Positions 1 to 62,892 of a stretch of 62,892 bases of DNA are shown here, one piece after another; position 1 is the stretch's first letter, and the number at the start of each line of letters is the position of its first letter. Made by a program: the position numbers and the translations under genes. The DNA is from an uncultured Sphingomonas sp. Its GTDB lineage: Bacteria; Pseudomonadota; Alphaproteobacteria; Sphingomonadales; Sphingomonadaceae. The notes beneath the pieces were generated by a model. It ran no database searches, was not told where the DNA came from, and was given only the letters and a program-made list of their open reading frames with translations. The stretch lies in the NCBI GenBank assembly GCA_913776045.1, contig CAJYOI010000051.1, positions 1 to 62,892 on the forward strand, read 5' to 3'.

Positions 1-434
1 GCGAGCCAGACATTCTCGTTCCAGGTGTCGACGATGCCGTTGAGGCTGTCGGGCACCGAATTGAGGAAGCAACTGATCGGCAGGCCGCGGCCGGTGCCGC
101 CGTTCGACAGCACGGGCGTCGCCGGCATGAACCACAGGCGGCTGATGTAATCGTAAATGCGCTGGGCATGCGCCGCGTCGTCGGCGTAGGCCGATGCCAC
201 GCGGACGAACAGGTCTTGGAAGTTCTCACCCGGCAGCAGATAGCGGTCGCGCAGCGTCTCCTTGCCGAACTCCGTCAGCAGCGCGTCGCGGCTGTGATCG
301 ACTTCGACCGGATAGGGTGTCGCGATGTGGCGCGAATCGCGATCCGTCGCGGTGGTCGGCGCGGCCGTCTCGGCCAGGGTTTCGATGGTCGTCGCGTCCG
401 TCACATCGCTCTCCGCAGTGTCTCTGAAATCCAT
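1..434 (-). CDS. nrdA: Ribonucleoside-diphosphate reductase, alpha (large) subunit, 5' part only
   Basis: The large catalytic subunit of ribonucleotide reductase makes deoxyribonucleotides from ribonucleotides. Only the first 144 codons are in the window; the gene runs off the left edge. From the ATG at 434 the protein begins MDFRDTAESDVT and then shows the family's N-terminal signatures: VDHSRDALLTEFGKETLRDR, RYLLPGENFQDLFVRVA, LWFMPATPVLSNGGT and ISCFLNSVPDSLNGI. The PATPVLSNGG block and the ISCFLNS cysteine region are diagnostic of class I alpha subunits. The upstream region carries a palindrome resembling an NrdR box. Assignment as nrdA rather than a class II enzyme rests on this N-terminal part only. 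Confidence 0.88.
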   Translation of the reverse strand, partial: MDFRDTAESDVTDATTIETLAETAAPTTATDRDSRHIATPYPVEVDHSRDALLTEFGKETLRDRYLLPGENFQDLFVRVASAYADDAAHAQRIYDYISRLWFMPATPVLSNGGTGRGLPISCFLNSVPDSLNGIVDTWNENVWL

Positions 435-607
435 CGCGCCGTCCCTTATTCTCATGGCCGGAAACGACTCGTCGTGCCGGTCTTCTATCATTCGATGGCC
501 TGGAACAAAACCGGACCATTTTGGTGCCAAGGGACGAAAGCTGGCTTCCGCGCGATATAGGGCAACGCGGCGAAATTACCAAGGCTAGGGTCAGCCCCCT
601 GACACAA

Positions 608-623
608 CCACAACAGATTGTGG
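608..623. promoter_or_regulatory. NrdR-box-like palindrome upstream of nrdA
   Basis: The 16-base sequence CCACAACAGATTGTGG is a palindrome with 6-base arms and matches the NrdR consensus (ACACwATATaTwGTGT-like) at about 12 of 16 positions. It lies 174 bases upstream of the nrdA ATG (434) in the 428-base divergent gap 435-862. NrdR sites normally come in pairs about 31 bases apart; I looked at that spacing on both sides and saw no second copy, so the call is tentative. Nothing else recognisable was found in the gap. Confidence 0.45.
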
Positions 624-862
624 CTAATTGCGTTGCAAGGCAAGACGGCGAGCGCGAATTTTGCGCAACGGTTCGTCGCTTAAATGACTCACGTGGCGGA
701 CCGTGACACGCGCGACGCGTGGACTTTCCTCACCTTCTGGAAACGCAAGAGTCGAAGGGCGAAACGAAAAAAATTTTACTGTGGATCACATGTGCACAGC
801 TACCGATTGTGGTGCGCTGCCGAGCGGCATAGCGTCTGCCCATGTATAGGGGAGACATGGAT

Positions 863-2467
863 ATGCGGGCGGCGCTGATCGGCTTGGCGATGGTGGTGGC
901 ACCGGTTGCGGTGCAAGCCCAGACGGGCGCGTCGGCGGTGGTCGAGATGCCGCTGTCGGACCTATCTGCCCGAATCGCGAGCGGGCGCATGACATCGGAG
1001 GCGGCGACGCGGGCGTACTTCGGGCGAATCGGGGCGATGGATCGCAAGGGGCCCACGCTGCGCAGCGTCATTGCGGTCAATCCCGACGCGCTGGCGCAGG
1101 CCCGGGCTGCGGACGCACGCGCGAAGGCGAAGCGGCGGTTGGGGCCGCTCGACGGCGTGCCGATCCTGATCAAGGACAATATCGAGACGCTGGACCCGAT
1201 GCCGACGACCGCGGGCAGCCTGGCGCTGAAGGACAATGTCACCCGCCGCGACGCGCCGGTCGTCGCGCGGTTGCGGGCGGCGGGTGCCGTCATCCTGGGC
1301 AAGGCGAACCTCAGCGAATGGGCCAATATCCGCTCGACCCGCTCCATGAGCGGGTGGAGCGCGGTCGGTGGGCTGGTGCGCAACCCCTATGCGCTCGACC
1401 GGACGGCGTGCGGATCGTCGAGCGGGTCGGGCGCGGCGGTGGCGGCAAGCTTCGCCGCGGCGGCGGTGGGGACGGAAACGGACGGCTCGGTCGTCTGCCC
1501 CTCGGCGATCAACGGTCTGGTCGGATTGAAGCCGACGGTCGGCGCGGTCAGCCGGACGCATGTCGTGCCAATCAGCCACAGCCAGGATACGCCGGGGCCG
1601 ATGGCGCGCAGCGTGCGTGACGCCGCGATGCTCTATACCGCGATGATCGGCAGCGACGCCGCCGACACCGCGACCAACGATGCCGACAGCAACCGCCGCG
1701 ATTATGCCGCCGGCCTGTCCGAAGGCGCATTGAAGGGCGTGCGCGTTGCGGTGCTGCGGCCCGACATGGCACCCGACCTGAAAGCTCGGTTCGAGGCGGC
1801 AATGGCAGTGCTGACCGCGGCGGGTGCGACCCTGGTCGACGTCCAGCGTCCGCCGACGCCGGGCTTGGGCGAGGCCGAAGGGCTGGTGCTCTATACCGAG
1901 CTGAAGGCCGACCTCGACGCCTATCTGGCGACGACGCCGGCTGCGGTCAGGACGCGGACGCTCGATCAGGTCATCGCATTCAATGACGCGAACCCGGATC
2001 TGGAGATGCCGTATTTCGCGCAGGAGACGTTCCTGGCGGCGGCGAAGACCAAGGGGCTGGCCGATCCTGAGTATCGCGCGGCGCGGGGAAAGTCGCAGGC
2101 GATGGCGGCGGGCGCGATCGACACGATGCTGAAGGCCGCCGACGCGCGGATCCTGGTCACGCCCAGCTATGGCGCAGCGTGGCCCAGCGATCCGGTTCAC
2201 GGCGACCAGTCGAGCGACGCCAGCGCCAGCCAACTGCCCGCGGTGTCGGGCTATCCGCACCTGACGGTGCCGATGGGCCTCATCCGCTCGCTGCCGGTGG
2301 GCTTGAGCTTTATCGGGCCGGCGTGGAGCGAGCAGACGTTGCTCGCGGCCGGCTATGCCTTTGAGACGCGGGCGCAGGCGCGGCAGGCGCCGCGCTACCT
2401 GCCGAGCGCCGACCCGGGCCCGGGCATGGACGGCGCAGTCGCCCCGCGCTCCAGCGTCAGAAGGTAA
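863..2467 (+). CDS. Amidase (amidase signature family), predicted exported
   Basis: Hydrolyses amide bonds; the natural substrate cannot be told. The 534-residue protein starts with a probable signal peptide (MRAALIGLAMVVAPVAVQA), so it is probably periplasmic. The Ser-cisSer-Lys triad is visible: Lys104 in LIKDN, the serines of CGSSSGSGAA around 185-187 and Ser209 in TDGSVVCP. The following INGLVGLKPTVG is also typical of the family. I chose the ATG at 863 because AGGGGAG sits eight bases upstream; ATGs at 842 and 857 are in frame but badly spaced. Length fits the secreted branch of the family. The 3' end overlaps the oppositely oriented ogt gene by 73 bases. Confidence 0.88.
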   Translation: MRAALIGLAMVVAPVAVQAQTGASAVVEMPLSDLSARIASGRMTSEAATRAYFGRIGAMDRKGPTLRSVIAVNPDALAQARAADARAKAKRRLGPLDGVPILIKDNIETLDPMPTTAGSLALKDNVTRRDAPVVARLRAAGAVILGKANLSEWANIRSTRSMSGWSAVGGLVRNPYALDRTACGSSSGSGAAVAASFAAAAVGTETDGSVVCPSAINGLVGLKPTVGAVSRTHVVPISHSQDTPGPMARSVRDAAMLYTAMIGSDAADTATNDADSNRRDYAAGLSEGALKGVRVAVLRPDMAPDLKARFEAAMAVLTAAGATLVDVQRPPTPGLGEAEGLVLYTELKADLDAYLATTPAAVRTRTLDQVIAFNDANPDLEMPYFAQETFLAAAKTKGLADPEYRAARGKSQAMAAGAIDTMLKAADARILVTPSYGAAWPSDPVHGDQSSDASASQLPAVSGYPHLTVPMGLIRSLPVGLSFIGPAWSEQTLLAAGYAFETRAQARQAPRYLPSADPGPGMDGAVAPRSSVRR

Positions 2468-2919
2468 TCCTTCGCTGATAATCCGCCGGCGAAGCCGGTG
2501 AGCGCGCCGTTGGTGCCGACGACGCGGTGGCAGGGGGTGACGATCGACACCGGGTTGCGGCCGTTGGCGGCACCGACGGCGCGGGCGGCGGTCGGGCGGC
2601 CGATCTGCGCCGCAATCTGGGCGTAGCTGCGCGTCTCGCCATAGGGGATGGTGTCGAGCGCCGCCCAGACCCGACGCTGGAACGGCGTGCCGCGGGGATC
2701 GAGCGGGAGGTCGAAGCTCGCGCGGGTGCCGGCGAAATAGTCGGTGAGCTGGCGGGTTGCGGCGGCGAGGATCGGGTGATCGGGCTTCGCCTGCGTCGCG
2801 TCCAGCATTACGCGGCCGGGGCGGTCGTCTTCCCACAGCACGGCGGTCAGGCCGGCGTCGCTCGCAACCAGCGTCAGCGTGCCGACCGGGGAGGGCATCG
2901 TCGTGGCGTAGAGCAGCAT
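2395..2919 (-). CDS. ogt: Methylated-DNA--protein-cysteine S-methyltransferase
   Basis: Repairs O6-alkylguanine by moving the alkyl group to its own cysteine in a suicide reaction. The 174-residue protein has the N-terminal methyltransferase domain (MLLYATTMPSPVGTLTLVAS) and the C-terminal DNA-binding domain with the active-site motif IVTPCHRVVG. TPFQRRVWAALDTIPYGETRSY is the helix-turn-helix and wing region typical of Ogt/MGMT. The start at 2919 is preceded by GGGAGGA. It is probably a single-gene unit. Its last 24 codons overlap the C-terminal coding end of the convergent amidase gene, an unusually long convergent overlap. Confidence 0.93.
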   Translation of the reverse strand: MLLYATTMPSPVGTLTLVASDAGLTAVLWEDDRPGRVMLDATQAKPDHPILAAATRQLTDYFAGTRASFDLPLDPRGTPFQRRVWAALDTIPYGETRSYAQIAAQIGRPTAARAVGAANGRNPVSIVTPCHRVVGTNGALTGFAGGLSAKDYLLTLERGATAPSMPGPGSALGR

Positions 2920-2965
2920 CTGCAAATCCTCCCATGCTCCCACCTGCGCGGGCGGTCCGCGGGAG

Positions 2966-3400
2966 TTAACGGCTCGCGCCGACCCCGGCTTCCCGCGCCT
3001 TGCCCTCGAACCGGCGTGCCACCCGCGCCTGCCACAATAGGATCGCAGGCGCGATGCCCAGTTCGATGACCAGTCCGATCTGGTGCCCGATCGATGGCAC
3101 ACCGACGCTCACGAGAGACCATGCCCGCGCCAGCCCGCCGACGACGGTCAGAAAGCCAAGCAGTCGCAGGCGTTCGGTCTTGCGCTCGATGCCGGGGATG
3201 CAACTGGCATAGGCGAGCAGCATCGCCAGGAAGATGCCCGACACATAGCGAAAATGGCTGTCGAGGTCGGTTGTAACGACCGGCGGCCGCCCCAGAAACG
3301 TCGGCCCGCCGACCACGCCGGCGATCGCGGCGGTGAACGGCAGGATCAGGACCAGCGCGACCGCAATCTGCAACGCGCGCTTTTCTGCGGCTGCGTTCAC
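2966..3400 (-). CDS. Small membrane protein, DUF4345-like
   Basis: A 144-residue integral membrane protein of unknown function. Four hydrophobic stretches are visible (IAVALVLILPFTAAIAGVVG, VSGIFLAMLLAYASC, LLGFLTVVGGLARAW and LVIELGIAPAILLW). The pattern YVSGIFLAM followed by GxxxRLLGFLTVVGGLARAxSL is characteristic of DUF4345 proteins. Translation probably starts at GTG 3400, which overlaps the TGA of the preceding gene (GTGA), so the two genes are translationally coupled. The family is uncharacterised and I cannot assign a function. Confidence 0.75.
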   Translation of the reverse strand: MNAAAEKRALQIAVALVLILPFTAAIAGVVGGPTFLGRPPVVTTDLDSHFRYVSGIFLAMLLAYASCIPGIERKTERLRLLGFLTVVGGLARAWSLVSVGVPSIGHQIGLVIELGIAPAILLWQARVARRFEGKAREAGVGASR

Positions 3401-3858
3401 CGGCGCTCGCGTTCGAGCAGTTCGGCGCGGACGTGGATCGCCTTCAGCGAGATGTGGACCTCGATCAGGAACATCAGCAGACCCAGCGTCAGCAGGATCA
3501 TCGTGCCGATGAATAGCAGCGCAACCGCCTGGCCGATGTGCAGATTGACGATCCGCGCGACGAACAGCAGAGCGACGACCACGCAGACGGCGACCGCGCT
3601 TGCCACGCATAGGCTGATCGCGGCGCTGATAACGCCGATCCGCCGGTCGAGGATGCGCAGTTCCCAGACGTGGCGGTCATGCTCGGGGCCGGTCGAGCGC
3701 GGGTGCAGCGCCTCCAGCGCGCGGGTGCGGTCGATGATCCGCGCCAGCCGACCGGCCAGCACGTTCAGGATCGCGCCGATGCCGGCCAGCAGGAACACGG
3801 GCGCGATCGCGGTCTGGATGGTCGCGGCGACGGTCGACAGGCCGGGGGCGAAGGTCAT
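3397..3858 (-). CDS. DUF2721 family membrane protein
   Basis: A 153-residue membrane protein. An N-terminal helix (TIQTAIAPVFLLAGIGAILNV) is followed by a charged segment RLARIIDRTRALEA and two further transmembrane helices, the layout of DUF2721 proteins. The family has no known role. The ATG at 3858 is chosen because it starts at the conserved N terminus (MTFAPGLSTVAATIQTAI); the upstream in-frame stretch has no family resemblance. Its stop codon overlaps the GTG of the downstream DUF4345-like gene, so the pair forms an operon. Confidence 0.78.
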   Translation of the reverse strand: MTFAPGLSTVAATIQTAIAPVFLLAGIGAILNVLAGRLARIIDRTRALEALHPRSTGPEHDRHVWELRILDRRIGVISAAISLCVASAVAVCVVVALLFVARIVNLHIGQAVALLFIGTMILLTLGLLMFLIEVHISLKAIHVRAELLERERR

Positions 3859-3946
3859 GTCCGCAAACCTAGGTGAAGCAAAGAATTCGGGCAACGTCCG
3901 TCGTGCCTTACACCTTGGTAACCGTTCGCCGCTTAGGGAATCTGCG

Positions 3947-5041
3947 ATGACTAAGCCCGTGCCGAACGCTGCGTTCACGCGTCTGTCGCCCGTCTGCAGC
4001 GCGCGGACGGAGGCTGGGCTGCCTCGGGCGATCGACCGGGTGGCGGAGCGGGCGGCGGAGACGCACCGCTTCCTGCGCCGCCAATGGTTCCGCGCCGCGG
4101 TCGAAAGCTATGGCGGCGACCCGCGGACGATCCTGGTGGAGCGGGACGGTGCGCCCCTGCTGGCGTTGCCCATCACGGCGGCCGGGCCACGTCCGCTCAA
4201 GCTCGTTCAGATCGCTGGCGCCTATTGGCCGTTTCGCAGTTTTCCGGTTCGCGAGGCGACGCCGGCGAGCGTGTATGCGCTGGCGCTCGACGAGATCGCG
4301 ATCCAGGCAAATGCGCTCAGGATCGGGCCGGTCTATGACGACGACGCCGCCGCCATGACGCTGATCGCCGCCGCTGGCGCGGCCGGTTGGGCGGCACTCC
4401 CACGCTATATTGCGACCAGTCACCTGCTCGATATCGTCGCCGCTCGTGCAGCAGGACCGTGGCCGCGCACGTCGACGCTGAAGAAGAACCGCTTTCACGA
4501 AAAGCACCTCGGCGCCTACGGCCGAATCGACTGGGACTTCCACAGCGGCGAGGACTGGACGCCCAAGCTGTTCGACGCGTTGGCCGATGTCGAACGCGCG
4601 AGCTGGATCGACAGCGATACCGATGGCCGTGATGCGAAATTCCTGAAGACCGGCCACGGCGCTTTCTGGCGCGCCGCGGCGGACGACCCGGTGCTCGCGC
4701 AGATGATGTGGGCGGCGGTGCTGCGGGTCGATCACCGGCCGGTCGCCTTCTCGTTCGACATCAACGTCGGCGCACGCAAATACGCCATCGCCAACAGCTA
4801 TGCGACATGGGCGGGCAAGCATTCGCCGGGCAAGCTGCTCTATTACCGCAACCTGATCCGTGCCGCCGACGATGGCATCACGACGGTCGATTGGGGCGCG
4901 GGCGATGGCGGGTACAAGGCGACGATCGGCGCCGATGAAGGCCCCGCAATCCGCGACTGGCTGCTGCTACGCCCCGGACTGCCCGCCGCGATCGGACGGG
5001 TGCTCGCCGGGGTCTGGCGCCGGAGCGGCAATCGCGCCTAG
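3947..5041 (+). CDS. GNAT family N-acetyltransferase (FemAB/CelD-like)
   Basis: A 364-residue protein of the Acetyltransf_6 type (double-GNAT fold, often acyl transfer to polysaccharide or cell-envelope components). The C-terminal half shows the family pattern: a KKNRFHEKHLGAYG segment, then FLKTGHGAFWRAA, RVDHRPVAFSFDI and SPGKLLYYRNLIRAA followed by WGAGDGGYKATIG. The substrate is unknown. The ATG at 3947 has AGGGA upstream. The stop codon TAG is created by an IS element inserted in the original stop: the TA at 5039-5040 is the target duplication and the G is the first base of the element. Past the element the sequence reads TAAG, so the original stop was TAA and the protein is unchanged. 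Confidence 0.75.
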   Translation: MTKPVPNAAFTRLSPVCSARTEAGLPRAIDRVAERAAETHRFLRRQWFRAAVESYGGDPRTILVERDGAPLLALPITAAGPRPLKLVQIAGAYWPFRSFPVREATPASVYALALDEIAIQANALRIGPVYDDDAAAMTLIAAAGAAGWAALPRYIATSHLLDIVAARAAGPWPRTSTLKKNRFHEKHLGAYGRIDWDFHSGEDWTPKLFDALADVERASWIDSDTDGRDAKFLKTGHGAFWRAAADDPVLAQMMWAAVLRVDHRPVAFSFDINVGARKYAIANSYATWAGKHSPGKLLYYRNLIRAADDGITTVDWGAGDGGYKATIGADEGPAIRDWLLLRPGLPAAIGRVLAGVWRRSGNRA

Positions 5042-5875
5042 GGTCAGGACTCGTTGATCACAGCCAGAAGATGATGGTGGCCGCGAGCGCGATGGCTGAG
5101 AAGAAGGCGGTGGGGCAGCGATCGTAGCGGGTTGCGACCCGGCGCCAATCTTTGAGGCGGTCGAACATCATCTCGGTGCGGCTGCGTCGTCGGTAGCAGC
5201 GCTTGTCGTACCGGACCGGCTCGTTGCGCGACCTGCGGCCCAGCATGCAGGGCTGGAGGCCTTTGGCCTCAAGAGCGTCCCTGAACCAGTCGGCGTCAGA
5301 GCCGCTGTCGCCGAGCAGCCACTGTGCCTTGGGCATGTCATCGAGCAGCGCTGCCGCACCGGTGTAGTCGCTGACCTGGCCTGCGGTCATGAAGAAGCTC
5401 AGCGGGCGTCCGTTCGCGTCGGCGACCGCATGAAGCTTGGTATTCATGCCGCCTTTCGTGCGCCCGATGAGGCGGCCGAGATCCTCTTTTTAACCCGCAG
5501 GCTCGATGCCGTGCGGTGCACCTTCAGATACATCTCGTCGATCATGACTGTCTTTGGCTCCGCGTCTGCCGCAGCCAAACCCTCCATCAACCGCATGAAC
5601 ACGCCTGCCTCACCCCAGCGCTTCAAACGGTTATACAACGTCTTGTGTGGGCCGTAGTCCTTGGGTGCATCTCGCCAGCGCAGCCCGTTGCGTTTGACGA
5701 ACACGATACTGCTCAGCACCCGACGATCGTCCACGCGTGGCTTACCGTGGCTCTTGGGAAAGAACGGTCGCAGACGCTTCATCTGCTCGTCCGTCAGCCA
5801 AAACAGATCGCTCTTCCCAGTCTCATCGCAGAGCCTGAATCAGATCGCGACGCTCATATCAATGGATCCTGACCC
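5041..5875 (-). mobile_element. IS5-family insertion sequence (IS427-like), full length
   Basis: An 835-base insertion sequence. Its ends are imperfect inverted repeats starting GGGTCAGGA (5041 inward; 5875 inward on the other strand), with further matches at CxTTGAT. TA is present on both flanks (5039-5040 and 5876-5877), the expected target duplication for this group. It holds one transposase gene on the minus strand in two overlapping frames. The insertion is exactly in the stop codon of the GNAT gene. A second, truncated copy of a related element lies at 56031-56286. Confidence 0.88.
5058..5782 (-). CDS. IS5-family transposase, two frames joined by -1 frameshift
   Basis: DDE transposase of the IS5 type. 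The first frame (5782 to 5444) carries PFFPKSHGKPRVDDRRVLSS, LRWRDAPKDYGPHKTLYNR and KTVMIDEMYLKVHR. The second (to 5058) carries MNTKLHAVADANGRP, LLGDSGSDADWF and RTEMMFDRLKDWRRVATRYD, the family's DDE C-terminal block. A run of five A on the coding strand (complement of 5487-5491, followed by G) is where a -1 slip would join ...LRVKK to EDLGRLIGRTKGGMNTKL. The usual start, present as MSDLFWLTDDQ in the truncated copy, reads AAG instead of ATG here, so only the internal ATG at 5782 remains. The copy may therefore be inactive. Confidence 0.8.
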
Positions 5876-5895
5876 TAAGGGAAGAGGGACACGCA

Positions 5896-6459
5896 TCAGA
5901 GTTTGCGAACCAGAGTGACGGCAGCCGCGATCCACGCGGGATCGCTGACCACCTGTTGACGTGAGCCGGGGCCGAGCGGCAGCAGGTGGAGCTTGCCGTC
6001 TTCGCGCCCGATCAGCCGGGCGAACAGGTAGCGTCCGGCCGGGCGGGGCACCAGCACGTCGCGGTTGAGCGCGCGGGCGAACGCTTCCGGGGCAAGGCGG
6101 TCGCACCAGATCTCGTCGCCGGTGCGGTAGTCGCCGACCGCGCCGGTGACGCGGACCGCGACCATAGATCCGGCCGGGACAGGGGCGGCGACGGTCGCGG
6201 GCTTCTTCGGCGCGGTGGCGCCATCGGGGCCGAGCAGCGCGGCGACGGCGACTTGCGCGCGGTCGGGCAGCGTGACGAGATCGCTGGCCGTTACGCCCAG
6301 CGCGGCGGCGATGCGGTTCAGCCAGCCGACCGACACGGTGCGTGTGCCCGTTTCCAGCCGGCCGATCGTCTGCGCGGTCGTCGGCGGCACGCAGGCGCGA
6401 GCAACGTCGTCCAGCGTCATGCCCTTGGCTCGACGGACTTCGCGGATAGCGGTGATCAT
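5896..6459 (-). CDS. XRE-family transcriptional regulator
   Basis: A 187-residue regulator. Residues 1-65 form a Cro/cI-type helix-turn-helix (REVRRAKGMTLDDVARAC, then TAQTIGRLETGTRTVSVGWL and LNRIAAALGVTASDLVTLP). The C-terminal part (about 95-175) contains GSMVAVRVTGAVGDYRTGDE and DVLVPRPAGRYLFARLIGRE, which resembles an S24/LexA-like fold of phage repressor type; I do not see a convincing Ser-Lys peptidase pair. It is divergent from the DUF6456 gene at 6551, with a short AT-rich shared promoter region (6460-6550), so autoregulation and control of that neighbour are possible. Confidence 0.8.
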   Translation of the reverse strand: MITAIREVRRAKGMTLDDVARACVPPTTAQTIGRLETGTRTVSVGWLNRIAAALGVTASDLVTLPDRAQVAVAALLGPDGATAPKKPATVAAPVPAGSMVAVRVTGAVGDYRTGDEIWCDRLAPEAFARALNRDVLVPRPAGRYLFARLIGREDGKLHLLPLGPGSRQQVVSDPAWIAAAVTLVRKL

Positions 6460-6550
6460 AAACGATCCTTAAATAACCGATCTGGTAAAATCACTTTCCT
6501 ACAAACATGCGTCTGTGGCAACCCGTTTTGCGAATCGGATGGAGGCGAGC

Positions 6551-7015
6551 ATGCGGGAACTGGTCGAACGGAGCTTTGCGGACGGGCGGGTGCAGGCGGA
6601 CGCGGCGGTACGGGTCGGTCGGAGGGTTACGGTGAACCTTCGCGAGTCGCCGCTGACGTGGCTGAAGTCGCGCGGGCATGTCGATGCGCGGCAGTATGAG
6701 GCCGGGGAGCGGTTGCGTGCGGATTTCGAGACGGCATCGCTCGGGCCCATCGTGACGATGCGGTGGGACGCCAGCCCGCGGGGCGGACGGGGCGAGGCGC
6801 TGGACCCGACGCTCGCGCAGATCGCGGCGAAGCGGCGGTTCGATTCGGCGACCGCCGCGGTCGGGCCGGGCCTCGGCGACGTGCTGTGGCGGGTGGTGTG
6901 CGCGAACGAAGGGCTGGCGGCGGCGGAGAAGGGGCTTGGCTGGCCGGCGCGGGCGGGCAAGCTGGTGCTGGGCCTGGCGCTCGACCGGCTGGCGGATCAT
7001 TACGGGCTGGGTTGA
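6551..7015 (+). CDS. DUF6456 domain-containing protein
   Basis: A 154-residue protein typical of alphaproteobacteria. The sequence carries VNLRESPLTWLKSRGHVDARQYEAGERLRADFE, split as NLRESPLTWLKSRG and QYEAGERLRADFE, then a central AAKRRFDSATAAVGPGLGDVLWRVVC and the C-terminal GLALDRLADHYGL; these blocks are conserved in DUF6456. The family is often found with regulators and probably has a helix-turn-helix character, but its role is unknown. The ATG at 6551 is preceded by GGAGG at five bases; an earlier in-frame ATG at 6539 is less likely. It overlaps the 3' end of the convergent DUF2339 gene by 16 bases. Confidence 0.75.
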   Translation: MRELVERSFADGRVQADAAVRVGRRVTVNLRESPLTWLKSRGHVDARQYEAGERLRADFETASLGPIVTMRWDASPRGGRGEALDPTLAQIAAKRRFDSATAAVGPGLGDVLWRVVCANEGLAAAEKGLGWPARAGKLVLGLALDRLADHYGLG

Positions 7016-9507
7016 GGCGGTTCGGTTTTGGGTTGGGCGATTACGCGGTTGTATGTCCAGCCGATGCCGATGAGGGCAAGGCCGAGGCCGAGGAAGCTGA
7101 GGATGCGCAGCAGGCCGCCCAAGGCCGCGACGTCGACCAGGAAGACCTTGACGGTGGCGGCGGTCAGCAGCGCGAGCGCGGCGATGCGGGTGGTGCGGTC
7201 GTGGGTCGCGAGGCCGCGCCACAGCCAGACGATCGCGAGGCCGAGCAGGGCGGCGGAGTACAACCAGTTCTCGCCGCTGCCCATCGGGCCGGTCAGCAGC
7301 GTGCCGTGCGTTGCCTGGCGTACGGCGAAGACGACCGCGATCAGGGTGAGCGCGAGCATCGCCTTGCGCCACCCGATCGTGCGGGCGGCGAGCGCGAGCA
7401 GCGCGGGAAGGAGGACGGCGGTGTTGAGCAAAGGGATCGCGCCGACGCTCTGGGGGGTGAGAAGCGGGCTCAGCAGGAGCAGATCGAACCAGACGAAACG
7501 CGCGATGGCGAGGGCGAGAAGGGCCGACCCGGTGCGGTGCAGGGAGGTCCGGACGTGGAGCGCGATCCCCGCAGCGGCCAGCGCCAGGGTAATGGCGGCG
7601 CGCTCGTGGAAGCCCCAGGTCGCGAAGTCCGACGCGTCGCCAATCGCGAGCGGCTGCCTGGCCAGGCTGTAGAGGACGAGTGTCGCCACCACCGCGAGGC
7701 CGGCTGCGACCTTCGCCCGGTGCGGACCATAGATCGTAGGCAGCCGGAACAGCGCGGCGGCGGCGAGGGCCGGCAGCGCGACCATCGTCAAGACGTCGCT
7801 CAGCGGGGGCAGCAGGGGATAGGTCAGCTCCTCGCCGACCAGGCTTTGGGCGAGCAGCAGCCCCCACTGCGCCAGCGGCCCGGCGGCGAGCAGGGCGATG
7901 GCGCCCAGCAGCAGGATCGGCAGGCGCACGAGGTCGCGGTCCCCCAGCCGCTGCGCCCAGACGCCGAGCGCGACAAGCACGACCGCGACCGCGCTCGGCG
8001 CCCAATGCTCTCCCGCCAGTGTGGCCAGGCCGGTCGCGGCGAGGGCGGCGGCCAGCGCGGTCCCGCCGACCAGACCCGCATCGCGCCGGTCCACACGGTC
8101 GCGGTGACGCCAGCCGAGCAGCATCGCCGCCGCCGCCAGCACCAGCTCCACGGCGGTCCAGCCGGCACCCGCCAGCAGGTCGGCGGCCAGCGCATGGCTG
8201 GCGAGCACCGGGGCGCCGATCCCCAGCAGCGCGACGACGCTCCACCCCCACGACCGCCGCGAGAGGGCAAGGCCGCCTGCGCCGAACAGCAGCGTGGCGA
8301 CGATCGCCGCGACCCGGGTTGCGGTACGTTCGGGCGCGGACAGGCCGGCGGCGATCAGCACGGTGACGAGCGCGGCGGCGGCGATGGCAGCGGGGATCAG
8401 CACCGCTTCGCGCCACGCCAACAGAACGGCCGCGGCGGCGAGGACCAGATAGAAGCTCCACGCTGTCGCATCATAGTCGAGCGAGGGCGCGAACAGGATC
8501 AGCTGGACGAGCCCCGCGACCAGCGGCAGCGCGCGCAGCCAGGCGCTGGCGATACCGGTGCGCGGCAGGGCCATGGTGCCGGCGACGGCGAGCGCGACGA
8601 CGAAGGCGGCGACGCCCGCGACAGGCGTCCCCCACAGCAGCACGACAAGCAAATTGGCCCAGGCGAATCCCGCCCCGATCGCGGCCAGCGCCAGCCACGC
8701 CCAACCGCGATAGGCCGCAAGCGCAAACAGCGCGGCGATGAACACGCCGAGATAGCCGAGCAGCGCGCCCAACTGCCCCTCCGACACGCCGGCGACCAGC
8801 GGCGCGGCGAATCCGCCGATCAGCGCCATCACCGCGGTCGGCGGCCCCTGACGTAGCGACAAGCCGAGTGCGATCGCGGTCACGACCACGGTCAGCGCGA
8901 ACCCCGCGACCGGTCCCACCAGCGCATATTGCGCCACCGCGATGTAGAGCGTGCCGTACGCGCTGGCGATGCCGGCCCCGGTCAGCGCCTGGCCGACGCG
9001 GGCGTCGTCGCGCACCGCCGGCAGGCGCCCGGCCAGCTCGCCGCCGGCGACCAGCAGGATCGAGAACAGCCCGGCGAGCACGACGCGGACGGTCGGCCCG
9101 AGCAACCCGCTGTCGATCGAGTAGCGCACGAGGAAGAAGCCCGCGACGACCAGCGCCGCCCCGCCGACCCAGATCGGCAGGCGGGCGCCGACGAGGCTTT
9201 CGAAGGTCGGGCGGTCGGTCGCGGGTTCGGGTTCGGGGGGCGGCGACCAATAGTCGGGGTCGGCTGGCGGCGGTGCGGTGTCCGGTGCCGTCGAGCGGAC
9301 GGCAACCACCGGCCTGCGACGCTCAGGCGGCGCCGCCCCGTAAGCGACGACGTCCGCGGCATAGTCGGGGCGCAGCGTCGGTTCGGGCGGCGCACCGTCG
9401 AGGCGCGCGCGCAGATCGGCCACTTCCGCCTCCAGCCGCCGCAGCCGCTGCCAACCGGCGGCGGCGATCGCGATCAGGGCGATGGCGAGGAGGGCGGTGA
9501 CGTCCAC
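7000..9507 (-). CDS. DUF2339 domain-containing large membrane protein
   Basis: An 835-residue polytopic membrane protein. It begins with a hydrophobic helix (MDVTALLAIALIAIAAAGW) and a short coiled coil (LRRLEAEVADLRARL). Next come a proline-rich linker, then FESLVGARLPIWVGGAALVVAG, the conserved entry of DUF2339. After that the chain is almost wholly transmembrane, with more than 20 apparent helices to the C terminus (ILSFLGLGLALIGIGWTYNR). The function is unknown; the family has been linked to the cell envelope only by its location. Length is normal for the family. No operon partner is visible. Confidence 0.82.
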   Translation of the reverse strand: MDVTALLAIALIAIAAAGWQRLRRLEAEVADLRARLDGAPPEPTLRPDYAADVVAYGAAPPERRRPVVAVRSTAPDTAPPPADPDYWSPPPEPEPATDRPTFESLVGARLPIWVGGAALVVAGFFLVRYSIDSGLLGPTVRVVLAGLFSILLVAGGELAGRLPAVRDDARVGQALTGAGIASAYGTLYIAVAQYALVGPVAGFALTVVVTAIALGLSLRQGPPTAVMALIGGFAAPLVAGVSEGQLGALLGYLGVFIAALFALAAYRGWAWLALAAIGAGFAWANLLVVLLWGTPVAGVAAFVVALAVAGTMALPRTGIASAWLRALPLVAGLVQLILFAPSLDYDATAWSFYLVLAAAAVLLAWREAVLIPAAIAAAALVTVLIAAGLSAPERTATRVAAIVATLLFGAGGLALSRRSWGWSVVALLGIGAPVLASHALAADLLAGAGWTAVELVLAAAAMLLGWRHRDRVDRRDAGLVGGTALAAALAATGLATLAGEHWAPSAVAVVLVALGVWAQRLGDRDLVRLPILLLGAIALLAAGPLAQWGLLLAQSLVGEELTYPLLPPLSDVLTMVALPALAAAALFRLPTIYGPHRAKVAAGLAVVATLVLYSLARQPLAIGDASDFATWGFHERAAITLALAAAGIALHVRTSLHRTGSALLALAIARFVWFDLLLLSPLLTPQSVGAIPLLNTAVLLPALLALAARTIGWRKAMLALTLIAVVFAVRQATHGTLLTGPMGSGENWLYSAALLGLAIVWLWRGLATHDRTTRIAALALLTAATVKVFLVDVAALGGLLRILSFLGLGLALIGIGWTYNRVIAQPKTEPPQPSP

Positions 9508-9566
9508 GGAGACAAAGGGTAGTGCGATATGCGGGCGGCGTCATCCGGGAAAGCGGTGGGCCCCAT

Positions 9567-9613
9567 CCTCCCCTGCTAGGGGAGGGGGCATCGCGTAGCG
9601 ATGACGGAGGGGG
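9567..9613. repeat. Palindromic intergenic repeat (CTCCCC/GGGGAG type)
   Basis: Two adjacent small hairpins: CCTCCCCT-GCT-AGGGGAGG (9567-9585) and CATCGC-GTA-GCGATG (9589-9603), followed by ACGGAGGGG. The same layout (CTCCCC stem, GGGG, second stem, GGAGGGG) occurs at 19304-19434 as an inverted pair, and in half form at 13711-13734 and 16650-16676. It is a dispersed palindromic repeat of this genome. Confidence 0.7.
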
Positions 9614-10025
9614 GTCGGCCTATCGAGACCCGGGCACCCCGCCGACCGGCGTCGCCGGCCACCTCCCCTTGCAGGCGATCCAAAGCGGTTTCCGACCGCT
9701 CTGCACCATCGCGACGGAGCCGATTCTGGCTTGTGGCCAGGAGCGAGACAGGAACGGGGCTTTGTCTCCGTGACTGACGAGGGACGTCGCCACGAGGCAA
9801 AATCGGCCCGCCCTGAAGGGGTTTTGTAAGGAAGGCCGCTGGACGTCGTCGCGGCGCTTGCAGGGCAGACCAGCCCCTGCCGCGCGCCGTTCCTCGCCAG
9901 CTACCTTCCTGACACAATCGCGATGATGCAGATCGATCGGGAACCGCTCTGACATGGCGTCATTGCCGCGGGCGTCGAAACGGTCCAACGCTGGGCCGGC
10001 CCTTACCGCAGTACGAGACACGCCC
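9614..10025. other. Gap upstream of dapF, no gene supported
   Basis: Together with the repeat at 9567-9613 this forms the 518-base gap between the DUF2339 gene and dapF. Open frames exist on both strands but lack family resemblance and start signals. The segment 9660-9900 is GC-rich and could be a conserved repeat or untranslated region, but I cannot name it. The promoter of dapF must lie here. Confidence 0.4.
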
Positions 10026-10967
10026 ATGCGCTTCGCCTTCACCAAATGCCACGGCAGCGGCAACGACTTTCCGCTGATCGATGCGCGCGCGATCGATCTG
10101 AGCGATGCCGACTGGGCGCGGGTCGCGATCGCGCTGGCGAACCGTGACGGGCCGGTCGGGGGCGACGGAATCCTGTTGCTGACCGCAGGCGATGCCGACA
10201 CCGATTTCGGCATGCGGATGTTCAATTCGGACGGCAGCGAGGCGGAGACGTGCCTGAACGGCCTGCGCTGTACCGCGCGCGCCGGGTTCGAGGCACTGGG
10301 GATCGAGATAGCGCGCGTGCGGCTGAAGGTGTCGCGGGCCGAAGTCGCGCATGTCGCCGACATCCTGCCCGGCGTCTACGGTGTCGAGACGCGTGCGGGG
10401 CCGGCGGCGACCGATCCGGCGGCGGTCGGCGTGCGCATGGCGATGCCGGCAATCGATGCCTTCATCCCCGGCCTGCCCAGCGCGCGCGCCTTTACCGCAG
10501 TCGCGATGCCCAACCCGCACCTCGTGACGTTCGTCGACCGCGTCGACGAGGCCGAGCTGGTGGCGCTCGGCACCTGGTGCGAAGCGCGGCCCGAGCTGCT
10601 GGTCGATCGCGCGAACGTGTCGTTCGTCGAGGTCCGCGGCGCCGACCTGTTCGTCCGCACGCATGAACGCGGCGTCGGGCTGACCGATGCGTGCGGCAGC
10701 GCGATGGCGGCGTCCACCTTTGCCGCCGGGCTGACGGGGCGCGTGCCGTTCGGGATCTGGACGACAGTGTTCAATCCGGGCGGCCGCGTGCGGGCGCGGG
10801 CCGAGGCGCCGGCGGACGGCGCGATGGTGACGATCCAGGGTAATGCTACGTTCGAATGGGACGGCGAAGTGGACGTCGATCTGGAGAGCGGGATCGCGTC
10901 GGGGCTGATGGTGACGCGGCAGCGGGACGACGAAGTCGCGGCGTGGATGCGGGTTCGAAGCGACTGA
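10026..10967 (+). CDS. dapF: Diaminopimelate epimerase
   Basis: Converts LL- to meso-diaminopimelate, the step that supplies peptidoglycan cross-links and the direct lysine precursor. The 313-residue protein starts MRFAFTKCHGSGNDF, the family's N-terminal motif. Both catalytic cysteines are present: Cys76 in DGSEAETCLNGLRC and Cys223 in GVGLTDACGSAMAAS, although both motifs deviate from the usual MCGNGARC and ACGTGA. The protein is somewhat longer than the usual 270-280 residues, with extra residues at the C terminus. The deviations are probably lineage-typical, but a paralogous isomerase role cannot be excluded. Confidence 0.85.
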   Translation: MRFAFTKCHGSGNDFPLIDARAIDLSDADWARVAIALANRDGPVGGDGILLLTAGDADTDFGMRMFNSDGSEAETCLNGLRCTARAGFEALGIEIARVRLKVSRAEVAHVADILPGVYGVETRAGPAATDPAAVGVRMAMPAIDAFIPGLPSARAFTAVAMPNPHLVTFVDRVDEAELVALGTWCEARPELLVDRANVSFVEVRGADLFVRTHERGVGLTDACGSAMAASTFAAGLTGRVPFGIWTTVFNPGGRVRARAEAPADGAMVTIQGNATFEWDGEVDVDLESGIASGLMVTRQRDDEVAAWMRVRSD

Positions 10968-11040
10968 TCAATTGTCGAACGCCGGCCGCCGCGCAGGGTG
11001 GACGCCGTCATCGCTTTCTTGGTCGGCGCCACAGCTTAGG

Positions 11041-11664
11041 TCAGGTCGGATCGACCTGAAACGGCGCGACCATACCAGATGCGTTTGCAAAGGCGGCAAG
11101 GCGGTCGGATCGCTGGTCTGGATCCGACGAGAAATCATGATCCAGACGGTCGAGTCGAGAGGCCATGCGATGCCGCGAGACGATTTCGGACAATCGCCGC
11201 GTTCTGGATTTGAGGATCGTCCAGCGTGCCTGCTGGCTGGCGGGCGGGCCGTCCCCGCCGAACACCATATCGGCGGCGTCGTGCCCGATTTGCCGAGATC
11301 GACGGGCGCCGATGGTTTCGAGACCGTCGAGTGCCAGCCGGAAATGATCGCGCGCCGAATTGTGGACATACTCGTCGAATCCGCCGTCGCAGACTTCGCC
11401 GTCCAAAAGGCCTACGGCGAAGGACATCCTTTCGGTGTCCGGCCAGGAGACGAGGTGCCGATCCTCCACGCTTCGCAGGACCAGGAATTCCCAAAGCGCC
11501 CGCATGGGGTCATAAGCCTTCGAGAGCGCATAGCGCGCCCGCGCCGCATCCATATCTTTCCCAATGCCCTGTTTGCACGCCATGCACAGGCCACCGGTCG
11601 CTTCGAACGTCACCGGCAGGATCAGCGCGCCGCAATCACGACAAGGGCGTTTCGTCAGGATCAC
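11041..11664 (-). CDS. DUF4375 (DMP19-like) protein with N-terminal zinc ribbon
   Basis: A 207-residue protein. The N terminus has a Cys4 zinc-ribbon pattern (PCRDCGAL about 8-15, then GLCMACKQG about 26-34). The remainder carries the DUF4375 core: VGLLDGEVCDGGFDEYVHNS, then HFRLALDGLETIGA. This domain is seen in DMP19-like proteins and its role in bacteria is not established. The gene stands alone, convergent with dapF and divergent from the GTA cluster. Confidence 0.7.
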   Translation of the reverse strand: MILTKRPCRDCGALILPVTFEATGGLCMACKQGIGKDMDAARARYALSKAYDPMRALWEFLVLRSVEDRHLVSWPDTERMSFAVGLLDGEVCDGGFDEYVHNSARDHFRLALDGLETIGARRSRQIGHDAADMVFGGDGPPASQQARWTILKSRTRRLSEIVSRHRMASRLDRLDHDFSSDPDQRSDRLAAFANASGMVAPFQVDPT

Positions 11665-11742
11665 AGGCTGCGCGCAACGCGCCGATCAGACAAGCGCGAT
11701 CCGGCCATAGTCGATCGATCTAACCTATATGGCACTTTTGGC

Positions 11743-11771
11743 TTGACATCGTCACGCTCATCTGGCACATA
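11743..11771 (+). promoter_or_regulatory. Putative sigma-70-type promoter of the GTA cluster
   Basis: TTGACA at 11743-11748 and CACATA at 11766-11771 are separated by 17 bases, about 118 bases upstream of the first GTA gene (11889). The -35 is perfect and the -10 is weak, which would suit an activator-dependent promoter. There is no experimental support in the sequence. Confidence 0.4.
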
Positions 11772-11888
11772 ACAGGAACGCTGAAGAATTGCGAGTCGGG
11801 GGCAGTGGGGCCTTCGATACGCAAGCGGACGGGCTGGCGCGGCTTCTTTGAGGCTGCGGCCGGCCCGTTCGCGTTTTGGGAGGGCGAT

Positions 11889-12371
11889 ATGGCGGAGATG
11901 ATCCGACGGAGCAGGTCAGGTGCGCCTGCGATGCAGCGGGAACGCGGTAACAACTGGACTGCGGCCAAGCGCGCGACGTTTCTCGGTCAGTTGGCGGCAA
12001 CGTGCAATGTGACGAAAGCGTGCGAGGCCGTCGGAATGCACCCGCCGGGTGCCTACAAGCTGCGGCTGCGAGACAGCGTCTTTGCTGAACAATGGCACGC
12101 GGCGCTGCTGACCGGATATGATCGGCTGGAAGCGGCGCTGTTGCAGCGAGCGATGGACGCGGTCGAACTGCCGGATGGCGAACTGGCCGACGGGGCGATC
12201 GATGTACGCACGGCAATCGACATCCTGAAGATGCATCATTCGCGCCAGAACATCCGACCGCGCACGCCGAAGGGGCCGGCGGTTCGCCGGGCATCGGAAG
12301 AGGAAACCGATGCGGCGATCCTCAAGCAGCTCGCGGCGCTCAGCAAACGGGCGAAGGTCAGTCGGGCATGA
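11889..12371 (+). CDS. GTA gp1-like small terminase / DNA-binding protein
   Basis: A 160-residue protein in the position of GTA gene 1, four bases overlapping the large terminase. RGNNWTAAKRATFLGQLAATCNV followed by TKACEAVGMHPPGAYKLRLRD is a helix-turn-helix of the small-terminase type, expected to recruit DNA to the packaging motor. The C terminus is charged. ATG 11889 has GGGAGGG upstream; ATG 11931 is an alternative start within the basic N-terminal region. Unlike pac-phage terminases, GTA versions package with little sequence specificity. Confidence 0.7.
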   Translation: MAEMIRRSRSGAPAMQRERGNNWTAAKRATFLGQLAATCNVTKACEAVGMHPPGAYKLRLRDSVFAEQWHAALLTGYDRLEAALLQRAMDAVELPDGELADGAIDVRTAIDILKMHHSRQNIRPRTPKGPAVRRASEEETDAAILKQLAALSKRAKVSRA

Positions 12372-13699
12372 CCGGGGACGGGGCGGTCGGCGACGCGCTC
12401 GATCGACTGGCGGGCGTATCTGTCGAGGAACAGAATTGGGTTTTGTCCAAGCTGACCATGCCGCAGAAACGCGAACTGACCGAACGGTGGTGGCGACACG
12501 GACACAAGGGGCAAGTCGCGCCGAAGGGCGACTGGCGCATTTGGCTGATCCTGGCCGGTCGAGGGTTCGGCAAAACCCGCGCGGGCGCCGAATGGCTGAG
12601 TCAGGCGGCACGCGACATGCCAGACGGACGCTTCGCGCTGATCGGGCATACGGCGGACGATGTCCGGCGGGTCATGATCGAAGGCGCGGCCGGGCTGCTC
12701 GCCGTTATGCGCGATGACGAAAGGATCGTCTGGCGGCGGGAGCGCGGCGAGATCGAGTTTTCGTCGGGTGCAAGGGCCTTTGTCTATTCGGCCGAGGCGC
12801 CGGAGAGTTTGCGGGGACCGGAACATCACCTGGCGTGGTGTGACGAGCTGGCGAAGTGGCGGGCCGGACGCGCCAAGGAAGTCTGGGACAATCTGCAGAT
12901 GGGCCTGCGGCTGGGGGAGCATCCGCGGGTGCTGGTGACGACAACGCCGAAGCCGGGGACGCTGCTGCGCGCGATCGAGCGGGAGGCCGAGGGGTCCGGC
13001 AGCGTGATGCGGGGGAAGACCCGGGACAATCCGCATCTGCCGCAGAGCTTCGTCGGGGCGATGCTGGGCGAATATGGCGGCACGCGGCTGGGGCGGCAGG
13101 AGCTGGACGGCGAGCTGATCGACGATGTCGAAGGCGCGTTGTGGTCGCGCGGGCGGCTGGAGGCGTGCCGGGTCAAGCGGCGGCGGGCGCGGGTCGTGCG
13201 GGTCGTGGTCGGCGTCGATCCTCCGGCGGGCTCGGAGGGCGATGCCTGCGGGATCGTCGCGGTCGCGCTGGGGGCGGACGACATCGGCTATGTCGTCGAG
13301 GATGCGAGCGTGTCGGGCGCCTCGCCCGAGGGCTGGGCGGCGGCGGTCGCGGGGTGCGTCGCGCGGCACAAGGCGGATCGCGTCGTTGCCGAAAAGAACC
13401 AGGGCGGCGACATGGTGAAGAGCGTGCTGCTGGCCGCCGATACGCGTCTGCCGCTGAAGCTGGTCCACGCCAGCCGCGGCAAGGTGACGCGCGCCGAGCC
13501 GGTGGCGACGCTCTACGAGCGCGGGCGCATGCGGCATGTCGGCGCGTTTCCCGCGCTGGAGGACGAGCTGTGCGGGCTGCTGGCGGGCGGGGCCTATGAG
13601 GGGCCGGGGCGGTCGCCGGATCGGGCCGACGCGCTGGTGTGGGCGGCGACCGAACTGATGCTCGGGCGGCGGGCGATCGCGGGGGTGCGGGGCTTGTGA
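12368..13699 (+). CDS. GTA large terminase (gp2)
   Basis: The ATP-driven DNA packaging motor, 443 residues. The N-terminal ATPase shows Walker A GRGFGKTRAG (about residues 64-73), Walker B HLAWCDELAKW and a coupling motif near LVTTTPKP. The C-terminal RNaseH-like nuclease begins at VVVGVDPPAGSEGDACG, with further acidic residues in VAEKNQGGDMV and RSPDRADALVWA. Length and motif order match phage and GTA TerL proteins. It overlaps the preceding gene by four bases (ATGA). Confidence 0.92.
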   Translation: MTGDGAVGDALDRLAGVSVEEQNWVLSKLTMPQKRELTERWWRHGHKGQVAPKGDWRIWLILAGRGFGKTRAGAEWLSQAARDMPDGRFALIGHTADDVRRVMIEGAAGLLAVMRDDERIVWRRERGEIEFSSGARAFVYSAEAPESLRGPEHHLAWCDELAKWRAGRAKEVWDNLQMGLRLGEHPRVLVTTTPKPGTLLRAIEREAEGSGSVMRGKTRDNPHLPQSFVGAMLGEYGGTRLGRQELDGELIDDVEGALWSRGRLEACRVKRRRARVVRVVVGVDPPAGSEGDACGIVAVALGADDIGYVVEDASVSGASPEGWAAAVAGCVARHKADRVVAEKNQGGDMVKSVLLAADTRLPLKLVHASRGKVTRAEPVATLYERGRMRHVGAFPALEDELCGLLAGGAYEGPGRSPDRADALVWAATELMLGRRAIAGVRGL

Positions 13700-13710
13700 C
13701 CCGTTCGTCC

Positions 13711-13734
13711 TCCCCTTGCAGGGGAGGATGCGTT
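13711..13734. repeat. Half copy of the CTCCCC/GGGGAG palindrome
   Basis: TCCTCCCC-TTGCA-GGGGAGGA is a single hairpin in the short gap between the terminase and portal genes, matching the first hairpin of the element at 9567. Confidence 0.6.
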
Positions 13735-13753
13735 CTTATCGGGAGCGATGACA

Positions 13754-14845
13754 ATGAAATTGTTCGGACGAAAGTCCGGGCGCGATCCGTCGCGTCCGGC
13801 GTTGGCGCGTGGGCCTTCGGGCGGCGCGATCGGTGAGTGGCCGACGAGCTATGAGGCGCAGGTGCGGGCCGGCTATGCGGCGAACCCCGTCGTGCAGCGG
13901 GCGGTGCGGCTGGTGATGGAAAGCGTCGGTTGGGCGCCGCTCACCGCGTCAGATCCGGCGCTGGTCGCGCTGGTCGCGGCCCGATCGGGCGGGCAGGCGC
14001 TGTTGGAGACGGTGGCGGCGCAGCTGCTGTTGCATGGCAATGCGTATGTCCAGTTGATCGGCGACGGGCAGGGCGGGGTGGGGGAGCTTTACGCCCTGCG
14101 GCCCGAGCGGGTCGGAATCGAGGCGGATGCGAGCGGCTGGCCGGTCGCGTTCCGCTATCGCGTCGGCGAACGCGCGATGCGGTTGGGCGTCGAGGACGTG
14201 GTGCACCTGAAGGCGTTCCACCCGCTCGATGACCATTATGGGCAGGGGTGCCTGGGCGCGGCGGCGGGCGCGGTGGCGATCCACAATGCGGCGACGCGGT
14301 GGAACAAGGCGTTGCTCGACAATGCCGCGCGGCCGTCGGGGGCGCTGGTCTATGAACCGGGCGATGGGTCCGCGCTGTCGGCGGAGCAGTTCGACCGGCT
14401 GCGTGCCGAGATGGATGCAGGGTTCGCTGGCGCGGCCAATGCCGGGCGGCCGATGCTGCTGGAAGGGGGCCTCAAGTGGCAGGCGATGAGCCTGACGCCG
14501 GCCGACATGGACTTCGTCGGGCTCAAGGCTGCGGCGGCGCGCGAGATCGCGCTGGCGTTCGGCGTGCCGCCGATGCTGCTCGGGCTGCCGGGTGACGCGA
14601 CCTATGCCAATTATCGCGAGGCGAACCGGGCGCTGTGGCGCCTCGCGGTCTTGCCGTTGGCAGGCGCGATCCTGTCCGGCCTGGCGCAGGGGCTGCGGCC
14701 GTGGTTCGCGGACGCCGCGCTGTCGGTGGACGTCGACAAGGTGCCGGCGATGGCGGAGGATCGCGCGACGGCCTGGGCCTCGGTCACAGCGGCGGATTTC
14801 CTGAGCGTCGAGGAAAAGCGCGCGATGCTGGGGATCGGGGCATGA
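13754..14845 (+). CDS. Phage portal protein, HK97 family (GTA gp3)
   Basis: Forms the dodecameric DNA entry pore of the head; 363 residues. Typical blocks are GEWPTSYEAQVRAGYAANPVV, VQRAVRLVMESVGWAPL, LLLHGNAYVQLIGDGQGGV, LRPERVGIEAD and AREIALAFGVPPMLLGLPGD followed by YANYREANRALWR. The ATG at 13754 has GGGAG eight bases upstream; the ATG at 13748 is only two bases from it. The stop overlaps the next start (ATGA). Confidence 0.92.
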   Translation: MKLFGRKSGRDPSRPALARGPSGGAIGEWPTSYEAQVRAGYAANPVVQRAVRLVMESVGWAPLTASDPALVALVAARSGGQALLETVAAQLLLHGNAYVQLIGDGQGGVGELYALRPERVGIEADASGWPVAFRYRVGERAMRLGVEDVVHLKAFHPLDDHYGQGCLGAAAGAVAIHNAATRWNKALLDNAARPSGALVYEPGDGSALSAEQFDRLRAEMDAGFAGAANAGRPMLLEGGLKWQAMSLTPADMDFVGLKAAAAREIALAFGVPPMLLGLPGDATYANYREANRALWRLAVLPLAGAILSGLAQGLRPWFADAALSVDVDKVPAMAEDRATAWASVTAADFLSVEEKRAMLGIGA

Positions 14846-15102
14846 GCGGGGGCGTGGACGAGCTGCGGCTGGTCGTCGAAGAGGCGGTCGAGCTGGGGAC
14901 GGCGCGGGCGCTCGCGCGGCTGGGGCTGGCCGATGACGCGGCGCACGGCGACCTGGCGGAACTGCGCGAGCTGCTGCGGGCATGGCGCGATGCCAAACGG
15001 TCGGCGCTGCGTGCGGCGATGGGCTGGGTGGTGCGGATGGTGCTGGCGCTGGTGCTGGTCGGGATCGCGGTGAAGACTGGGTTCGGCGAATGGCTGCGCT
15101 AG
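14842..15102 (+). CDS. Small GTA protein (gp3.5 position, DUF6127-like)
   Basis: An 86-residue protein between portal and protease. DELRLVVEEAVELGTARALARLGL and ELRELLRAWRDAKRS form amphipathic helices, followed by one transmembrane helix (VVRMVLALVLVGIAVKTG). This matches the small DUF6127-type proteins found in sphingomonad GTA clusters, in the place of R. capsulatus gene 3.5. Its function is unknown; a membrane helix is unusual for a virion protein. It overlaps both neighbours. Confidence 0.65.
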   Translation: MSGGVDELRLVVEEAVELGTARALARLGLADDAAHGDLAELRELLRAWRDAKRSALRAAMGWVVRMVLALVLVGIAVKTGFGEWLR

Positions 15103-15461
15103 GGTTCGCGGGGTACGCGGCCGTGTTCGATGCGCCGGATCGAGGCGGGGATGTCATCCGGCGAGGCGCGTTTGCGGGGGCGGAAACCGTGCCGCTGCTG
15201 TGGCAGCATCGCGGGAGCCCGGTCGGGTCGGTCACCGTCGAGGAGGATGCACGCGGCTTACGCGCGATCGGATCGGTCGACGATCCGGAGCTTGCTCGAC
15301 TGGTCGCGGCAGGGGCGGTCGATGGACTGTCGATCGGATATCGCACGCTGGAGGCGCGGCATGGGGCGCGGCGGGAGCTCAGGCGCGTGGCGCTCATCGA
15401 GGTGAGCCTGGTCGCGCAGCCGATGCAGCCGCTGGCGCGGGTGCATGCGGTGTCGGGCTGA
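15090..15461 (+). CDS. HK97-family prohead maturation protease (GTA gp4)
   Basis: A 123-residue serine protease of the U35 type that trims the capsid protein during head maturation. Visible motifs are GYAAVFDAPDRGGDVIRRGAF, VPLLWQHRGSPVGSV (catalytic His), VDGLSIGYRTLEA (catalytic Ser) and ALIEVSLVAQPMQP. The start overlaps the end of the preceding gene by 13 bases. It is followed by an intrinsic terminator-like hairpin before the capsid gene. Confidence 0.88.
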   Translation: MAALGFAGYAAVFDAPDRGGDVIRRGAFAGAETVPLLWQHRGSPVGSVTVEEDARGLRAIGSVDDPELARLVAAGAVDGLSIGYRTLEARHGARRELRRVALIEVSLVAQPMQPLARVHAVSG

Positions 15462-15484
15462 CGGATTTCAAAAGGCTTTTGTTG

Positions 15485-15515
15485 GGGCGTCGGACTTCGG
15501 TTCGGCGCCCTTTTT
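15485..15515 (+). terminator. Intrinsic terminator-like hairpin between protease and capsid genes
   Basis: GGGCG-T-CGG ... CCG pairing with TTCGG-CGCCC forms a GC stem closed around ACTTCGG and is followed by TTTTT. It ends 14 bases before the capsid ATG (15530) and could attenuate read-through or separate early from capsid transcription. Confidence 0.6.
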
Positions 15516-15529
15516 CGTGGGAGACGGGA

Positions 15530-16573
15530 ATGAGCAGGACGGATTTGGCGGCGAGCTTCGCCGCGGTGGAAGGGCTGGGCGTCGCGGGCGCGCGGCCGAT
15601 GTTGAGCGGGGGGGCGGCGCCGAGCGGGGGCTTCGCGAGCTTCGTGCGGTCGGGCAGCGTCGTCGAGATGAAGGCGCTCAGCGGGACCAACGACGCCGCG
15701 GGCGGCTATGCGGTGCCGCGGGAGATCGATGCGGCGATCGATGCGACCCTGGCGAGCATCTCGCCGATCCGCGCCATTGCGAACGTCGTGAAGGTCGGCA
15801 GCGCCGGCTATCGCAAGCTGGTGACGAGCGGCGGCACGCCGTCGGGCTGGTCGGGCGAGACGGACGGCCGGCCGGAGACTGCGACGCCGACGTTCAACGA
15901 GGTCGCGCCGCCGATGGGCGAGCTCTACGCCAATCCAGCGGCGAGTCAGGCGATGCTCGACGACGCGAATTTCGACGTTGAAGAATGGCTGGCCGGCGAG
16001 ATCGCGACCGAATTCGCGCGGGCGGAAGGGGCGGCGTTCGTTTCCGGTAACGGGACCAACCGGCCGAAGGGGTTCCTGAGCGGCGCGGTGGCCACGACGG
16101 GCGATACGGCGCGGGTGTTCGGGACGCTGCAGTATCTGCCGACCGGGGCGGCCGGCGCATTCGCGGCGAACCCGGAGGAGAGGCTGATCGACCTCGTCCA
16201 GAGCTTGCGCGCGCCGTACCGGCAGGGGGCGAGCTTCGTGATGAATTCGGCGACGCTGGCGCGCATCCGCAAGCTCAAGACGAGCGACGGCCAGTTCCTG
16301 TGGTCGCCGAGCCTGGCGGCGGGACAGCCCGCGACCCTGCTCGGATACCCAGTGGTCGAGGCCGAGGACATGCCCGACATCGCCGCGAACAGCCTGTCGA
16401 TCGCGTTCGGCAACTTCCGTGCAGGGTACCTGATCGCCGAGCGGACCGAGACGCAGATCCTGCGCGATCCGTACAGCAACAAGCCGTTCGTGCATTTCTA
16501 CGCGACGAAGCGGGTGGGTGGGGCCGTGTCGAATTCGGAGGCGATCAAACTGCTCCGTTTTTCCGCCAGCTAG
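15530..16573 (+). CDS. Major capsid protein, HK97 fold (GTA gp5)
   Basis: The main shell protein, 347 residues. Conserved HK97-type blocks: GGYAVPREIDAAIDATLASISP, IRAIANVVKVGSAGYRKLV, PPMGELYANPAASQAMLDDA, GAAFVSGNGTNRPKGFLSG, RQGASFVMNSATLARIRKLK, GYPVVEAEDMPDIAANS and FYATKRVGGAVSNSEAIKLL. The region ahead of the fold is only about 55 residues, much shorter than the roughly 100-residue cleaved delta domain usual for this family, although the maturation protease is present. RBS GGGAGACGGG precedes the ATG. Confidence 0.92.
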   Translation: MSRTDLAASFAAVEGLGVAGARPMLSGGAAPSGGFASFVRSGSVVEMKALSGTNDAAGGYAVPREIDAAIDATLASISPIRAIANVVKVGSAGYRKLVTSGGTPSGWSGETDGRPETATPTFNEVAPPMGELYANPAASQAMLDDANFDVEEWLAGEIATEFARAEGAAFVSGNGTNRPKGFLSGAVATTGDTARVFGTLQYLPTGAAGAFAANPEERLIDLVQSLRAPYRQGASFVMNSATLARIRKLKTSDGQFLWSPSLAAGQPATLLGYPVVEAEDMPDIAANSLSIAFGNFRAGYLIAERTETQILRDPYSNKPFVHFYATKRVGGAVSNSEAIKLLRFSAS

Positions 16574-16591
16574 GCGGCTGGCTCAGCAAGG

Positions 16592-16676
16592 TCGGACGGT
16601 GGAGGGGCGCAACCGCCTCCGTCCGGTCGGCCTGCCGCACTGCCTCACCCCAACCCCCCCCCAGAAAGGGAGGGGC
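16592..16676. repeat. Stem-loop and half palindromic repeat after the capsid gene
   Basis: Bases 16593-16625 can fold as CGGAC-GGT-GGAGG pairing with CCTCC-GTCCG. Bases about 16650-16676 hold another half copy of the CTCCCC/GGGGAG repeat (CCCC-AGAAA-GGGAGGGG). Together they fill the gap between capsid and spike-base genes and could act as an mRNA 3' structure. Confidence 0.45.
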
Positions 16677-16696
16677 TTTGTTCAGGACATTCCAAA

Positions 16697-16960
16697 ATGA
16701 CCGATCCTTTTTCCAACGTCGCGGACGCGCCGTCCGCGCCGGCGACGCGGCTCGTGCCTGTCGTGCCGCATGACACAAACCCGCTGAGCGAGGTGCCCAA
16801 GGCACTGTATATCGGCACCGGGGGTACGATCGTGCTGGCCGGTGTCGCGGGCGACGATGCGACGCTGATCAACGTGTCGGATGGGACCATCCTGCCGATC
16901 CGAGCGCGGTTCGTGCGGGCGAGCGGGACGACCGCGCACGCCATCGTGGGCTTATACTGA
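16697..16960 (+). CDS. GTA spike base protein (Rcc01079/GhsA-like)
   Basis: An 87-residue protein of the spike-base family named after R. capsulatus rcc01079. It has the N-terminal SAPATRLVPVVPHDTNPLSE, then PKALYIGTGGTIVLAG, DGTILPIRARFVRASGTTA and the final AIVGLY; PRAIYVGTxGDL and GTVLPLRVxxVxATGTTA are the corresponding family blocks. In R. capsulatus the head spikes help the particle bind recipient capsule. There these genes lie away from the main cluster; here the gene is embedded between capsid and connector genes. Its stop overlaps the next ATG (TGATG). Confidence 0.7.
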   Translation: MTDPFSNVADAPSAPATRLVPVVPHDTNPLSEVPKALYIGTGGTIVLAGVAGDDATLINVSDGTILPIRARFVRASGTTAHAIVGLY

Positions 16961-17484
16961 TGGTCGCCATCGTCGCGGTCCAGCACACGGACGTCGCCCC
17001 TCGGGGTGGGAGCGTGTGGCGGATCACCAAGACCGGCGGGTTCGACGACAGCTTCGACGCGCCGGCCAAGTCGGTAGCGGCGATCACGGGCGATTTCGTG
17101 CTGCGGGCCAAGCGTGTGGGGGACGCCGACCGCTTGATGATCGGCGTTACCGCCAACCCCGACGAGGACACCGGCTATGTCGGGATCGACTATGCCATCG
17201 CGTACCGCAGCGGCGCGATCGAGGTGTTCGAGCGCGGCGAGTATCGCGCCTATTCGTTCGACATCGCCGATCTCGTCTGGATCGAGCGGATCGGGACAAC
17301 CCTGCGATATCTGACCGGGCCGAGCCGCAAGTCGGCGAGCGTCGTGCGCACGGTCACGGGTGTCGCCGGGCCGCTCTTCTTCGACAGCTCGCTCGTGACA
17401 CCGGGGTGCGCAGTCGATGTGCGGTTCGACCGCGCGGGCTGGGACATCGCGCGGTCGCGAACGCGGCTGTCGCTGGCAATCTGA
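16960..17484 (+). CDS. Putative GTA spike or fibre protein (unrecognised fold)
   Basis: A 174-residue protein directly coupled to the spike base gene. Alternating beta-type segments (GSVWRITKTGGFDDSFDAPA, DFVLRAKRVGDADRLMIGVT, IDYAIAYRSGAIEVFERGEY, SFDIADLVWIERIGTTLRYL) suggest a jelly-roll or lectin-like sandwich as in phage tail or spike proteins. By position it could be the counterpart of the R. capsulatus spike protein GhsB, though I see no direct sequence match. Receptor binding is inferred only from context. Confidence 0.5.
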   Translation: MVAIVAVQHTDVAPRGGSVWRITKTGGFDDSFDAPAKSVAAITGDFVLRAKRVGDADRLMIGVTANPDEDTGYVGIDYAIAYRSGAIEVFERGEYRAYSFDIADLVWIERIGTTLRYLTGPSRKSASVVRTVTGVAGPLFFDSSLVTPGCAVDVRFDRAGWDIARSRTRLSLAI

Positions 17485-17495
17485 AAGGATATTCT

Positions 17496-17981
17496 ATGAC
17501 CGTCGATGACGCGAAGGCGTATCTGCGCCTGGAAACCGCGCAGGACGATGCGCTGCTCACGGGACTCGTCGCGAGTGCGCGGGGGCTGTGCGAGGCGTTT
17601 CTGGGGCAGCGGCTGATCCGCAGCGAGCTGACCGAGACCGTGCCGGCCGACGGGGTCTGGCACCGGCTGGCGGCGGCACCCGTCGCCACTATCACCCAGG
17701 TCGGCGCGCCGGCGCTGCCGTTGGGCGTGTACGCGATCGATATCGATCCGGTCGGCGACGGCTGGGTTCGCGTGACCGGCGGCGGGGACGTGCCGGTCAC
17801 CTATCGCGCCGGGATCGCCGAGGACGAGGCCAGCGTACCGGCGGCGATCGCGCAGGGCGTCGTGCGGCTGGCGGCGCACCTGTATGTCGACCGCGCGGAT
17901 GCCAGTGCCCCGCCCGCGGCGGTCGCCGCGCTGTGGCGCCCGTTCCGGCGGTTGCGTCTGTCGGCGACGGTGCGAGCGTGA
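17496..17981 (+). CDS. Head-tail connector protein (GTA gp6, phiE125 gp8-like)
   Basis: A 161-residue adaptor of the DnaT-like/gp6 connector family, which docks on the portal ring. Typical N terminus MTVDDAKAYLRLETAQDDAL, LVASARGLCEAFLGQRLI, then VPVTYRAGIAEDEASVPAAI and QGVVRLAAHLYVDR. AAGGA lies just upstream of ATG 17496. The stop overlaps the next gene's GTG. Confidence 0.88.
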   Translation: MTVDDAKAYLRLETAQDDALLTGLVASARGLCEAFLGQRLIRSELTETVPADGVWHRLAAAPVATITQVGAPALPLGVYAIDIDPVGDGWVRVTGGGDVPVTYRAGIAEDEASVPAAIAQGVVRLAAHLYVDRADASAPPAAVAALWRPFRRLRLSATVRA

Positions 17982-18154
17982 TTGCGGCCGAGCGGGCCGC
18001 GGCGCGGTGGCGCCGGCGGGTGGCGGCGTATCTGGCGAGCATTCCCGGTCTGCGGGCTGAGGAGACAGCGGACGGCGTGACGGTCAGCGGCCGACGGTTG
18101 CGCGCACGATGGCTGGGCGATGCGCGGCTGCGCGACCTGCGAGACGGGCTGTGA
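17978..18154 (+). CDS. Small GTA protein in the gp7 position
   Basis: A 58-residue arginine-rich protein starting at GTG 17978 (GTGA overlap with gp6) and ending at a second GTGA overlap with the DUF3168 gene. ERAAARWRRRVAAYLASIPG and VSGRRLRARWLGDARLRDLR are its main features. It is much shorter than R. capsulatus gp7, and I cannot assign it to a family; identity rests on its place in the operon and the coupled starts. Confidence 0.5.
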   Translation: MIAAERAAARWRRRVAAYLASIPGLRAEETADGVTVSGRRLRARWLGDARLRDLRDGL

Positions 18155-18552
18155 GCGGCGCGACGGCGGCGGCCCGCGCCGCGCTGGCGACGCTGCTGCG
18201 TGCCGATCCGGTGCTTTCGGCGACGTTGAACGGCGTGTTCGAGGGGCCGGCGGTGCGGGCATCCACGCCCTTTGCGGAGATCGGCGAGGCGGTGGCGGGC
18301 GACTGGGGGACGAAGGACCGTGCGGGCCGCGAGCTGCGGCTGGCAGTGATCCTGCGCGATGCGGGCGAGACGAGCACGCGGATCGGCACGCTGGGCGCGG
18401 CGGTGGAAGCCGCGGTGCCGGCGCTGCCGCGCGATCTGCCGGGCTGGCGGGTGGCGAGCGTGGTGTTTCTGCGCAGCCGCGTGGCCGGCGAAGGGCCGGG
18501 GCGGTGGATCGCGGCGATCGAGTTCCGCGTGCGGATGCTCGCCGCGGACTGA
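18151..18552 (+). CDS. DUF3168 tail terminator/completion protein (GTA gp8)
   Basis: A 133-residue protein. AAARAALATLLRADPVLSATL, NGVFEGPAVRASTPFAEIGE and the later AGETSTRIGTLGAAVEAAV, VVFLRSRV and WIAAIEFRVRMLA follow the DUF3168 pattern of siphophage tail terminators, which cap the tail tube at the head side. Translation starts at GTG 18151, overlapping the preceding stop. Confidence 0.85.
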   Translation: MSGATAAARAALATLLRADPVLSATLNGVFEGPAVRASTPFAEIGEAVAGDWGTKDRAGRELRLAVILRDAGETSTRIGTLGAAVEAAVPALPRDLPGWRVASVVFLRSRVAGEGPGRWIAAIEFRVRMLAAD

Positions 18553-18574
18553 ATTTCATTGAAGGAGACAGGAC

Positions 18575-18982
18575 ATGGCGGCGGAGAAGGGGAGTGCGTT
18601 TCTGCTGAAGGTCGGCGACGGGGCGAGCCCGCCGGTGTTCGCGACGGTGGCGGGGCTGCGAACGACGCAGCTGAGCATCAACGGCGACATGGTGGCGATC
18701 ACCAGCAAGGATTCGGGCGGCTGGCGCGAGCTGCTGTCGGGTGCGGGCGTGCGATCGGTCAGCGTGTCGGGCGCCGGTGTTTTCACCGGCAGCGCAGCGG
18801 AAGCGCGGCTGAAGACGTCGGCGCTTTCGGGGCGGATCGACGATTACCGGCTGGCGTTCGAGGGCGGCGAGACGATGACCGGGCGGTTCCTGCTGACCCG
18901 GCTGGACTATGCCGGCGATTTCAACGGGGAGCGGACCTACACGCTGGCGCTCGAAAGCTCGGGCGCGGTGGTGGCGGCGTGA
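18575..18982 (+). CDS. Major tail tube protein, TP901-1 family (GTA gp9)
   Basis: A 135-residue tail tube subunit. Family features: EKGSAFLLKVGDGASPPVFATVAGLRTTQ (read as two blocks, KGSAFLLKVGDG and VFATVAGLRTTQLSIN), ITSKDSGGWRELLSGAGVRS, SVSGAGVF, then RLDYAGDFNGERTYTLALES. AAGGAGA precedes the ATG. The stop overlaps the GTG of the next gene. Confidence 0.9.
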   Translation: MAAEKGSAFLLKVGDGASPPVFATVAGLRTTQLSINGDMVAITSKDSGGWRELLSGAGVRSVSVSGAGVFTGSAAEARLKTSALSGRIDDYRLAFEGGETMTGRFLLTRLDYAGDFNGERTYTLALESSGAVVAA

Positions 18983-19290
18983 GTGTTGCGAACCCCGCGC
19001 GGGGGGAAGCGGCGCTACGCGTGGCGGGGGAGGTCCTGGTGGTGCGGCCGACCTTTGCCGCGCTGGTCGCGGCGGAGGGGGAGTTGGGGCCGCTGTTCGC
19101 TCTGGTCGAGCGCGCGGCCGAGGGGCGGCTGGCGCTGGGCGAGATGGTCGCGCTGTTCTGGCACTGCCTGCGCGATCGGCCGGAGGGGCTGACGCGCGAC
19201 GCGTTCGGCGAGGCGGTCGTGGCGGGGGGGCTGGCGGGAGCGACGCCGGTGCTGCGCGAGGTGCTGCGGCAAGTGCTGGCGGGGCGGTGA
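18979..19290 (+). CDS. Gene transfer agent family protein gp10
   Basis: A 103-residue protein of the GTA-gp10 (phage tail tube protein GTA-gp10) family. It has NPARGEAALRVAGEVLVVRP, TFAALVAAEGELGPLFALVE and LGEMVALFWHCLRDRPEG, which are hallmark blocks. It probably acts with the following gene as the tail assembly chaperone pair. GTG 18979 overlaps the gp9 stop and its own TGA overlaps the next GTG (19287). Confidence 0.88.
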   Translation: MSVANPARGEAALRVAGEVLVVRPTFAALVAAEGELGPLFALVERAAEGRLALGEMVALFWHCLRDRPEGLTRDAFGEAVVAGGLAGATPVLREVLRQVLAGR

Positions 19291-19610
19291 GGGGGCTCAA
19301 ATCCTCCCCAGAATGGGGAGGGGGACCAAGCGCAGCTTGGTGGAGGGGGGGCTCCGCAAATACATCGCCTGTGGAGCCCCCCCTCCACCAGCCTTCGGCT
19401 GGTCCCCCTCCCCGTACCGGGGAGGACTTTCAACGCACCGCTTCTCGGCTGGCGGGTCGTATTTGTGCCGCAGTCGGGTGGGCGCCGGATACCTTCTGGT
19501 CGGCCACCCCGGCCGAAGTCGCCGCGCTGTTCGTCGATCCGGCCGCGGCCGTGCCGACCATGACATCCGCCGATCTCACGACTTTGATGGAGGCCCATCC
19601 CGATGGATGA
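19287..19610 (+). CDS. Phage tail assembly chaperone (gp10.1-like) with in-frame palindromic repeat
   Basis: The C-terminal 60 residues match the small GTA tail chaperones (ASRLAGRICAAVGWAPDTFW, SATPAEVAALF, then LTTLMEAHPDG). The frame stays open upstream to GTG 19287, which overlaps the gp10 stop (GTGA) as elsewhere in the operon. Codons about 5-50 are made entirely by the inverted palindromic repeat at 19304-19434, giving an odd Gly/Pro/Trp-rich segment. The total of 107 residues is roughly twice the usual size. Either the ribosome reads through the repeat and the chaperone tolerates it, or an internal start (for example GTG near 19370) is used. The last bases overlap the tape-measure ATG. 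Confidence 0.65.
   Translation: MRGLKSSPEWGGGPSAAWWRGGSANTSPVEPPLHQPSAGPPPRTGEDFQRTASRLAGRICAAVGWAPDTFWSATPAEVAALFVDPAAAVPTMTSADLTTLMEAHPDG
19304..19434. repeat. Inverted pair of palindromic repeats inside a coding frame
   Basis: CCTCCCCAGAATGGGGAGG hairpin, then GGGACCAAGCGCAGCTTGGT, GGAGGGGGGGCTCC, a short centre (GCAAATACATCGCCTGT), and the mirror image GGAGCCCCCCCTCC, ACCAGCCTTCGGCTGGT, CCCCCTCCCC...GGGGAGGA. The two halves are near-perfect inverted repeats and can form one long hairpin. The same family is at 9567. Confidence 0.8.
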
Positions 19611-20175
19611 GGAAATCGAACGGCTGGTCGTCAGCGTGCGCGCCGACACCGCCGCCTTTGCCCGCGACGTCGCCGACATGCGCGCCAGCCTGGACGGCCC
19701 GATGGAGGCCGGTGCCGCGCGTGCCGGGCGGGCGGTGGAGGCGGGGCTGCTGCGGGCGGTGCAGACCGGCAAGCTGGGGTTCGAGGATCTGCGCCGTGTC
19801 GCGCTGTCCGTGCTGGGCGAGATCGCCGAGACGGCGCTGAAGGCCGGCATCGCGGCGATCGGTGGCGGTCGCGGTGGCGGGCTGGGGGCGGTCCTGGCGG
19901 GCGCGTTCGGCTTGCCGGGTCGTGCGACCGGCGGGCCGGTGTCGCCGGGGGCGGCCTATCTGGTCGGCGAGAGGGGGCCGGAGCTGTTCGTCCCGACGAG
20001 CAGCGGGCAGGTGGTGGCCGATGCGGGCTCACGGAGCGGCACGCGCGACGTGCGGGTGTCGATTACCATCGCTGCGCCGCCCGGTGCCGCCGGTGGCGAT
20101 GCACCGGCGATGCTCGCGCGGTCGGGACGGCAGGTGGCGCGAGCGGTGCGCGCGGCGCTGGAGGGAATGGACTGA
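19603..20175 (+). CDS. Tail tape measure protein (GTA gp11)
   Basis: A 190-residue tail length determinant. The N-terminal part DEEIERLVVSVRADTAAFARDV is the usual start of GTA tape-measure proteins, followed by a coiled region and a glycine-rich hydrophobic centre (IAAIGGGRGGGLGAVLAGAF). The C-terminal block PGAAYLVGERGPELFVPTSS is diagnostic of phage tape-measure ends. The short length fits the short GTA tail. It overlaps the chaperone by eight bases and the next gene by one base. Confidence 0.88.
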   Translation: MDEEIERLVVSVRADTAAFARDVADMRASLDGPMEAGAARAGRAVEAGLLRAVQTGKLGFEDLRRVALSVLGEIAETALKAGIAAIGGGRGGGLGAVLAGAFGLPGRATGGPVSPGAAYLVGERGPELFVPTSSGQVVADAGSRSGTRDVRVSITIAAPPGAAGGDAPAMLARSGRQVARAVRAALEGMD

Positions 20176-22451
20176 TGGCGCATTGGCTGGCCACCGCTCG
20201 CCCGAAGGACGGAATCGAAAGCCATATCCACCGGTTCGACCCGCGGTTCTGGACGGTCAATTTCCCGCGACCGATGATGGCGAGCGTGGTGACGGCCAGC
20301 GAGACCGCGCTGAGGGTCGACGCCGTCTTCTATCGCAAGGACGATCTGGCCGGGCTGATCTGGGAAGCGGAAGATCGCCACGATCATCCGCTGCTCGCCT
20401 ATGAAACCGCCCGCGACTTCCGCGAGTGCCGCCTGCGCTTTCGCTGGCGGTCGAACGGGGTCAAGCCGCTGGATGCGATCCACGGGCCGACGCTGACGAT
20501 CGAGGGGCGCGATGCCGATGGCGCATCGCGCGCTTGGTACGTCCGACTCTGGAATTATGCGCAGGGCACGCCCGAGGACGCGACGATCGCGATCGATTTC
20601 GCCGCGGTGCACGGCGGCTTCACTTTGCCGGGCGAAGCCGATCCGGTGTTCGCGGGCGATGTCGATCGGATGTTCGTGTCGCTGGTCCCGCCGGCGTACG
20701 ACACCAGCGACGCGATGCTGGCGCAGCCGCAGGAGGGCTGGGTCGAGCTGAGCGACATCGCGTGCGACGGCCCCGGCGCGGTGCTGTCGCTGGCCGACAC
20801 GATCGTGCCGGCGCACGGGCTGGAAATCGCCAGCGGCTATGACGACAGCTATCACCTGACGCCCGAACGCCTGCTGCGCAACGCGTTGCACCTGGGGTAT
20901 CGCGGGGCGATCAACCATTATGTCGGGATGAGCCATTATTTCCGGCTCGTGCGCGAGGGGACGGCGCTGGTGGCGACGCCGGTGGGTGGCGCGCTGAACG
21001 TCGCGGCGCAGGCGTGGCACCGCGATTTCGCCAGCCGAGCGAAGGCGCTGGGCTATGAGCTGATCTGGTCGCTGTCCTACGAACTGTTCGCCGCGCACGC
21101 GCCGGCCGCGTGGCAGCAATGCGCGTGGGACGGCGCACCGGGGCGGACGGGCTGGGAGCCGCCATCGGCGTTGCTGTCGCCCGCGAACCCGGCGGCGATG
21201 GCGTATCTGCGGGCGGTCGCGGTGGCCTTCGTTCGACTGGCGCAGGACGCCGGGTCGGCGGTGCGCTTCCAGGTCGGCGAGCCGTGGTGGTGGACGATGG
21301 CCGATGGGCGGCCGTGCCTGTACGATGCGGCGGCGCGGGCCGCTTTCGGGCCGCTGGCGGTGGAAATCCCGTCGATGCGCGCACCGATGGATGCGTGGCA
21401 GACGGCGCTGCTCGATGCCGCGGGCGCGATGCTGGCGCAGTCGACCGCGGCGCTGGTCGCGGCCGTGCGCGACGTGGCACCGGGGGCGGAGACGCTGCTG
21501 CTCGCCTATCTGCCGACGATCCTCGATCCGCTGGCGCCCGAGGCGAAACGCGCGAACCTGCCGGTCGGCTGGGCGAAGCCGGCGTTCGATGTGCTGCAGC
21601 TCGAGGACTACGACTGGTGTGCGCCAGGCAACCCGGCGGCGACCGCGCGTGGGATCGCGGCGGCGGGGGACCGGCTGGGCTATCCGGTCGCCGAGCAGCA
21701 GTATTTCGCGGGCTTCGTGCTGAGGCCCGAGGATCGCGCGCAATGGGCGGCGATCGATGCCGCGGCGGTGCGGGCGCAGGCGCGCGGGGTGGCGCGGACC
21801 TTCATCTGGGCGCTGCCGCAGGTGATGCGCGACGGATTTGTCCATTTCGACGGGGAGGATGCGATGATCGCTTTCGATGACGTGCGCTTTCCGCTGGCGC
21901 TGGGGCGGGAGGTCGAGGTCGTGGCGGAACATTCGACCGCGATCGTCGCGAGCGCCGGCGGGCATGAGGCGCGCAACGCCGCCTGGGAACAGGCGCGGGC
22001 GCGCTATGATGTCGGACCGGGCGTGCGCAGCGAGGCGGACATCGCGCAGCTGCTCGCCTTCTACCGCGCGCGGTTGGGCCCGGCGCGGGCGTTTCGTCTG
22101 CGCGATCCGTTCGACTGGCGCGCGGCCGGTGAGCGGCTGGGGACGGGCGACGGCCTGCGCATGCGCTTCGCTCTGGTGAAACGCTATGAGGGCGTCGTGC
22201 GGCGGATCACGCGGCCCACGCCGGGGACGCTGACCGTCTTCGTGAACGGTGCGACGACGTCGGCCTTCACGCTGGAGCCCGGCGGGCAGGTCGCGTTCGA
22301 TGCGCCGCCCGCTGTGGGCGCGGTGGTGACGGCCAGCTTCGACTTCGATGTGGCCGTCCGCTTTGCCGAGGACAGCCTGCGCGTGAACCGCGCGACCTTC
22401 CTTGCGGGCGAGGCGCCGTCGGTGCCGCTGGTCGAGGTGCGCGAGGCATGA
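20175..22451 (+). CDS. GTA distal tail protein gp12 (DUF2460) with large N-terminal glycosidase-like region
   Basis: A 758-residue protein. The last ~200 residues are the DUF2460/TIGR02217 domain of GTA gp12 (AEHSTAIVASAGGHEARNAAW, RYDVGPGVRSEADIAQLLAF, ARLGPARAFRLRDPFDW, RFALVKRYEG, GGQVAFDAPPAVGAVVTASF). In R. capsulatus gp12 is only about this size. The first ~550 residues are extra: a beta-rich segment (1-200), then HYVGMSHYFRLV, LGYELIWSLSYELFAAHAP, VGEPWWWTMADGRPCLYD and FDVLQLEDYDWCAPG, which look like a TIM-barrel glycoside hydrolase. It may cleave or bind recipient surface sugars; that is an inference. Confidence 0.82.
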   Translation: MAHWLATARPKDGIESHIHRFDPRFWTVNFPRPMMASVVTASETALRVDAVFYRKDDLAGLIWEAEDRHDHPLLAYETARDFRECRLRFRWRSNGVKPLDAIHGPTLTIEGRDADGASRAWYVRLWNYAQGTPEDATIAIDFAAVHGGFTLPGEADPVFAGDVDRMFVSLVPPAYDTSDAMLAQPQEGWVELSDIACDGPGAVLSLADTIVPAHGLEIASGYDDSYHLTPERLLRNALHLGYRGAINHYVGMSHYFRLVREGTALVATPVGGALNVAAQAWHRDFASRAKALGYELIWSLSYELFAAHAPAAWQQCAWDGAPGRTGWEPPSALLSPANPAAMAYLRAVAVAFVRLAQDAGSAVRFQVGEPWWWTMADGRPCLYDAAARAAFGPLAVEIPSMRAPMDAWQTALLDAAGAMLAQSTAALVAAVRDVAPGAETLLLAYLPTILDPLAPEAKRANLPVGWAKPAFDVLQLEDYDWCAPGNPAATARGIAAAGDRLGYPVAEQQYFAGFVLRPEDRAQWAAIDAAAVRAQARGVARTFIWALPQVMRDGFVHFDGEDAMIAFDDVRFPLALGREVEVVAEHSTAIVASAGGHEARNAAWEQARARYDVGPGVRSEADIAQLLAFYRARLGPARAFRLRDPFDWRAAGERLGTGDGLRMRFALVKRYEGVVRRITRPTPGTLTVFVNGATTSAFTLEPGGQVAFDAPPAVGAVVTASFDFDVAVRFAEDSLRVNRATFLAGEAPSVPLVEVREA

Positions 22452-23254
22452 GCTGGCTGGAGGGGCCACTGACCACGCTTGCCTTGTGCTGGCGGATCGA
22501 GCGGCGCGACGGTGTCGCGATCGGGCTGACCGCGCATGATCGCGACCTGGTGATCGACGGTAATGTCTATCGCGCGGCGCCGGGCATGACGCCCTCGGCG
22601 ATCCGGCGGCGCGATCCGGCGCGCGCCGACACGATGGACGTGGCGGGCGCGCTGACCAGCGGGGCGATCACCGAGGACGATCTGCTGGGTGGGCGCTGGG
22701 ACAGTGCGGCGGTCGCGATCTTCGCGGTCGACTGGACCGATCCGACGAACCGGGTGGCGTTGGGCGAGGGCGTGCTGGGCGCGATCGAGACCGCGGACGG
22801 GCGCTTCACCGCCGAACTGCGCGGCAGCGGGGCAGCACTCGATGCACCGGCCAGCGAGACGACCTCGCCCGAATGCCGTGCGGAACTCGGCGATCGGCGG
22901 TGCCGCGTGGCGATGGCGGGGCGGCGGCGGATCGTATCGGTCGTGGCGGTCGACGACGATGCGGTGACGCTGGATGCGGGACCGGCGGCGGGGGGCTGGG
23001 CCGGCGGGCGGATCCGCTGGCTCGACGGGGCGAACAGCGGGCTGGAGGACGTCGTGGCAGTGTCCGAGGGCGCCGTCGTGCGGATCGCCGGGGTGGCGCG
23101 CTTTCCGATCGCTGCGGGGGACCGCTGCGAGATGGTCGAGGGGTGCGACAAGAGCCTGGCGACCTGTGCGGGGCGGTTCGGCAATGCGGTGAACTTCCGC
23201 GGCGAGCCGTTCCTGCCGGGGATCGACCTGCTGACGCGCTATCCCTCGGCATGA
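22448..23254 (+). CDS. GTA baseplate hub protein gp13 (DUF2163)
   Basis: A 268-residue hub protein of the BR0599/DUF2163 family: TTLALCWRIERRDGVAIGLT, AHDRDLVIDGNVYRAAPGM, DVAGALTSGAITEDDLLGG, and a C-terminal cysteine set in SPECRAELGDRRCRV and GDRCEMVEGCDKSLATC, closing with NFRGEPFLPG. The cysteines are conserved in the family, and I recall an iron-sulfur cluster being described for the R. capsulatus hub, which they would serve. It overlaps gp12 by four bases. Confidence 0.88.
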   Translation: MSWLEGPLTTLALCWRIERRDGVAIGLTAHDRDLVIDGNVYRAAPGMTPSAIRRRDPARADTMDVAGALTSGAITEDDLLGGRWDSAAVAIFAVDWTDPTNRVALGEGVLGAIETADGRFTAELRGSGAALDAPASETTSPECRAELGDRRCRVAMAGRRRIVSVVAVDDDAVTLDAGPAAGGWAGGRIRWLDGANSGLEDVVAVSEGAVVRIAGVARFPIAAGDRCEMVEGCDKSLATCAGRFGNAVNFRGEPFLPGIDLLTRYPSA

Positions 23255-23631
23255 GCGCGGGGGAGGACGCCGTGGCCCGCGCGCGGGCGGCGGTGGGAAC
23301 GCCGTTCCGGCTGCATGGGCGCGACGCGCGGGGGCTCGATTGCGTCGGGCTCGTGGCGCTCGCGTGGGGGCTGAGGGTGCCGACCGGATACCGGCTGCGG
23401 ACGGGCGATCCGGCGGTCGTGGCGCGGGGTGCGGCGGCTCTCGGGCTGGTGGCTGCCGAGGTGGCACGCGCAGGCGACGTCGTACTGGTCGTGAGTGGGC
23501 CGGGCCAGCTGCATCTGGGGATCGATAGCGGCCCGGGGCTGATCCACGCTGATGCCGGCCTGCGCCGCGTCGTCGAGCGGCCGGGGGCGCCGCCGTGGCC
23601 GGTGCTGGCGCGCTGGCGGAAGGAGGAGTGA
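23251..23631 (+). CDS. NlpC/P60-family cell-wall peptidase (GTA gp14)
   Basis: A 126-residue tail-tip cysteine peptidase expected to open recipient peptidoglycan. GTPFRLHGRDARGLDCVGLV holds the catalytic Cys31, and QLHLGIDSG holds His88. The small size and location between hub and gp15 match GTA gp14. It overlaps the hub gene by four bases. Confidence 0.9.
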   Translation: MSAGEDAVARARAAVGTPFRLHGRDARGLDCVGLVALAWGLRVPTGYRLRTGDPAVVARGAAALGLVAAEVARAGDVVLVVSGPGQLHLGIDSGPGLIHADAGLRRVVERPGAPPWPVLARWRKEE

Positions 23632-23632
23632 C

Positions 23633-25756
23633 ATGGCGACGGTGATATTGACCGCGGTCGGCACGGCGCTGGGTGGGCCGATCGGCGGAGCGCTGGGCGC
23701 GATGGCGGGGCAGGCAATCGACCAGCGCCTGTTCCGCGGCAAGGGGCGCGAGGGGCCGCGGCTGACCGACCTTGCGGTGCAGAGCTCGTCCTACGGCACG
23801 CCGATTCCGAAGATCTTCGGGACGATGCGGGTGGCGGGGACCGTCATCTGGTCGACCGAGCTGATCGAGCATGTCGCGCGCGACGGCGGCGGCAAGGGGC
23901 GGGCCGGGAGTACGCGTTATTCCTATTCGGCGTCCTTTGCGGTGGCGCTGTCGGCGCGGCCGATCCTGTCGGTCGGGCGGATCTGGGCGGACGGCAAGCT
24001 GCTGCGCGGGGCGGCGGGCGACTTCAAGTCGGCGACGCGGTTTCGGCTGCATCGCGGGGGCGAGGCGCAGGCGGTCGATCCGCTGATCGCATCGGCGGAA
24101 GGCGTGGGCTCGACCCCGGCGTTTCGCGGGGTCGCCTATGCGGTGTTCGAGGATCTGGCGCTGGAGGACTTCGGCAACCGTATCCCATCGCTGACACTCG
24201 AGGTTACGGCGGATGCCGCCCCGGTGGACTGTGCCGATATTCTGCATGTCATGTCCGGCGGCGTGATCGCGGGCGCGACGGGGACAACGCTGTCGGGCTA
24301 CTCGGGCTATGGTGACACGATACGCGGGCCGAGTGACGCGATACTGCAGGTCAGCGGCGCGTGGCTGCGGGGCGATTGCGCGCGACTAGAGGCGCGGTCG
24401 GGCCCGGGTTCGAACGTGACGATCCGCGACGGCGGGGCCGGACGCGAGGCACGGCGCGCGCGGAGCTTCGCGGCGGCCGACAGTGCGCCGCGGGCGATCG
24501 CCTTGCAGCATCACGACCCCGCGCGCGACTATCAGGTGGGCTTGCAACGCGTCCGTCGGGCCGGCGCCGGGGCGCGGGAACTGGCGATCGAGGTGCCGGC
24601 GGCGATCGATGCGGGCGCGGCGAAGGGGCTGGCGGCGGCGGCGCTGTCTCGGATCGACGTCGAGCGCGAACGCCGGACGGTGTCGCTCGACTGGCGTTCT
24701 CTCGCGCTGGTCCCCGGCGACCGCGTGACGATCGACGGTGAACCCGGCCTGTGGCGCGTGGTCGAGGCGACGCTGGAAGCGATGGTGCTGACCGTCGAGC
24801 TCATCCGCGTCGTTCGTCGACCGGTTGCGGCGCAGGCCACCTCTGGCACCGTCGCAGCGGCGCCGGACACGATCGTCGGGCCGACATTGATCCATGCCTT
24901 CGAAATTCCGCCGTTCGACCACACCGTCCTGACCTCCCCCCGGCTGATGGTGGCCGCAGCCGGCATCGGACCCGGCTGGCGCAGCGCGGCGCTTCAGCTC
25001 AGCCTCGACGGCGGTACGAGCTGGGTGGCCCGCGGGGCGACGGCGGGGCAGGCGACGCTGGGCTTGGTGGTGGCACCGCCGGGGCAGGGGGCATCGACGC
25101 TCGAGGATCGGCACGGCGCGGTCGAGGTGGTGCTGGCACACGCCGGCATGACGCTCGCCGATGCGGATGGTGTGGCGCTGGCGCAGGGCGCCAACCTCGC
25201 GCTGGTCGGTGACGAACTGCTGCAGTTCGGATCGGCCAAGCGGATCGACGCGACGCGGTGGCGTCTCACGACGCTGTGGCGCGGGCGACGCGGCACCGAA
25301 TGGGCGATCGGCCGGGCGGCTGCCGGCGATCGCTTCGTTTTGATCGAGCCCGAGACGCTGGTGACGCTCGAACTGCCCGTCAGCACGATCGGGACGGACG
25401 TGACAGTTATGGCAAGCGGCGTCGGCGACGCGGGCGCCGCCGTGACGGCGACGGTGCGTGTCGAGGGGGATTCCGTCGCCCCGCCCTCGCCGGTGCATCT
25501 TGCGATCCAGCACGATGCGGACGCGGCCCGCCTCACTTGGACCCGGCGCAGCCGCGCAGGCTGGTATTGGGCGGACGGCATCGACGCGCCGTTGGCCGAG
25601 GAAGGCGAAATGTACCTCGTCGCCTACGGCGATGCCGCGATCGGCGCGCAGATCGCCGTGCTGCCGGAAATTTCCGTGCCGGGCGACGCGATTGCGGTTG
25701 AGGTCCGTCAGATCGGCACGGCGGCGCGATCGCGACCGACACGACGACTGCTTTGA
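23633..25756 (+). CDS. GTA tail tip/megatron protein gp15, short form
   Basis: A 707-residue tail tip protein. The N terminus (MATVILTAVGTALGGPIGGALGAMAG, a glycine-rich membrane-like helix) and the block DLAVQSSSYGTPIPKIFGTMRVAG are typical, as are FAVALSARPILSVGRIWADG, AYAVFEDLALEDFGNRIPSL and the later FGSAKRIDATRWRLTTLWRGRRGTEW. R. capsulatus gp15 is about 1300 residues and carries a TIM-barrel (GTA_TIM) domain between these blocks; no such insertion is evident here. AGGAGG lies upstream of ATG 23633. Confidence 0.85.
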   Translation: MATVILTAVGTALGGPIGGALGAMAGQAIDQRLFRGKGREGPRLTDLAVQSSSYGTPIPKIFGTMRVAGTVIWSTELIEHVARDGGGKGRAGSTRYSYSASFAVALSARPILSVGRIWADGKLLRGAAGDFKSATRFRLHRGGEAQAVDPLIASAEGVGSTPAFRGVAYAVFEDLALEDFGNRIPSLTLEVTADAAPVDCADILHVMSGGVIAGATGTTLSGYSGYGDTIRGPSDAILQVSGAWLRGDCARLEARSGPGSNVTIRDGGAGREARRARSFAAADSAPRAIALQHHDPARDYQVGLQRVRRAGAGARELAIEVPAAIDAGAAKGLAAAALSRIDVERERRTVSLDWRSLALVPGDRVTIDGEPGLWRVVEATLEAMVLTVELIRVVRRPVAAQATSGTVAAAPDTIVGPTLIHAFEIPPFDHTVLTSPRLMVAAAGIGPGWRSAALQLSLDGGTSWVARGATAGQATLGLVVAPPGQGASTLEDRHGAVEVVLAHAGMTLADADGVALAQGANLALVGDELLQFGSAKRIDATRWRLTTLWRGRRGTEWAIGRAAAGDRFVLIEPETLVTLELPVSTIGTDVTVMASGVGDAGAAVTATVRVEGDSVAPPSPVHLAIQHDADAARLTWTRRSRAGWYWADGIDAPLAEEGEMYLVAYGDAAIGAQIAVLPEISVPGDAIAVEVRQIGTAARSRPTRRLL

Positions 25757-25773
25757 CATGGAGAGGACATGTG

Positions 25774-26226
25774 ATGACCGACACCACCGCACGGCTGGCC
25801 CTGCCGATGATCGTGCCCGGCCAGGCGCAAAAGGAAATGACGCACAACGAGGCTTTGGCGCTGCTGGCGATCGCGGTTCAGGCGCAGGTGACGGCGGTCG
25901 GCACCAATGTTCCGCCGACCGACCCGATGCTTGGCGAATGCTGGGTCGTCGGCCCCGCACCGACCGGCGCCTGGGTCGGCCAAGCCGATGCCGTCGCCGG
26001 TTGGACCGGCGGTGGCTGGCGATTCGTTCCGGCGCACCCCGGCTTCACGGTCGGCGTGGCCTATACCGGTCGCCGAGCACGCTTCTCGGATCAAGGCTGG
26101 GAAAGCGAAACAGCCCCCGCAGCCGTCGTCGCGCCGTCCGGTGGGGATGTCATTGATACGCAAGCGAGAACGGCAATCACGCAGCTGTTGACGGCGCTGC
26201 GCGGGCTGAAGCTGCTGCCGGAATGA
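25774..26226 (+). CDS. DUF2793 domain-containing protein (fibre-like, GTA-associated)
   Basis: A 150-residue protein. TARLALPMIVPGQAQKEMTHNEAL is the DUF2793 signature, continuing with VPPTDPMLGECWVVGPAPTG and WTGGGWRFVPAHPGFTV. The family occurs next to GTA and phage tail genes in alphaproteobacteria and may attach to tail or spike proteins. It is the last gene of the cluster. The ATG at 25774 is chosen because the motif begins there; GAGAGG lies upstream. Confidence 0.8.
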   Translation: MTDTTARLALPMIVPGQAQKEMTHNEALALLAIAVQAQVTAVGTNVPPTDPMLGECWVVGPAPTGAWVGQADAVAGWTGGGWRFVPAHPGFTVGVAYTGRRARFSDQGWESETAPAAVVAPSGGDVIDTQARTAITQLLTALRGLKLLPE

Positions 26227-26333
26227 ATGTGACGTTTCTGCAACTATCCCCGATTTTTGTCGGCTTGCGTGGAAACTATCCGCAGTTTAGTGAGTTTGCG
26301 CTGTCCGTAGTGACAACCAAGAAAGGGGAACTT

Positions 26334-27485
<1,152 letters not shown>

Positions 27486-27515
27486 TCCACTCGTCCGGTT
27501 TTCGGATGAAGATTG

Positions 27516-27550
27516 GGGAGGTCGGAGCAATCCGGCCTCCCTTTTCTTTT
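27516..27550 (+). terminator. Intrinsic terminator of ompA
   Basis: A ten-base stem GGGAGGTCGG (27516-27525) pairs with CCGGCCTCCC (27532-27541) around AGCAAT, and TTTTCTTTT follows. It lies 31 bases after the ompA stop. Confidence 0.9.
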
Positions 27551-27890
27551 GGGGTTTGCGGCTGAAGTTTGCGGCGCGGAACCGGGTCGGGCGACAGCCG
27601 CAGAGGGTGTTCGTCGCCAACGGCGCAGGTTCGCGCGGCTTGTTGCCATGCGATCGGCTTCGTTACTCAGCAGTCGTGATGGATGACCGCATGCTGGGCG
27701 CCGTCGAATGGCTGCCCGCAAGCATGGCGCCGACTATGCGCGTCGCGACCGGATACGGGTAACGGCGACCCGATCTAGCTTCACTCTCGGCGCCGGGCAT
27801 AAGGATGTGAGCGCCTGCCAATGGACGTGTGATTACCGCGGCTTAGCTAGCCACCGCCGGGCCTGATACGATTGAACCTGACGCATCGTA
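27551..27890. other. Convergent gap with one perfect hairpin
   Basis: No supported gene between the ompA terminator and the ygfZ-like gene. At its end CTGATACGAT (27863-27872) and ATCGTATCAG (27885-27894) form a perfect ten-base hairpin that includes the stop codon of the minus-strand gene; without a T run it is more likely an mRNA 3' stabiliser than a terminator. Confidence 0.5.
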
Positions 27891-28619
27891 TCAGTCCGCG
27901 TCGCTAAGGGCGGCGTCTAGCCATGTCGGCCGGAGCGCGTCACCCAGAGCATCGATACGGCGGAGTTCGACCATAACGCCGTGCTCGGGATGGCGCGCGC
28001 GAACACGATCGCCGCCATCGCCCAAGGGGGCGACCACCAGTCGCCGATTGACCTTCGATCGATGATGCATGCGGGCGGTATTCTCCTGCCCGACATAGCA
28101 CCCTTTGGTGAAGCTGACGCCGTTCAATTCGCGCGCATTGCATTCCAGCCAAAGCGTCGCGTCGCTGCCGAGTTCTTCGACACCTTCGGTCACGCCAAGC
28201 GACAAACGGTGGGCCATCCATCGATCGGCAGCGTCGCCGGCCGACGCGGGCGCCAGCCAGCGACGACCCAAATCTGGGAGGCGCGGGTCGGGTGTACCCT
28301 GGCTTCCATCGAGCAACCAATGCACCGCCAGATCGACCGGCGCGATCTCGATCGCGCGACGGAGCCGGTACAGCGAGAGGCGCCTCATCAACGCATCGCG
28401 CTGCGACGTTTCGCAATCGATCAGGATCGCGCCGTCGCCGCCGTCCCATAGCAGGAAATCGAACAGCGCCTTGCCCTGCGGCGTCAGCAGTCCGGCCCAC
28501 CGCGGCGTGTCCGGCGAGACACTCGCCACATCCTGTGTCACCAGGCCTTGCAGAAAACCGCGCGGGTCGTCTCCGGACACGCGAAAGACGCTGCGGTCGG
28601 CGAGGGTGGTGTCGGTCAT
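27891..28619 (-). CDS. ygfZ: YgfZ/GcvT-family folate-binding protein
   Basis: A 242-residue tetrahydrofolate-dependent protein that supports iron-sulfur cluster enzymes. It shows the N-terminal [34 protein letters not shown] and the family signature [21 protein letters not shown], given here as KGCYVGQE with its conserved cysteine. Length is a little shorter than E. coli YgfZ (326). It is divergent from pyrC, 47 bases between starts. Confidence 0.85.
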
Positions 28620-28666
28620 GCGATGTAGGTAAGCGACCCTCGATCATTTCCAAGCGGGAACCATCG

Positions 28667-29704
28667 ATGCGCGACCGTCTGACCATCCGCCGCCCCGACG
28701 ACTGGCATGTCCACCTGCGCGACGGCGCGATGCTGGCGGCGGTCGCCCCGCCGACCGCGCGCCAGTTCGCCCGCGCGATCGTCATGCCGAACCTGTCACC
28801 GCCGGTCACCGACGTTGCAGCGGCCGAAGCCTATCGCACGCGTATCCTGGCCGCCCTGCCGGAAGGCAGCGATTTCACCCCGCTGATGACCTGTTACCTG
28901 ACCGACGCGACCGACCCGGCCGAGGTGCGGCGCGGGTTCGAAAGCGGCGTGTTCACCGCGTGCAAGCTCTACCCCGCGCACGCTACGACAAATTCGGCTC
29001 ACGGCGTCACCAGCATCGCGCATATCGCGCCGGTACTCGAAGCGATGCAGGCCATCGGCATGCCATTGCTGGTCCATGGCGAAGTCACCGATCCGGCGAT
29101 CGACATCTTCGACCGTGAGGCGGTGTTCATCGAACGTGTGCTGATCCCGCTGCTCGCGGACTTCCCGGCGCTGAAGGTCGTGCTGGAGCATATTACGACG
29201 GCCGAGGCTGCGGCCTTCGTCGTCGATCATCCCGAGCGGATCGGCGCGACGGTGACGCCGCAGCATCTGGTCATCAACCGCAACGCGATTTTCGCCGGCG
29301 GTCTGCGTCCGCACGCCTATTGCCTGCCCGTCGCCAAGCGCGAGACGCACCGTGTGGCGGTGCGCAAGGCGGTGACGGGCGGCGCGCCGAACATCTTCCT
29401 CGGCACCGACACCGCGCCACACATGGTCGAGGCGAAGGAATCGTCGTGCGGCTGCGCGGGCATCTTCAGCGCGCTGACTGCGCTGGAACTCTATCTGGAA
29501 GTGTTCGACGAGGACGGTGCGATCGAGCGTTTCGAGGCGTTCGCGAGCGAGAACGGGCCGCGCTTCTACGGGCTGCCGCTCAACGACGGCACGGTGACGC
29601 TGGAGCGGGTAGACCTGCCGGTGCCGACGCGGTTTTCGGCCGGCGATAGTCATGTCGTGCCGTTTCGGGCGGGCGAGACGCTGCGCTGGCGAATGGTCGG
29701 CTAA
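28667..29704 (+). CDS. pyrC: Dihydroorotase
   Basis: Closes carbamoyl-aspartate to dihydroorotate, the third step of pyrimidine synthesis. The 345-residue protein is of the E. coli PyrC class. Zinc ligands: [12 protein letters not shown] (HxH), the carboxylated lysine in [39 protein letters not shown], and the aspartate in [10 protein letters not shown]; the closing SSCGCAGIF is also typical. ATG 28667 begins at the conserved N terminus. Confidence 0.95.
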
Positions 29705-29765
29705 GGGTTTGAGCTTGCCCAACGCAATGCCTGTCGGCGCACGTTCTCGATTCGCCGTGTATTTT

Positions 29766-29849
29766 CGTCATCCCGGACTCGATCCGGGACCCAGCGCCAA
29801 AAGCCGTCTCGCCTGTGATTCTGGATCCCGGATCAAGTCCGGGATGACG
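29766..29849. repeat. Palindromic repeat with 24-base arms
   Basis: The left arm begins CGTCATCCCGGACTCGATCC (29766) and the right arm ends GTCCGGGATGACG (29849); they match at 23 of 24 positions. A related element is at 38198-38278. It sits between the convergent pyrC and SRPBCC genes, a normal home for such dispersed repeats. Confidence 0.8.
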
Positions 29850-29855
29850 TTGGCA

Positions 29856-30326
29856 TTAACCTCCTGCCGCCAACCGCCTCGCGACCGCTTCCAACTGATC
29901 GGCTGAAGCCGACCAGCCCGCTTCAAAACCCATCGCCTTGTGCTGCTCGGCAGCCTCGGCCGTCCAGTGCCGGGCGATCGCGCTGTAGCGGGTTCGGCCC
30001 GGATCGGCGGGATCGGCTTCAAATAGGTCGATCCGCACCATGAACGGCCCGGCCGGCATCCAACCGACGGTGAAGGCGTCGGTAGATACAATGCGGCGGC
30101 CGGGTTCGACGTCGAGGATGACGCCTTCGATCCCATTTTCTTCGCCGTTCGGGCCACGCATCACCATGGCCGATCGCCCGCCGGGGCGCAGGTCTTGCTC
30201 GACGACTTCCGCGCGCCAGGGGCGGGGGCAGAACCACTCGCTGACATGCCCGGTCCAGGCGCGCCAGACCGCCTCGACGGGGGCGTCGATGGTGCGGTCG
30301 ATGCGGAGTTCGTGGGTGTCGGTCAT
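29856..30326 (-). CDS. SRPBCC (AHSA1-type) domain protein
   Basis: A 156-residue START-like protein. [57 protein letters not shown], and [20 protein letters not shown] followed by [15 protein letters not shown] are characteristic of the AHSA1/polyketide-cyclase-like family that binds small hydrophobic ligands. Its ATG overlaps the stop of the preceding VOC gene, so it ends the operon 33487-29856. Confidence 0.85.
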
Positions 30327-30808
30327 GCGGCGTCTCCCCGGCGAGCGGCGTCGATCGCGGCGACGTCGATCCGGTGCATGGTCATCATCGCGGTGAAGGC
30401 GCGTTGGGCCTCCGCCCCGCCGGTCTGCAGCGCTTCGAGCAGGGTGCGCGGCGTGATCTGCCAGGAAAAGCCCCAGCGATCCTTGCACCAGCCGCAGGCG
30501 CTCTCCTGCCCACCGTTGGCGACGATCGCGTCCCAATAATGGTCGGTTTCCGCCTGATCTTCGGTCACCACCATGAAGCTGACCGCTTCGTTCGGCGTGA
30601 AGTTCGGCCCGCCGTTCAGTCCCGAGAAGGACCGACCCAGCACGGTGAAGTCGACGGTGATTTCCACACCGGCCGAGCCGCCGGGGAAGTCGGTGGGCGC
30701 AGCGGCTGCGGGGCCGACATGGCTGTCGGGGAAGGTGGCGGCATAGAATTCGGCGGCCTTGCGCGCTTCGCCATGGTCGAACCACAGCACGGTCGTCAGC
30801 TTGTCCAT
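30323..30808 (-). CDS. VOC family protein, PhnB-like
   Basis: A 161-residue member of the vicinal-oxygen-chelate superfamily, PhnB/3-demethylubiquinone-methyltransferase-like branch. [25 protein letters not shown] at the start, [40 protein letters not shown], then [15 protein letters not shown] are the family blocks. The substrate is unknown. It overlaps the SRPBCC gene by four bases. Confidence 0.87.
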
Positions 30809-30809
30809 C

Positions 30810-31628
30810 TCATCCCTCCATGCGGGGGCCGACCAGCCCGATCCGGCTGCCGTGCGGGTCGGCGATCATGGCGGTATAGTCGCCGCCGGGGATCGGGTTC
30901 GGGCCGTGCAGGAGCGTGCCGCGGCGCTCCAGCGCCGCGGCGATGGCGGCGTCGATGTCGGGGACATGGACGTACCAGCTCCATCGCGCCGGAGCGCCGG
31001 TCAGCGCACTCGACATGATCGCGCCGGGCGCCGTCGTTTCGCCCGCGGCGCACTCGGGGCCGGCAGCGCTCCCGCCGATGAAGGCGTAGTCGCCCATCGG
31101 CCCCATCGGCATCGCGCCCGACTTTTCCCAGCCGAACAGTGCACCGTAGAAGGCGAAGGCCGCGTCCGGGTCGGGCGTCGCGAGTTCGATCCAGACGCCG
31201 TGCCCCAGCGTGTCGCCGCTGCCGGACTGGCGGAAGGCGTGACTGTCCTCGGGACTGGCACCCTTCATGATGAAGAATACGACGCCTTGCGGGTCGGCGA
31301 CGACGGCGAAGCGGCCGACGTGTGGAATGTCGATGGGGCCGAAGCTGACCGATCCGCGAAGCTCGGTGATGCGCGCGGCCTGCGCGTCGACGTCGTCGAC
31401 CGCGAAATAGGTCGACCAGCCGCCATGCGCGGGCGCCTCGGGCGGCGGGGTCATAATGCCGGCGATACCTGTCCCGTCGGTCGCGCTGGCAATATGATAG
31501 CCGCCATGTTCGGCCACGGGGGAGGGAGCGATGCGCCACCCCGCGACCGCGGCGTAGAAATCCGCCGCCGCGACGGCATCGGGCGTGTTGAGTTCGAACC
31601 AGATCGGCGTGCCGTTACGATTGGCCAT
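30810..31628 (-). CDS. VOC family protein with two glyoxalase-like domains
   Basis: A 272-residue protein made of two VOC repeats: the first contains [20 protein letters not shown] and [14 protein letters not shown], the second [20 protein letters not shown] and [14 protein letters not shown]. This layout is common in putative hydroxylases and resistance or detoxification proteins of actinobacteria and proteobacteria. The substrate cannot be told. It ends one base before the next ATG. Confidence 0.86.
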
Positions 31629-31642
31629 GACATGTCTCCCGC

Positions 31643-32356
31643 TCAGGCGTCGATGAGGGGCGTGAAGCCGCCGAAGATCATGCGCCTGCCATCGAACGGC
31701 GCGTCTTTGCCCTGCATGCGCGGGTCGGCCATGATCGCCGCCCAGCCGGCGTCGCGCGTCGGCTTGTCGGGCCATTCGACGAAGCCGAACGACGGCTCCT
31801 CTGCCGACTCGGCGAGGATGGCGCGGAAGAAATCGGTCTGTTTGCCCGGGTGCACGTCGTCGGCTATCGTATCCATCACACGCAGCGCGCCATGTTCCAA
31901 GAACGGCGCGGCGACCGATCGCGCGAAGGCGCCGAAGGCTTCGCGGTCCGCGGTCTTCAGCGGCAGAACGATGCCATCGATATAGCCGGTGCCTCGTCCG
32001 CTGCCGGCATCGCTCACGCTTTCGAACCCGCCCATCACCATGCGGCTGCCGTCGAACGGCATGTCCTGCATCATGTCGGCCAGGCGCGGGTCGGCCATCA
32101 TCTTCGCATTCGCCGCGTCGCGCGTCGCCTTGTCGGGATATTCGAACCAGGAGAAGACGACCGTCTCGTCCTCGCTCGCGGCCACCGCCGCCCACAGGTC
32201 GTTGACCTTGCCGCGCGGCACGTCGTCGCCCCAGCTCTCGACCATGCGCACCAAGCCGAAGTCCTTGAACATCGGCACCGCGGCGCGGGCATGCTCCAGA
32301 TAGCGGTCGCGCTTCACGGTCGGCACCGGGGTCAGGAACCCTTCGATATAGGTCAT
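31643..32356 (-). CDS. Tandem DUF1428 protein
   Basis: A 237-residue protein with two DUF1428 units: MTYIEGFLTPVPTVKRDRYL to MPFDGSRMVMGGFESV, and TGYIDGIVLPLKTADREAFG to APFDGRRMIFGGFTPL. The family is a ferredoxin-like YciI/dabb-type fold usually present as one unit of about 120 residues, so this is a fusion or internal duplication. The second unit has lost some of the pattern (DDVHPGKQTDFFRA for DDVPRGKVNDLWAA). Function unknown. It overlaps the GST gene stop by four bases. Confidence 0.85.
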   Translation of the reverse strand: MTYIEGFLTPVPTVKRDRYLEHARAAVPMFKDFGLVRMVESWGDDVPRGKVNDLWAAVAASEDETVVFSWFEYPDKATRDAANAKMMADPRLADMMQDMPFDGSRMVMGGFESVSDAGSGRGTGYIDGIVLPLKTADREAFGAFARSVAAPFLEHGALRVMDTIADDVHPGKQTDFFRAILAESAEEPSFGFVEWPDKPTRDAGWAAIMADPRMQGKDAPFDGRRMIFGGFTPLIDA

Positions 32357-33057
32357 GCCGTCTCTCCTTGCTGAGCCTTTTGCTTTTCGAGCCATGCAAG
32401 CACGGCGGGCGGCGGGGTGCCGGTGAAGCCCGCCATCTGCGCCTCCAGCGCGCGGGCGAATGCCGGGCGGTTGGTGCCACGCGCGACATAGGCGACGAGG
32501 TTCGGATAGGCAGCCAGCACCGCCTCGCCCTCCATTATACGCAGCACCGCAACCATCAGCAGGTCGCCGGCGGTGAAGACGTCGCCATCGAGCCACGTCC
32601 TGTCGCCCAGCCGATCGCTGAGTTCCCCAAAGCGCGCGTCGATGCGCTGCATCACCGACGGCAGGCGTGGTTTCGACCACGGCTTGTCGGCTTCGAACAG
32701 GGTCGCGATGGCATGATCCATCACCGGCGGCTCGACTGTGTTCAGCGCGGCATACATCCATTCGATCGCGCGGGCGCGGCCGTTCGGGGCGGCGGGGAAC
32801 AGCCCGTCATGCGTGTCGGCGATATGCTGGACGATCGCACCGGATTCGAACAGGACCAGATCGCCGACCTGATAGGTCGGTACCTGACCGAAGGGCTGGC
32901 GACCGCGGTGAGATGCGGCCTTCTGCTCGCCCTGCGACAGGTAGACGACGTCATAGGCCTGTCCGACTTCCTCGAGCGCCCAGCGCACCCGCAAGTCGCG
33001 AACCTGTCCTCGCGCGAAGTCGGGCACCCAGTCGAACGCGGTGATGATCGGTCGCAT
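32353..33057 (-). CDS. Glutathione S-transferase family protein
   Basis: A 234-residue GST. The N-terminal thioredoxin-like domain shows VRDLRVRWALEEVGQAYDVV, FGQVPTYQVGDLVLFESGAI (cis-Pro and the ESxAI glutathione site); the C-terminal helical domain shows WLDGDVFTAGDLLMVAVLRI. It would conjugate or reduce electrophiles with glutathione. It is part of the minus-strand detoxification-like operon. Confidence 0.9.
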   Translation of the reverse strand: MRPIITAFDWVPDFARGQVRDLRVRWALEEVGQAYDVVYLSQGEQKAASHRGRQPFGQVPTYQVGDLVLFESGAIVQHIADTHDGLFPAAPNGRARAIEWMYAALNTVEPPVMDHAIATLFEADKPWSKPRLPSVMQRIDARFGELSDRLGDRTWLDGDVFTAGDLLMVAVLRIMEGEAVLAAYPNLVAYVARGTNRPAFARALEAQMAGFTGTPPPAVLAWLEKQKAQQGETA

Positions 33058-33064
33058 GACGGGC

Positions 33065-33487
33065 TTACTCCTGGCCGGAAAACTGCGCCTCGGCCGCCGC
33101 CATGTCCATGGTGAACGGGCCCCAGCCGTGCCCGTCGAGATCCTCGAACGCGCGGCTGTACATGAAGCCCTCGTCCTCCGGCTCGTGCAGTTCGCGCCCA
33201 CCGGCGGCGAGCGCGGCTTCGGTGATCGCGTCCACGTCGGCGCGGCTGTCGAAGTTGAGCGCGAGCAGCACGCCGCTCATCGTCTTGGCGTCGATGATCG
33301 GCTTGGTCGTGAAGGTCGCGTAGAATTCGCGCTCCAGCAGCATGACGTTGATCGTGTCCGACCACACCATCGCCGATGCCTTTTCGTTCGAGAACATCTC
33401 GTTCTTCGTAAAACCGATAGCTCCGTAGAAGGCAGTCGCCTTCGCCGCGTCGGCCACCGGCAGGTTCACGAAAATCGTCTTCGCCAC
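33065..33487 (-). CDS. VOC family protein (lactoylglutathione-lyase-like)
   Basis: A 140-residue single-domain VOC protein. MAKTIFVNLPVADAAKATAFYGAIGF-type start, FTTKPIIDAKTMSGVLLALN, AALAAGGRELHEPEDEGFMY and RAFEDLDGHGWGPFTMDM are typical of the extradiol-dioxygenase-like branch. It is the first gene of the operon and divergent from the HxlR regulator, which probably controls it. Confidence 0.88.
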   Translation of the reverse strand: MAKTIFVNLPVADAAKATAFYGAIGFTKNEMFSNEKASAMVWSDTINVMLLEREFYATFTTKPIIDAKTMSGVLLALNFDSRADVDAITEAALAAGGRELHEPEDEGFMYSRAFEDLDGHGWGPFTMDMAAAEAQFSGQE

Positions 33488-33557
33488 AGGCTCTCTCCCT
33501 TGATCCCGACTCGTTGACGACCTAGCTGAACCTTATGGTTAGAAAACACAACTGCAT

Positions 33558-33574
33558 AGTTATAAATAGTAACT
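33558..33574. promoter_or_regulatory. Palindromic operator candidate for the HxlR regulator
   Basis: AGTTA-TAAATAG-TAACT is a 17-base palindrome in an AT-rich stretch, three bases before the hxlR-type ATG (33578) and 71 bases before the divergent VOC start. The location suits repression of both genes. Confidence 0.5.
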
Positions 33575-33577
33575 AAC

Positions 33578-34252
33578 ATGCGACAAGATGCCGCTAAACG
33601 CCGGTATGACGATGCCTGTGCCGCCACGCACGGCATGGACATCATCGGCGAGCGCTGGGCGCTGCCGATCATGCGCGAGCTGATGCTGGGGCCGCGGCGG
33701 TTCGGGGAATTGCGCAAGAGTCTGCCCGCCATCAGCGCGAATGTGCTGACCCAGCGGCTTGGCGATCTGGAGGCGGCAGGGATCGTACGGCGGGAGAAGC
33801 TGCCGCCGCCGGCCAGCGTCCAGGTCTATGGCCTGACCGAATGGGGTCAGCAGGCGGGGCCGGTGTTCCAGGCGCTTGGCCGCTGGGCCGCGCGCTCACC
33901 GCTGCACGACCCGACCAAGCCGTTCAGCCCGGTGTCGCTGATGCTGTCGCTTCGGACGATGATCGATACCGCTGCGGCGGGCGATCTCGTCGCCCGGCTG
34001 GGCTTTCGCTATGGCGACGAAACCTTCCACTGGACGATCGACCACGGCGTCGTGATGCTGGGTCGTGGGCTGCCCGCCGATCCGCACATCGTGTTCGGGG
34101 GCGAAACGGGCGGGGTCGCCGCACTGGTCTATGCAGGCGCGCCGCTGGCGGCACTGGAGGCGGACGGGATGATCACCGTCGAGGGTGATCGCGCGCTCGC
34201 CGAGCGGCTAGGGCAATTTTTTCCGATGCCCGAGAAGGCCAGGATCACTTGA
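33578..34252 (+). CDS. HxlR-family transcriptional regulator with C-terminal ligand domain
   Basis: A 224-residue regulator. Residues 10-110 are the HxlR winged helix (CAATHGMDIIGERWALPIMR, ELMLGPRRFGELRKSLPAIS, NVLTQRLGDLEAAGIVRRE, YGLTEWGQQAGPVFQALGRW). The C-terminal ~110 residues (RLGFRYGDETFHWTIDHGVV to DGMITVEGDRALAERLGQFF) resemble an SCP2-like lipid or ligand pocket, as in other long HxlR proteins. It is divergent from the VOC/GST operon and probably senses a hydrophobic or electrophilic compound. Confidence 0.87.
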   Translation: MRQDAAKRRYDDACAATHGMDIIGERWALPIMRELMLGPRRFGELRKSLPAISANVLTQRLGDLEAAGIVRREKLPPPASVQVYGLTEWGQQAGPVFQALGRWAARSPLHDPTKPFSPVSLMLSLRTMIDTAAAGDLVARLGFRYGDETFHWTIDHGVVMLGRGLPADPHIVFGGETGGVAALVYAGAPLAALEADGMITVEGDRALAERLGQFFPMPEKARIT

Positions 34253-34297
34253 ACGCGTTCTAGCGCTTCCTGTAGGGCCGTGCGCGAAAGGCAGCCG

Positions 34298-35302
34298 ATG
34301 ACCGACATTCCCAATACCCAGCCCGACAGCCGCGACACGACCATTCTGGAGGCACCCGACAAGGAAGTGTCGGTGCGCGATCTGTTCGGCATCGACATCG
34401 ACATGAAGGTGCCGGCGTTCAGCGAGGCCGACGAGCGCGTCCCCGACCTCGACCCGGCCTATGTCTTCGACGCCGACACGACGCTCGCGATCCTGGCGGG
34501 CTTCGCGCACAACCGTCGCGTGATGGTGCAGGGCTATCACGGCACCGGCAAGTCGACCCATATCGAACAGGTCGCCGCACGCCTCAACTGGCCGTGCATC
34601 CGCATCAACCTGGACGCGCACATCAGCCGCATCGACCTGATCGGCCGCGACGCGATCGTGCTGAAGGACGGCCAGCAGGTCACCGAATTCCGCGAAGGCC
34701 TGCTGCCCTGGGCGCTGCAGACCCCGACCGCGCTGGTGTTCGACGAATATGATGCAGGGCGCCCGGACGTGATGTTCGTCATCCAGCGCGTTCTGGAGAC
34801 GGAGGGTAAGCTGACGCTGCTCGACCAGAACCGTGTCATCCGCCCGAACCCCTGGTTCCGCCTGTTCGCGACCGCCAACACGGTGGGCCTGGGCGACACC
34901 AGCGGGCTGTATCATGGCACGCAGCAGATCAATCAGGGCCAGATGGACCGCTGGAACATCGTCGTCGGCCTGAACTATCTGCCCGCGCAGACCGAAGCGC
35001 AGATCGTGCTCGCCAAGTCGGGCGAGTATGACAAGCCGGGCGGCAAGGAGCAGGTCGACAACATGGTCCGCGTCGCCGACCTGACGCGCAAGGGCTTCAT
35101 CAACGGCGACATTTCGACCGTCATGAGCCCGCGCACCGTCATCACCTGGGCGCAGAACACGCTGATCTTCGGCGACGTCGGCTTCGCCTTCCGCCTGTCG
35201 TTCCTCAACAAGTGCGACGAGGCGGAGAAGTCGCTGGTCGCCGAATATTACCAGCGTGTGTTCGGCAAGGACCTGCCTGAAAGCGTGGCGGCGAAGGCTT
35301 GA
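34298..35302 (+). CDS. cobS: Cobaltochelatase subunit CobS
   Basis: AAA+ ATPase subunit of the aerobic cobaltochelatase, which inserts Co(II) into hydrogenobyrinic acid diamide together with CobT and CobN. The 334-residue protein has the N-terminal [20 protein letters not shown], Walker [34 protein letters not shown] (Walker B) and the closing [18 protein letters not shown], all strongly conserved in CobS. No other cobalamin genes are in the window. It is separated from cobT by a toxin-antitoxin pair. Confidence 0.94.
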
Positions 35303-35310
35303 GTTCGGTG

Positions 35311-35333
35311 GTGGACTAACCTACTTAGTCCAC
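35311..35333. promoter_or_regulatory. Perfect palindrome upstream of the antitoxin gene (probable operator)
   Basis: GTGGACTAA (35311-35319) and TTAGTCCAC (35325-35333) are a perfect nine-base inverted repeat around CCTAC, nine bases after the cobS stop and 16 bases before the antitoxin ATG. Phd/YefM antitoxins bind such palindromes to repress their own operon. Confidence 0.65.
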
Positions 35334-35348
35334 TGCTGGAGGTGTGTG

Positions 35349-35633
35349 ATGGCCGAAGCTGATCCGCAGAAGACGTTCAACGTCCATGATGCCAAGACGA
35401 ACCTGTCGAAACTGATGGATCGCGCGCATGCGGGCGAGGAGATCGTGCTCGCCAAAGCGGGCGTGCCGTACGCGAAGATCGTGCCGTTCGACCCGCCCGC
35501 GCCCAAGCCACGACGTAAGCCGGGGGGGTGGCCGCAGCTCCGTGATATCCCCGACTCGGTGTGGCTCGATCCCATGCCTGAAGACGAACTGGAGCTTTGG
35601 GAGGGCAAGCGCCTGGAGAAGTACGGCCTGTGA
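35349..35633 (+). CDS. Type II antitoxin, Phd/YefM family
   Basis: A 94-residue antitoxin. FNVHDAKTNLSKLMDRAHAG and EEIVLAKAGVPYAKIVPFDP are the Phd/YefM DNA-binding N terminus; the acidic C terminus (DPMPEDELELWEGKRLEKYG) would wrap the toxin. It overlaps the toxin GTG by three bases. It sits between cobS and cobT. Confidence 0.9.
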   Translation: MAEADPQKTFNVHDAKTNLSKLMDRAHAGEEIVLAKAGVPYAKIVPFDPPAPKPRRKPGGWPQLRDIPDSVWLDPMPEDELELWEGKRLEKYGL

Positions 35634-36019
35634 GCCGATTTCTTTTGGATACTCATGCCGTCTTGTTCTGGTGGGGCGGATCGCCGCGGCTGAGTGCCAC
35701 CGCCACTCAGGTGATTGGCGACCCGGAGTCTGAAATTATCGTAAGCGCCGCAACTGCATGGGAAATCGCTACGAAATTCAGGATCGGTAAGCTGGATGAC
35801 ATCGGCGATCCCGCGATAGCTTATCCGCGTCTCATGGCTGAAAATGGATTTCTCGAACTTGATGTGACGACAGCGCATGGACTGCGCGCCGGTGGGTTAT
35901 ACGGCAAGCACCGTGACCCGTTCGATCGTTTGATCGCGGCACAGGCACTAATTGAGGGTTTGACTGTCATCACGCGCGATCCCGAAATCGCCGGTTTCGG
36001 CTGCAAGGTACTCTGGTAA
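35630..36019 (+). CDS. PIN-domain ribonuclease toxin, VapC-like
   Basis: A 129-residue PIN nuclease. [12 protein letters not shown] (first Asp), [20 protein letters not shown] (Glu) and [20 protein letters not shown] followed by [11 protein letters not shown] (two Asp) give the acidic metal site. It would cleave RNA when freed from the antitoxin. Translation starts at GTG 35630 inside the antitoxin stop; its TAA overlaps the cobT ATG (TAATG), so toxin translation may be coupled to cobT. Confidence 0.9.
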
Positions 36020-37851
36020 TGGCCTCCGAAACCCCTCTCGATCGGTTCAAGTCGGTCCTCGCCGGTACGTCACGCGCACTGGCCGAGCGGCAGGATGTCG
36101 AGCTTGCCTTCACCGCCGATGCGCCGACGCAGGCCGGGCGGCATCTTAAGGTGCCGATGCCGGCGCGGACGCTACCCGCCGAGCAGGTGGCCGAGGCGCG
36201 GGGGTTTGCCGACAGCTTCTCGTTGCGGTTGCGGCACCACGACACCGCGCTCCACCAGCGGGGTGCGCCGCAGGACGCGGTGGCGCGGGCGGTGTTCGAT
36301 GCGGTGGAAACCGCGCGTGTCGAGGCGGTCGGATCGAAGGGTTATGCCGGGATCGCGGCGAACCTGGACCGGGCGCTCGCGATGCGGATGAAGTCCGACC
36401 CGATCGCGCGGGCGCGGACCGCGGAAGAAGTGCCGCTATCCAGTGCGGTCGCGCTGATGGTGCGCGAGCGGCTGACCGGCCGTGAGGCGCCGGCGTCGGC
36501 GACTGCGAGTCTCGCGATGGTTCGCGAGGATATCGAGGCTAAGGCGGGCGCCGATCTCGACGCGCTGGCGTTCGCCATAGACGATCAGCAGGCGTTCGCG
36601 CGACTGGTCGGAAAGCTGCTCGAGGACCTCGACCTGGTCGAGGGCGAAGTCCTGCCGCAGGAGGACGACGAGGGCGGCAACGACGACGAGGGCACCGAGG
36701 ACGAACGCCCCGACGAAGGCGACGACAACGAAGACGGCGGCGACCAGGGCGAGGGCCAGGTCGAGGCGCGCGGCGAACAGCGCGAGTCCGACACCGACGA
36801 CGGTGACGGCAGCGAACAGGGCGAGGACAGCTTCGACGACGCGGACGGCGAACCTGGCGACGAGGGCGACGACGGGATGCAGCCGGTGCGGCCGAACCGC
36901 CCGTTCAGCGACCTTAGTCCGCAGTTCGACTATAAGCCGTTCACGCGCGCATTCGACGAGGAGATCGCGGCGACCGACCTGTGCGACGCGGAGGAGCTCG
37001 ATCGCCTGCGCGCCTATCTCGATCAGCAGCTGGTCCATCTGCAGGGGGTGGTCACCAAGCTCGCCAACCGGCTCCAGCGGCGGTTGATGGCGCAGCAGTC
37101 GCGGTCGTGGGATTTCGACCAGGAAGAGGGCATTCTGGACGCGGCACGGCTCGCGCGGATCGTCGTCAATCCGATGCTGTCGCTGAGCTACAAGCGCGAG
37201 CGGGACACCGAGTTCAAGGACACGATCGTCACGATCCTGATCGACAATTCGGGGTCGATGCGCGGGCGACCGATCAGCATCGCTGCGATCAGCGCGGATA
37301 TTCTCGCGCGCACGCTGGAGCGCGTCGGCGTGAAGGTCGAGATCCTCGGCTTCACCACCCGTGCATGGAAAGGCGGGCAAGCGCGTGAGGCGTGGCTAGC
37401 GGCGGGCCGCCCGCCGCAGCCGGGGCGGCTGAACGACATCCGCCACATCATCTACAAACAGGCCGACGAGCCGTGGCGGCGGGCGAAGCGATCGCTCGGG
37501 CTGATGATGCGCGAAGGGCTGCTCAAGGAGAATATCGACGGCGAGGCGCTACTGTGGGCGCACGGCCGCTTGATCGCTCGGCCCGAGGATCGCCGAATCC
37601 TGATGGTCATCTCGGACGGCGCGCCGGTCGATGATTCGACGCTGAGCGTCAATTCGGGCGCCTATCTGGAACGCCATCTGCGCCAGGTGATCGGCTGGAT
37701 CGAAAGCCGCTCGCCGGTCGAACTGGTGGCGATCGGCATCGGGCATGACGTGACCCGCTATTACAGCCGGGCGGTGACGATCATGGACGTCGAGCAGTTG
37801 GCGGGCACGATGATCGAGCAGTTGGCCGGGCTGTTCGACGATGCGGTGTAA
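36019..37851 (+). CDS. cobT: Cobaltochelatase subunit CobT
   Basis: A 610-residue cobaltochelatase subunit that works with CobS as the ATPase motor for CobN. After a helical N-terminal part ([20 protein letters not shown]) there is a very acidic linker of about 75 residues (around 210-290, rich in Asp, Glu and Gly), then the C-terminal vWA domain with MIDAS motif IDNSGSM (Asp409) and [17 protein letters not shown] 36019 overlaps the toxin stop, so it relies on upstream transcription from cobS or the toxin-antitoxin promoter. Confidence 0.94.
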
Positions 37852-37857
37852 GTGGCT

Positions 37858-37931
37858 GTGCTCCGGCGAAGGCCGGAGCGTTGACGAGCGTGAGCGCGCG
37901 GCTTCTACCGCTCTGGCCTTCGCCGGAGCAC
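37858..37931. repeat. Palindromic repeat with 17-base perfect arms
   Basis: GTGCTCCGGCGAAGGCC (37858-37874) and GGCCTTCGCCGGAGCAC (37915-37931) are perfect inverted repeats. The element follows the cobT stop by seven bases and could end or stabilise its transcript. Confidence 0.8.
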
Positions 37932-37941
37932 GGACGGGCGG

Positions 37942-38187
37942 ATGATCGACACGCCCGAGGACGGCTTCGTCGGGCCGGTGAAACGGTCGGTGACGATCGC
38001 GGGGCACCAGACGTCGATCAGCCTGGAGCCCGTGTTCTGGACGGCGCTGGAGCAGGCGGCGGGGGAGGCGGGGTTGCCGCTCAACGCGCTGATCGCGCAG
38101 ATCGACGTGCTGCGGATCGGTGCGGACGACCCACCGAATCTGGCGAGTGCGATCAGGACATGGCTATTCGATCGAGCGGTTCGATAA
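37942..38187 (+). CDS. Ribbon-helix-helix domain protein
   Basis: An 81-residue protein with the pattern KRSVTIAGHQTSISLEPVFW followed by ALEQAAGEAGLPLNALIAQI and NLASAIRTWLFD, the RHH_4 family. It is probably a small DNA-binding regulator; no partner toxin is adjacent. It lies just after the cobT-associated repeat. Confidence 0.8.
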   Translation: MIDTPEDGFVGPVKRSVTIAGHQTSISLEPVFWTALEQAAGEAGLPLNALIAQIDVLRIGADDPPNLASAIRTWLFDRAVR

Positions 38188-38197
38188 ATTCGCCGGT

Positions 38198-38278
38198 ATG
38201 CCGGACTCGATCCGGCATCCAGGGCGGCAGGCGATGTCGCTCACGGCTATGGATCCCGGGTCGAGCCCCGGGATGACG
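38198..38278. repeat. Palindromic repeat related to 29766-29849
   Basis: Contains ATGCCGGACTCGATCCGGCAT and the right part ATCCCGGGTCGAGCCCCGGG ending ATGACG; the core CGGACTCGATCCGG and terminal GGGATGACG are shared with the other copy. Confidence 0.7.
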
Positions 38279-38393
38279 ATTGTGAAGAAGTCGTCATCCC
38301 ATCACAGCGTTCGTGCTGAGCTCTTTTAATCACCATCCTTCATGCTGCCAGTGATGCGCTGGCGTATAGCAGAACGGTGCTTCGGCCCGGGTC

Positions 38394-38416
38394 CCATCAA
38401 AGCGATACTTTGATGG
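38394..38416. repeat. Perfect hairpin downstream of the glutamate dehydrogenase gene
   Basis: CCATCAAAG and CTTTGATGG are a nine-base perfect inverted repeat around CGATA, 38 bases past the stop of the minus-strand gene. No T run follows in that direction, so it may be a 3' stabilising stem or a factor-assisted terminator. Confidence 0.5.
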
Positions 38417-38453
38417 TCGCCCGACCCGCTTTGCACGAACGGAGAGGCGCGGT

Positions 38454-41400
38454 TCAGCGCCCCAGCAACACCCGCGCCTGGCTCGCGATCTGCGCCAGCA
38501 TCGCCGCGTTCGGCGTCGCCGCTGCCCGCGCACGGCGGACGAGATCGGCGAACTGCGTCACCCGCGCCGCATTGTCGACCAACCATGCATCGACCGCAGC
38601 CTCCGGATCCTTGTCGGCGTGTCGCGACAGGAAATCGAGGCGCAATTGCTGGAAATCGCGCGCCAGGCCGGCGATTAGCAGGCGCTCCCACGGATCGCCC
38701 GTCGTGACGCGCGCGGCGGTCGTCTGCGCCCAGTCGAGGCCCAGCGCCTGACCCAGATGGGTGAAGGCATGCGTCAGTCGCGTCTCGTCCGCACCGCTAC
38801 GCTGGCCGAGGTCGGCCAGGCCGACAACGCCGTCCAGTTCGAACAGGCGGACCGTCCGGCGAACCAGAGGCTTGGGCGCGCCGGCGGCTTCCAGTCGTTC
38901 GACGATGCGGTCGCTGCCCGCGCGAACCTCGTCGCGCAACAGGTCTGCGGTCTGGCGGTCGAGCGCATCGATCTGCGGCTTCAACCGCGCGACGACGTCG
39001 CCCGGGCCTTCGCCCGGACGCGCCGCGCGGAGCAGGTCGGCGATCTGCGACCGCGTGGCGACCGCCACTTCCTCGAACAGCGCGATGCGCGCGCCTTCGG
39101 GGATGGCCGCCGTCTCGATCGCTTCCCACAACGCAGGCAGGTCGAACAGGCGTTCGGCCGCGACGAACATCGCCGCGATGTCGCCCATCGCCGCGCCTTC
39201 CTCCTCGGCCAGCTCGAACGGGTTGAGCACGCCCAACCGGTTGACGATACGGTTGGCGAGCTTCGTTGCGACGATCTCGCCGCGCAGGCGGTGCGCATCG
39301 ATCGCTGCGGCGAAGGACTTGCGCATCGCCGGCGGGAAAGCGGCGTACAGGTCGGGCTTCAACTCATCGTCGAGACCCAGCTTGCGCGCCTCGATCGCGT
39401 CCTGCAGCGCGAGCTTCGCGGTCGCCAGCAGCACGGCGAGTTCGGGCCGGGTCAGATGCCCGCCCTCCTGCGCACGACGCAGATACTCTTCGTTGCTCGC
39501 CAGTCCCTCGACCGCGCGGTCGAGCCGGCCCGACGCCTCCATCATCTCGATCGTGCGGACATAACTCGGCACCGCGATCGCGCCGTCATTTTCCATGATG
39601 GAGAGCGCCAGCGTCTGGAGGCGGTTGTCCTCCAGCACCAGATGCGCGACGTCGTCGGTCATGCTGGCGAGTAGCGCATTGCGCTTGTCCTCGGCGAGGC
39701 GCCCTTCGGTCATCTCGCGGTTCAGCGCGATCTTGATATTGACCTCGTTGTCCGAACAGTCGACGCCGGCCGAATTGTCGATGAAGTCGGTGTTGATCCG
39801 CCCGCCATGCGCCGCGAACGCGATACGCGCGGCCTGGGTCACGCCCAGATTGGCACCTTCGCCGATCGCGGTCGCGCGGATGTCCTCGGCATCGACGCGC
39901 AGGCGGTCGTTGGCGGGGTCACCGACGGTCGCATTGTTCTCGGCGCGTGCCTTCACATAGGTGCCGATGCCGCCGAACCAGATCAGGTCGATGGGCGCCT
40001 TCAGGATCGCGGAGATGAGCGCAGCGGGCTCGATCTCGCCCGGCTCGATGCCCAGCGACGCCGCGGCTTCCTTCGACAGCTTCACCGACTTGTCGGCGCG
40101 CGAGAAGACGCCGCCGCCCTTCGAGATCAGCTTGGTGTCATAGTCCGCCCAGCTGGAGCGCGGTTGCTGGAACATGCGGTTGCGCTCTTCCCACGATGCG
40201 GCAGGATCGGGCGCGGGGTCGAGGAAGATGTGGCGGTGGTCGAAGGCGGCGACCAAGCGGATCGCCTTCGACAGCAGCATGCCGTTGCCGAACACGTCAC
40301 CCGACATGTCGCCGCAGCCGACGACGTCGATGCTCTGCGTCTGCACGTCGACGCCCTTTTCGGCGAAGTGGCGTTGGACCGACACCCAAGCACCCTTGGC
40401 GGTGATGCCCATCGCCTTGTGGTCGTAGCCGACCGATCCGCCCGAGGCGAAGGCGTCGCCTAGCCAGAAGCCGCGTTCGAGCGCGATCGCGTTGGCGACG
40501 TCGCTGAACGTCGCAGTGCCCTTGTCGGCGGCGACGACAAAATAGGGATCGTCGCCGTCGAGTACGGTCACGCTCTCGGGGTGCACCACCGTGTTCTCGA
40601 CCAGGTTGTCGGTGATCGACAGAAGCGTGCGTATGAAAATCCGGTAGCTCTCGGTCCCCTCCGCAAACCACGCGTCGCGGTCGACCGCCGGGTTGGGCAA
40701 TTGCTTGGCGTAGAAGCCGCCCTTGGCACCAGTCGGCACGATCACCGCGTTCTTCACGCGCTGCGCCTTCATCAACCCCAGGATTTCGGTGCGGAAATCG
40801 TCGCGGCGGTCGGACCAGCGCAAGCCGCCCCGCGCGACCGGGCCGGCGCGCAGGTGAATGCCCTCGACGCGCGGCGAATACACCCAGATTTCGCGCCACG
40901 GCAGCGGCTTGGGCAGGCCCGGGACTTTCGCCGAATCGAGCTTGAACGCGAGCGCCTCGGCCGCGGCGGGGGCAAAGGCGTTGGTGCGCAGCGTTGCGGT
41001 GATGACGCCGTGGATCGTGCGCAGGATGCGGTCGTCGTCGACGCCGGCGACCTTGTCGAGCCCGTCGAGCACCGCGCGGTCGGCGGCGGTGATGCGCGCA
41101 TCGCGGTCGCCCGCCATCGGATCGTGCGCGGCGACGAACCGCTCGATCAGCGCGGTCGCGACCTTGGGCGCACGGCGGATCGCATCGACCACGGTGACCA
41201 GGCCGTAGGTCAGCCCCGCCTGGCGCAGATAGCGGAACCACGCACGGAACAGGACGACCGCCTTGGGGTCCATCGCCGCTTCGACGATCAGCCGGTTGAA
41301 CGCGTCGTTCTCCGCGCGGCCTTCCAGCACGGCTCCCACCGCAGCCTCGACCGTGGCGGTGTCGAAGTCGCCGGCGTCGGCGGGCAATTGCACCAGGAAG

Positions 41401-43073
41401 TCGTGGACGAACGCGCCGTCCGCGTCGGTCAGCGGAACCGGCACTTCCTCGATCACGCGGAAGCCGAAATTCTCGAACACCGGCACCGCATCCGACAGCG
41501 CCAGTGCGCCGCCAAGACGGTAAAGTTTTACCCGGCGCTCGTCGGGCTTGGCAGCAGGGGTGATGCGGATCGACCGGCTGTTCGGGCCCGACAGCTCGCC
41601 CAGTTGCAGGATGTCCTGCGCCGCGGCCTCCGGCGGATAGTGCATCCGGTAGCCGTTGGGGAAGGCGTTGGCGAAGCGCAGCGCGAGCCGCGTGCCGCGG
41701 GTATCGCCGACCTGCTCGATCAGCGCCGCCTCGATCGCCGGCACCCAGCCGCGGACCATCCGCTCCAGTTCCTGGTCGAGCGCGGCGACGTCGGGTGTCT
41801 TGCTGCTGTCGCGCACGTCGAGCGTGTAGCGCAGGAGCGCGACGACGCCGTCCTCCAGCGCGATCGACCAGTTGAGCAGATTGGCGTCGGCGGCCTTGGC
41901 CAGCATGTCGCCGATCGCCAGGCGGCGCGCGGTCGTCACATCGTCTCGCGGCAGCCAGACGAAGGCGAAGATGTGCCGGCCGAGTGCCGACTTCACCATC
42001 TCCAGCTTCGGGCGCGGGCGATCCGCCAGGCTCATCGCGGTCAGCGCGAGGCGTTCGAGCTGATCGGGCTGGAACGCCGCGGTCAGATCATGCGGCAGCG
42101 CGGTCAGTGCATGGGTCAGCGCCTTGCCGGTATGGCCCTTGGGGTCGAAGCCGAACTTGGCCTCCATCATCGCCAGCCGCTCGCGCAGCACCGGCACGTC
42201 GCGTGGAGAGGCGTGGAGCGCGCCCGAGGTCCACAAACCCGCATGCATCGACAGGCCGGTCACCTTGCCGCCCTCGCGGATCGGCAGCAGGACCAGGTCG
42301 AGCGGGGCGCGGCGATGCACGGTCGCGATGCAGTTGGACTTGAGCAGCAGCGGCGCGCTGCCGCCCTTTTCGAAGAACTCGACCGCCGTCTCGCGCGAGC
42401 GTTCGGCGAGCAGCGGCACGTCGAAGTCATGCCGCGCGATGCCCAGCGCATTCTCGCGCCGGCCATCACGATACCAGCTTTCATGGCCCAGCAGTGTGAA
42501 GGCGCGGTCGTTGAACCACTGGAGCAGCGTGCCGCCTTCGATATTGCCTTCGCCGACCAGCTTGGACGCATCGGTACGCATCGCAGCCTGGAGCGCGGGC
42601 CAGTCGGCCACCGCGCTACGCACATGCGCCAGATTGCGTGCCAGCTCGGATTCGATCGCGCGCCGTACCTTCGCGTCGGCGCGGTGCATCTCGATGTAGA
42701 CCATCGATTCGAACGCGCCCTCGCCAATGCCGAGCAGCGTGCCCGCGGCGTCGCGCTTGGCGAGGACCACCGGGTGGATCACGCGGTCGATCGGCACGTC
42801 GTGCGCGGCGATCGTCGCCGCGATCGAATCGACCAGGAAGGGCATGTCGTCGTTGATGACGGCGAGGCGCATCCTGCGCCGGTGGCCGTCGCCCTCCACC
42901 ATCTCCAGCGCGATGGCCGGGCTGCCGGGCGGACGACTGGCGGCGGTCTGAGCGACGAAGGCGGCCGCCTCCGCCCGCTCGGCCGCGGTCAGGCCTTCGA
43001 TCTCTCCCGGCAGGGCGCCTTCGATCAGTCGGGCGGCAAGCGCATCCGACAGCGAACTGGTCTTGTGTGCCAT
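38454..43073 (-). CDS. gdhB: NAD-specific glutamate dehydrogenase, large (180-kDa) class
   Basis: Oxidatively deaminates glutamate to 2-oxoglutarate with NAD, a catabolic role. At 1539 residues it belongs to the large L-GDH class. The regulatory N-terminal part (about 1-700) includes VINDDMPFLVDSIAATIAAH and HFDVPLL-type segments. The catalytic domain contains GGLRWSDRRDDFRTEILGLM, VPTGAKGGFYAKQLP (catalytic Lys) and NQVGYDH-like GGSVGYDHKAMGITAKGAW, followed by VVGCGDMSGDVFGNGM (dinucleotide binding) and DNSAGVDCSDNEVNIKIALN. It follows the PAS gene by 65 bases on the same strand. Symbol gdhB is used for this class in Pseudomonas. Confidence 0.94.
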   Translation of the reverse strand: MAHKTSSLSDALAARLIEGALPGEIEGLTAAERAEAAAFVAQTAASRPPGSPAIALEMVEGDGHRRRMRLAVINDDMPFLVDSIAATIAAHDVPIDRVIHPVVLAKRDAAGTLLGIGEGAFESMVYIEMHRADAKVRRAIESELARNLAHVRSAVADWPALQAAMRTDASKLVGEGNIEGGTLLQWFNDRAFTLLGHESWYRDGRRENALGIARHDFDVPLLAERSRETAVEFFEKGGSAPLLLKSNCIATVHRRAPLDLVLLPIREGGKVTGLSMHAGLWTSGALHASPRDVPVLRERLAMMEAKFGFDPKGHTGKALTHALTALPHDLTAAFQPDQLERLALTAMSLADRPRPKLEMVKSALGRHIFAFVWLPRDDVTTARRLAIGDMLAKAADANLLNWSIALEDGVVALLRYTLDVRDSSKTPDVAALDQELERMVRGWVPAIEAALIEQVGDTRGTRLALRFANAFPNGYRMHYPPEAAAQDILQLGELSGPNSRSIRITPAAKPDERRVKLYRLGGALALSDAVPVFENFGFRVIEEVPVPLTDADGAFVHDFLVQLPADAGDFDTATVEAAVGAVLEGRAENDAFNRLIVEAAMDPKAVVLFRAWFRYLRQAGLTYGLVTVVDAIRRAPKVATALIERFVAAHDPMAGDRDARITAADRAVLDGLDKVAGVDDDRILRTIHGVITATLRTNAFAPAAAEALAFKLDSAKVPGLPKPLPWREIWVYSPRVEGIHLRAGPVARGGLRWSDRRDDFRTEILGLMKAQRVKNAVIVPTGAKGGFYAKQLPNPAVDRDAWFAEGTESYRIFIRTLLSITDNLVENTVVHPESVTVLDGDDPYFVVAADKGTATFSDVANAIALERGFWLGDAFASGGSVGYDHKAMGITAKGAWVSVQRHFAEKGVDVQTQSIDVVGCGDMSGDVFGNGMLLSKAIRLVAAFDHRHIFLDPAPDPAASWEERNRMFQQPRSSWADYDTKLISKGGGVFSRADKSVKLSKEAAASLGIEPGEIEPAALISAILKAPIDLIWFGGIGTYVKARAENNATVGDPANDRLRVDAEDIRATAIGEGANLGVTQAARIAFAAHGGRINTDFIDNSAGVDCSDNEVNIKIALNREMTEGRLAEDKRNALLASMTDDVAHLVLEDNRLQTLALSIMENDGAIAVPSYVRTIEMMEASGRLDRAVEGLASNEEYLRRAQEGGHLTRPELAVLLATAKLALQDAIEARKLGLDDELKPDLYAAFPPAMRKSFAAAIDAHRLRGEIVATKLANRIVNRLGVLNPFELAEEEGAAMGDIAAMFVAAERLFDLPALWEAIETAAIPEGARIALFEEVAVATRSQIADLLRAARPGEGPGDVVARLKPQIDALDRQTADLLRDEVRAGSDRIVERLEAAGAPKPLVRRTVRLFELDGVVGLADLGQRSGADETRLTHAFTHLGQALGLDWAQTTAARVTTGDPWERLLIAGLARDFQQLRLDFLSRHADKDPEAAVDAWLVDNAARVTQFADLVRRARAAATPNAAMLAQIASQARVLLGR

Positions 43074-43138
43074 GGTCGCTCTATGCGCTCGCTTGCGCGG
43101 CGGCTCAAGGCCGTTGTAATATTATTTCGTGCGGATTC

Positions 43139-44410
43139 TCATGCTGCGGCGCGGCGGACGGCGCGTTCGGTCAGCGCCTTGTCGTCCTCGACACACGCCA
43201 CGACGTTCAGCCCACCCGCGGCGTCCGTGCGGGCCAGCAGCACGACGAACTCGCCCTCACCGACGCGGGCGATGTCGACATGCGCGAGCGGCGGACGCGC
43301 GCGCAGTTCGGCGGCGATGCTGTCCCAATGAGTCGCATCGGCCTGCGGCGGCTTGCGGCGCAGCGCGCGTTCGGCGCCCACCACGCCCTTGATCCCGCCG
43401 GGGAAGCTTTCGAGATAGGCGACCAGCCCGCCGACGCCGACTTCATGCCGCTCGGCATGGGTCAGCACGGAGGCGAATTCGGTCAGCCGAGTCTTGTCGT
43501 AATCGGCCCCGAAGACGAGCTTCACGATCGGCGTCATCGGCGCACGGGCCTGTTTCTTCAGCCCGGCGTCGCTCAGCATGTCGGCCAACGCTTCCGGCTC
43601 CTGCGCCGCCGCGACGGCGATGCCATGGGCATGGCCGAGCGCCTGGTAGAGCGCGCCGCGGCTACGGCCTTCGCTCGCGACGAAGGCGTCCGCGCTTTCG
43701 CGCGCGCAGGCCAGGCGATCGTAGAGGCTGGCGTCGGCTGGCAGCGATTCGGCCGCGGCGGCGGGCCTTTCGTCGAACCCCGACGACGGCCCGTCCGCCC
43801 ATACCTGCGGCGCGGGCGACATCAGCGGCGCGCTGCGGCGCGCGGCGGTCAGATCGGCGATCAGCTGCGCTTCGGTCCCGGCGTCGACCATCTCCTTCCA
43901 GTTGATGACGCCGTAGATGAAATCGATGGCGTCGCCGTTCGAGGAAAACGGCATCAGGATGCCGCGGTACATCGTGTTGTGCCCGCGCGTGCTGACGAAT
44001 TCTGCCTCGAACCCGATCGGCGCGCGGTTGGCGATGATCTGGAGATAATGGTCGGTCAGGCGCGAAATCAGCGAGCGGCTGGGGACATGCGATATCCGCT
44101 CGACGGTGCCGTCCAGGTCGCCTTCCTCGCGCAGCGCGCGACCCAGAAAAGCGATTCGAGGATCCTCGATCCCGCCGGTGAAGTCGAGCAGCACGCTGTT
44201 CGGCCCGAAATCGGAGATCGACGCGGGGTCCAGGTCCTCGATTGAGGGATAAGCGCGGCCCTGCAGCAGCGACACCCAGTGATTATAGGCGCGGACATGC
44301 ATCCGCCGCTCGTCGCCCAGCACCAGCGGCATCTTTCCCCGCTCGCTACCGGCCGACGCCGCTGCGGGCAGCGAATCGGTGCCATCCTCGATTCCGCGCG
44401 CGAATTCCAT
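43139..44410 (-). CDS. PAS_5-type domain protein
   Basis: A 423-residue protein. Residues about 40-180 contain NHWVSLLQGRAYPSIEDLDP, FGPNSVLLDFTGGIEDPRI, AFLGRALREEGDL, and GHNTMYRGILMPFSSNGDAI, which is the arrangement of the alphaproteobacterial PAS_5 sensory domain. The rest is helical with no known output domain. I chose ATG 44410 with CGAGGG upstream; an upstream in-frame ATG (44449) lacks a site. Its position ahead of the glutamate dehydrogenase gene suggests co-transcription. Confidence 0.7.
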   Translation of the reverse strand: MEFARGIEDGTDSLPAAASAGSERGKMPLVLGDERRMHVRAYNHWVSLLQGRAYPSIEDLDPASISDFGPNSVLLDFTGGIEDPRIAFLGRALREEGDLDGTVERISHVPSRSLISRLTDHYLQIIANRAPIGFEAEFVSTRGHNTMYRGILMPFSSNGDAIDFIYGVINWKEMVDAGTEAQLIADLTAARRSAPLMSPAPQVWADGPSSGFDERPAAAAESLPADASLYDRLACARESADAFVASEGRSRGALYQALGHAHGIAVAAAQEPEALADMLSDAGLKKQARAPMTPIVKLVFGADYDKTRLTEFASVLTHAERHEVGVGGLVAYLESFPGGIKGVVGAERALRRKPPQADATHWDSIAAELRARPPLAHVDIARVGEGEFVVLLARTDAAGGLNVVACVEDDKALTERAVRRAAA

Positions 44411-44582
44411 GCGATAACCCTCGACCCTGGGGCACGATGCCCCGAACATAGGCCGTCGTTCTGGGGTGCATGTGGTAAAGACCGCGTAAAGGCGCCGATA
44501 ATGAAGATCGGCGCTTGCCAGCCCCCAAACACCTTGCTAAGCGCCGCCCCCTCGACGTCGGGCACCATCCCGCCGCGACCAT

Positions 44583-44658
44583 GCCGCCTTAGCTCAGCTG
44601 GTAGAGCATCGCATTCGTAATGCGGGGGTCACAGGTTCGAGTCCTGTAGGCGGCACCA
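44583..44658 (+). tRNA. tRNA-Thr (anticodon CGT)
   Basis: A 76-base cloverleaf with encoded CCA. Acceptor GCCGCCT pairs with AGGCGGC, the D arm is AGCTCAGCTGGTAGAGC, the anticodon loop TTCGTAA gives CGT, and the T arm contains GGTTCGAGTCC. It marks the left edge of the accessory island. Confidence 0.97.
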
Positions 44659-45253
44659 CCTTCTTTATAGCATTAAAACAAGCTCGGCCGGGCGTGCCCT
44701 TGCCAAAGTGCGTTCGGCTGTTGAGATCGTTTGGGTCCTGCTTGGGGTGCCTTCACGCGACGCGACGGAGTAATTGCCTCCAGACGACACCAACAAATTG
44801 TTGGGCTTTCGAATCTGGGTCTGCCAAAATCGGCGTTCGTGCCGATAGCCGCCACCATCTGATCTAAATTTGGTCGTTTACACTAGTTTAGCTGCCATCC
44901 GGAAGCGGACGTTAGTTCATGCAAAATCCTGCGGCTAGATGCCTCCGTGTCTGGAAACGGTGTGAATCTACTTACGCTAGACACGGGAATGATAAGGCAG
45001 CTCGCCATCTGGCTGCCGTGATCAGCACTCGATCATTCTAGCGAATGGACCTTTGACGAAAACCGTCGTAGCCGTTTTGTTGCGGGTACATTTTCAGCAC
45101 TGCCGAGATGCAATTTCTGCGCGCTTGCGCGCTTAAAGCGCAAATTTGTCGGTTCGACGGTAGTGGAGGAATGAGTGACGCGCTAAGGTGCGATGCCGGC
45201 GATTTAAAATGCGCACAGTCGAGCAGGAATATAGAGTCGGGGAGTGAGCGCTA
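44659..45253. other. Gap between tRNA-Thr and the DUF262 gene
   Basis: 595 bases of lower GC content than the core region with no supported gene. One eight-base inverted repeat, CCGTGTCT (44945-44952) with AGACACGG (44979-44986), was noticed. The promoter for the DUF262-HEPN operon should lie near the end; GGGGAG precedes ATG 45254. Confidence 0.4.
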
Positions 45254-46366
45254 ATGACTGATCTGTTTGAAGAGGAGCTTGCGGCGGAGCGTCGACGCCG
45301 AGCGCAATCCTTGGGGGAAGACCAGATCCGCGCTCACATGCGCGACGTTGACTACTCTATTCGCGAATATCCGATCGAGGTTCTTGTCCCGATGTACCTC
45401 GACGGGGCCGAGGAGGGGACCAATGAGATCTTCATCCCGGATTATCAGCGCAGCTTCGTCTGGGGCCTTAAGCAGCAGTCACGCTTTATCGAGTCGGCGA
45501 TGATTGGTCTACCTATACCCTACCTATTCGTGGCGGACGTCGGTAACGAGAACGAGGAACTCTCCGGCAGGCTAGAGATAGTTGATGGAACCCAGCGAAT
45601 TCGTACCCTTGCAGCTTACCTAACCGGACAACTTCGCCTCGAGCAGTTGACGAAGCTGACCGAACTAAACGGCACGGTTATTGATGATCTACTACCATCG
45701 CGATACCGCCGGTTTCGTCGCACTACGATCCGTCTAATCGAGTTAACAGAGCGGGCCGACGAGGAGATGCGGCGCGATATGTTCGACCGGATCAATTCAG
45801 GCGGTGAACCTCTCAACCCGATGGAAGTGAGGCGCGGCGTTTTGAAGGGCGAGTTCCTTGGTTTTGTGGCGGGCCTTGCCGCCGACCAAAGGCTGAGGGA
45901 AATCGCTCCGCTATCTGCTGCGTCGGTCAAGCGGCGCGACTATGACGAATTGGTAGTCAGATTCTTCGCCTACACTGAGCGCTACAACGAGTTTGAGCGC
46001 AGCGTGATCGATTTCATCGACGAGTATATCTCGTCGAAAAGCGAATTCGATGCTGGCCGAGACGGCCCCCCGATGGCTGCCGAATGGTACCGCATGCTCG
46101 ATTTTGTGGAAACCAACTTTCAATACGGTTTTAAAAAAGCGTTACGCAACACTCGCATACCTAGAGTTCGCTTCGAAGCGATCTCCGTCGGGGTGGCGCT
46201 CGCGTTACGGGCTCAGCCTGACTTGCAGGTAGATCCTGCGCGAGTGGCAGAATGGGCGTATGGTCCAGAGTTCACCAAGTTGGTCACATCTGACGGCGCA
46301 AACTCGCGCCCCCGCATTGCGGCGCGCATCGAGTTCGTTCGCAACCAGTTGCTGAAGTCGCTGTAG
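45254..46366 (+). CDS. DUF262 domain-containing protein (GmrS/ParB-like nuclease-type)
   Basis: A 370-residue protein with the DUF262 N-terminal domain: IFIPDYQRSFVWGLKQQSRF (Asp63-Arg66 core DYQR), SAMIGLPIPYLFVADV, then RLEIVDGTQRIRTLAAYL with the DGxQR nucleotide-binding motif shared by ParB-like enzymes and GmrS. The downstream RINSGGEPLNPMEVRRGVLK block is also typical. No C-terminal HNH (DUF1524) domain is present, so it is a short form. It is followed after one base by the HEPN gene. A defence role is inferred from the family and neighbours. Confidence 0.85.
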   Translation: MTDLFEEELAAERRRRAQSLGEDQIRAHMRDVDYSIREYPIEVLVPMYLDGAEEGTNEIFIPDYQRSFVWGLKQQSRFIESAMIGLPIPYLFVADVGNENEELSGRLEIVDGTQRIRTLAAYLTGQLRLEQLTKLTELNGTVIDDLLPSRYRRFRRTTIRLIELTERADEEMRRDMFDRINSGGEPLNPMEVRRGVLKGEFLGFVAGLAADQRLREIAPLSAASVKRRDYDELVVRFFAYTERYNEFERSVIDFIDEYISSKSEFDAGRDGPPMAAEWYRMLDFVETNFQYGFKKALRNTRIPRVRFEAISVGVALALRAQPDLQVDPARVAEWAYGPEFTKLVTSDGANSRPRIAARIEFVRNQLLKSL

Positions 46367-46367
46367 C

Positions 46368-47114
46368 ATGCGCCCATTTATTGAGGAGTTCGAGAAACGA
46401 CGTAGTGAGGTGCGGCGCTATCTCGCCATCATTGTCATTGCAGAACGGCGGATGTCGACCGTCGAACGACGTCAATTCGATGACGAACTGAAAATCTTCC
46501 GGGCGGGCGCGCTTCTCGTGCTTTACAACGCGATAGAGGCATCCGCGCGGCTAGGTATCCTGGCGATTTACGATGACATTAGCAGCAGCTCGACTCTGTT
46601 CGATGATCTGCAAGAGACGTTGAGAATTCGCGTGCTAAGTGATTTTAGGCAACACGCCGGCGAAAAGAGCTATCCGCGCATTGTTCGCATCGCCGTAGAT
46701 CTCGTCAATGAAAGCCTTAACTCCGACAAACTTTTTTCTGGCAACGTGGACGCTAGAAAAATTCGTGACATGGCAAAGATATTCGGATTCGACACCTCGA
46801 GTCCTTTTTATTTGACACAAAACGGCCAAGATCTTTTGACGGTGAAGGCTCGCCGCCAAGATCTAGCGCACGGAAATGAATCGTTCTCCGAGGTTGGCAA
46901 GCAATACACGACACGGGATGTGCAAAGGATAGTTCGCTATTCACTTGCGTACATGGGCGCAGTTTTAAATCATATTGATCGCTACTTAGATGCTAAGGGC
47001 TACAGAGCGCCTACTTCGCCTAATGGTGATCAACAGCAGCAGTCTTCGCCACGTGTTGTACGATCGTGGCGCCAACGGCTTGCGCGAGCCTGGGCGGAAC
47101 TGCGTTCCCAATGA
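46368..47114 (+). CDS. HEPN-family protein, MAE_28990/MAE_18760-like
   Basis: A 248-residue protein. The N-terminal helices (EEFEKRRSEVRRYLAIIVIA) and the late motif VKARRQDLAHGNESFSEVGK (about 158-177) match the MAE_28990-type HEPN family, whose R-x4-6-H motif (RRQDLAH) is the ribonuclease site of HEPN toxins. The gap to DUF262 is one base, so the two are co-translated. The gene overlaps the convergent methyltransferase by 95 bases. The pair may form a toxin/effector module. Confidence 0.75.
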   Translation: MRPFIEEFEKRRSEVRRYLAIIVIAERRMSTVERRQFDDELKIFRAGALLVLYNAIEASARLGILAIYDDISSSSTLFDDLQETLRIRVLSDFRQHAGEKSYPRIVRIAVDLVNESLNSDKLFSGNVDARKIRDMAKIFGFDTSSPFYLTQNGQDLLTVKARRQDLAHGNESFSEVGKQYTTRDVQRIVRYSLAYMGAVLNHIDRYLDAKGYRAPTSPNGDQQQQSSPRVVRSWRQRLARAWAELRSQ

Positions 47115-48111
47115 GAATGCCAAGCCCGCGGAAAGTCGCTTCTTTAGCCTCTTTGACAAAGCGGTAGCTCGGTGGAAAAGACTGCAGGATCGCTGCTTCG
47201 CGCAGACTGATCGCCCTATCCTGGTCAGGATGGCCGAACCGCCCGTTGCCGAAGCCATAGCATTGCGTGGTGATCGTCGGCGCCGGCTTATCCCATTCCA
47301 TCCGTCCATACACGGCTGGGTAAGTCTCCCCCGTCTTTTTTGTGTGACAGGCTGCCCGTAAATCCTTCGGCCAATCGCGCCACGTGCCGCCAGCGCGCGA
47401 TGCCTTCATCCTTTTCATATTGGTTGCGCTGAGCCGACTAGCAACGTGGAGCGGATCCTTCGAGGGCGCGCTGCCCGCGGCGATCGGAGGCAACTGAGCG
47501 ATTACATCTCGAACGGTGAGAGGCTTGGTCGCATGCGTGGGCGTCGGCATATCGATCGACCCTAACCTTGAGGCCAGAAGAACAAGACGCTTGCGCTTTT
47601 GCGGTACGCCGAAATCGGTACAGCGAACCTCGTTCCAGACCACGTGATATCCGGCGCCCTCAAGCGCGGTGGTGAAGTTTTCCCACACCTCGCGAGCAGC
47701 AAGGCCGACGACGTTTTCCATCGTGACGATCTCAGGCAGCGACGCCAGCGCAAGATCACGGAAGCTTTCAAGAAGCTTCCACCGCCCGTCCTCGGACTTC
47801 CGGGTTTGCGAATAGGTCGAAAATGGTTGGCAGGGCGCGCAGCCAGCGAGAACCCGGATTTCGGCGTCGCCGAACCACTCCGCCAAGTCGTCCGCTGTAA
47901 CCTGCGCAACGTCCTTGCGAACGAATACGGCGTCGCAGTTTGTCTCAAAAGGGTAGCGGCACCGGGGGTCCATGTCGACGCCGGCCGCGATTTCAAGTCC
48001 TGCCATTCGGAGGCCGTAAGCTAAGCCGCCTGCTCCGCAAAAGAGGTCAACAGCAGCGATCCGACGCGGCAGAGGCTGCGGTTCGGCTTCGTGCCCACTA
48101 CCGTAGTTCAT
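47020..48111 (-). CDS. dcm: DNA (cytosine-5-)-methyltransferase
   Basis: A 363-residue C5-cytosine methyltransferase. Motif I DLFCGAGGLAYG (AdoMet), motif IV AGCAPCQPFSTYS (catalytic Cys), motif VI TMENVVGL, motif VIII QKRKRLVLLAS and motif X GNAVPPRLA are in order, with the target recognition region between about 230 and 290. Specificity cannot be read from sequence. Start: ATG 48111 (with GGGGA upstream) or TTG 48153. The neighbouring vsr gene suggests a product of T:G mismatches at its methylated site. Confidence 0.9.
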   Translation of the reverse strand: MNYGSGHEAEPQPLPRRIAAVDLFCGAGGLAYGLRMAGLEIAAGVDMDPRCRYPFETNCDAVFVRKDVAQVTADDLAEWFGDAEIRVLAGCAPCQPFSTYSQTRKSEDGRWKLLESFRDLALASLPEIVTMENVVGLAAREVWENFTTALEGAGYHVVWNEVRCTDFGVPQKRKRLVLLASRLGSIDMPTPTHATKPLTVRDVIAQLPPIAAGSAPSKDPLHVASRLSATNMKRMKASRAGGTWRDWPKDLRAACHTKKTGETYPAVYGRMEWDKPAPTITTQCYGFGNGRFGHPDQDRAISLREAAILQSFPPSYRFVKEAKEATFRGLGILIGNAVPPRLAQAVGATIVQHVAKTAAVDHH

Positions 48112-48208
48112 CGTTTCGTAAGCGTCCCCATAGGGAGGAAGCGTTAGCAGCAAGCTGATTCACAGGGGAAGGCCTCCCCAGTGCTATCGATCGGCTATTT
48201 TGCTCATG

Positions 48209-48619
48209 TCATCGATGTATCGCCTGACGAAGGGCCATTTCGACCCCCGCAGCGTCACGAGTTTCGCATTCCCAAAGCACAAGCACGTTCCAGCCCAACG
48301 CGGCGAGTTGCTCCGCCGCAGCCGCGTCCCGCGCCACGTTGGTTTCAAACTTGGCCTGCCAAAAGTCGGCGCGCGTCTTGGGCGTAGACGCCAGCCGGCA
48401 GCCCTCGTGCCGGTGCCAAAAGCAGCCGTGAACAAATACGGCTAGTCGATGCTTAGGAAACACCAGATCCGGACGCCCGGGTAAATCTCGTTTGTGTAGT
48501 CTGAAACGCAGGCCAAGGGAATGCGCGATGCGGCGAACGGCCAACTCTGGCTTGGTGTCTTTTCCGGTCACTCGCGACATCAGCCAAGAGCGATGAGTAG
48601 GTTTTAGGCTATCAGTCAT
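48209..48619 (-). CDS. vsr: Very short patch repair endonuclease Vsr
   Basis: A 136-residue nicking enzyme for T:G mismatches that arise when 5-methylcytosine deaminates. RSWLMSRVTGKDTKPELAVR, LHKRDLPGRPDLVFPKHRLA (catalytic Asp), VFVHGCFWHRHEGCRLA (His and zinc Cys), and NVARDAAAAEQLAALGWNVLVLWECE follow the family. It lies 56-98 bases upstream of the methyltransferase on the same strand. Confidence 0.94.
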   Translation of the reverse strand: MTDSLKPTHRSWLMSRVTGKDTKPELAVRRIAHSLGLRFRLHKRDLPGRPDLVFPKHRLAVFVHGCFWHRHEGCRLASTPKTRADFWQAKFETNVARDAAAAEQLAALGWNVLVLWECETRDAAGVEMALRQAIHR

Positions 48620-49140
48620 ACTGTAGCCAAACGCAGGACGGCGCGACTAGATCACTCCGCCCCTCCGCCCTGGCCTCGGAACTAACGTCAACTTTTAGGT
48701 GCATGGGATCAAAACTTAGCGGCGGCAATTCGCGTAGACGAGCGGCGGCCAATAGGAACAGTTAGGAGAGCGTTGAACGACGCAAGCTGGAGTGCTCCGC
48801 GACCGTTTGACCGCAGATGAACGGACGGCCAGATCCTGCCTTTGCTATCTAACTAGGACCAGCCGGCTCCTCACCCATGTCGACGATCGACGTTTCGTGG
48901 GTCTTGACCTGAATGGACAGCGGGGTACGTAGGCCTCGCAACCGGCTTCGGTGCATGGACGTACAAGTCATGCCGTGGCGCAGGTTCGCACTTATCGCTG
49001 GCAACCTGACGGGCACGTGATTGTCCGATTGAGGGCGCTTGCGTGTGCGACCGCGACCAACTAGCCGACGTTACACACGCAGCGCAGCCAGTCTTTTTGA
49101 AATCGCGCGGTCCAACTCGCGCGCTCATGAGAGACCGAAA
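48620..49140. other. Gap between vsr and a hypothetical gene
   Basis: 521 bases with no convincing gene. Frames that are open on either strand have no start signal or family resemblance. No repeats were noticed. Confidence 0.35.
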
Positions 49141-49503
49141 GTGCAGATTTTTCAGCTGAACAACGAAACCATCGCTTTGGGCCAGAAGGCTTTTGCGGCT
49201 TATCGCCGCGTGCTGTTCGATGTGCCCTCTTCGTCGACGCTCGCAAATTATCTGAAGCGGCCGACTGGCCCGCGAGCAATCGCCGGAGCGATTATGGCTG
49301 CGATTACAAACGGGTTTACTCGCGAGGAGGAAATCTGCTTGGCCGTAAGCCGCGCCACCGTGTCGAGCGCCAAAACGGTCAGGCGCGTTCTTAACGAGCT
49401 CACCGGCGATCACCAACGTGGTGGGCTGTGGAAGCGGTCTGAGGCAGGCGACTACTGCTTTGAGCCGCTGTCGGCCCGAGCGCCACGGCGATTGGCTTTC
49501 TGA
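49141..49503 (+). CDS. Hypothetical protein, possible winged-helix
   Basis: A 120-residue protein from GTG 49141 (MQIFQLNNETIALGQKAFAA). The middle (TREEEICLAVSRATVSSAKT, then VRRVLNELTGDHQRGGLWKR) reads like a winged-helix DNA-binding or resolvase-like fold with a beta hairpin, but I recognise no family. The frame is open further upstream without a good start. It lies alone in the island. Confidence 0.45.
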   Translation: MQIFQLNNETIALGQKAFAAYRRVLFDVPSSSTLANYLKRPTGPRAIAGAIMAAITNGFTREEEICLAVSRATVSSAKTVRRVLNELTGDHQRGGLWKRSEAGDYCFEPLSARAPRRLAF

Positions 49504-49583
49504 TTTCTGATGGGCAGGGCCGATTTGGTCCTGCCCACCCTTTACAAACGCGCGAGAACACGACAGACGGGGTAACTTATTAT

Positions 49584-49601
49584 GATATGAGACATCATAT
49601 C
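49584..49601. promoter_or_regulatory. Palindromic site GATATGA-GACA-TCATATC
   Basis: A perfect seven-base inverted repeat in an AT-rich stretch upstream of the structured element and lipoprotein gene. It could be an operator of an island regulator. Confidence 0.35.
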
Positions 49602-49654
49602 TACACGCGCAGACTATTGCGTCGGCCCTTCACTCTAGCCATGATCGCTGCGCC

Positions 49655-49849
49655 CCTCGTGAAAGCCGAGGGGTGGGGCGTAGGAACCCCTTCGCAATGT
49701 AACTCGGTCGCCAGTTCTGGAGGCCGGGTGGCATGCGCGCATGTCCAGCCGGTTCGCCGGTAAAGGCGCATGCGCTCTGTGCATTGCCAGGGTTCCTAAC
49801 ATCCGGCTTCGGCCGTCGCCCCGAGAGGTTACATAGGGGCGGCACGAGG
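49655..49849. ncRNA. Candidate structured RNA or palindromic element
   Basis: About 195 bases of nested inverted repeats. Pairs, outer to inner: CCTCGTG (49655) with CACGAGG (49843); CCCCT (49687) with AGGGG (49835); ATGTAACTCGG (49697-49707) with CCGA...GTTACAT (49821-49834); GCCGGGTG (49723) with CATCCGGC (49800); GCATGCGC (49731) with GCGCATGC (49766); and tip CCGG-TTCG-CCGG (49749-49760). An alternative, exclusive fold pairs GGGGCGTAGGAACCC (49675-49689) with GGGTTCCTA and CGCCCC around a CGGC-TTCG-GCCG hairpin. I know no family that fits. The strand is not known. Confidence 0.4.
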
Positions 49850-49969
49850 TTGAGCCGAAGGTCGCTCCGTCAGGGGGCGCCGCAAATGACAGCATCGAAA
49901 TCTAACGCCAGCGCACCCGCGTCGTGGCGCGATGCTGCGTGTCCTACACTCAACAACAGGAACAAGACT

Positions 49970-50293
49970 ATGAGAAAGAGAATGTTGCACTGCGCTCTGA
50001 TCGCCCTTGGCCTGAGCGTTAGCCTAGTCGCCTGCGGTAACCATCAAAGCTCAGCCGAGGCCGCGGTGCGAGATTCGCTGAAGGACCCCGAGTCGGCTCG
50101 CTTCGGTGAGTTCTACTTCAATGAGAAAACCGGCAAGGGCTGCCTCTCTGTGAACGCCAAAAACTCGATGGGCGGCTACACCGGAGATCAGCAGGCCTAC
50201 CTCCGCCTGAAGGATAGCACCTGGGAGGTGGAAGGCATCTCCGAAGTCTCGCATGAATCTTGCCGCAACACGTTTGCGGACACGACCTTCTGA
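49970..50293 (+). CDS. Small lipoprotein of unknown function
   Basis: A 107-residue protein with a lipoprotein signal (MRKRMLHCALIALGLSVSLVAC, lipobox LVAC at Cys22), so probably membrane-anchored. The mature part EAAVRDSLKDPESARFGEFY, GCLSVNAKNSMGGYTGDQQA resembles a common family of short proteins with DPxSAxF and NAKNSxGGYxG motifs found on plasmids and islands. Function unknown. Its TGA overlaps the next ATG. Confidence 0.7.
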   Translation: MRKRMLHCALIALGLSVSLVACGNHQSSAEAAVRDSLKDPESARFGEFYFNEKTGKGCLSVNAKNSMGGYTGDQQAYLRLKDSTWEVEGISEVSHESCRNTFADTTF

Positions 50294-50538
50294 TGGCCCG
50301 CTTCCTGTTTGCGCTCGTCGCCTTCGTCGCCGCCTTGGCCGTTCTGAAGATGATCCTCGTCGCCTTGGTGATCGCCGGGCTGATCTTTAGAACTAAGACC
50401 ACGATCGGCTTGCTTTTGCTGGGCGGGCTTGGGACGTTGACTGCGTCCTATCCCCTTGCCGGCGGCATCTGCATCGCGCTCGTGCTAGGCCTGATCGTGG
50501 CGTTCTACCGCCCATCAGCTGGCACAAGCGAAACCTGA
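50293..50538 (+). CDS. Small membrane protein
   Basis: An 81-residue protein with two or three hydrophobic helices (FLFALVAFVAALAVLKMILV, TIGLLLLGGLGTLTASYPLA, ICIALVLGLIVAFY) and almost no soluble part. It is translationally coupled to the lipoprotein (TGATG). No family recognised. A second small membrane protein of similar character follows the paralogous gene at 51584. Confidence 0.6.
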   Translation: MARFLFALVAFVAALAVLKMILVALVIAGLIFRTKTTIGLLLLGGLGTLTASYPLAGGICIALVLGLIVAFYRPSAGTSET

Positions 50539-50591
50539 CCTGACGACGTAAACAGGAAACACCCAGCGTTCGCGCTGATCGACACCATGCA

Positions 50592-50619
50592 GCCTCGGCC
50601 TACCGCCGGGGCTTTTTTT
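50592..50619 (+). terminator. Intrinsic terminator abutting the next gene's ribosome site
   Basis: GCCTCGGC-CTACC-GCCGGGGC stem (one G.T pair) followed by seven T. The ribosome-binding GGAG begins only about five bases later, so the hairpin could also act as an attenuator for the gene at 50634. Confidence 0.8.
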
Positions 50620-50633
50620 GTTTGGAGAAACAC

Positions 50634-51029
50634 ATGCGTATCATCGACAATTCAGAGCTGCTCGACCAGGCGCTCGATCCGCCTGATGGTACGGCGATAA
50701 GCCGCCTGTTGGCAGCTCGGGCAGACCTGATCGACCTCGCCACCTTCGTGATCGTCGAGGCGGGCGACACGCTGCAGGACATCGAAACCGCGGCTGGCGT
50801 CCCGATCGCAACCAACCTCGTCGATGGCGCGCGGTTCGGCGATCTGGATTTCGTCCCGTCCTTCGAGTGGGTCCAGGATCACGGCGATCTGTACGAGGCA
50901 CCGGTCATCCTCAGCGATGACGGGGCAGGGATCGTCTTTATCGTGCCGGACTGTCTCGGCGTCGATGCAACCTTGCTAGCCCTGCTCCGCGCCTATGCCG
51001 AGCCGGCAGATGCCAACAGCGCCGACTAA
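50634..51029 (+). CDS. Hypothetical island protein, paralogue of 51170-51574
   Basis: A 131-residue acidic protein. DLATFVIVEAGDTLQDIETA, TNLVDGARFGDLDFVPSFEW and VQDHGDLYEAPVILSDDGAG, IVFIVPDCLGVDATLLALLR are the parts shared with the gene at 51170. Similar proteins are common, unnamed, on alphaproteobacterial plasmids and integrative elements. Function unknown. GGAG lies seven bases before the ATG. Confidence 0.65.
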   Translation: MRIIDNSELLDQALDPPDGTAISRLLAARADLIDLATFVIVEAGDTLQDIETAAGVPIATNLVDGARFGDLDFVPSFEWVQDHGDLYEAPVILSDDGAGIVFIVPDCLGVDATLLALLRAYAEPADANSAD

Positions 51030-51117
51030 CCTCCGGCCTGTGCCACACAGCTAACTCAAACCCTCTGCCAGCGCGTCGATCTTAAACCTCACGCCGGCCG
51101 AACCCATCCGCAACCCA

Positions 51118-51150
51118 GCGTCCAGGCATCCCGCCTCGGGCGCTTTTTTT
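51118..51150 (+). terminator. Intrinsic terminator abutting the paralogue's ribosome site
   Basis: GCGTCCAGGC pairs with GCCT-C-GGGCGC (one bulge), followed by seven T ending at 51150. AAGGA begins about eight bases later. The layout repeats that at 50592-50619. Confidence 0.75.
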
Positions 51151-51169
51151 GTGTCCGAAAGGAATGCTC

Positions 51170-51574
51170 ATGCTCTCTATCGCTGGCCGCGAGGCCATTG
51201 AAGCCGCCCTTGCACGTCCGCTGCAGGCTCAGCTTCGCTCTATCCTACAAACCCGTGTTCAGCACCTCGAATGCCGACAGCCCGGCTTAGTCGAACTGAC
51301 CCACTTCGTCGTCATGCAGCGGGGTGACACGTCGGCCGATCTCAAAAGGACCATCGGCCTTACCCCGCTCGTAAACCCGATCGACGGCGCACGCTTCCGA
51401 TCTCCCGCCTTTCACCCGTGGTGGGACTGGCTTGGCCGCACCGGAGACTACTTCGAGGTGATCATCTCGGTCGGCAACGCGGGCTTCGCGTTCGTGCTGC
51501 TGATCGAAGATACGCTTGGGGTCGATCCGGAACTGCTCTGCCTCTGCCGTACCTACCTCAACGGCAAAGCGTAA
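51170..51574 (+). CDS. Hypothetical island protein, paralogue of 50634-51029
   Basis: A 134-residue protein. ELTHFVVMQRGDTSADLKRT, NPIDGARFRSPAFHPWWDWL, RTGDYFEVIISVGNAGFAFV and EDTLGVDPELLCLCRTYLNG align along the whole length with the gene at 50634 (shared DGARF, GDxxE, LGVDxxLL). ATG 51170 is six bases after AAGGA. Function unknown; the pair arose by duplication. Confidence 0.65.
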   Translation: MLSIAGREAIEAALARPLQAQLRSILQTRVQHLECRQPGLVELTHFVVMQRGDTSADLKRTIGLTPLVNPIDGARFRSPAFHPWWDWLGRTGDYFEVIISVGNAGFAFVLLIEDTLGVDPELLCLCRTYLNGKA

Positions 51575-51583
51575 GGGGCGGAG

Positions 51584-51853
51584 ATGCGACTCTTCGGATA
51601 CATCATCGTCGCGGCCTTGGTGCTTAGCGTCCTTCAACATGCCATCGCGGCGCTACTGATCGTCGGCGGACTGCTGCTGCTATGGGGCATCCTGTTCCGG
51701 CCGCGGGAGGTCTTCGGCTTTGCAGCGTTTTGCTTCCTGTCCGCTATCGTTCAACGACATTTCGTCGTCGTCCTATTCCTCTGCGCTGTCGTAGCCCTTG
51801 CCGGTAGCGGGCGGCGGGCGGTGCGCAGGAGGAGAGATGAAGAAAATGCTTAG
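51584..51853 (+). CDS. Small membrane protein
   Basis: An 89-residue protein with three hydrophobic stretches (YIIVAALVLSVLQHAIAALL, IVGGLLLLWGILF, FVVVLFLCAVVALAGSG) and a basic tail. It follows the preceding gene by nine bases, mirroring the lipoprotein/membrane-protein layout upstream. No family recognised. Confidence 0.55.
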   Translation: MRLFGYIIVAALVLSVLQHAIAALLIVGGLLLLWGILFRPREVFGFAAFCFLSAIVQRHFVVVLFLCAVVALAGSGRRAVRRRRDEENA

Positions 51854-52107
51854 GGGGATTGACGTCCACTGATTCGCCGTGCAGATGGTTCGCCGCTCGG
51901 CAATTTTAGGCAGCATGCTGACCCCCGCCGAGAAGTCCTCCGCAAGTGCATTGAGGGCGAGTTCGAACTGAACACGCCACACTTGCGTCGAGCCTAAATC
52001 GCTCTCTTCGCTATGAGAACAGTGTCAGTTCGGCCCGCGCATCGCCAGCGTTGGGACGCTCTTTGACATGCCGGCGGCGCTAGGCCGGCCAGAATACGAA
52101 GACAACA

Positions 52108-52500
52108 ATGACTACCACACACCACGAATCCGCCCTCCTCGTCGCTCACATCGAAGAGCGCTGGGGCCTTCCGACACCCCCCAACTCATCAGATAGCGAG
52201 GTGTCCGGACCCTATCACCTTAACGGTATGGGACCGGTCTATCTGCAATTTGACCGGGGATGCCAGGAATGGAAGGCGGTTCCCGCGAAGGTCACGACCC
52301 GGATGAACTACCTTCAGCCGGGCCGGTGGCCGAAGCGCGATCGCGAGGCGGTGAACGAGGCGCTGCAGGAGTTGCGACACATGGCTCCGCCCTGCGTCTG
52401 TGACGACCGCAGCGTCATCACGTTCATGGGGTATCGCTTCCTTTGGGAATTCCACGCCGAGGCACGGAACTGGACCCTGACCCCTATCGCCGACCGCTGA
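52108..52500 (+). CDS. Hypothetical protein
   Basis: A 130-residue soluble protein (MTTTHHESALLVAHIEERWG, VYLQFDRGCQEWKAVPAKVT, FMGYRFLWEFHAEARNWTLT). No family recognised; composition and codon use look like real coding sequence. It lies between the paralogue cluster and the VapE gene. Confidence 0.5.
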   Translation: MTTTHHESALLVAHIEERWGLPTPPNSSDSEVSGPYHLNGMGPVYLQFDRGCQEWKAVPAKVTTRMNYLQPGRWPKRDREAVNEALQELRHMAPPCVCDDRSVITFMGYRFLWEFHAEARNWTLTPIADR

Positions 52501-52802
52501 CGAATGAGCCGCCGTCACCATCCGGGTGGCGGCGGGATTACTGGTATGGCGCTTGAGAATAAAACGACGGTTTTACAGCCACTTACGAACTCATTGAATT
52601 AACGTTGATTGGGTAAGCGAAGTGCCTTCATCGTAGTGCCGTCTTTTCAAACATGCAGAGGCACTTTGAGCGTTGTGCATCCCGGGCGTGGGATGCGGCA
52701 CTTCCACCTGTCGCGCACCGCCGCTTCACGGCTGGAATACCTCCAACAAGTACGGCCGCAATGAAGCTTTTGAAACCATGATTACGAACGAAATACACTA
52801 CC
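52501..52802. other. Gap upstream of the VapE-type gene
   Basis: 302 bases with a mildly AT-rich centre (52560-52620) that may hold the promoter. No gene or repeat is seen. Confidence 0.35.
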
Positions 52803-54095
52803 ATGACACCAACGACTGCACCCACCGAGGTGCCAGCGCCGCAGCCTGAAATCGCTGGGCGCAAAGCCGACGATCGCCTCGATCCAGCCGGCTTCCCGCA
52901 TCCGCCCCGCCAAGGCGGCTCTACTATCCCGACGACGATCGAGAACGTCGGCCACCTGCTCGCGGAGACTGGCCATACCGCGAACTTCAATGTCATCACG
53001 AAGCAGCACGACATCAGGGATCGGGCAGGTAACGCCGTCGACATGAACCGGCTTATCAGCCTGGGCGTGCTCAACGGCGTATCGACCGGCCTGTTGCCCG
53101 ACTTCGTCAATTCCATCGCGAGATCAAACCCGTGCAATCCGGTCGCAGACTGGATCAGGTCCAAAGCCTGGGATCGCGAGGATCGACTTCCGGCCCTTTA
53201 CGCTACCGTCAAAACGCCGGACGACTACCCAGCGGATCTGAAGCGTGCGTTGCTCAAGCGGTGGCTGCTTTCCGCTACCGCCGCAGCGTTGCTCAAAGAT
53301 CGACGGTTCCGCGCCCGCGGTGTCCTCACCTTTCAGGGGCCGCAGGGGATCGGCAAGACGACGTGGATCGCCAACCTGATGCCGGCGGGCGAACTGCGCA
53401 ATCGATCGATCAAGCTCGACCACCACATGGACGGAGCGAACAAGGATTCGATCCTAAGCGCCATCGCCCATTGGGTGACAGAGATCGGCGAACTGGACGG
53501 CGCCTTCAAGCGAGACGTCGCCCGGCTGAAGGGCTTCCTGACCAACGACTGTGACAAGGTCCGGCCGCCCTACGGACGCGCGTCGGTCGAATTTGATCGT
53601 CGAACGGTGTTCGCCGCGACGGTCAACGACGATGCCTTTCTCGTCGACCCGACCGGCAACAGCCGATGGTGGACCATCGCGGTAGACAAACTCGACTACG
53701 ACCACGGGATCGACATGCAGCAGCTGTTTGCGCAGCTAGCAGTCAATTTCGAAGCCGGTGACCAATGGTGGCTCACCCCTGAGGAGGAGCAGCAGCTTGC
53801 CGCCTACAACGTCCGGCACCGGGCCGTCAGTGCGATCGCCGAACGTGTTCGCGATCTGGTCGGCGATGTTCCTATGGGCACGTTCACCGGGAACTACCAG
53901 ACCGCTATCGAGGTGCTGGCGGGTCTCGGAATCAAATACCCGTCCAACGCGCAATGCAAGGAGTGCGGGGCGGTGCTCCGCGAACTGCTGGGCGAGCCCA
54001 AGCGCGTGAACGGACGATCGAAGTGGCGCATTCCGCTGCCCACCCGCGTAACGATCGACGGTGTCCCCGCGGTCGGGGCGGACGAGGAATACTAA
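52803..54095 (+). CDS. VapE/virulence-associated E family ATPase
   Basis: A 430-residue protein. VLTFQGPQGIGKTTWIANLM (Walker A GPQGIGKT, about 179-186), DHHMDGANKDSILSAIAHWV, TEIGELDGAFKRDVARLKGF and LTNDCDKVRPPYGRASVEFD, then FAATVNDDAFLVDPTGNSRW are the VapE domain (superfamily 3-like helicase). Such proteins act as replication helicases of satellite phages and islands. There is no N-terminal primase. It is followed by a nested palindrome and the integrase. Confidence 0.85.
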   Translation: MTPTTAPTEVPAPQPEIAGRKADDRLDPAGFPHPPRQGGSTIPTTIENVGHLLAETGHTANFNVITKQHDIRDRAGNAVDMNRLISLGVLNGVSTGLLPDFVNSIARSNPCNPVADWIRSKAWDREDRLPALYATVKTPDDYPADLKRALLKRWLLSATAAALLKDRRFRARGVLTFQGPQGIGKTTWIANLMPAGELRNRSIKLDHHMDGANKDSILSAIAHWVTEIGELDGAFKRDVARLKGFLTNDCDKVRPPYGRASVEFDRRTVFAATVNDDAFLVDPTGNSRWWTIAVDKLDYDHGIDMQQLFAQLAVNFEAGDQWWLTPEEEQQLAAYNVRHRAVSAIAERVRDLVGDVPMGTFTGNYQTAIEVLAGLGIKYPSNAQCKECGAVLRELLGEPKRVNGRSKWRIPLPTRVTIDGVPAVGADEEY

Positions 54096-54505
54096 GCCCC
54101 GGCTAGGTGGGGGCAGGGGGCGGCAAAAAACGGCGACTTCCGCAAGGGCGATAGCCGATCGCTACGCGGAATTGGCCCTTTTGCCCCCACCTCCACCCAC
54201 CACACTCACCTGAGAAACCAGCGTCTGCCGTCAATTGAGCGCCGCGGACCCGGACCCGGAGCGACCCGCCAAGGTTGCTCCAGCGTCCGACGGCGACGAT
54301 CGCGTCGCTCGCGGACCTCAACCCCATGCGGCGCTCCGAGCTTCATCGAGCGGACAGTGGCGGAGGCGGCCCAGAGCGAGCCCGATCTGCTGCCACACCG
54401 CCCCAATTCGGGGCCTCCCATCTCCAACCCATCGCGGCCCTGCGACGTGCCTCAGCGCGCCGCTCTGCGTCCGCACGCGCAACACACAATCAAAAAGGAA
54501 CTCAC
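54096..54505. repeat. Nested inverted repeats between vapE and integrase
   Basis: GGTGGGGGCA (54106-54115) and TGCCCCCACC (54182-54191) enclose TTCCGC (54138) / GCGGAA (54166), AAGGGC (54144) / GCCCTT (54175) and GCGAT (54148) / ATCGC (54158). The 10-mer GGTGGGGGCA recurs after the integrase at 55689-55698. It may be an origin, a recombinase arm site or a transcript end. The rest of the gap to 54505 has no supported gene. Confidence 0.45.
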
Positions 54506-55660
54506 ATGCCCAAACGTAAACTGGACGCCGCATTCTGCCTCACGGCGCATTGCGAGCCCGGAAAGAAGAAGACCGACTGGTACGACGAGATCGTCCAGGG
54601 TTTCATGATCGAATGCCGTCAGAGCGGCGGCAAGACCTACTACCTCAGCTTCAACGAAGGGAAGAAGCGCAACACCATCAAGATCGCCGCGTACGGCGAC
54701 GTCACTTTCGACCAGGCGAAGAAAAAGGCGCAGCAGCTGCGCTCCAAGCTCGTTCTCGGCGAAGACCCCGCTGCCGAAAAGAAAGCGGCACGCGCCGTGC
54801 CGACCTATGGCGCGCTGGCCGATCAACACGTCGCGCATGCCCGCACATACATGAAGAGCATTAAAACCCTCGAAGGGTACATGAAGCGCATTCGGAAGCG
54901 CTGGGGCAAGGTCCGACTGACCGATATCCGGCAGCAGGACGTCGCCGCGTGGCTGGCGGAGCTGCGTCGAGAAGGGCTTGCGCCGGCCACCGTCGAGAAG
55001 ACGCGCATCATCATGAACCGCTCGTTCCAGCTCGGGGCGCAGTGGGAAGTGCCCGGCACCGATCGAAACCCGGTGCGTGGTGTGCCGCGGGTCAAGTTCA
55101 GCAACGCGCGTGAGATGTACATCAATGCCGAGGAAGCCGAACGGCTCATCACGGCCGCGGAAGGATCACGCAACACGCAGCTCGCCGACATCATCCGGTT
55201 GCTGCTGCTGCTCGGCATGCGTGTTTCCGAGCTTCTCTCGATGCGGTGGGAGAACATCGACACCGAGAAGCGCCGGCTGTTCATCCCGACCTCGAAAACG
55301 GGGCGGTCACGGACATTGCCACTGCCGCAAGCCGCGGTCGAGGTGATCGAGCGGCAGCCAAAGCCGGGAGGAGCGGTTTATCTCTTCCCGAACCCCCGGA
55401 ACCCCAAGCGGCACCTGACTACGATCAAGCATGGTTGGCAGGCGGCACGAGAGGCTGCCGGACTAAAAACGCTTAGAATCCATGATCTTAGGCACTCTGC
55501 GGCGAGCGCGTGGATCAATAACGGCGTGGGGCTGGCCACCGTCGGCAAGCTCCTTGGGCACGCCAATCTCGCCTCTAGCGCTCGATACAGTCACCTCGCA
55601 GACGACACACTGATGTCTGCGGTCGAGGCGGGCGCCGCCAAGCTCAAAATCGCCGCCTGA
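54506..55660 (+). CDS. int: Tyrosine-type site-specific integrase
   Basis: A 384-residue phage/island integrase. The N-terminal arm-binding domain (YDEIVQGFMIECRQSGGKTY, KIAAYGDVTFDQAKKKAQQL) is of the DUF4102/Arm type, followed by a SAM-like core-binding domain (YGALADQHVAHARTYMKSIK) and the catalytic domain with Arg239 (LGMRVSELLS), His326 and Arg329 (HDLRHSAAS), His352 (LGHANL) and Tyr361 (ARYSHL). All core catalytic residues are present, so it should be active. AAGGA precedes ATG 54506. Confidence 0.94.
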   Translation: MPKRKLDAAFCLTAHCEPGKKKTDWYDEIVQGFMIECRQSGGKTYYLSFNEGKKRNTIKIAAYGDVTFDQAKKKAQQLRSKLVLGEDPAAEKKAARAVPTYGALADQHVAHARTYMKSIKTLEGYMKRIRKRWGKVRLTDIRQQDVAAWLAELRREGLAPATVEKTRIIMNRSFQLGAQWEVPGTDRNPVRGVPRVKFSNAREMYINAEEAERLITAAEGSRNTQLADIIRLLLLLGMRVSELLSMRWENIDTEKRRLFIPTSKTGRSRTLPLPQAAVEVIERQPKPGGAVYLFPNPRNPKRHLTTIKHGWQAAREAAGLKTLRIHDLRHSAASAWINNGVGLATVGKLLGHANLASSARYSHLADDTLMSAVEAGAAKLKIAA

Positions 55661-56030
55661 TCAACTCGCCCTCACCCGGTCTTTGCTGGGTGGGGGCATC
55701 TACCTAATATTTTTTCGGATTTACGTATGACACATGAACACGACGCGAACGGGCTATCCGTCGGGAAGCGCAACGATATTTTCCGTTCCCTGCGCGAGTT
55801 GAAGCAGGAGCATCAGACAACAATGAACAAGGACGTGCTGGCTGAACTGCTGATCGGCGCAGCGATAACGAGGGCTTCGACAGCGGCACGCGGATCACTG
55901 GCACCCTTGCCAAATTGGAAATGAACCGACGACATGCAGGCATCATCATGGCCCGATTAACAGGCATCCGATGGGCTCGCGAAGATGACGGACGGTACGC
56001 GTTGACCGAACACGCCACGCTCGCCCTAAC
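55661..56030 (+). other. Short remnant coding sequences downstream of the integrase
   Basis: After the 10-mer GGTGGGGGCA (55689) a 65-codon frame 55727-55924 (MTHEHDANGLSVGKRNDIFR, LAELLIGAAITRA) and a second out-of-frame stretch from 55921 (MNRRHAGIIMARLTGIRWAR) look like decayed genes; the latter runs into the IS fragment. I cannot assign either. Confidence 0.35.
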
Positions 56031-56286
56031 GCTTCCACCGGTTGTACAGCGTCGTGTGAGGACCGTAGGCGCTGGGTGCATCTCGCCAGCGCAGCCCATT
56101 GCGGTTGACGAAGACGATGCCGCTCAGCACCCGCTGGTCATCCACCCGAGGCTTGCCGTGGCTCTTGGGGAAGAACGGTCGCAGCCGCTCCATCTGATCG
56201 TCCGTCAGCCAAAACAGGTCACTCATCCCAGTGTCCTTGCGGAGCCTGAATCAGATCGCGACGCTCACATCAATGGGTCCTAACCC
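56031..56286 (-). mobile_element. Truncated IS5-family element
   Basis: About 256 bases homologous to the right part of the element at 5041-5875. It retains one terminal repeat (GGGTTAGGA inward from 56286, TA outside) and the transposase N terminus (56226 to 56026: MSDLFWLTDDQMERLRPFFP to RDAPSAYGPHTTLYNRWKR), then homology stops abruptly. It differs at many positions from the other copy, so it is an older insertion of a related element. Confidence 0.8.
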
Positions 56287-57007
56287 TAGGCTGTGGTCGG
56301 GCGGTGACCACAGTGGGACGTCGATGAAGACGATCTAAATGGACGAGTCTGGCTACGCGGGAGGCGATGTTGTGAGCTCTAATTTAGGCTTCTTCGTCGT
56401 TGCAACGTCGAATGCGTTAACGATGAAGATGGTCGGCAATTCCGCAAAGCGCTCGAGCGCGATCCGCGGTTCGCGTCGATCCTGCGGCCGCGCGAGGTCA
56501 AATTGGGGCTGTCATAAGCGATTGCGAAAAGCATTAGGCAGAGCGTCTCCGACTTTGTTCGACGACCCGCACTCCCCTGTGTTTCGTTCGAAGTCCGTCC
56601 TCCGCTCGCAGCGCACGCTCCCGGTAGATTTGCGCGGGACCTGTTGTTGCGCTCGGTTCCATGACCTATCGCTGAGTTGTCGAATACCTTGAATTTTAAG
56701 ATGTTTAGACTTGTTCCAATTCTCCTATCGACAGACTGCATTCTGCAAAAATTTCGGCCATCCCAGGATCTAAAAGATAATGATCCAGAATGGTCCAATC
56801 GAGGTTTTATGACTCGATCTCCCAGTTCCGCCATGCTCTACATGTAGCTAGCGTGAGAGAGGATGCCTTGTGTAAGGTTAGGTGAGAAGTATCAGCTTGG
56901 TGCTGTATGGTGCGCACGAGCGCCTACACTGAATTAACGGTGAAGGTACTATAATCCATTGATTAACAGATACATTTAACGGAAAAATGATTGCGTGGGG
57001 GGGTGTC
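56287..57007. other. AT-richer gap with a possible relaxase remnant
   Basis: 721 bases with no intact gene. One frame ending at TAA 56515-56517 reads QFRKALERDPRFASILRPRE, then VKLGLS, which resembles the C terminus of plasmid relaxases; it is short and has no start. The last part (56900-57007) is AT-rich and probably holds the promoter of the bacteriocin locus. Confidence 0.4.
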
Positions 57008-58249
57008 ATGGAAACCGTTGCGCCAATGTTTCGTCAAGAAGTTGCGGAGCATCGGGCGGAAAGATTGCAAGGGACAGTAAGAATATTTATACCACAATCT
57101 TGGCAAATCATTGGATACACAATGATGGTATTTGCGATTGTGGTTTTGGTATTTGCTTTTCAAGCGTCTTACGCTCGTGTCGAGACAGTATCTGGATCCG
57201 TTGTGCTGGACAAAGGAGTAGCTACGATCCTGCCATCTCGACCCGGCGTGGTAACTGCGCTGAAAATTAAGGACGGAACGTCTGTCAGCCTCGGAGACAG
57301 GTTAGTAGAAGTCCGCTCGGAAGAAGGCTTCAGTCGGGCCGAAACGGGGTCCGAGCGAATCGCCGCAGCACTATCCGAGCAAGACCGGCGGCTGGCAAAT
57401 CAAGCATCTTTTATCGCAGCCGCTGCAGTCACCGAGCGCGCCCGGTTGGGAGCCGAAATCGTCGGTACTCAAAACGAGCTGGCAGACCTGAGTTCTCAGA
57501 TCGATGTTCAGCACCGGCTCGTCGAGGTTGCCGCTAACGAATTTTCCCAAGTTCAACGTCTGGCCTCCTCGGGTTTTATCAGTCGACGGGATTTAGAAGC
57601 GCGTGAAGCAGCACTGCTCTCAAGGCGGCAACAACTTTCACAACTTCGTCAGCTCGAATCGCTTAAGAACGCAGACCTGGCCAAGGCGCGTTTGTCGATA
57701 GAGCAGGCGGTATCTTCCGCGCAAGCACAGGTCGCGGGCGTGGAATCTGGCCGGGCGGCGTTGAGGCAGCAGTTGGCTCAAGCCGAAATTGCTCGCGGTT
57801 ACTGGATACTTTCGCCTGTGAGCGGCACCGTTACTGCGCTAACGGCGCGAGTAGGGCAAACCGCAACCCCCTCTCAACCGCTCATGGCGATCATCCCAAC
57901 AGACGCTACCGCCCGAGCTGAACTTTATGTTCCTTCAAGTGCGGCCGGCTTTCTCTCGATCGGGCAGGAGGTCCACATCGGACTGGACGCATTTCCCTTT
58001 CAACGGTTCGGAACAGTGCGGGGCAGGATTGCCCAAGTTTCTACTACGGCAATTCCACGATCTGGACCCGACGGGCGCGTCGCGCCGGTCTATCTTGTGA
58101 CAGCTGAACTCGACGTGCCATACGTAACCGCCTTCGGCCGCAGGCAGCGCGTGTCCCCGGGAATGGGGCTGACCGCGCGCATTGTCGCAGAAAAGCAGAA
58201 CCTTATACACTGGCTCTTCGAGCCGATTTACGCGGTAGCCAAGCGATGA
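57008..58249 (+). CDS. HlyD-family periplasmic adaptor of a bacteriocin exporter
   Basis: A 413-residue membrane-fusion protein. One transmembrane helix near the N terminus (GYTMMVFAIVVLVFAFQASY), then the lipoyl half motif PSRPGVVTALKIKDGTSVSL, a long coiled coil (about 100-260, RIAAALSEQDRRLANQASF to RAALRQQLAQAEI), the second lipoyl half YWILSPVSGTVTALTARVGQ and a beta-barrel domain. It links the ABC exporter to an outer membrane channel. ATG 57008 follows GGGGGGTGTC; ATG 56987 is an alternative. It overlaps the exporter gene by four bases. Confidence 0.88.
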   Translation: METVAPMFRQEVAEHRAERLQGTVRIFIPQSWQIIGYTMMVFAIVVLVFAFQASYARVETVSGSVVLDKGVATILPSRPGVVTALKIKDGTSVSLGDRLVEVRSEEGFSRAETGSERIAAALSEQDRRLANQASFIAAAAVTERARLGAEIVGTQNELADLSSQIDVQHRLVEVAANEFSQVQRLASSGFISRRDLEAREAALLSRRQQLSQLRQLESLKNADLAKARLSIEQAVSSAQAQVAGVESGRAALRQQLAQAEIARGYWILSPVSGTVTALTARVGQTATPSQPLMAIIPTDATARAELYVPSSAAGFLSIGQEVHIGLDAFPFQRFGTVRGRIAQVSTTAIPRSGPDGRVAPVYLVTAELDVPYVTAFGRRQRVSPGMGLTARIVAEKQNLIHWLFEPIYAVAKR

Positions 58250-60474
58250 GCGTTAGCTTGAACACGTCTCTGTTCGGGCGGCCTAGCATGCGTCTTATAC
58301 GACAAACGGAAGTGTCCGAGTGTGGGCTCGCAAGTCTCACGATGATAGCAAACTTCCACGGAATGAAAGTGGATTTGGGCACGCTGAGGCGCTCCTTCAG
58401 CCCGTCCCTGCGTGGCGCACCGCTAAAAAGTCTTATGAACACCGCGGATCAGCTTGGCTTCTCGTCACGCGCCGTCAAACTGTCGATCGAAGACATCGGT
58501 AATCTAGCTGTCCCCGCAATCTTGCATTGGGACATGAACCATTATGTCGTACTTGAGCGGGTGATCGGGGCTAGCTCATTCGGTCAAGCCTCGATCAAGG
58601 CCTTGATCCACGATCCTGCGGGGCAGTCGAAATGGCTGCCTTTGGCCGAACTGTCGAAACATTTCACAGGCGTCGCTCTCGAGCTGACCCCGGGTGACGA
58701 CTTCCAGCCGTCCGTCAAGCGCCAACGCCTCAGCTTGAAACAACTCTGGTGGAAGGTTCACGGTCTTAAGCGCGCGTTTGCTCAAACGCTCGTTTTGAGC
58801 GTTCTCATGCAAGGCTTCGTGCTAGCCTCGCCATATTACATGCAGGTTGCCATTGATCGCGTACTTCCTGCCCAGGATCGCGACCTCCTTGTCGTGCTTG
58901 CGCTCGGCTTTGGCCTGTTCGCCATTATAAACGTAGTGAGTTCACTGCTTCGGTCCTTCGTGCTGCTCTCGGCGGGTACCTCGCTGAGTTTCGGTATCGC
59001 GACAAATATCACGCGTCGTCTCTTTCGTTTGCCCGTTGACTGGTTCGAGAAGCGACACGTCGGTGATGTGCTCTCTCGATTCCAATCGATCGCGCCGATA
59101 CAGCAGGCGCTAACGCAAGGTGCGGTGGCCGTACTCATCGACGGGCTGCTCGGTACAGTAATTCTGGCGGTGATGTTTCTCTATAGCGCGGCGCTGACAG
59201 CAGTGGCACTGGCGGCCTTCGCTGTTTACGCCACGGCCCGGTACGCGGCATTCTCATTTCAGCGTGAGGCGCAGGAGAGCGCCATGATCGCTCGTTCCAA
59301 AGAACAATCGATGATGATCGAGAGCCTCCGAGGCATCGTGACCCTGCGACTCTTAAATCGAGAAAATACTCGACATGCTCAATGGCAAACGCGGCTGAAC
59401 GATGCCGCAAATGCGGATATAACCGCTAGCAAGATTGGAATTTGGGTAAGCACCGGCAACACCCTAATATTTGGTATGGAAGCTATATTGGCTACCTACC
59501 TCGCTATCGGTTTTGTGATCGATGGAGGATTTAGCGTAGGCATGGTGTTCGCCTATTTATCCTATAAAACCCAATTTATACAGCGAGCAAACTCCCTAAT
59601 CGATCAAGCTATCGGCTTCCGCATGCTGGGACTTCATCTTGAGAGACTCGCTGACATAGCTATGAGCGATGAGGACAATAGCTTCAGGTCGCTCCCTTCA
59701 GGTATAGATAGAAGGTTTGCTGGCAAAATTGAGCTTAGAGACGTCCATTTCAGATATAGCCCGACCGACCGGCCTGTACTGAGCGGAGTAAATTTGACCG
59801 TCGAGCCCGGCGAACACATAGCCATAACTGGTCCATCTGGTGGTGGCAAAAGCACCCTCGTCAAGATAATTCTTGGCTTGCTCGAGCCAACGGAGGGGGC
59901 CGTCCTGATTGACGGCATACCGTTAAATCAATTCGGCTATAAAGAATATCGCGATCAAATCTCGGCGGTTTTGCAAGATGATAATATATTTGCGGGATCG
60001 ATCGCTGACAATATCGCTCTATTCGAAGATACAGTATTAGCAGACGAAGTTATTACTGCGGCTAACGCTGCCGCGATTCACGATGACATTTATAATATGC
60101 CGATGAGATACGAAACTCTGGTAGGTGATATGGGGTCGAGCCTGTCCGGGGGACAGCGACAAAGAGTCCTACTCGCGCGCGCCCTATACAGAAAACCCAA
60201 GGCTTTAGTTCTCGACGAGGGTACATCTCATTTGGATGTTGCCCACGAGAGGCTCGTAAATCGATCGGTATCTGAAAGAAATATAACAAGGATCATAGTA
60301 GCGCACCGTAAGGAAACGATCCAGTCAGCCGAGAAAGTATATGCTCTCGCACATGGCGTATTGCTGGACTGCAGCAAAATTATTGCAAGCCAACCCAGTA
60401 TCAGTGCAGTTGGTAAAGATGCAGCCAGTTTGGTTGAGAAAATGCGCGCTCACGGTATCGACTCTATAAAATAA
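58246..60474 (+). CDS. Peptidase C39-containing bacteriocin ABC exporter
   Basis: A 742-residue PCAT-type exporter that cuts the leader at a double glycine and exports the peptide. The N-terminal C39 protease has Cys26 (TEVSECGLASL), His99 (MNHYVVLE) and Asp123 (HDPAG). The membrane domain (about 170-450) has the usual helices. The ATPase has Walker A GPSGGGKST (529-537), signature LSGGQRQR (from 633), Walker B KALVLDEGTSHLD and an H-loop in IIVAHRK. All catalytic residues are present. Confidence 0.94.
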   Translation: MSVSLNTSLFGRPSMRLIRQTEVSECGLASLTMIANFHGMKVDLGTLRRSFSPSLRGAPLKSLMNTADQLGFSSRAVKLSIEDIGNLAVPAILHWDMNHYVVLERVIGASSFGQASIKALIHDPAGQSKWLPLAELSKHFTGVALELTPGDDFQPSVKRQRLSLKQLWWKVHGLKRAFAQTLVLSVLMQGFVLASPYYMQVAIDRVLPAQDRDLLVVLALGFGLFAIINVVSSLLRSFVLLSAGTSLSFGIATNITRRLFRLPVDWFEKRHVGDVLSRFQSIAPIQQALTQGAVAVLIDGLLGTVILAVMFLYSAALTAVALAAFAVYATARYAAFSFQREAQESAMIARSKEQSMMIESLRGIVTLRLLNRENTRHAQWQTRLNDAANADITASKIGIWVSTGNTLIFGMEAILATYLAIGFVIDGGFSVGMVFAYLSYKTQFIQRANSLIDQAIGFRMLGLHLERLADIAMSDEDNSFRSLPSGIDRRFAGKIELRDVHFRYSPTDRPVLSGVNLTVEPGEHIAITGPSGGGKSTLVKIILGLLEPTEGAVLIDGIPLNQFGYKEYRDQISAVLQDDNIFAGSIADNIALFEDTVLADEVITAANAAAIHDDIYNMPMRYETLVGDMGSSLSGGQRQRVLLARALYRKPKALVLDEGTSHLDVAHERLVNRSVSERNITRIIVAHRKETIQSAEKVYALAHGVLLDCSKIIASQPSISAVGKDAASLVEKMRAHGIDSIK

Positions 60475-60543
60475 CCTGCATAGTCTCCTTAAGGCGGCGG
60501 ATAATACTTACGTCGTCAAATTAAAATATGAAGGGAGTATGCT

Positions 60544-60783
60544 ATGATTCATGGTCTCACGATTGCTGAAATTGAGTACGTTTTTGGAGGCGACGGTCCG
60601 GTGCAGCCCTTCTGTCCGGAGGGTTTTCGCGTTGGTAGCATCAACTACGACGGACAAGGGAATGTCACGGGGTGGCAGTGCCTCAATAACTCGGACGGAT
60701 CGTCTTGGTACGGATCGGTTTCGAGCTGGGTGTCCTGGCTACGGGACACCATTGTCGATATGTTGACCTCAGTACTGTCGTAA
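60544..60783 (+). CDS. Double-glycine bacteriocin precursor peptide (putative)
   Basis: A 79-residue peptide, 69 bases after the exporter gene and preceded by GAAGGGA. The first 16 residues, MIHGLTIAEIEYVFGG, form a double-glycine leader with the usual hydrophobic positions (L5, I7, I10, V13) before the GG cut site. The predicted 63-residue core is glycine/serine/tryptophan-rich, with Cys24 and Cys46 (precursor numbering) able to form one disulfide, and an amphipathic C-terminal helix (SSWVSWLRDTIVDMLTSVLS). No modification enzyme is nearby. It is probably an unmodified class II-type microcin or bacteriocin. Confidence 0.75.
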   Translation: MIHGLTIAEIEYVFGGDGPVQPFCPEGFRVGSINYDGQGNVTGWQCLNNSDGSSWYGSVSSWVSWLRDTIVDMLTSVLS

Positions 60784-60805
60784 CCTCGACGTAGGAGAGG
60801 CGGGG

Positions 60806-61735
60806 GTGTCGACATCGAATTTGCTGGTGCCCTCGCCAATTCGTCGGATGGCTAGGCGTGGTTTCGTGGCGCTAATGTGCGTTGTTATTGCAGGAATTTG
60901 TTTGATGGGGCTGTCGAAACCGAAGCGCTTGCAGGCGCCGTCAAGAGTCGAGCCGTTCGTGATGTCTGATGGCCGTCCTTGGTTGGCGGTTCGATTAGGG
61001 GCGCGGAAATTCATGGCTCTTGCCGACACTGGATCGACGCAGCCTTTTCTTGCTCCGGAGATTGTCAAACTCGTCGATCACTTACCGGTCGGCGAGACGG
61101 AAGTTAGAACACCCTTCGGCGTGCGCTCGGCGGCAAAGGTCCAGCTATCCGCCATGGAAATAAATGGGCGACGCTTTGAAAAGCCGGTAACGATTGTTGA
61201 AAGACGAGCTGCCGATCAAGTCGATCCAATCATTGGCGCAAGTATCCTTTTTTCCTCAAGTAATACTTACTTTTCGCAAGACGGGATCTTATTCGATATT
61301 GATGAGTCCTTGCTATCATCGTGTCAGCATGTTCCGGTCGTTATTGATTTAACGGGGAATACCTATCAGTCGCCTTTGGCTGCGGTATACTTTCAAATAA
61401 AAATCAACGGCGAGATACAAAAGGTCTTCTTTGATACCGGTCAGTCTGAGCCGCTCGTTGGTACCGCGAGGTCGAGGCGGAGTGATCGTCCCTTCGCATG
61501 GGGACGGCCTGGGTTGCTTGTGCATCCCTCTAGCGGACGTGTCCGTTTAAGCTGGTCTCAACCGAGCCTTGGTAGGTTGGAAATTGGGAATCAAGAGCTC
61601 GAACTCGAATACGTGCGTCAGTCTGGTTTGGACCACGAGGACGCAGATTTTTTCATGGGAGCCGGAATCTTCAAACATTACTCGATCCTGGTTGTGCCGC
61701 GAAAGGGGCGTGCTTGCTTCATCCCAGTGCAGTGA
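60806..61735 (+). CDS. Membrane-anchored aspartyl protease-like protein
   Basis: A 309-residue protein from GTG 60806 (AGGAGAGGCGGGGG upstream), 22 bases after the peptide gene. One transmembrane helix (about 20-36, FVALMCVVIAGICLMGL) anchors it. Two aspartic-protease motifs are visible: ALADTGSTQPF (Asp74) and VFFDTGQSEPL (Asp210), so both lobes of a pepsin-like fold may lie in one chain; later blocks resemble retropepsin-like bacterial proteases. In this locus it might process, activate, or neutralise the peptide; immunity is another possibility. That role is inference. Confidence 0.7.
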   Translation: MSTSNLLVPSPIRRMARRGFVALMCVVIAGICLMGLSKPKRLQAPSRVEPFVMSDGRPWLAVRLGARKFMALADTGSTQPFLAPEIVKLVDHLPVGETEVRTPFGVRSAAKVQLSAMEINGRRFEKPVTIVERRAADQVDPIIGASILFSSSNTYFSQDGILFDIDESLLSSCQHVPVVIDLTGNTYQSPLAAVYFQIKINGEIQKVFFDTGQSEPLVGTARSRRSDRPFAWGRPGLLVHPSSGRVRLSWSQPSLGRLEIGNQELELEYVRQSGLDHEDADFFMGAGIFKHYSILVVPRKGRACFIPVQ

Positions 61736-61771
61736 AATCAATGGTGATGCGGCCCTCGGCTCGTTCAGCCG

Positions 61772-62156
61772 TCAGTCGGGACCAAAATCGACTTTCACCG
61801 TGGTCTCCCCGGGATCGGTGCCTGTTCCGGCACTCTGCTCCCCTAGGAGCAGCTGTGTCTTCCAGCTGAAAGTGCTTCCGGTCCCGCCGTAGCCGGATGC
61901 GCAGGCGCGACGCTCGCTCACATCGCAGATGGTCTGAAGCCGCGCGATCGCCTCCCACTGGGCTAGTGCGAGCACCAATATTTTTAAGCAGGGCCTTCAC
62001 CTCTGCGTTGTTAAGTATTGTTCTGTCAGTGGCGGCTTTCGCTTGGCGTTCTCGTCCTTCAGCGACTGCGCCCAAAAGTTCCAGGCTGACGGACTTGCTC
62101 TTCCTTGCGTGGCATGGCGCGCTCGACATGCCGTGAAGTTTTTCACCTCGCCCCCG
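61772..62156 (-). pseudogene. Unrecognised gene, apparently interrupted
   Basis: Two stretches in one frame, separated by a stop near 62000. The first starts at GTG 62156, overlapping the upstream stop (VKNFTACRARHATQGRASPS to PPLTEQYLTTQR). The second ends at 61772 (LVLALAQWEAIARLQTICDV, SGYGGTGSTFSWKTQLLLGE, GETTVKVDFGPD). The second part looks like a genuine C terminus; the first may be an in-frame read of a frameshifted part. No family recognised. Confidence 0.4.
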
Positions 62157-62670
62157 ACAAATCGACCTTGGCGCCCACGACCCCGCCGAATACCGACTCC
62201 GCCGCCTTGCGGCCGCCGTCCGCGTTCCGGCCGCCCCATTGGTGGCCAAACCTTAGCCCGCCGCTGAACGCACCCGACCTGTCGGCGAAGTAGAGCGGTA
62301 TGGCCAAGCCCCATTCCTCCGTATTCAGGTTGTTCGTGACCGATACTGAAAGGAGCGTGTCGGGCAGTATCCACATCGGTTTGAAGCCCTGCCGGACTTC
62401 ACCACCGAGAACCACGCCTTCAGTCCTGACCGGCGCCGCGATGTTCACTGTCGTGCAGGCGCCGTCGGTCACGAACACCTGGCTCGTTTGCTGCGGCGGA
62501 CAAATCCTCACGTTTCTGAACGGCTTCTCAATGTCATCATCACGCAGATACGTCACCGATCCGATGAAGGTGGTTCGCCGATGCCCTGCCACATGTTGTT
62601 CAGCCTCAAAAAGCTGTCGACGAAGTACCAACGAGCGCGATCCCGATTGCGCCTGACAAGCGGGTGGCAA
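62143..62670 (-). CDS. Hypothetical protein
   Basis: A 175-residue protein. The stretch TTFIGSVTYLRDDDIEKPFR, NVRICPPQQTSQVFVTDGAC, TTVNIAAPVRTEGVVLGGEV, RQGFKPMWILPDTLLSVSVT to FADRSGAFSGGLRFGHQWGG is beta-rich and looks coding; the region before about residue 30 does not and overlaps the plus-strand gene at 62664, so the true start may be a GTG near 62600. No family recognised; possibly an outer-surface or secreted protein. Confidence 0.45.
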   Translation of the reverse strand: MPPACQAQSGSRSLVLRRQLFEAEQHVAGHRRTTFIGSVTYLRDDDIEKPFRNVRICPPQQTSQVFVTDGACTTVNIAAPVRTEGVVLGGEVRQGFKPMWILPDTLLSVSVTNNLNTEEWGLAIPLYFADRSGAFSGGLRFGHQWGGRNADGGRKAAESVFGGVVGAKVDLSGAR

Positions 62671-62892
62671 AGACTCAAGCTGCGCTGCGAAAGGCGAAGG
62701 CTGGTGAAAGGCTACACGTCGGTGGGCGAGGGCGCTTTCGGTTAGTCGTGTCGCTGGACTGTTCTGCGCGAGCGCTTTCCATCATCCAGGCGCTCCTAGA
62801 GGCGGCCGATCAGCGCGGCTGGAGCCTTCGAGATGGCGAGACGGGCCGCGACTTGATTGTCGACGACGAAGCGATTGGGTTCATGATCGAGG
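62664..62892 (+). CDS. Hypothetical protein, partial (runs off the right edge)
   Basis: A frame starting at GTG 62664 (MAKTQAALRKAKAGERLHVG) and open to the end: VVSLDCSARALSIIQALLEA, ADQRGWSLRDGETGRDLIVD, DEAIGFMIE. Similar proteins with ALxxLDALIxAAExRGW and a GETIGFxIEE tail are common in sphingomonads but unnamed. The frame is open about 100 bases further upstream, so the start is uncertain. Confidence 0.55.
   Translation, partial: MAKTQAALRKAKAGERLHVGGRGRFRLVVSLDCSARALSIIQALLEAADQRGWSLRDGETGRDLIVDDEAIGFMIE

Follow-up and report, generated by a model that had tools for sequence, protein, structure and literature searches.

Class II microcins, as described in the part of PMC10233263 available to us, have leaders of 15–18 residues ending in GG or GA and cores of 60–90 residues whose charge is mostly neutral or anionic, and their immunity genes typically lie immediately beside the pre-microcin gene. 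The immunity proteins are inner-membrane proteins of 51–216 aa that interact with or block the peptide; the same source also reports Bacteroides double-glycine (GG) peptides without an immunity protein. For proteases in bacteriocin immunity, the closest precedent is that of the CAAX proteases, which also call for caution: according to the accessible text of PMC9298176, some are reported to confer immunity, those in bacteriocin loci also process or signal, and one such protease, SilX, appeared to act on a signal peptide, its deletion giving no sensitivity. A second cut by serine proteases and metalloproteases is known for several lanthipeptides (PMC10885120, in part). In the Alphaproteobacteria, the Cdz system of Caulobacter (cdzABCD, cdzI) combines a type I exporter with small secreted peptides, and its immunity protein is a predicted three-helix membrane protein, CdzI (PMC5380434, in part).

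In the window, by which we mean the whole analysed stretch of 62,892 nt, an entire contig of a probable sphingomonad, four genes share one direction at 56987–61735 and encode, in order, an HlyD-type adaptor, a C39-ABC exporter, a double-glycine peptide and an aspartyl protease with two DTG motifs. Their arrangement corresponds to a class IIa microcin locus in which a protease takes the immunity position. As far as the partly available sources describe class IIa microcins such as microcin V (CvaC/Cvi/CvaB/CvaA plus TolC), the locus shares with them a leader of 16 residues, a core of 63 residues and a charge of −4, a C39-ABC exporter and membrane-fusion protein beside the precursor with the TolC-type protein elsewhere, and a gene for a membrane protein (here with a predicted anchor) directly adjoining the precursor. 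It differs in that the immunity position is filled by a protein of 309 residues with a predicted two-lobed aspartyl protease fold, and in that the peptide matches no Pfam or NCBIfam family at E values up to 1. A bacteriocin reading of the locus is plausible, under which the peptide would be antibacterial.

The initial annotation had also suggested a partial resemblance to Cdz. What stands of this is the combination of an exporter and a small peptide; the comparison is otherwise loose, the window having one peptide rather than two, with two cysteines and without an extended GxxxGxxxG zipper (a single GxxxG, GFRVG, is read from the sequence). As the peptide lacks a glycine zipper and the locus lacks CdzI, a Cdz homologue was rejected; the open reading frames of 60474–61735 include no three-helix gene of the CdzI type. 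The observation that no conventional immunity gene is visible was borne out, no other recognised immunity gene being present in the operon.

Gene order and genomic setting

The adaptor gene (56987..58249, plus strand) encodes 420 aa with a match to PF13437 (HlyD_3, E 2.4e-16) and one N-terminal hydrophobic segment, the best hydrophobic 19-mer of the first part starting at residue 41. Its stop overlaps by 4 nt the start of the exporter gene (58246..60474, plus strand), which encodes a C39 peptidase-containing ABC exporter of 742 aa with matches to PF03412 (Peptidase_C39, E 2.9e-28), PF00664 (ABC_membrane, 1.1e-37) and PF00005 (ABC_tran, 7.7e-32). A gap of 69 nt separates the exporter from the peptide gene, which is preceded by AAGGGAG, and 22 nt separate the peptide from the protease gene, a gap containing GGAGAGG, a likely ribosome-binding site. 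The four genes look like one operon, which would be read as a single transcript. The initial annotation had described a complete C39 exporter with an HlyD adaptor, a 79-residue peptide with a GG leader and a two-cysteine core, and a membrane-anchored aspartyl protease-like protein with DTG at residues 74 and 210. We recovered all of these, the exporter and adaptor with Pfam support, the peptide at 60544–60783 and both protease motifs, the anchor and fold of the protease being predicted; the adaptor gene is likewise where it had been placed, and the start given for it, 57008, is an internal ATG, the gene as located here starting at 56987.

Residues Cys26, His99 and Asp123 of the exporter are presumably the C39 triad. 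The first two are invariant in 16 aligned sequences including the window, and the consensus of that alignment has Asn at the position of Asp123. Relatives at 61–67% identity occur at 16 other places in 397 genomes of the family, one of them with an internal stop. The NHLP/NHLM class of bacteriocin exporters was rejected on score (TIGR03796, 474.6 bits against a cut-off of 853.3). Elsewhere in the same genome there are 23 domain matches to the TolC-type outer-membrane efflux family (OEP, PF02321). A second C39 exporter of the genome (L084, G000:C41:44587-46635) is 42% identical to the first; the opposite strand there encodes a GG peptide of 54 residues, rich in Lys, Pro and Cys, and L080 has a peptide resembling it.

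The operon probably lies on a mobile island of mosaic composition. In the profiled part of the window (40000–62892), GC content is 0.67–0.70 in the 4 kb before a tRNA-Thr gene (44583–44658), 0.50–0.64 after it and 0.50–0.57 over the operon. Between the tRNA and the operon are genes for a GmrSD_N protein, a HEPN protein (HEPN_MAE_28990), a C5 cytosine methylase, a VapE-like protein and a tyrosine integrase (54275–55660), and between the integrase and the operon there is a fragment of an IS4/5-family transposase (56026–56226, minus strand; DUF4096, E 1.4e-16). Exact copies of the tRNA end of at least 14 nt were not found elsewhere in the window. The GmrSD_N protein is identified as NsnA in PADLOC (E 1.4e-47), and 44583–55660 may hold a defence trio within the likely mobile island.

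Probable exported peptides of the window and related loci

The peptide gene (60544–60783, plus strand) encodes a precursor of 79 aa, comprising a 16-residue double-glycine leader (60544..60591) that matches the leader motif and a 63-residue core (60592..60783, stop codon included) with a net charge of −4 and cysteines at positions 24 and 46 of the precursor. The leader motif, L-x(2-4)-E-[LIMV]-x2-[VILA]-x-G-[GA] with M, I or F also allowed in the first position, was composed after the leaders had been read and so describes rather than predicts. It was counted around related exporters drawn from the best 80 of 206 relatives (233 stretches) in GTDB species and from 35 in genomes of the family; with the window these gave 116 loci with an exporter match, 106 of them unique, hence 105 unique loci besides the window, which was left out of the count. 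Within 2.5 kb of exporter and adaptor the motif occurs 81 times in 466 kb, a few of these plainly by chance, as against 10 times in 963 kb farther off, making it about 17 times denser near the exporters. At least one match is present at 46 of the 105 loci and none at the other 59. This enrichment, together with the match of the window leader, indicates that the exporter very probably accepts the product of the small frame as a substrate. The related exporters at L054, L059, L060, L061 and L064 have dissimilar GG peptides, among which one type of core, for instance TEGPNGEGCTEP, recurs.

A profile of the peptide matched 73 of the 397 family genomes at E values up to 1, strong matches being confined to the window and to one other genome, G142 (about 1e-31), with the next best at 0.001. 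Of 28 further loci matched by the profile, 14 were inspected by eye; frames with suitable cysteines were present at seven, none of them with a GG leader. In PHROGs there were two weak, partial matches to the G142 peptide and no match for the other four proteins searched. The window peptide has no significant amphipathic C-terminal helix (equalled in 207 of 500 shuffles), and that of the G142 peptide is significant (0 of 500).

The protease and its relatives

The protease gene (60806..61735, plus strand, GTG start) encodes 309 aa with Pfam matches to gag-asp_proteas (3.6e-07) and Asp_protease_2 (8.8e-06). It is predicted to be a membrane-anchored, two-lobed aspartyl protease of clan AA, the structural model having one membrane helix (residues 12–33) followed by a pepsin-like fold, and its topology would be N-in/C-out by the positive-inside rule. 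In both the first DTG (residues 74–76, 61025..61033) and the second (residues 210–212, 61433..61441), the D and G are invariant in 19 of 19 aligned sequences. When the two lobes were compared by profile, only the DTG region aligned (probability 1.3%), so that the second lobe rests on its motif, on a Pfam match in the related G142 protein and on the predicted fold.

Close relatives of the protease are present in three of 396 genomes of the order: that of the window, G142 and G129. Among 201 genomes of the window genus and 60 of the G142 genus, one each has the protease, in both cases the one already named, and the genus of G129 consists of a single genome. Searches of viral contigs and plasmids found no relative, nor did alignment to genome contigs and viral contigs. 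Despite an identity of 24–25%, both catalytic motifs are kept, the second as DTG in all three and the first as DTG in the window and G142 and as DSG in G129, which argues for catalysis. The proteins of G142 and G129 show no visible signal peptide or membrane helix.

In G142, a GG peptide of 86 residues (L010:1130-1390) ends 89 nt before the protease gene. At the motif density found far from exporters, and computed afterwards, the chance of a leader frame within 300 bp on the same strand is about 0.003; it rises to 0.02 when both strands are considered out to 1 kb. The window and G142 peptides share a leader matching the motif, CP[DE]G and a second cysteine; their cores alone are weakly similar, the score being reached by 55 and 63 of 5000 shuffles and ranking 2 of 538 cores. 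The pair lies about 0.4 Mb from the only C39 match of that genome, which has a leader frame of its own nearby (L052), indicating that peptide and protease can move without an exporter. The initial annotation had looked to conservation of the leader and cysteines, which G142 supports, and to recurrence of peptide and protease beside exporters, where the outcome is divided: the pair does recur in G142, but a close relative of the protease is absent from all 105 other unique exporter loci, and of the three family members only that of the window adjoins an exporter.

G129 has an intact protease gene standing alone (L086:8022-8819, minus strand). Its genome has no PF03412 match, no peptide was seen in the 26 kb around the protease, and it was not seen among the 73 listed genomes matching the peptide profile. 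The gene is flanked by two direct copies, 62 nt long and 81% alike, of the 3′ end of a peroxiredoxin gene (L086:7904-8981) and takes up the greater part of the interval between them. This arrangement resembles a one-gene insert, such as a resistance gene on its own might form.

More distant clan AA proteases were sought with a six-sequence profile and located within 4 kb of three of the 105 exporters, all on the exporter strand: L137 (Sphingomonas sp. BK345), L065 (same genome as L110, a Sphingorhabdus) and L081 (G163). Two of these three were part of the profile, and Pfam detects all three independently. A fourth locus, L143, has two such proteases at 4.8 and 5.6 kb. With a background of at most 1.36 per Mb, an upper bound from 178 domain matches in 41 genomes (130.85 Mb), the number expected within 4 kb is 1.01 for both strands (P 0.08) and 0.50 for the same strand (P 0.015), an excess weakly above background that is suggestive only. 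The order in L137 is protease, GG peptide, HlyD and exporter, with protease and peptide in the same direction, the protease having two DTG motifs and an apparent signal peptide; its plasmid relatives were not beside exporters in the two examined of 31 records. The L081 protein has DNG and DLG in place of DTG. In L110, a broken 3′ piece of a second exporter (98 residues, 72% identical to the local exporter) precedes the protease by about 130 nt, which gives the impression that the two genes once adjoined each other. The stretch L110:12225-17739 contains a GG peptide and then a gene for an S9 prolyl-oligopeptidase-like protein overlapping the peptide end by 4 nt; after the broken exporter piece comes a two-lobed aspartyl protease with PDZ and TPR domains. 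The L110 and L137 proteins were rejected as close members of the window subfamily (phmmer E 0.26 for L110; L137 unlisted at E up to 5).

The closest comparison for a membrane protease beside a bacteriocin gene, with immunity implicated in some cases (PMC9298176, in part), is with the CAAX/Abi (CPBP, Rce1-like) proteases, which are multipass metalloproteases, whereas the window protein is predicted to be a single-pass aspartyl protease of pepsin fold. Bacterial clan AA aspartyl proteases considered for comparison are RimB/RloA, APRc, shewasin and a Bacteroides protein (9iy9). RloA differs in that it is described as a dimer with one N-terminal DTG motif that cleaves polyglutamate (PMC12239564, in part), a text from which the word bacteriocin is absent. 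Among the literature matches listed, which exclude most subscription papers, no title or abstract describes an aspartyl protease in a peptide-export locus.

Possible roles of the protease

We tentatively favour, at somewhat short of even chances, a reading in which the operon serves to produce and export a peptide like the class IIa microcins, and the protease protects the producer by degrading it. The C39 domain of the exporter would remove the 16-residue leader after the GG, and the 63-residue core, probably with one disulfide, would leave by way of HlyD and an outer-membrane channel of TolC type, the gene for which lies elsewhere, bypassing the periplasm. The protease, held on the inner membrane and presumably facing the periplasm, would then cleave mature peptide re-entering through the outer membrane; an anchor facing the periplasm implies that the peptide is missed on its way out and met on its way back. 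Self-protection is favoured because the protease gene adjoins the peptide gene (22 nt) in a position typical of class II immunity genes, because the operon has no other recognised immunity gene, because both catalytic motifs are kept, and because the pair is independent of an exporter in G142 and the protease an orphan in G129; the CAAX proteases reported to confer immunity offer a precedent. Against it, 309 aa exceeds the 51–216 aa quoted for microcin immunity proteins in the available part of PMC10233263, the three close family members include only one at an exporter, aspartyl proteases of this broad type are commonplace in the genomes concerned (the 178 matches above), and the orphan in G129 may serve some other purpose. 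The other functions of CAAX proteases and the Bacteroides GG peptides that lack an immunity protein also count against it. The main difficulty is that the proteases of G142 and G129, in which no signal or helix is visible, would be cytoplasmic and so would not fit a periplasmic mechanism shared by all; as genuine immunity factors they would have to work within the cell. A more far-reaching version, that the pepsin-fold protease is a dedicated proteolytic immunity factor that travels with the peptide apart from the exporter and also spreads alone as a one-gene resistance module in non-producers, is doubtful, if conceivable. If true, degradation by a dedicated enzyme of pepsin fold would add a further mode of self-protection, the orphan in a genome that makes no such peptide would represent naturally occurring resistance, a native function would be assigned to one of many uncharacterised bacterial two-DTG proteases, and sphingomonads would be expected to export a large and varied range of GG peptides.

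The main rival to immunity is maturation, in which the protease would cut the peptide again after removal of the leader by C39 and so release the active form. There are documented cases of a second processing step following a C39 exporter (PMC10885120, in part), and the closeness of the two genes would suit it, as would the L137 locus, where the gene before the peptide, with the same orientation, encodes a protease that has two DTG motifs and an apparent signal peptide. However, the tripartite exporter skips the periplasm, the expected location of the protease domain, a protease without an exporter or adjoining peptide is kept in G129, and the words aspartic and aspartyl are absent from the main text of that review of leader proteases; we consider maturation unlikely. 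It is quite improbable that a common sphingomonad aspartyl protease came to stand behind the peptide by chance, as unrelated cargo of a mosaic island. That the protease gene follows at only 22 nt and probably has its own ribosome-binding site speaks against this, as does the return of peptide-then-protease at an unrelated place in G142. So, too, do six other 15-kb stretches around aspartyl proteases (in G000, G142 and G163) that have no GG-leader frame by a motif that found the peptide in four of five positive loci (missing L137), a weak control given that about 0.9 would be expected at far-field density. Chance association is nonetheless consistent with the mosaic character of the island, with the background density of such proteases and their weak excess near exporters, with the plasmid relatives of the L137 protease and with the lack of close relatives at the 105 other exporter loci.

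Finally, the exported peptide might be no toxin at all, acting instead as a signal or cell-surface component that the protease removes or recycles. Proteases tune signal peptides. Some GG peptides, such as ComC, do signal (PMC10885120, in part), the CAAX protease mentioned above appeared to act on a signal peptide (PMC9298176, in part), and related loci have very diverse peptides, some with several per exporter. Given that no sensor kinase, regulator or receptor is found among the four genes, and that in our judgement the diversity of the cores suits toxins better, we regard this role as very doubtful.

Other enzymes accompany related exporters. Another membrane protease, an Rce1-like CAAX protease, is encoded behind a related C39 exporter in Kordiimonas laminariae (L131:12869-13591). 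In Sphingobium scionense (L143:7407-8753), a 49-residue GG-leader peptide and a 388-residue protein that is ATP-grasp-like by eye (no Pfam match at E 0.01) are encoded just before HlyD. Directly behind the related C39 exporter of a metagenome-assembled genome labelled Gammaproteobacteria (L138:12160-14617) are genes for a JmjC-type protein and a YcaO cyclodehydratase, and the exported peptide of this locus is possibly modified.
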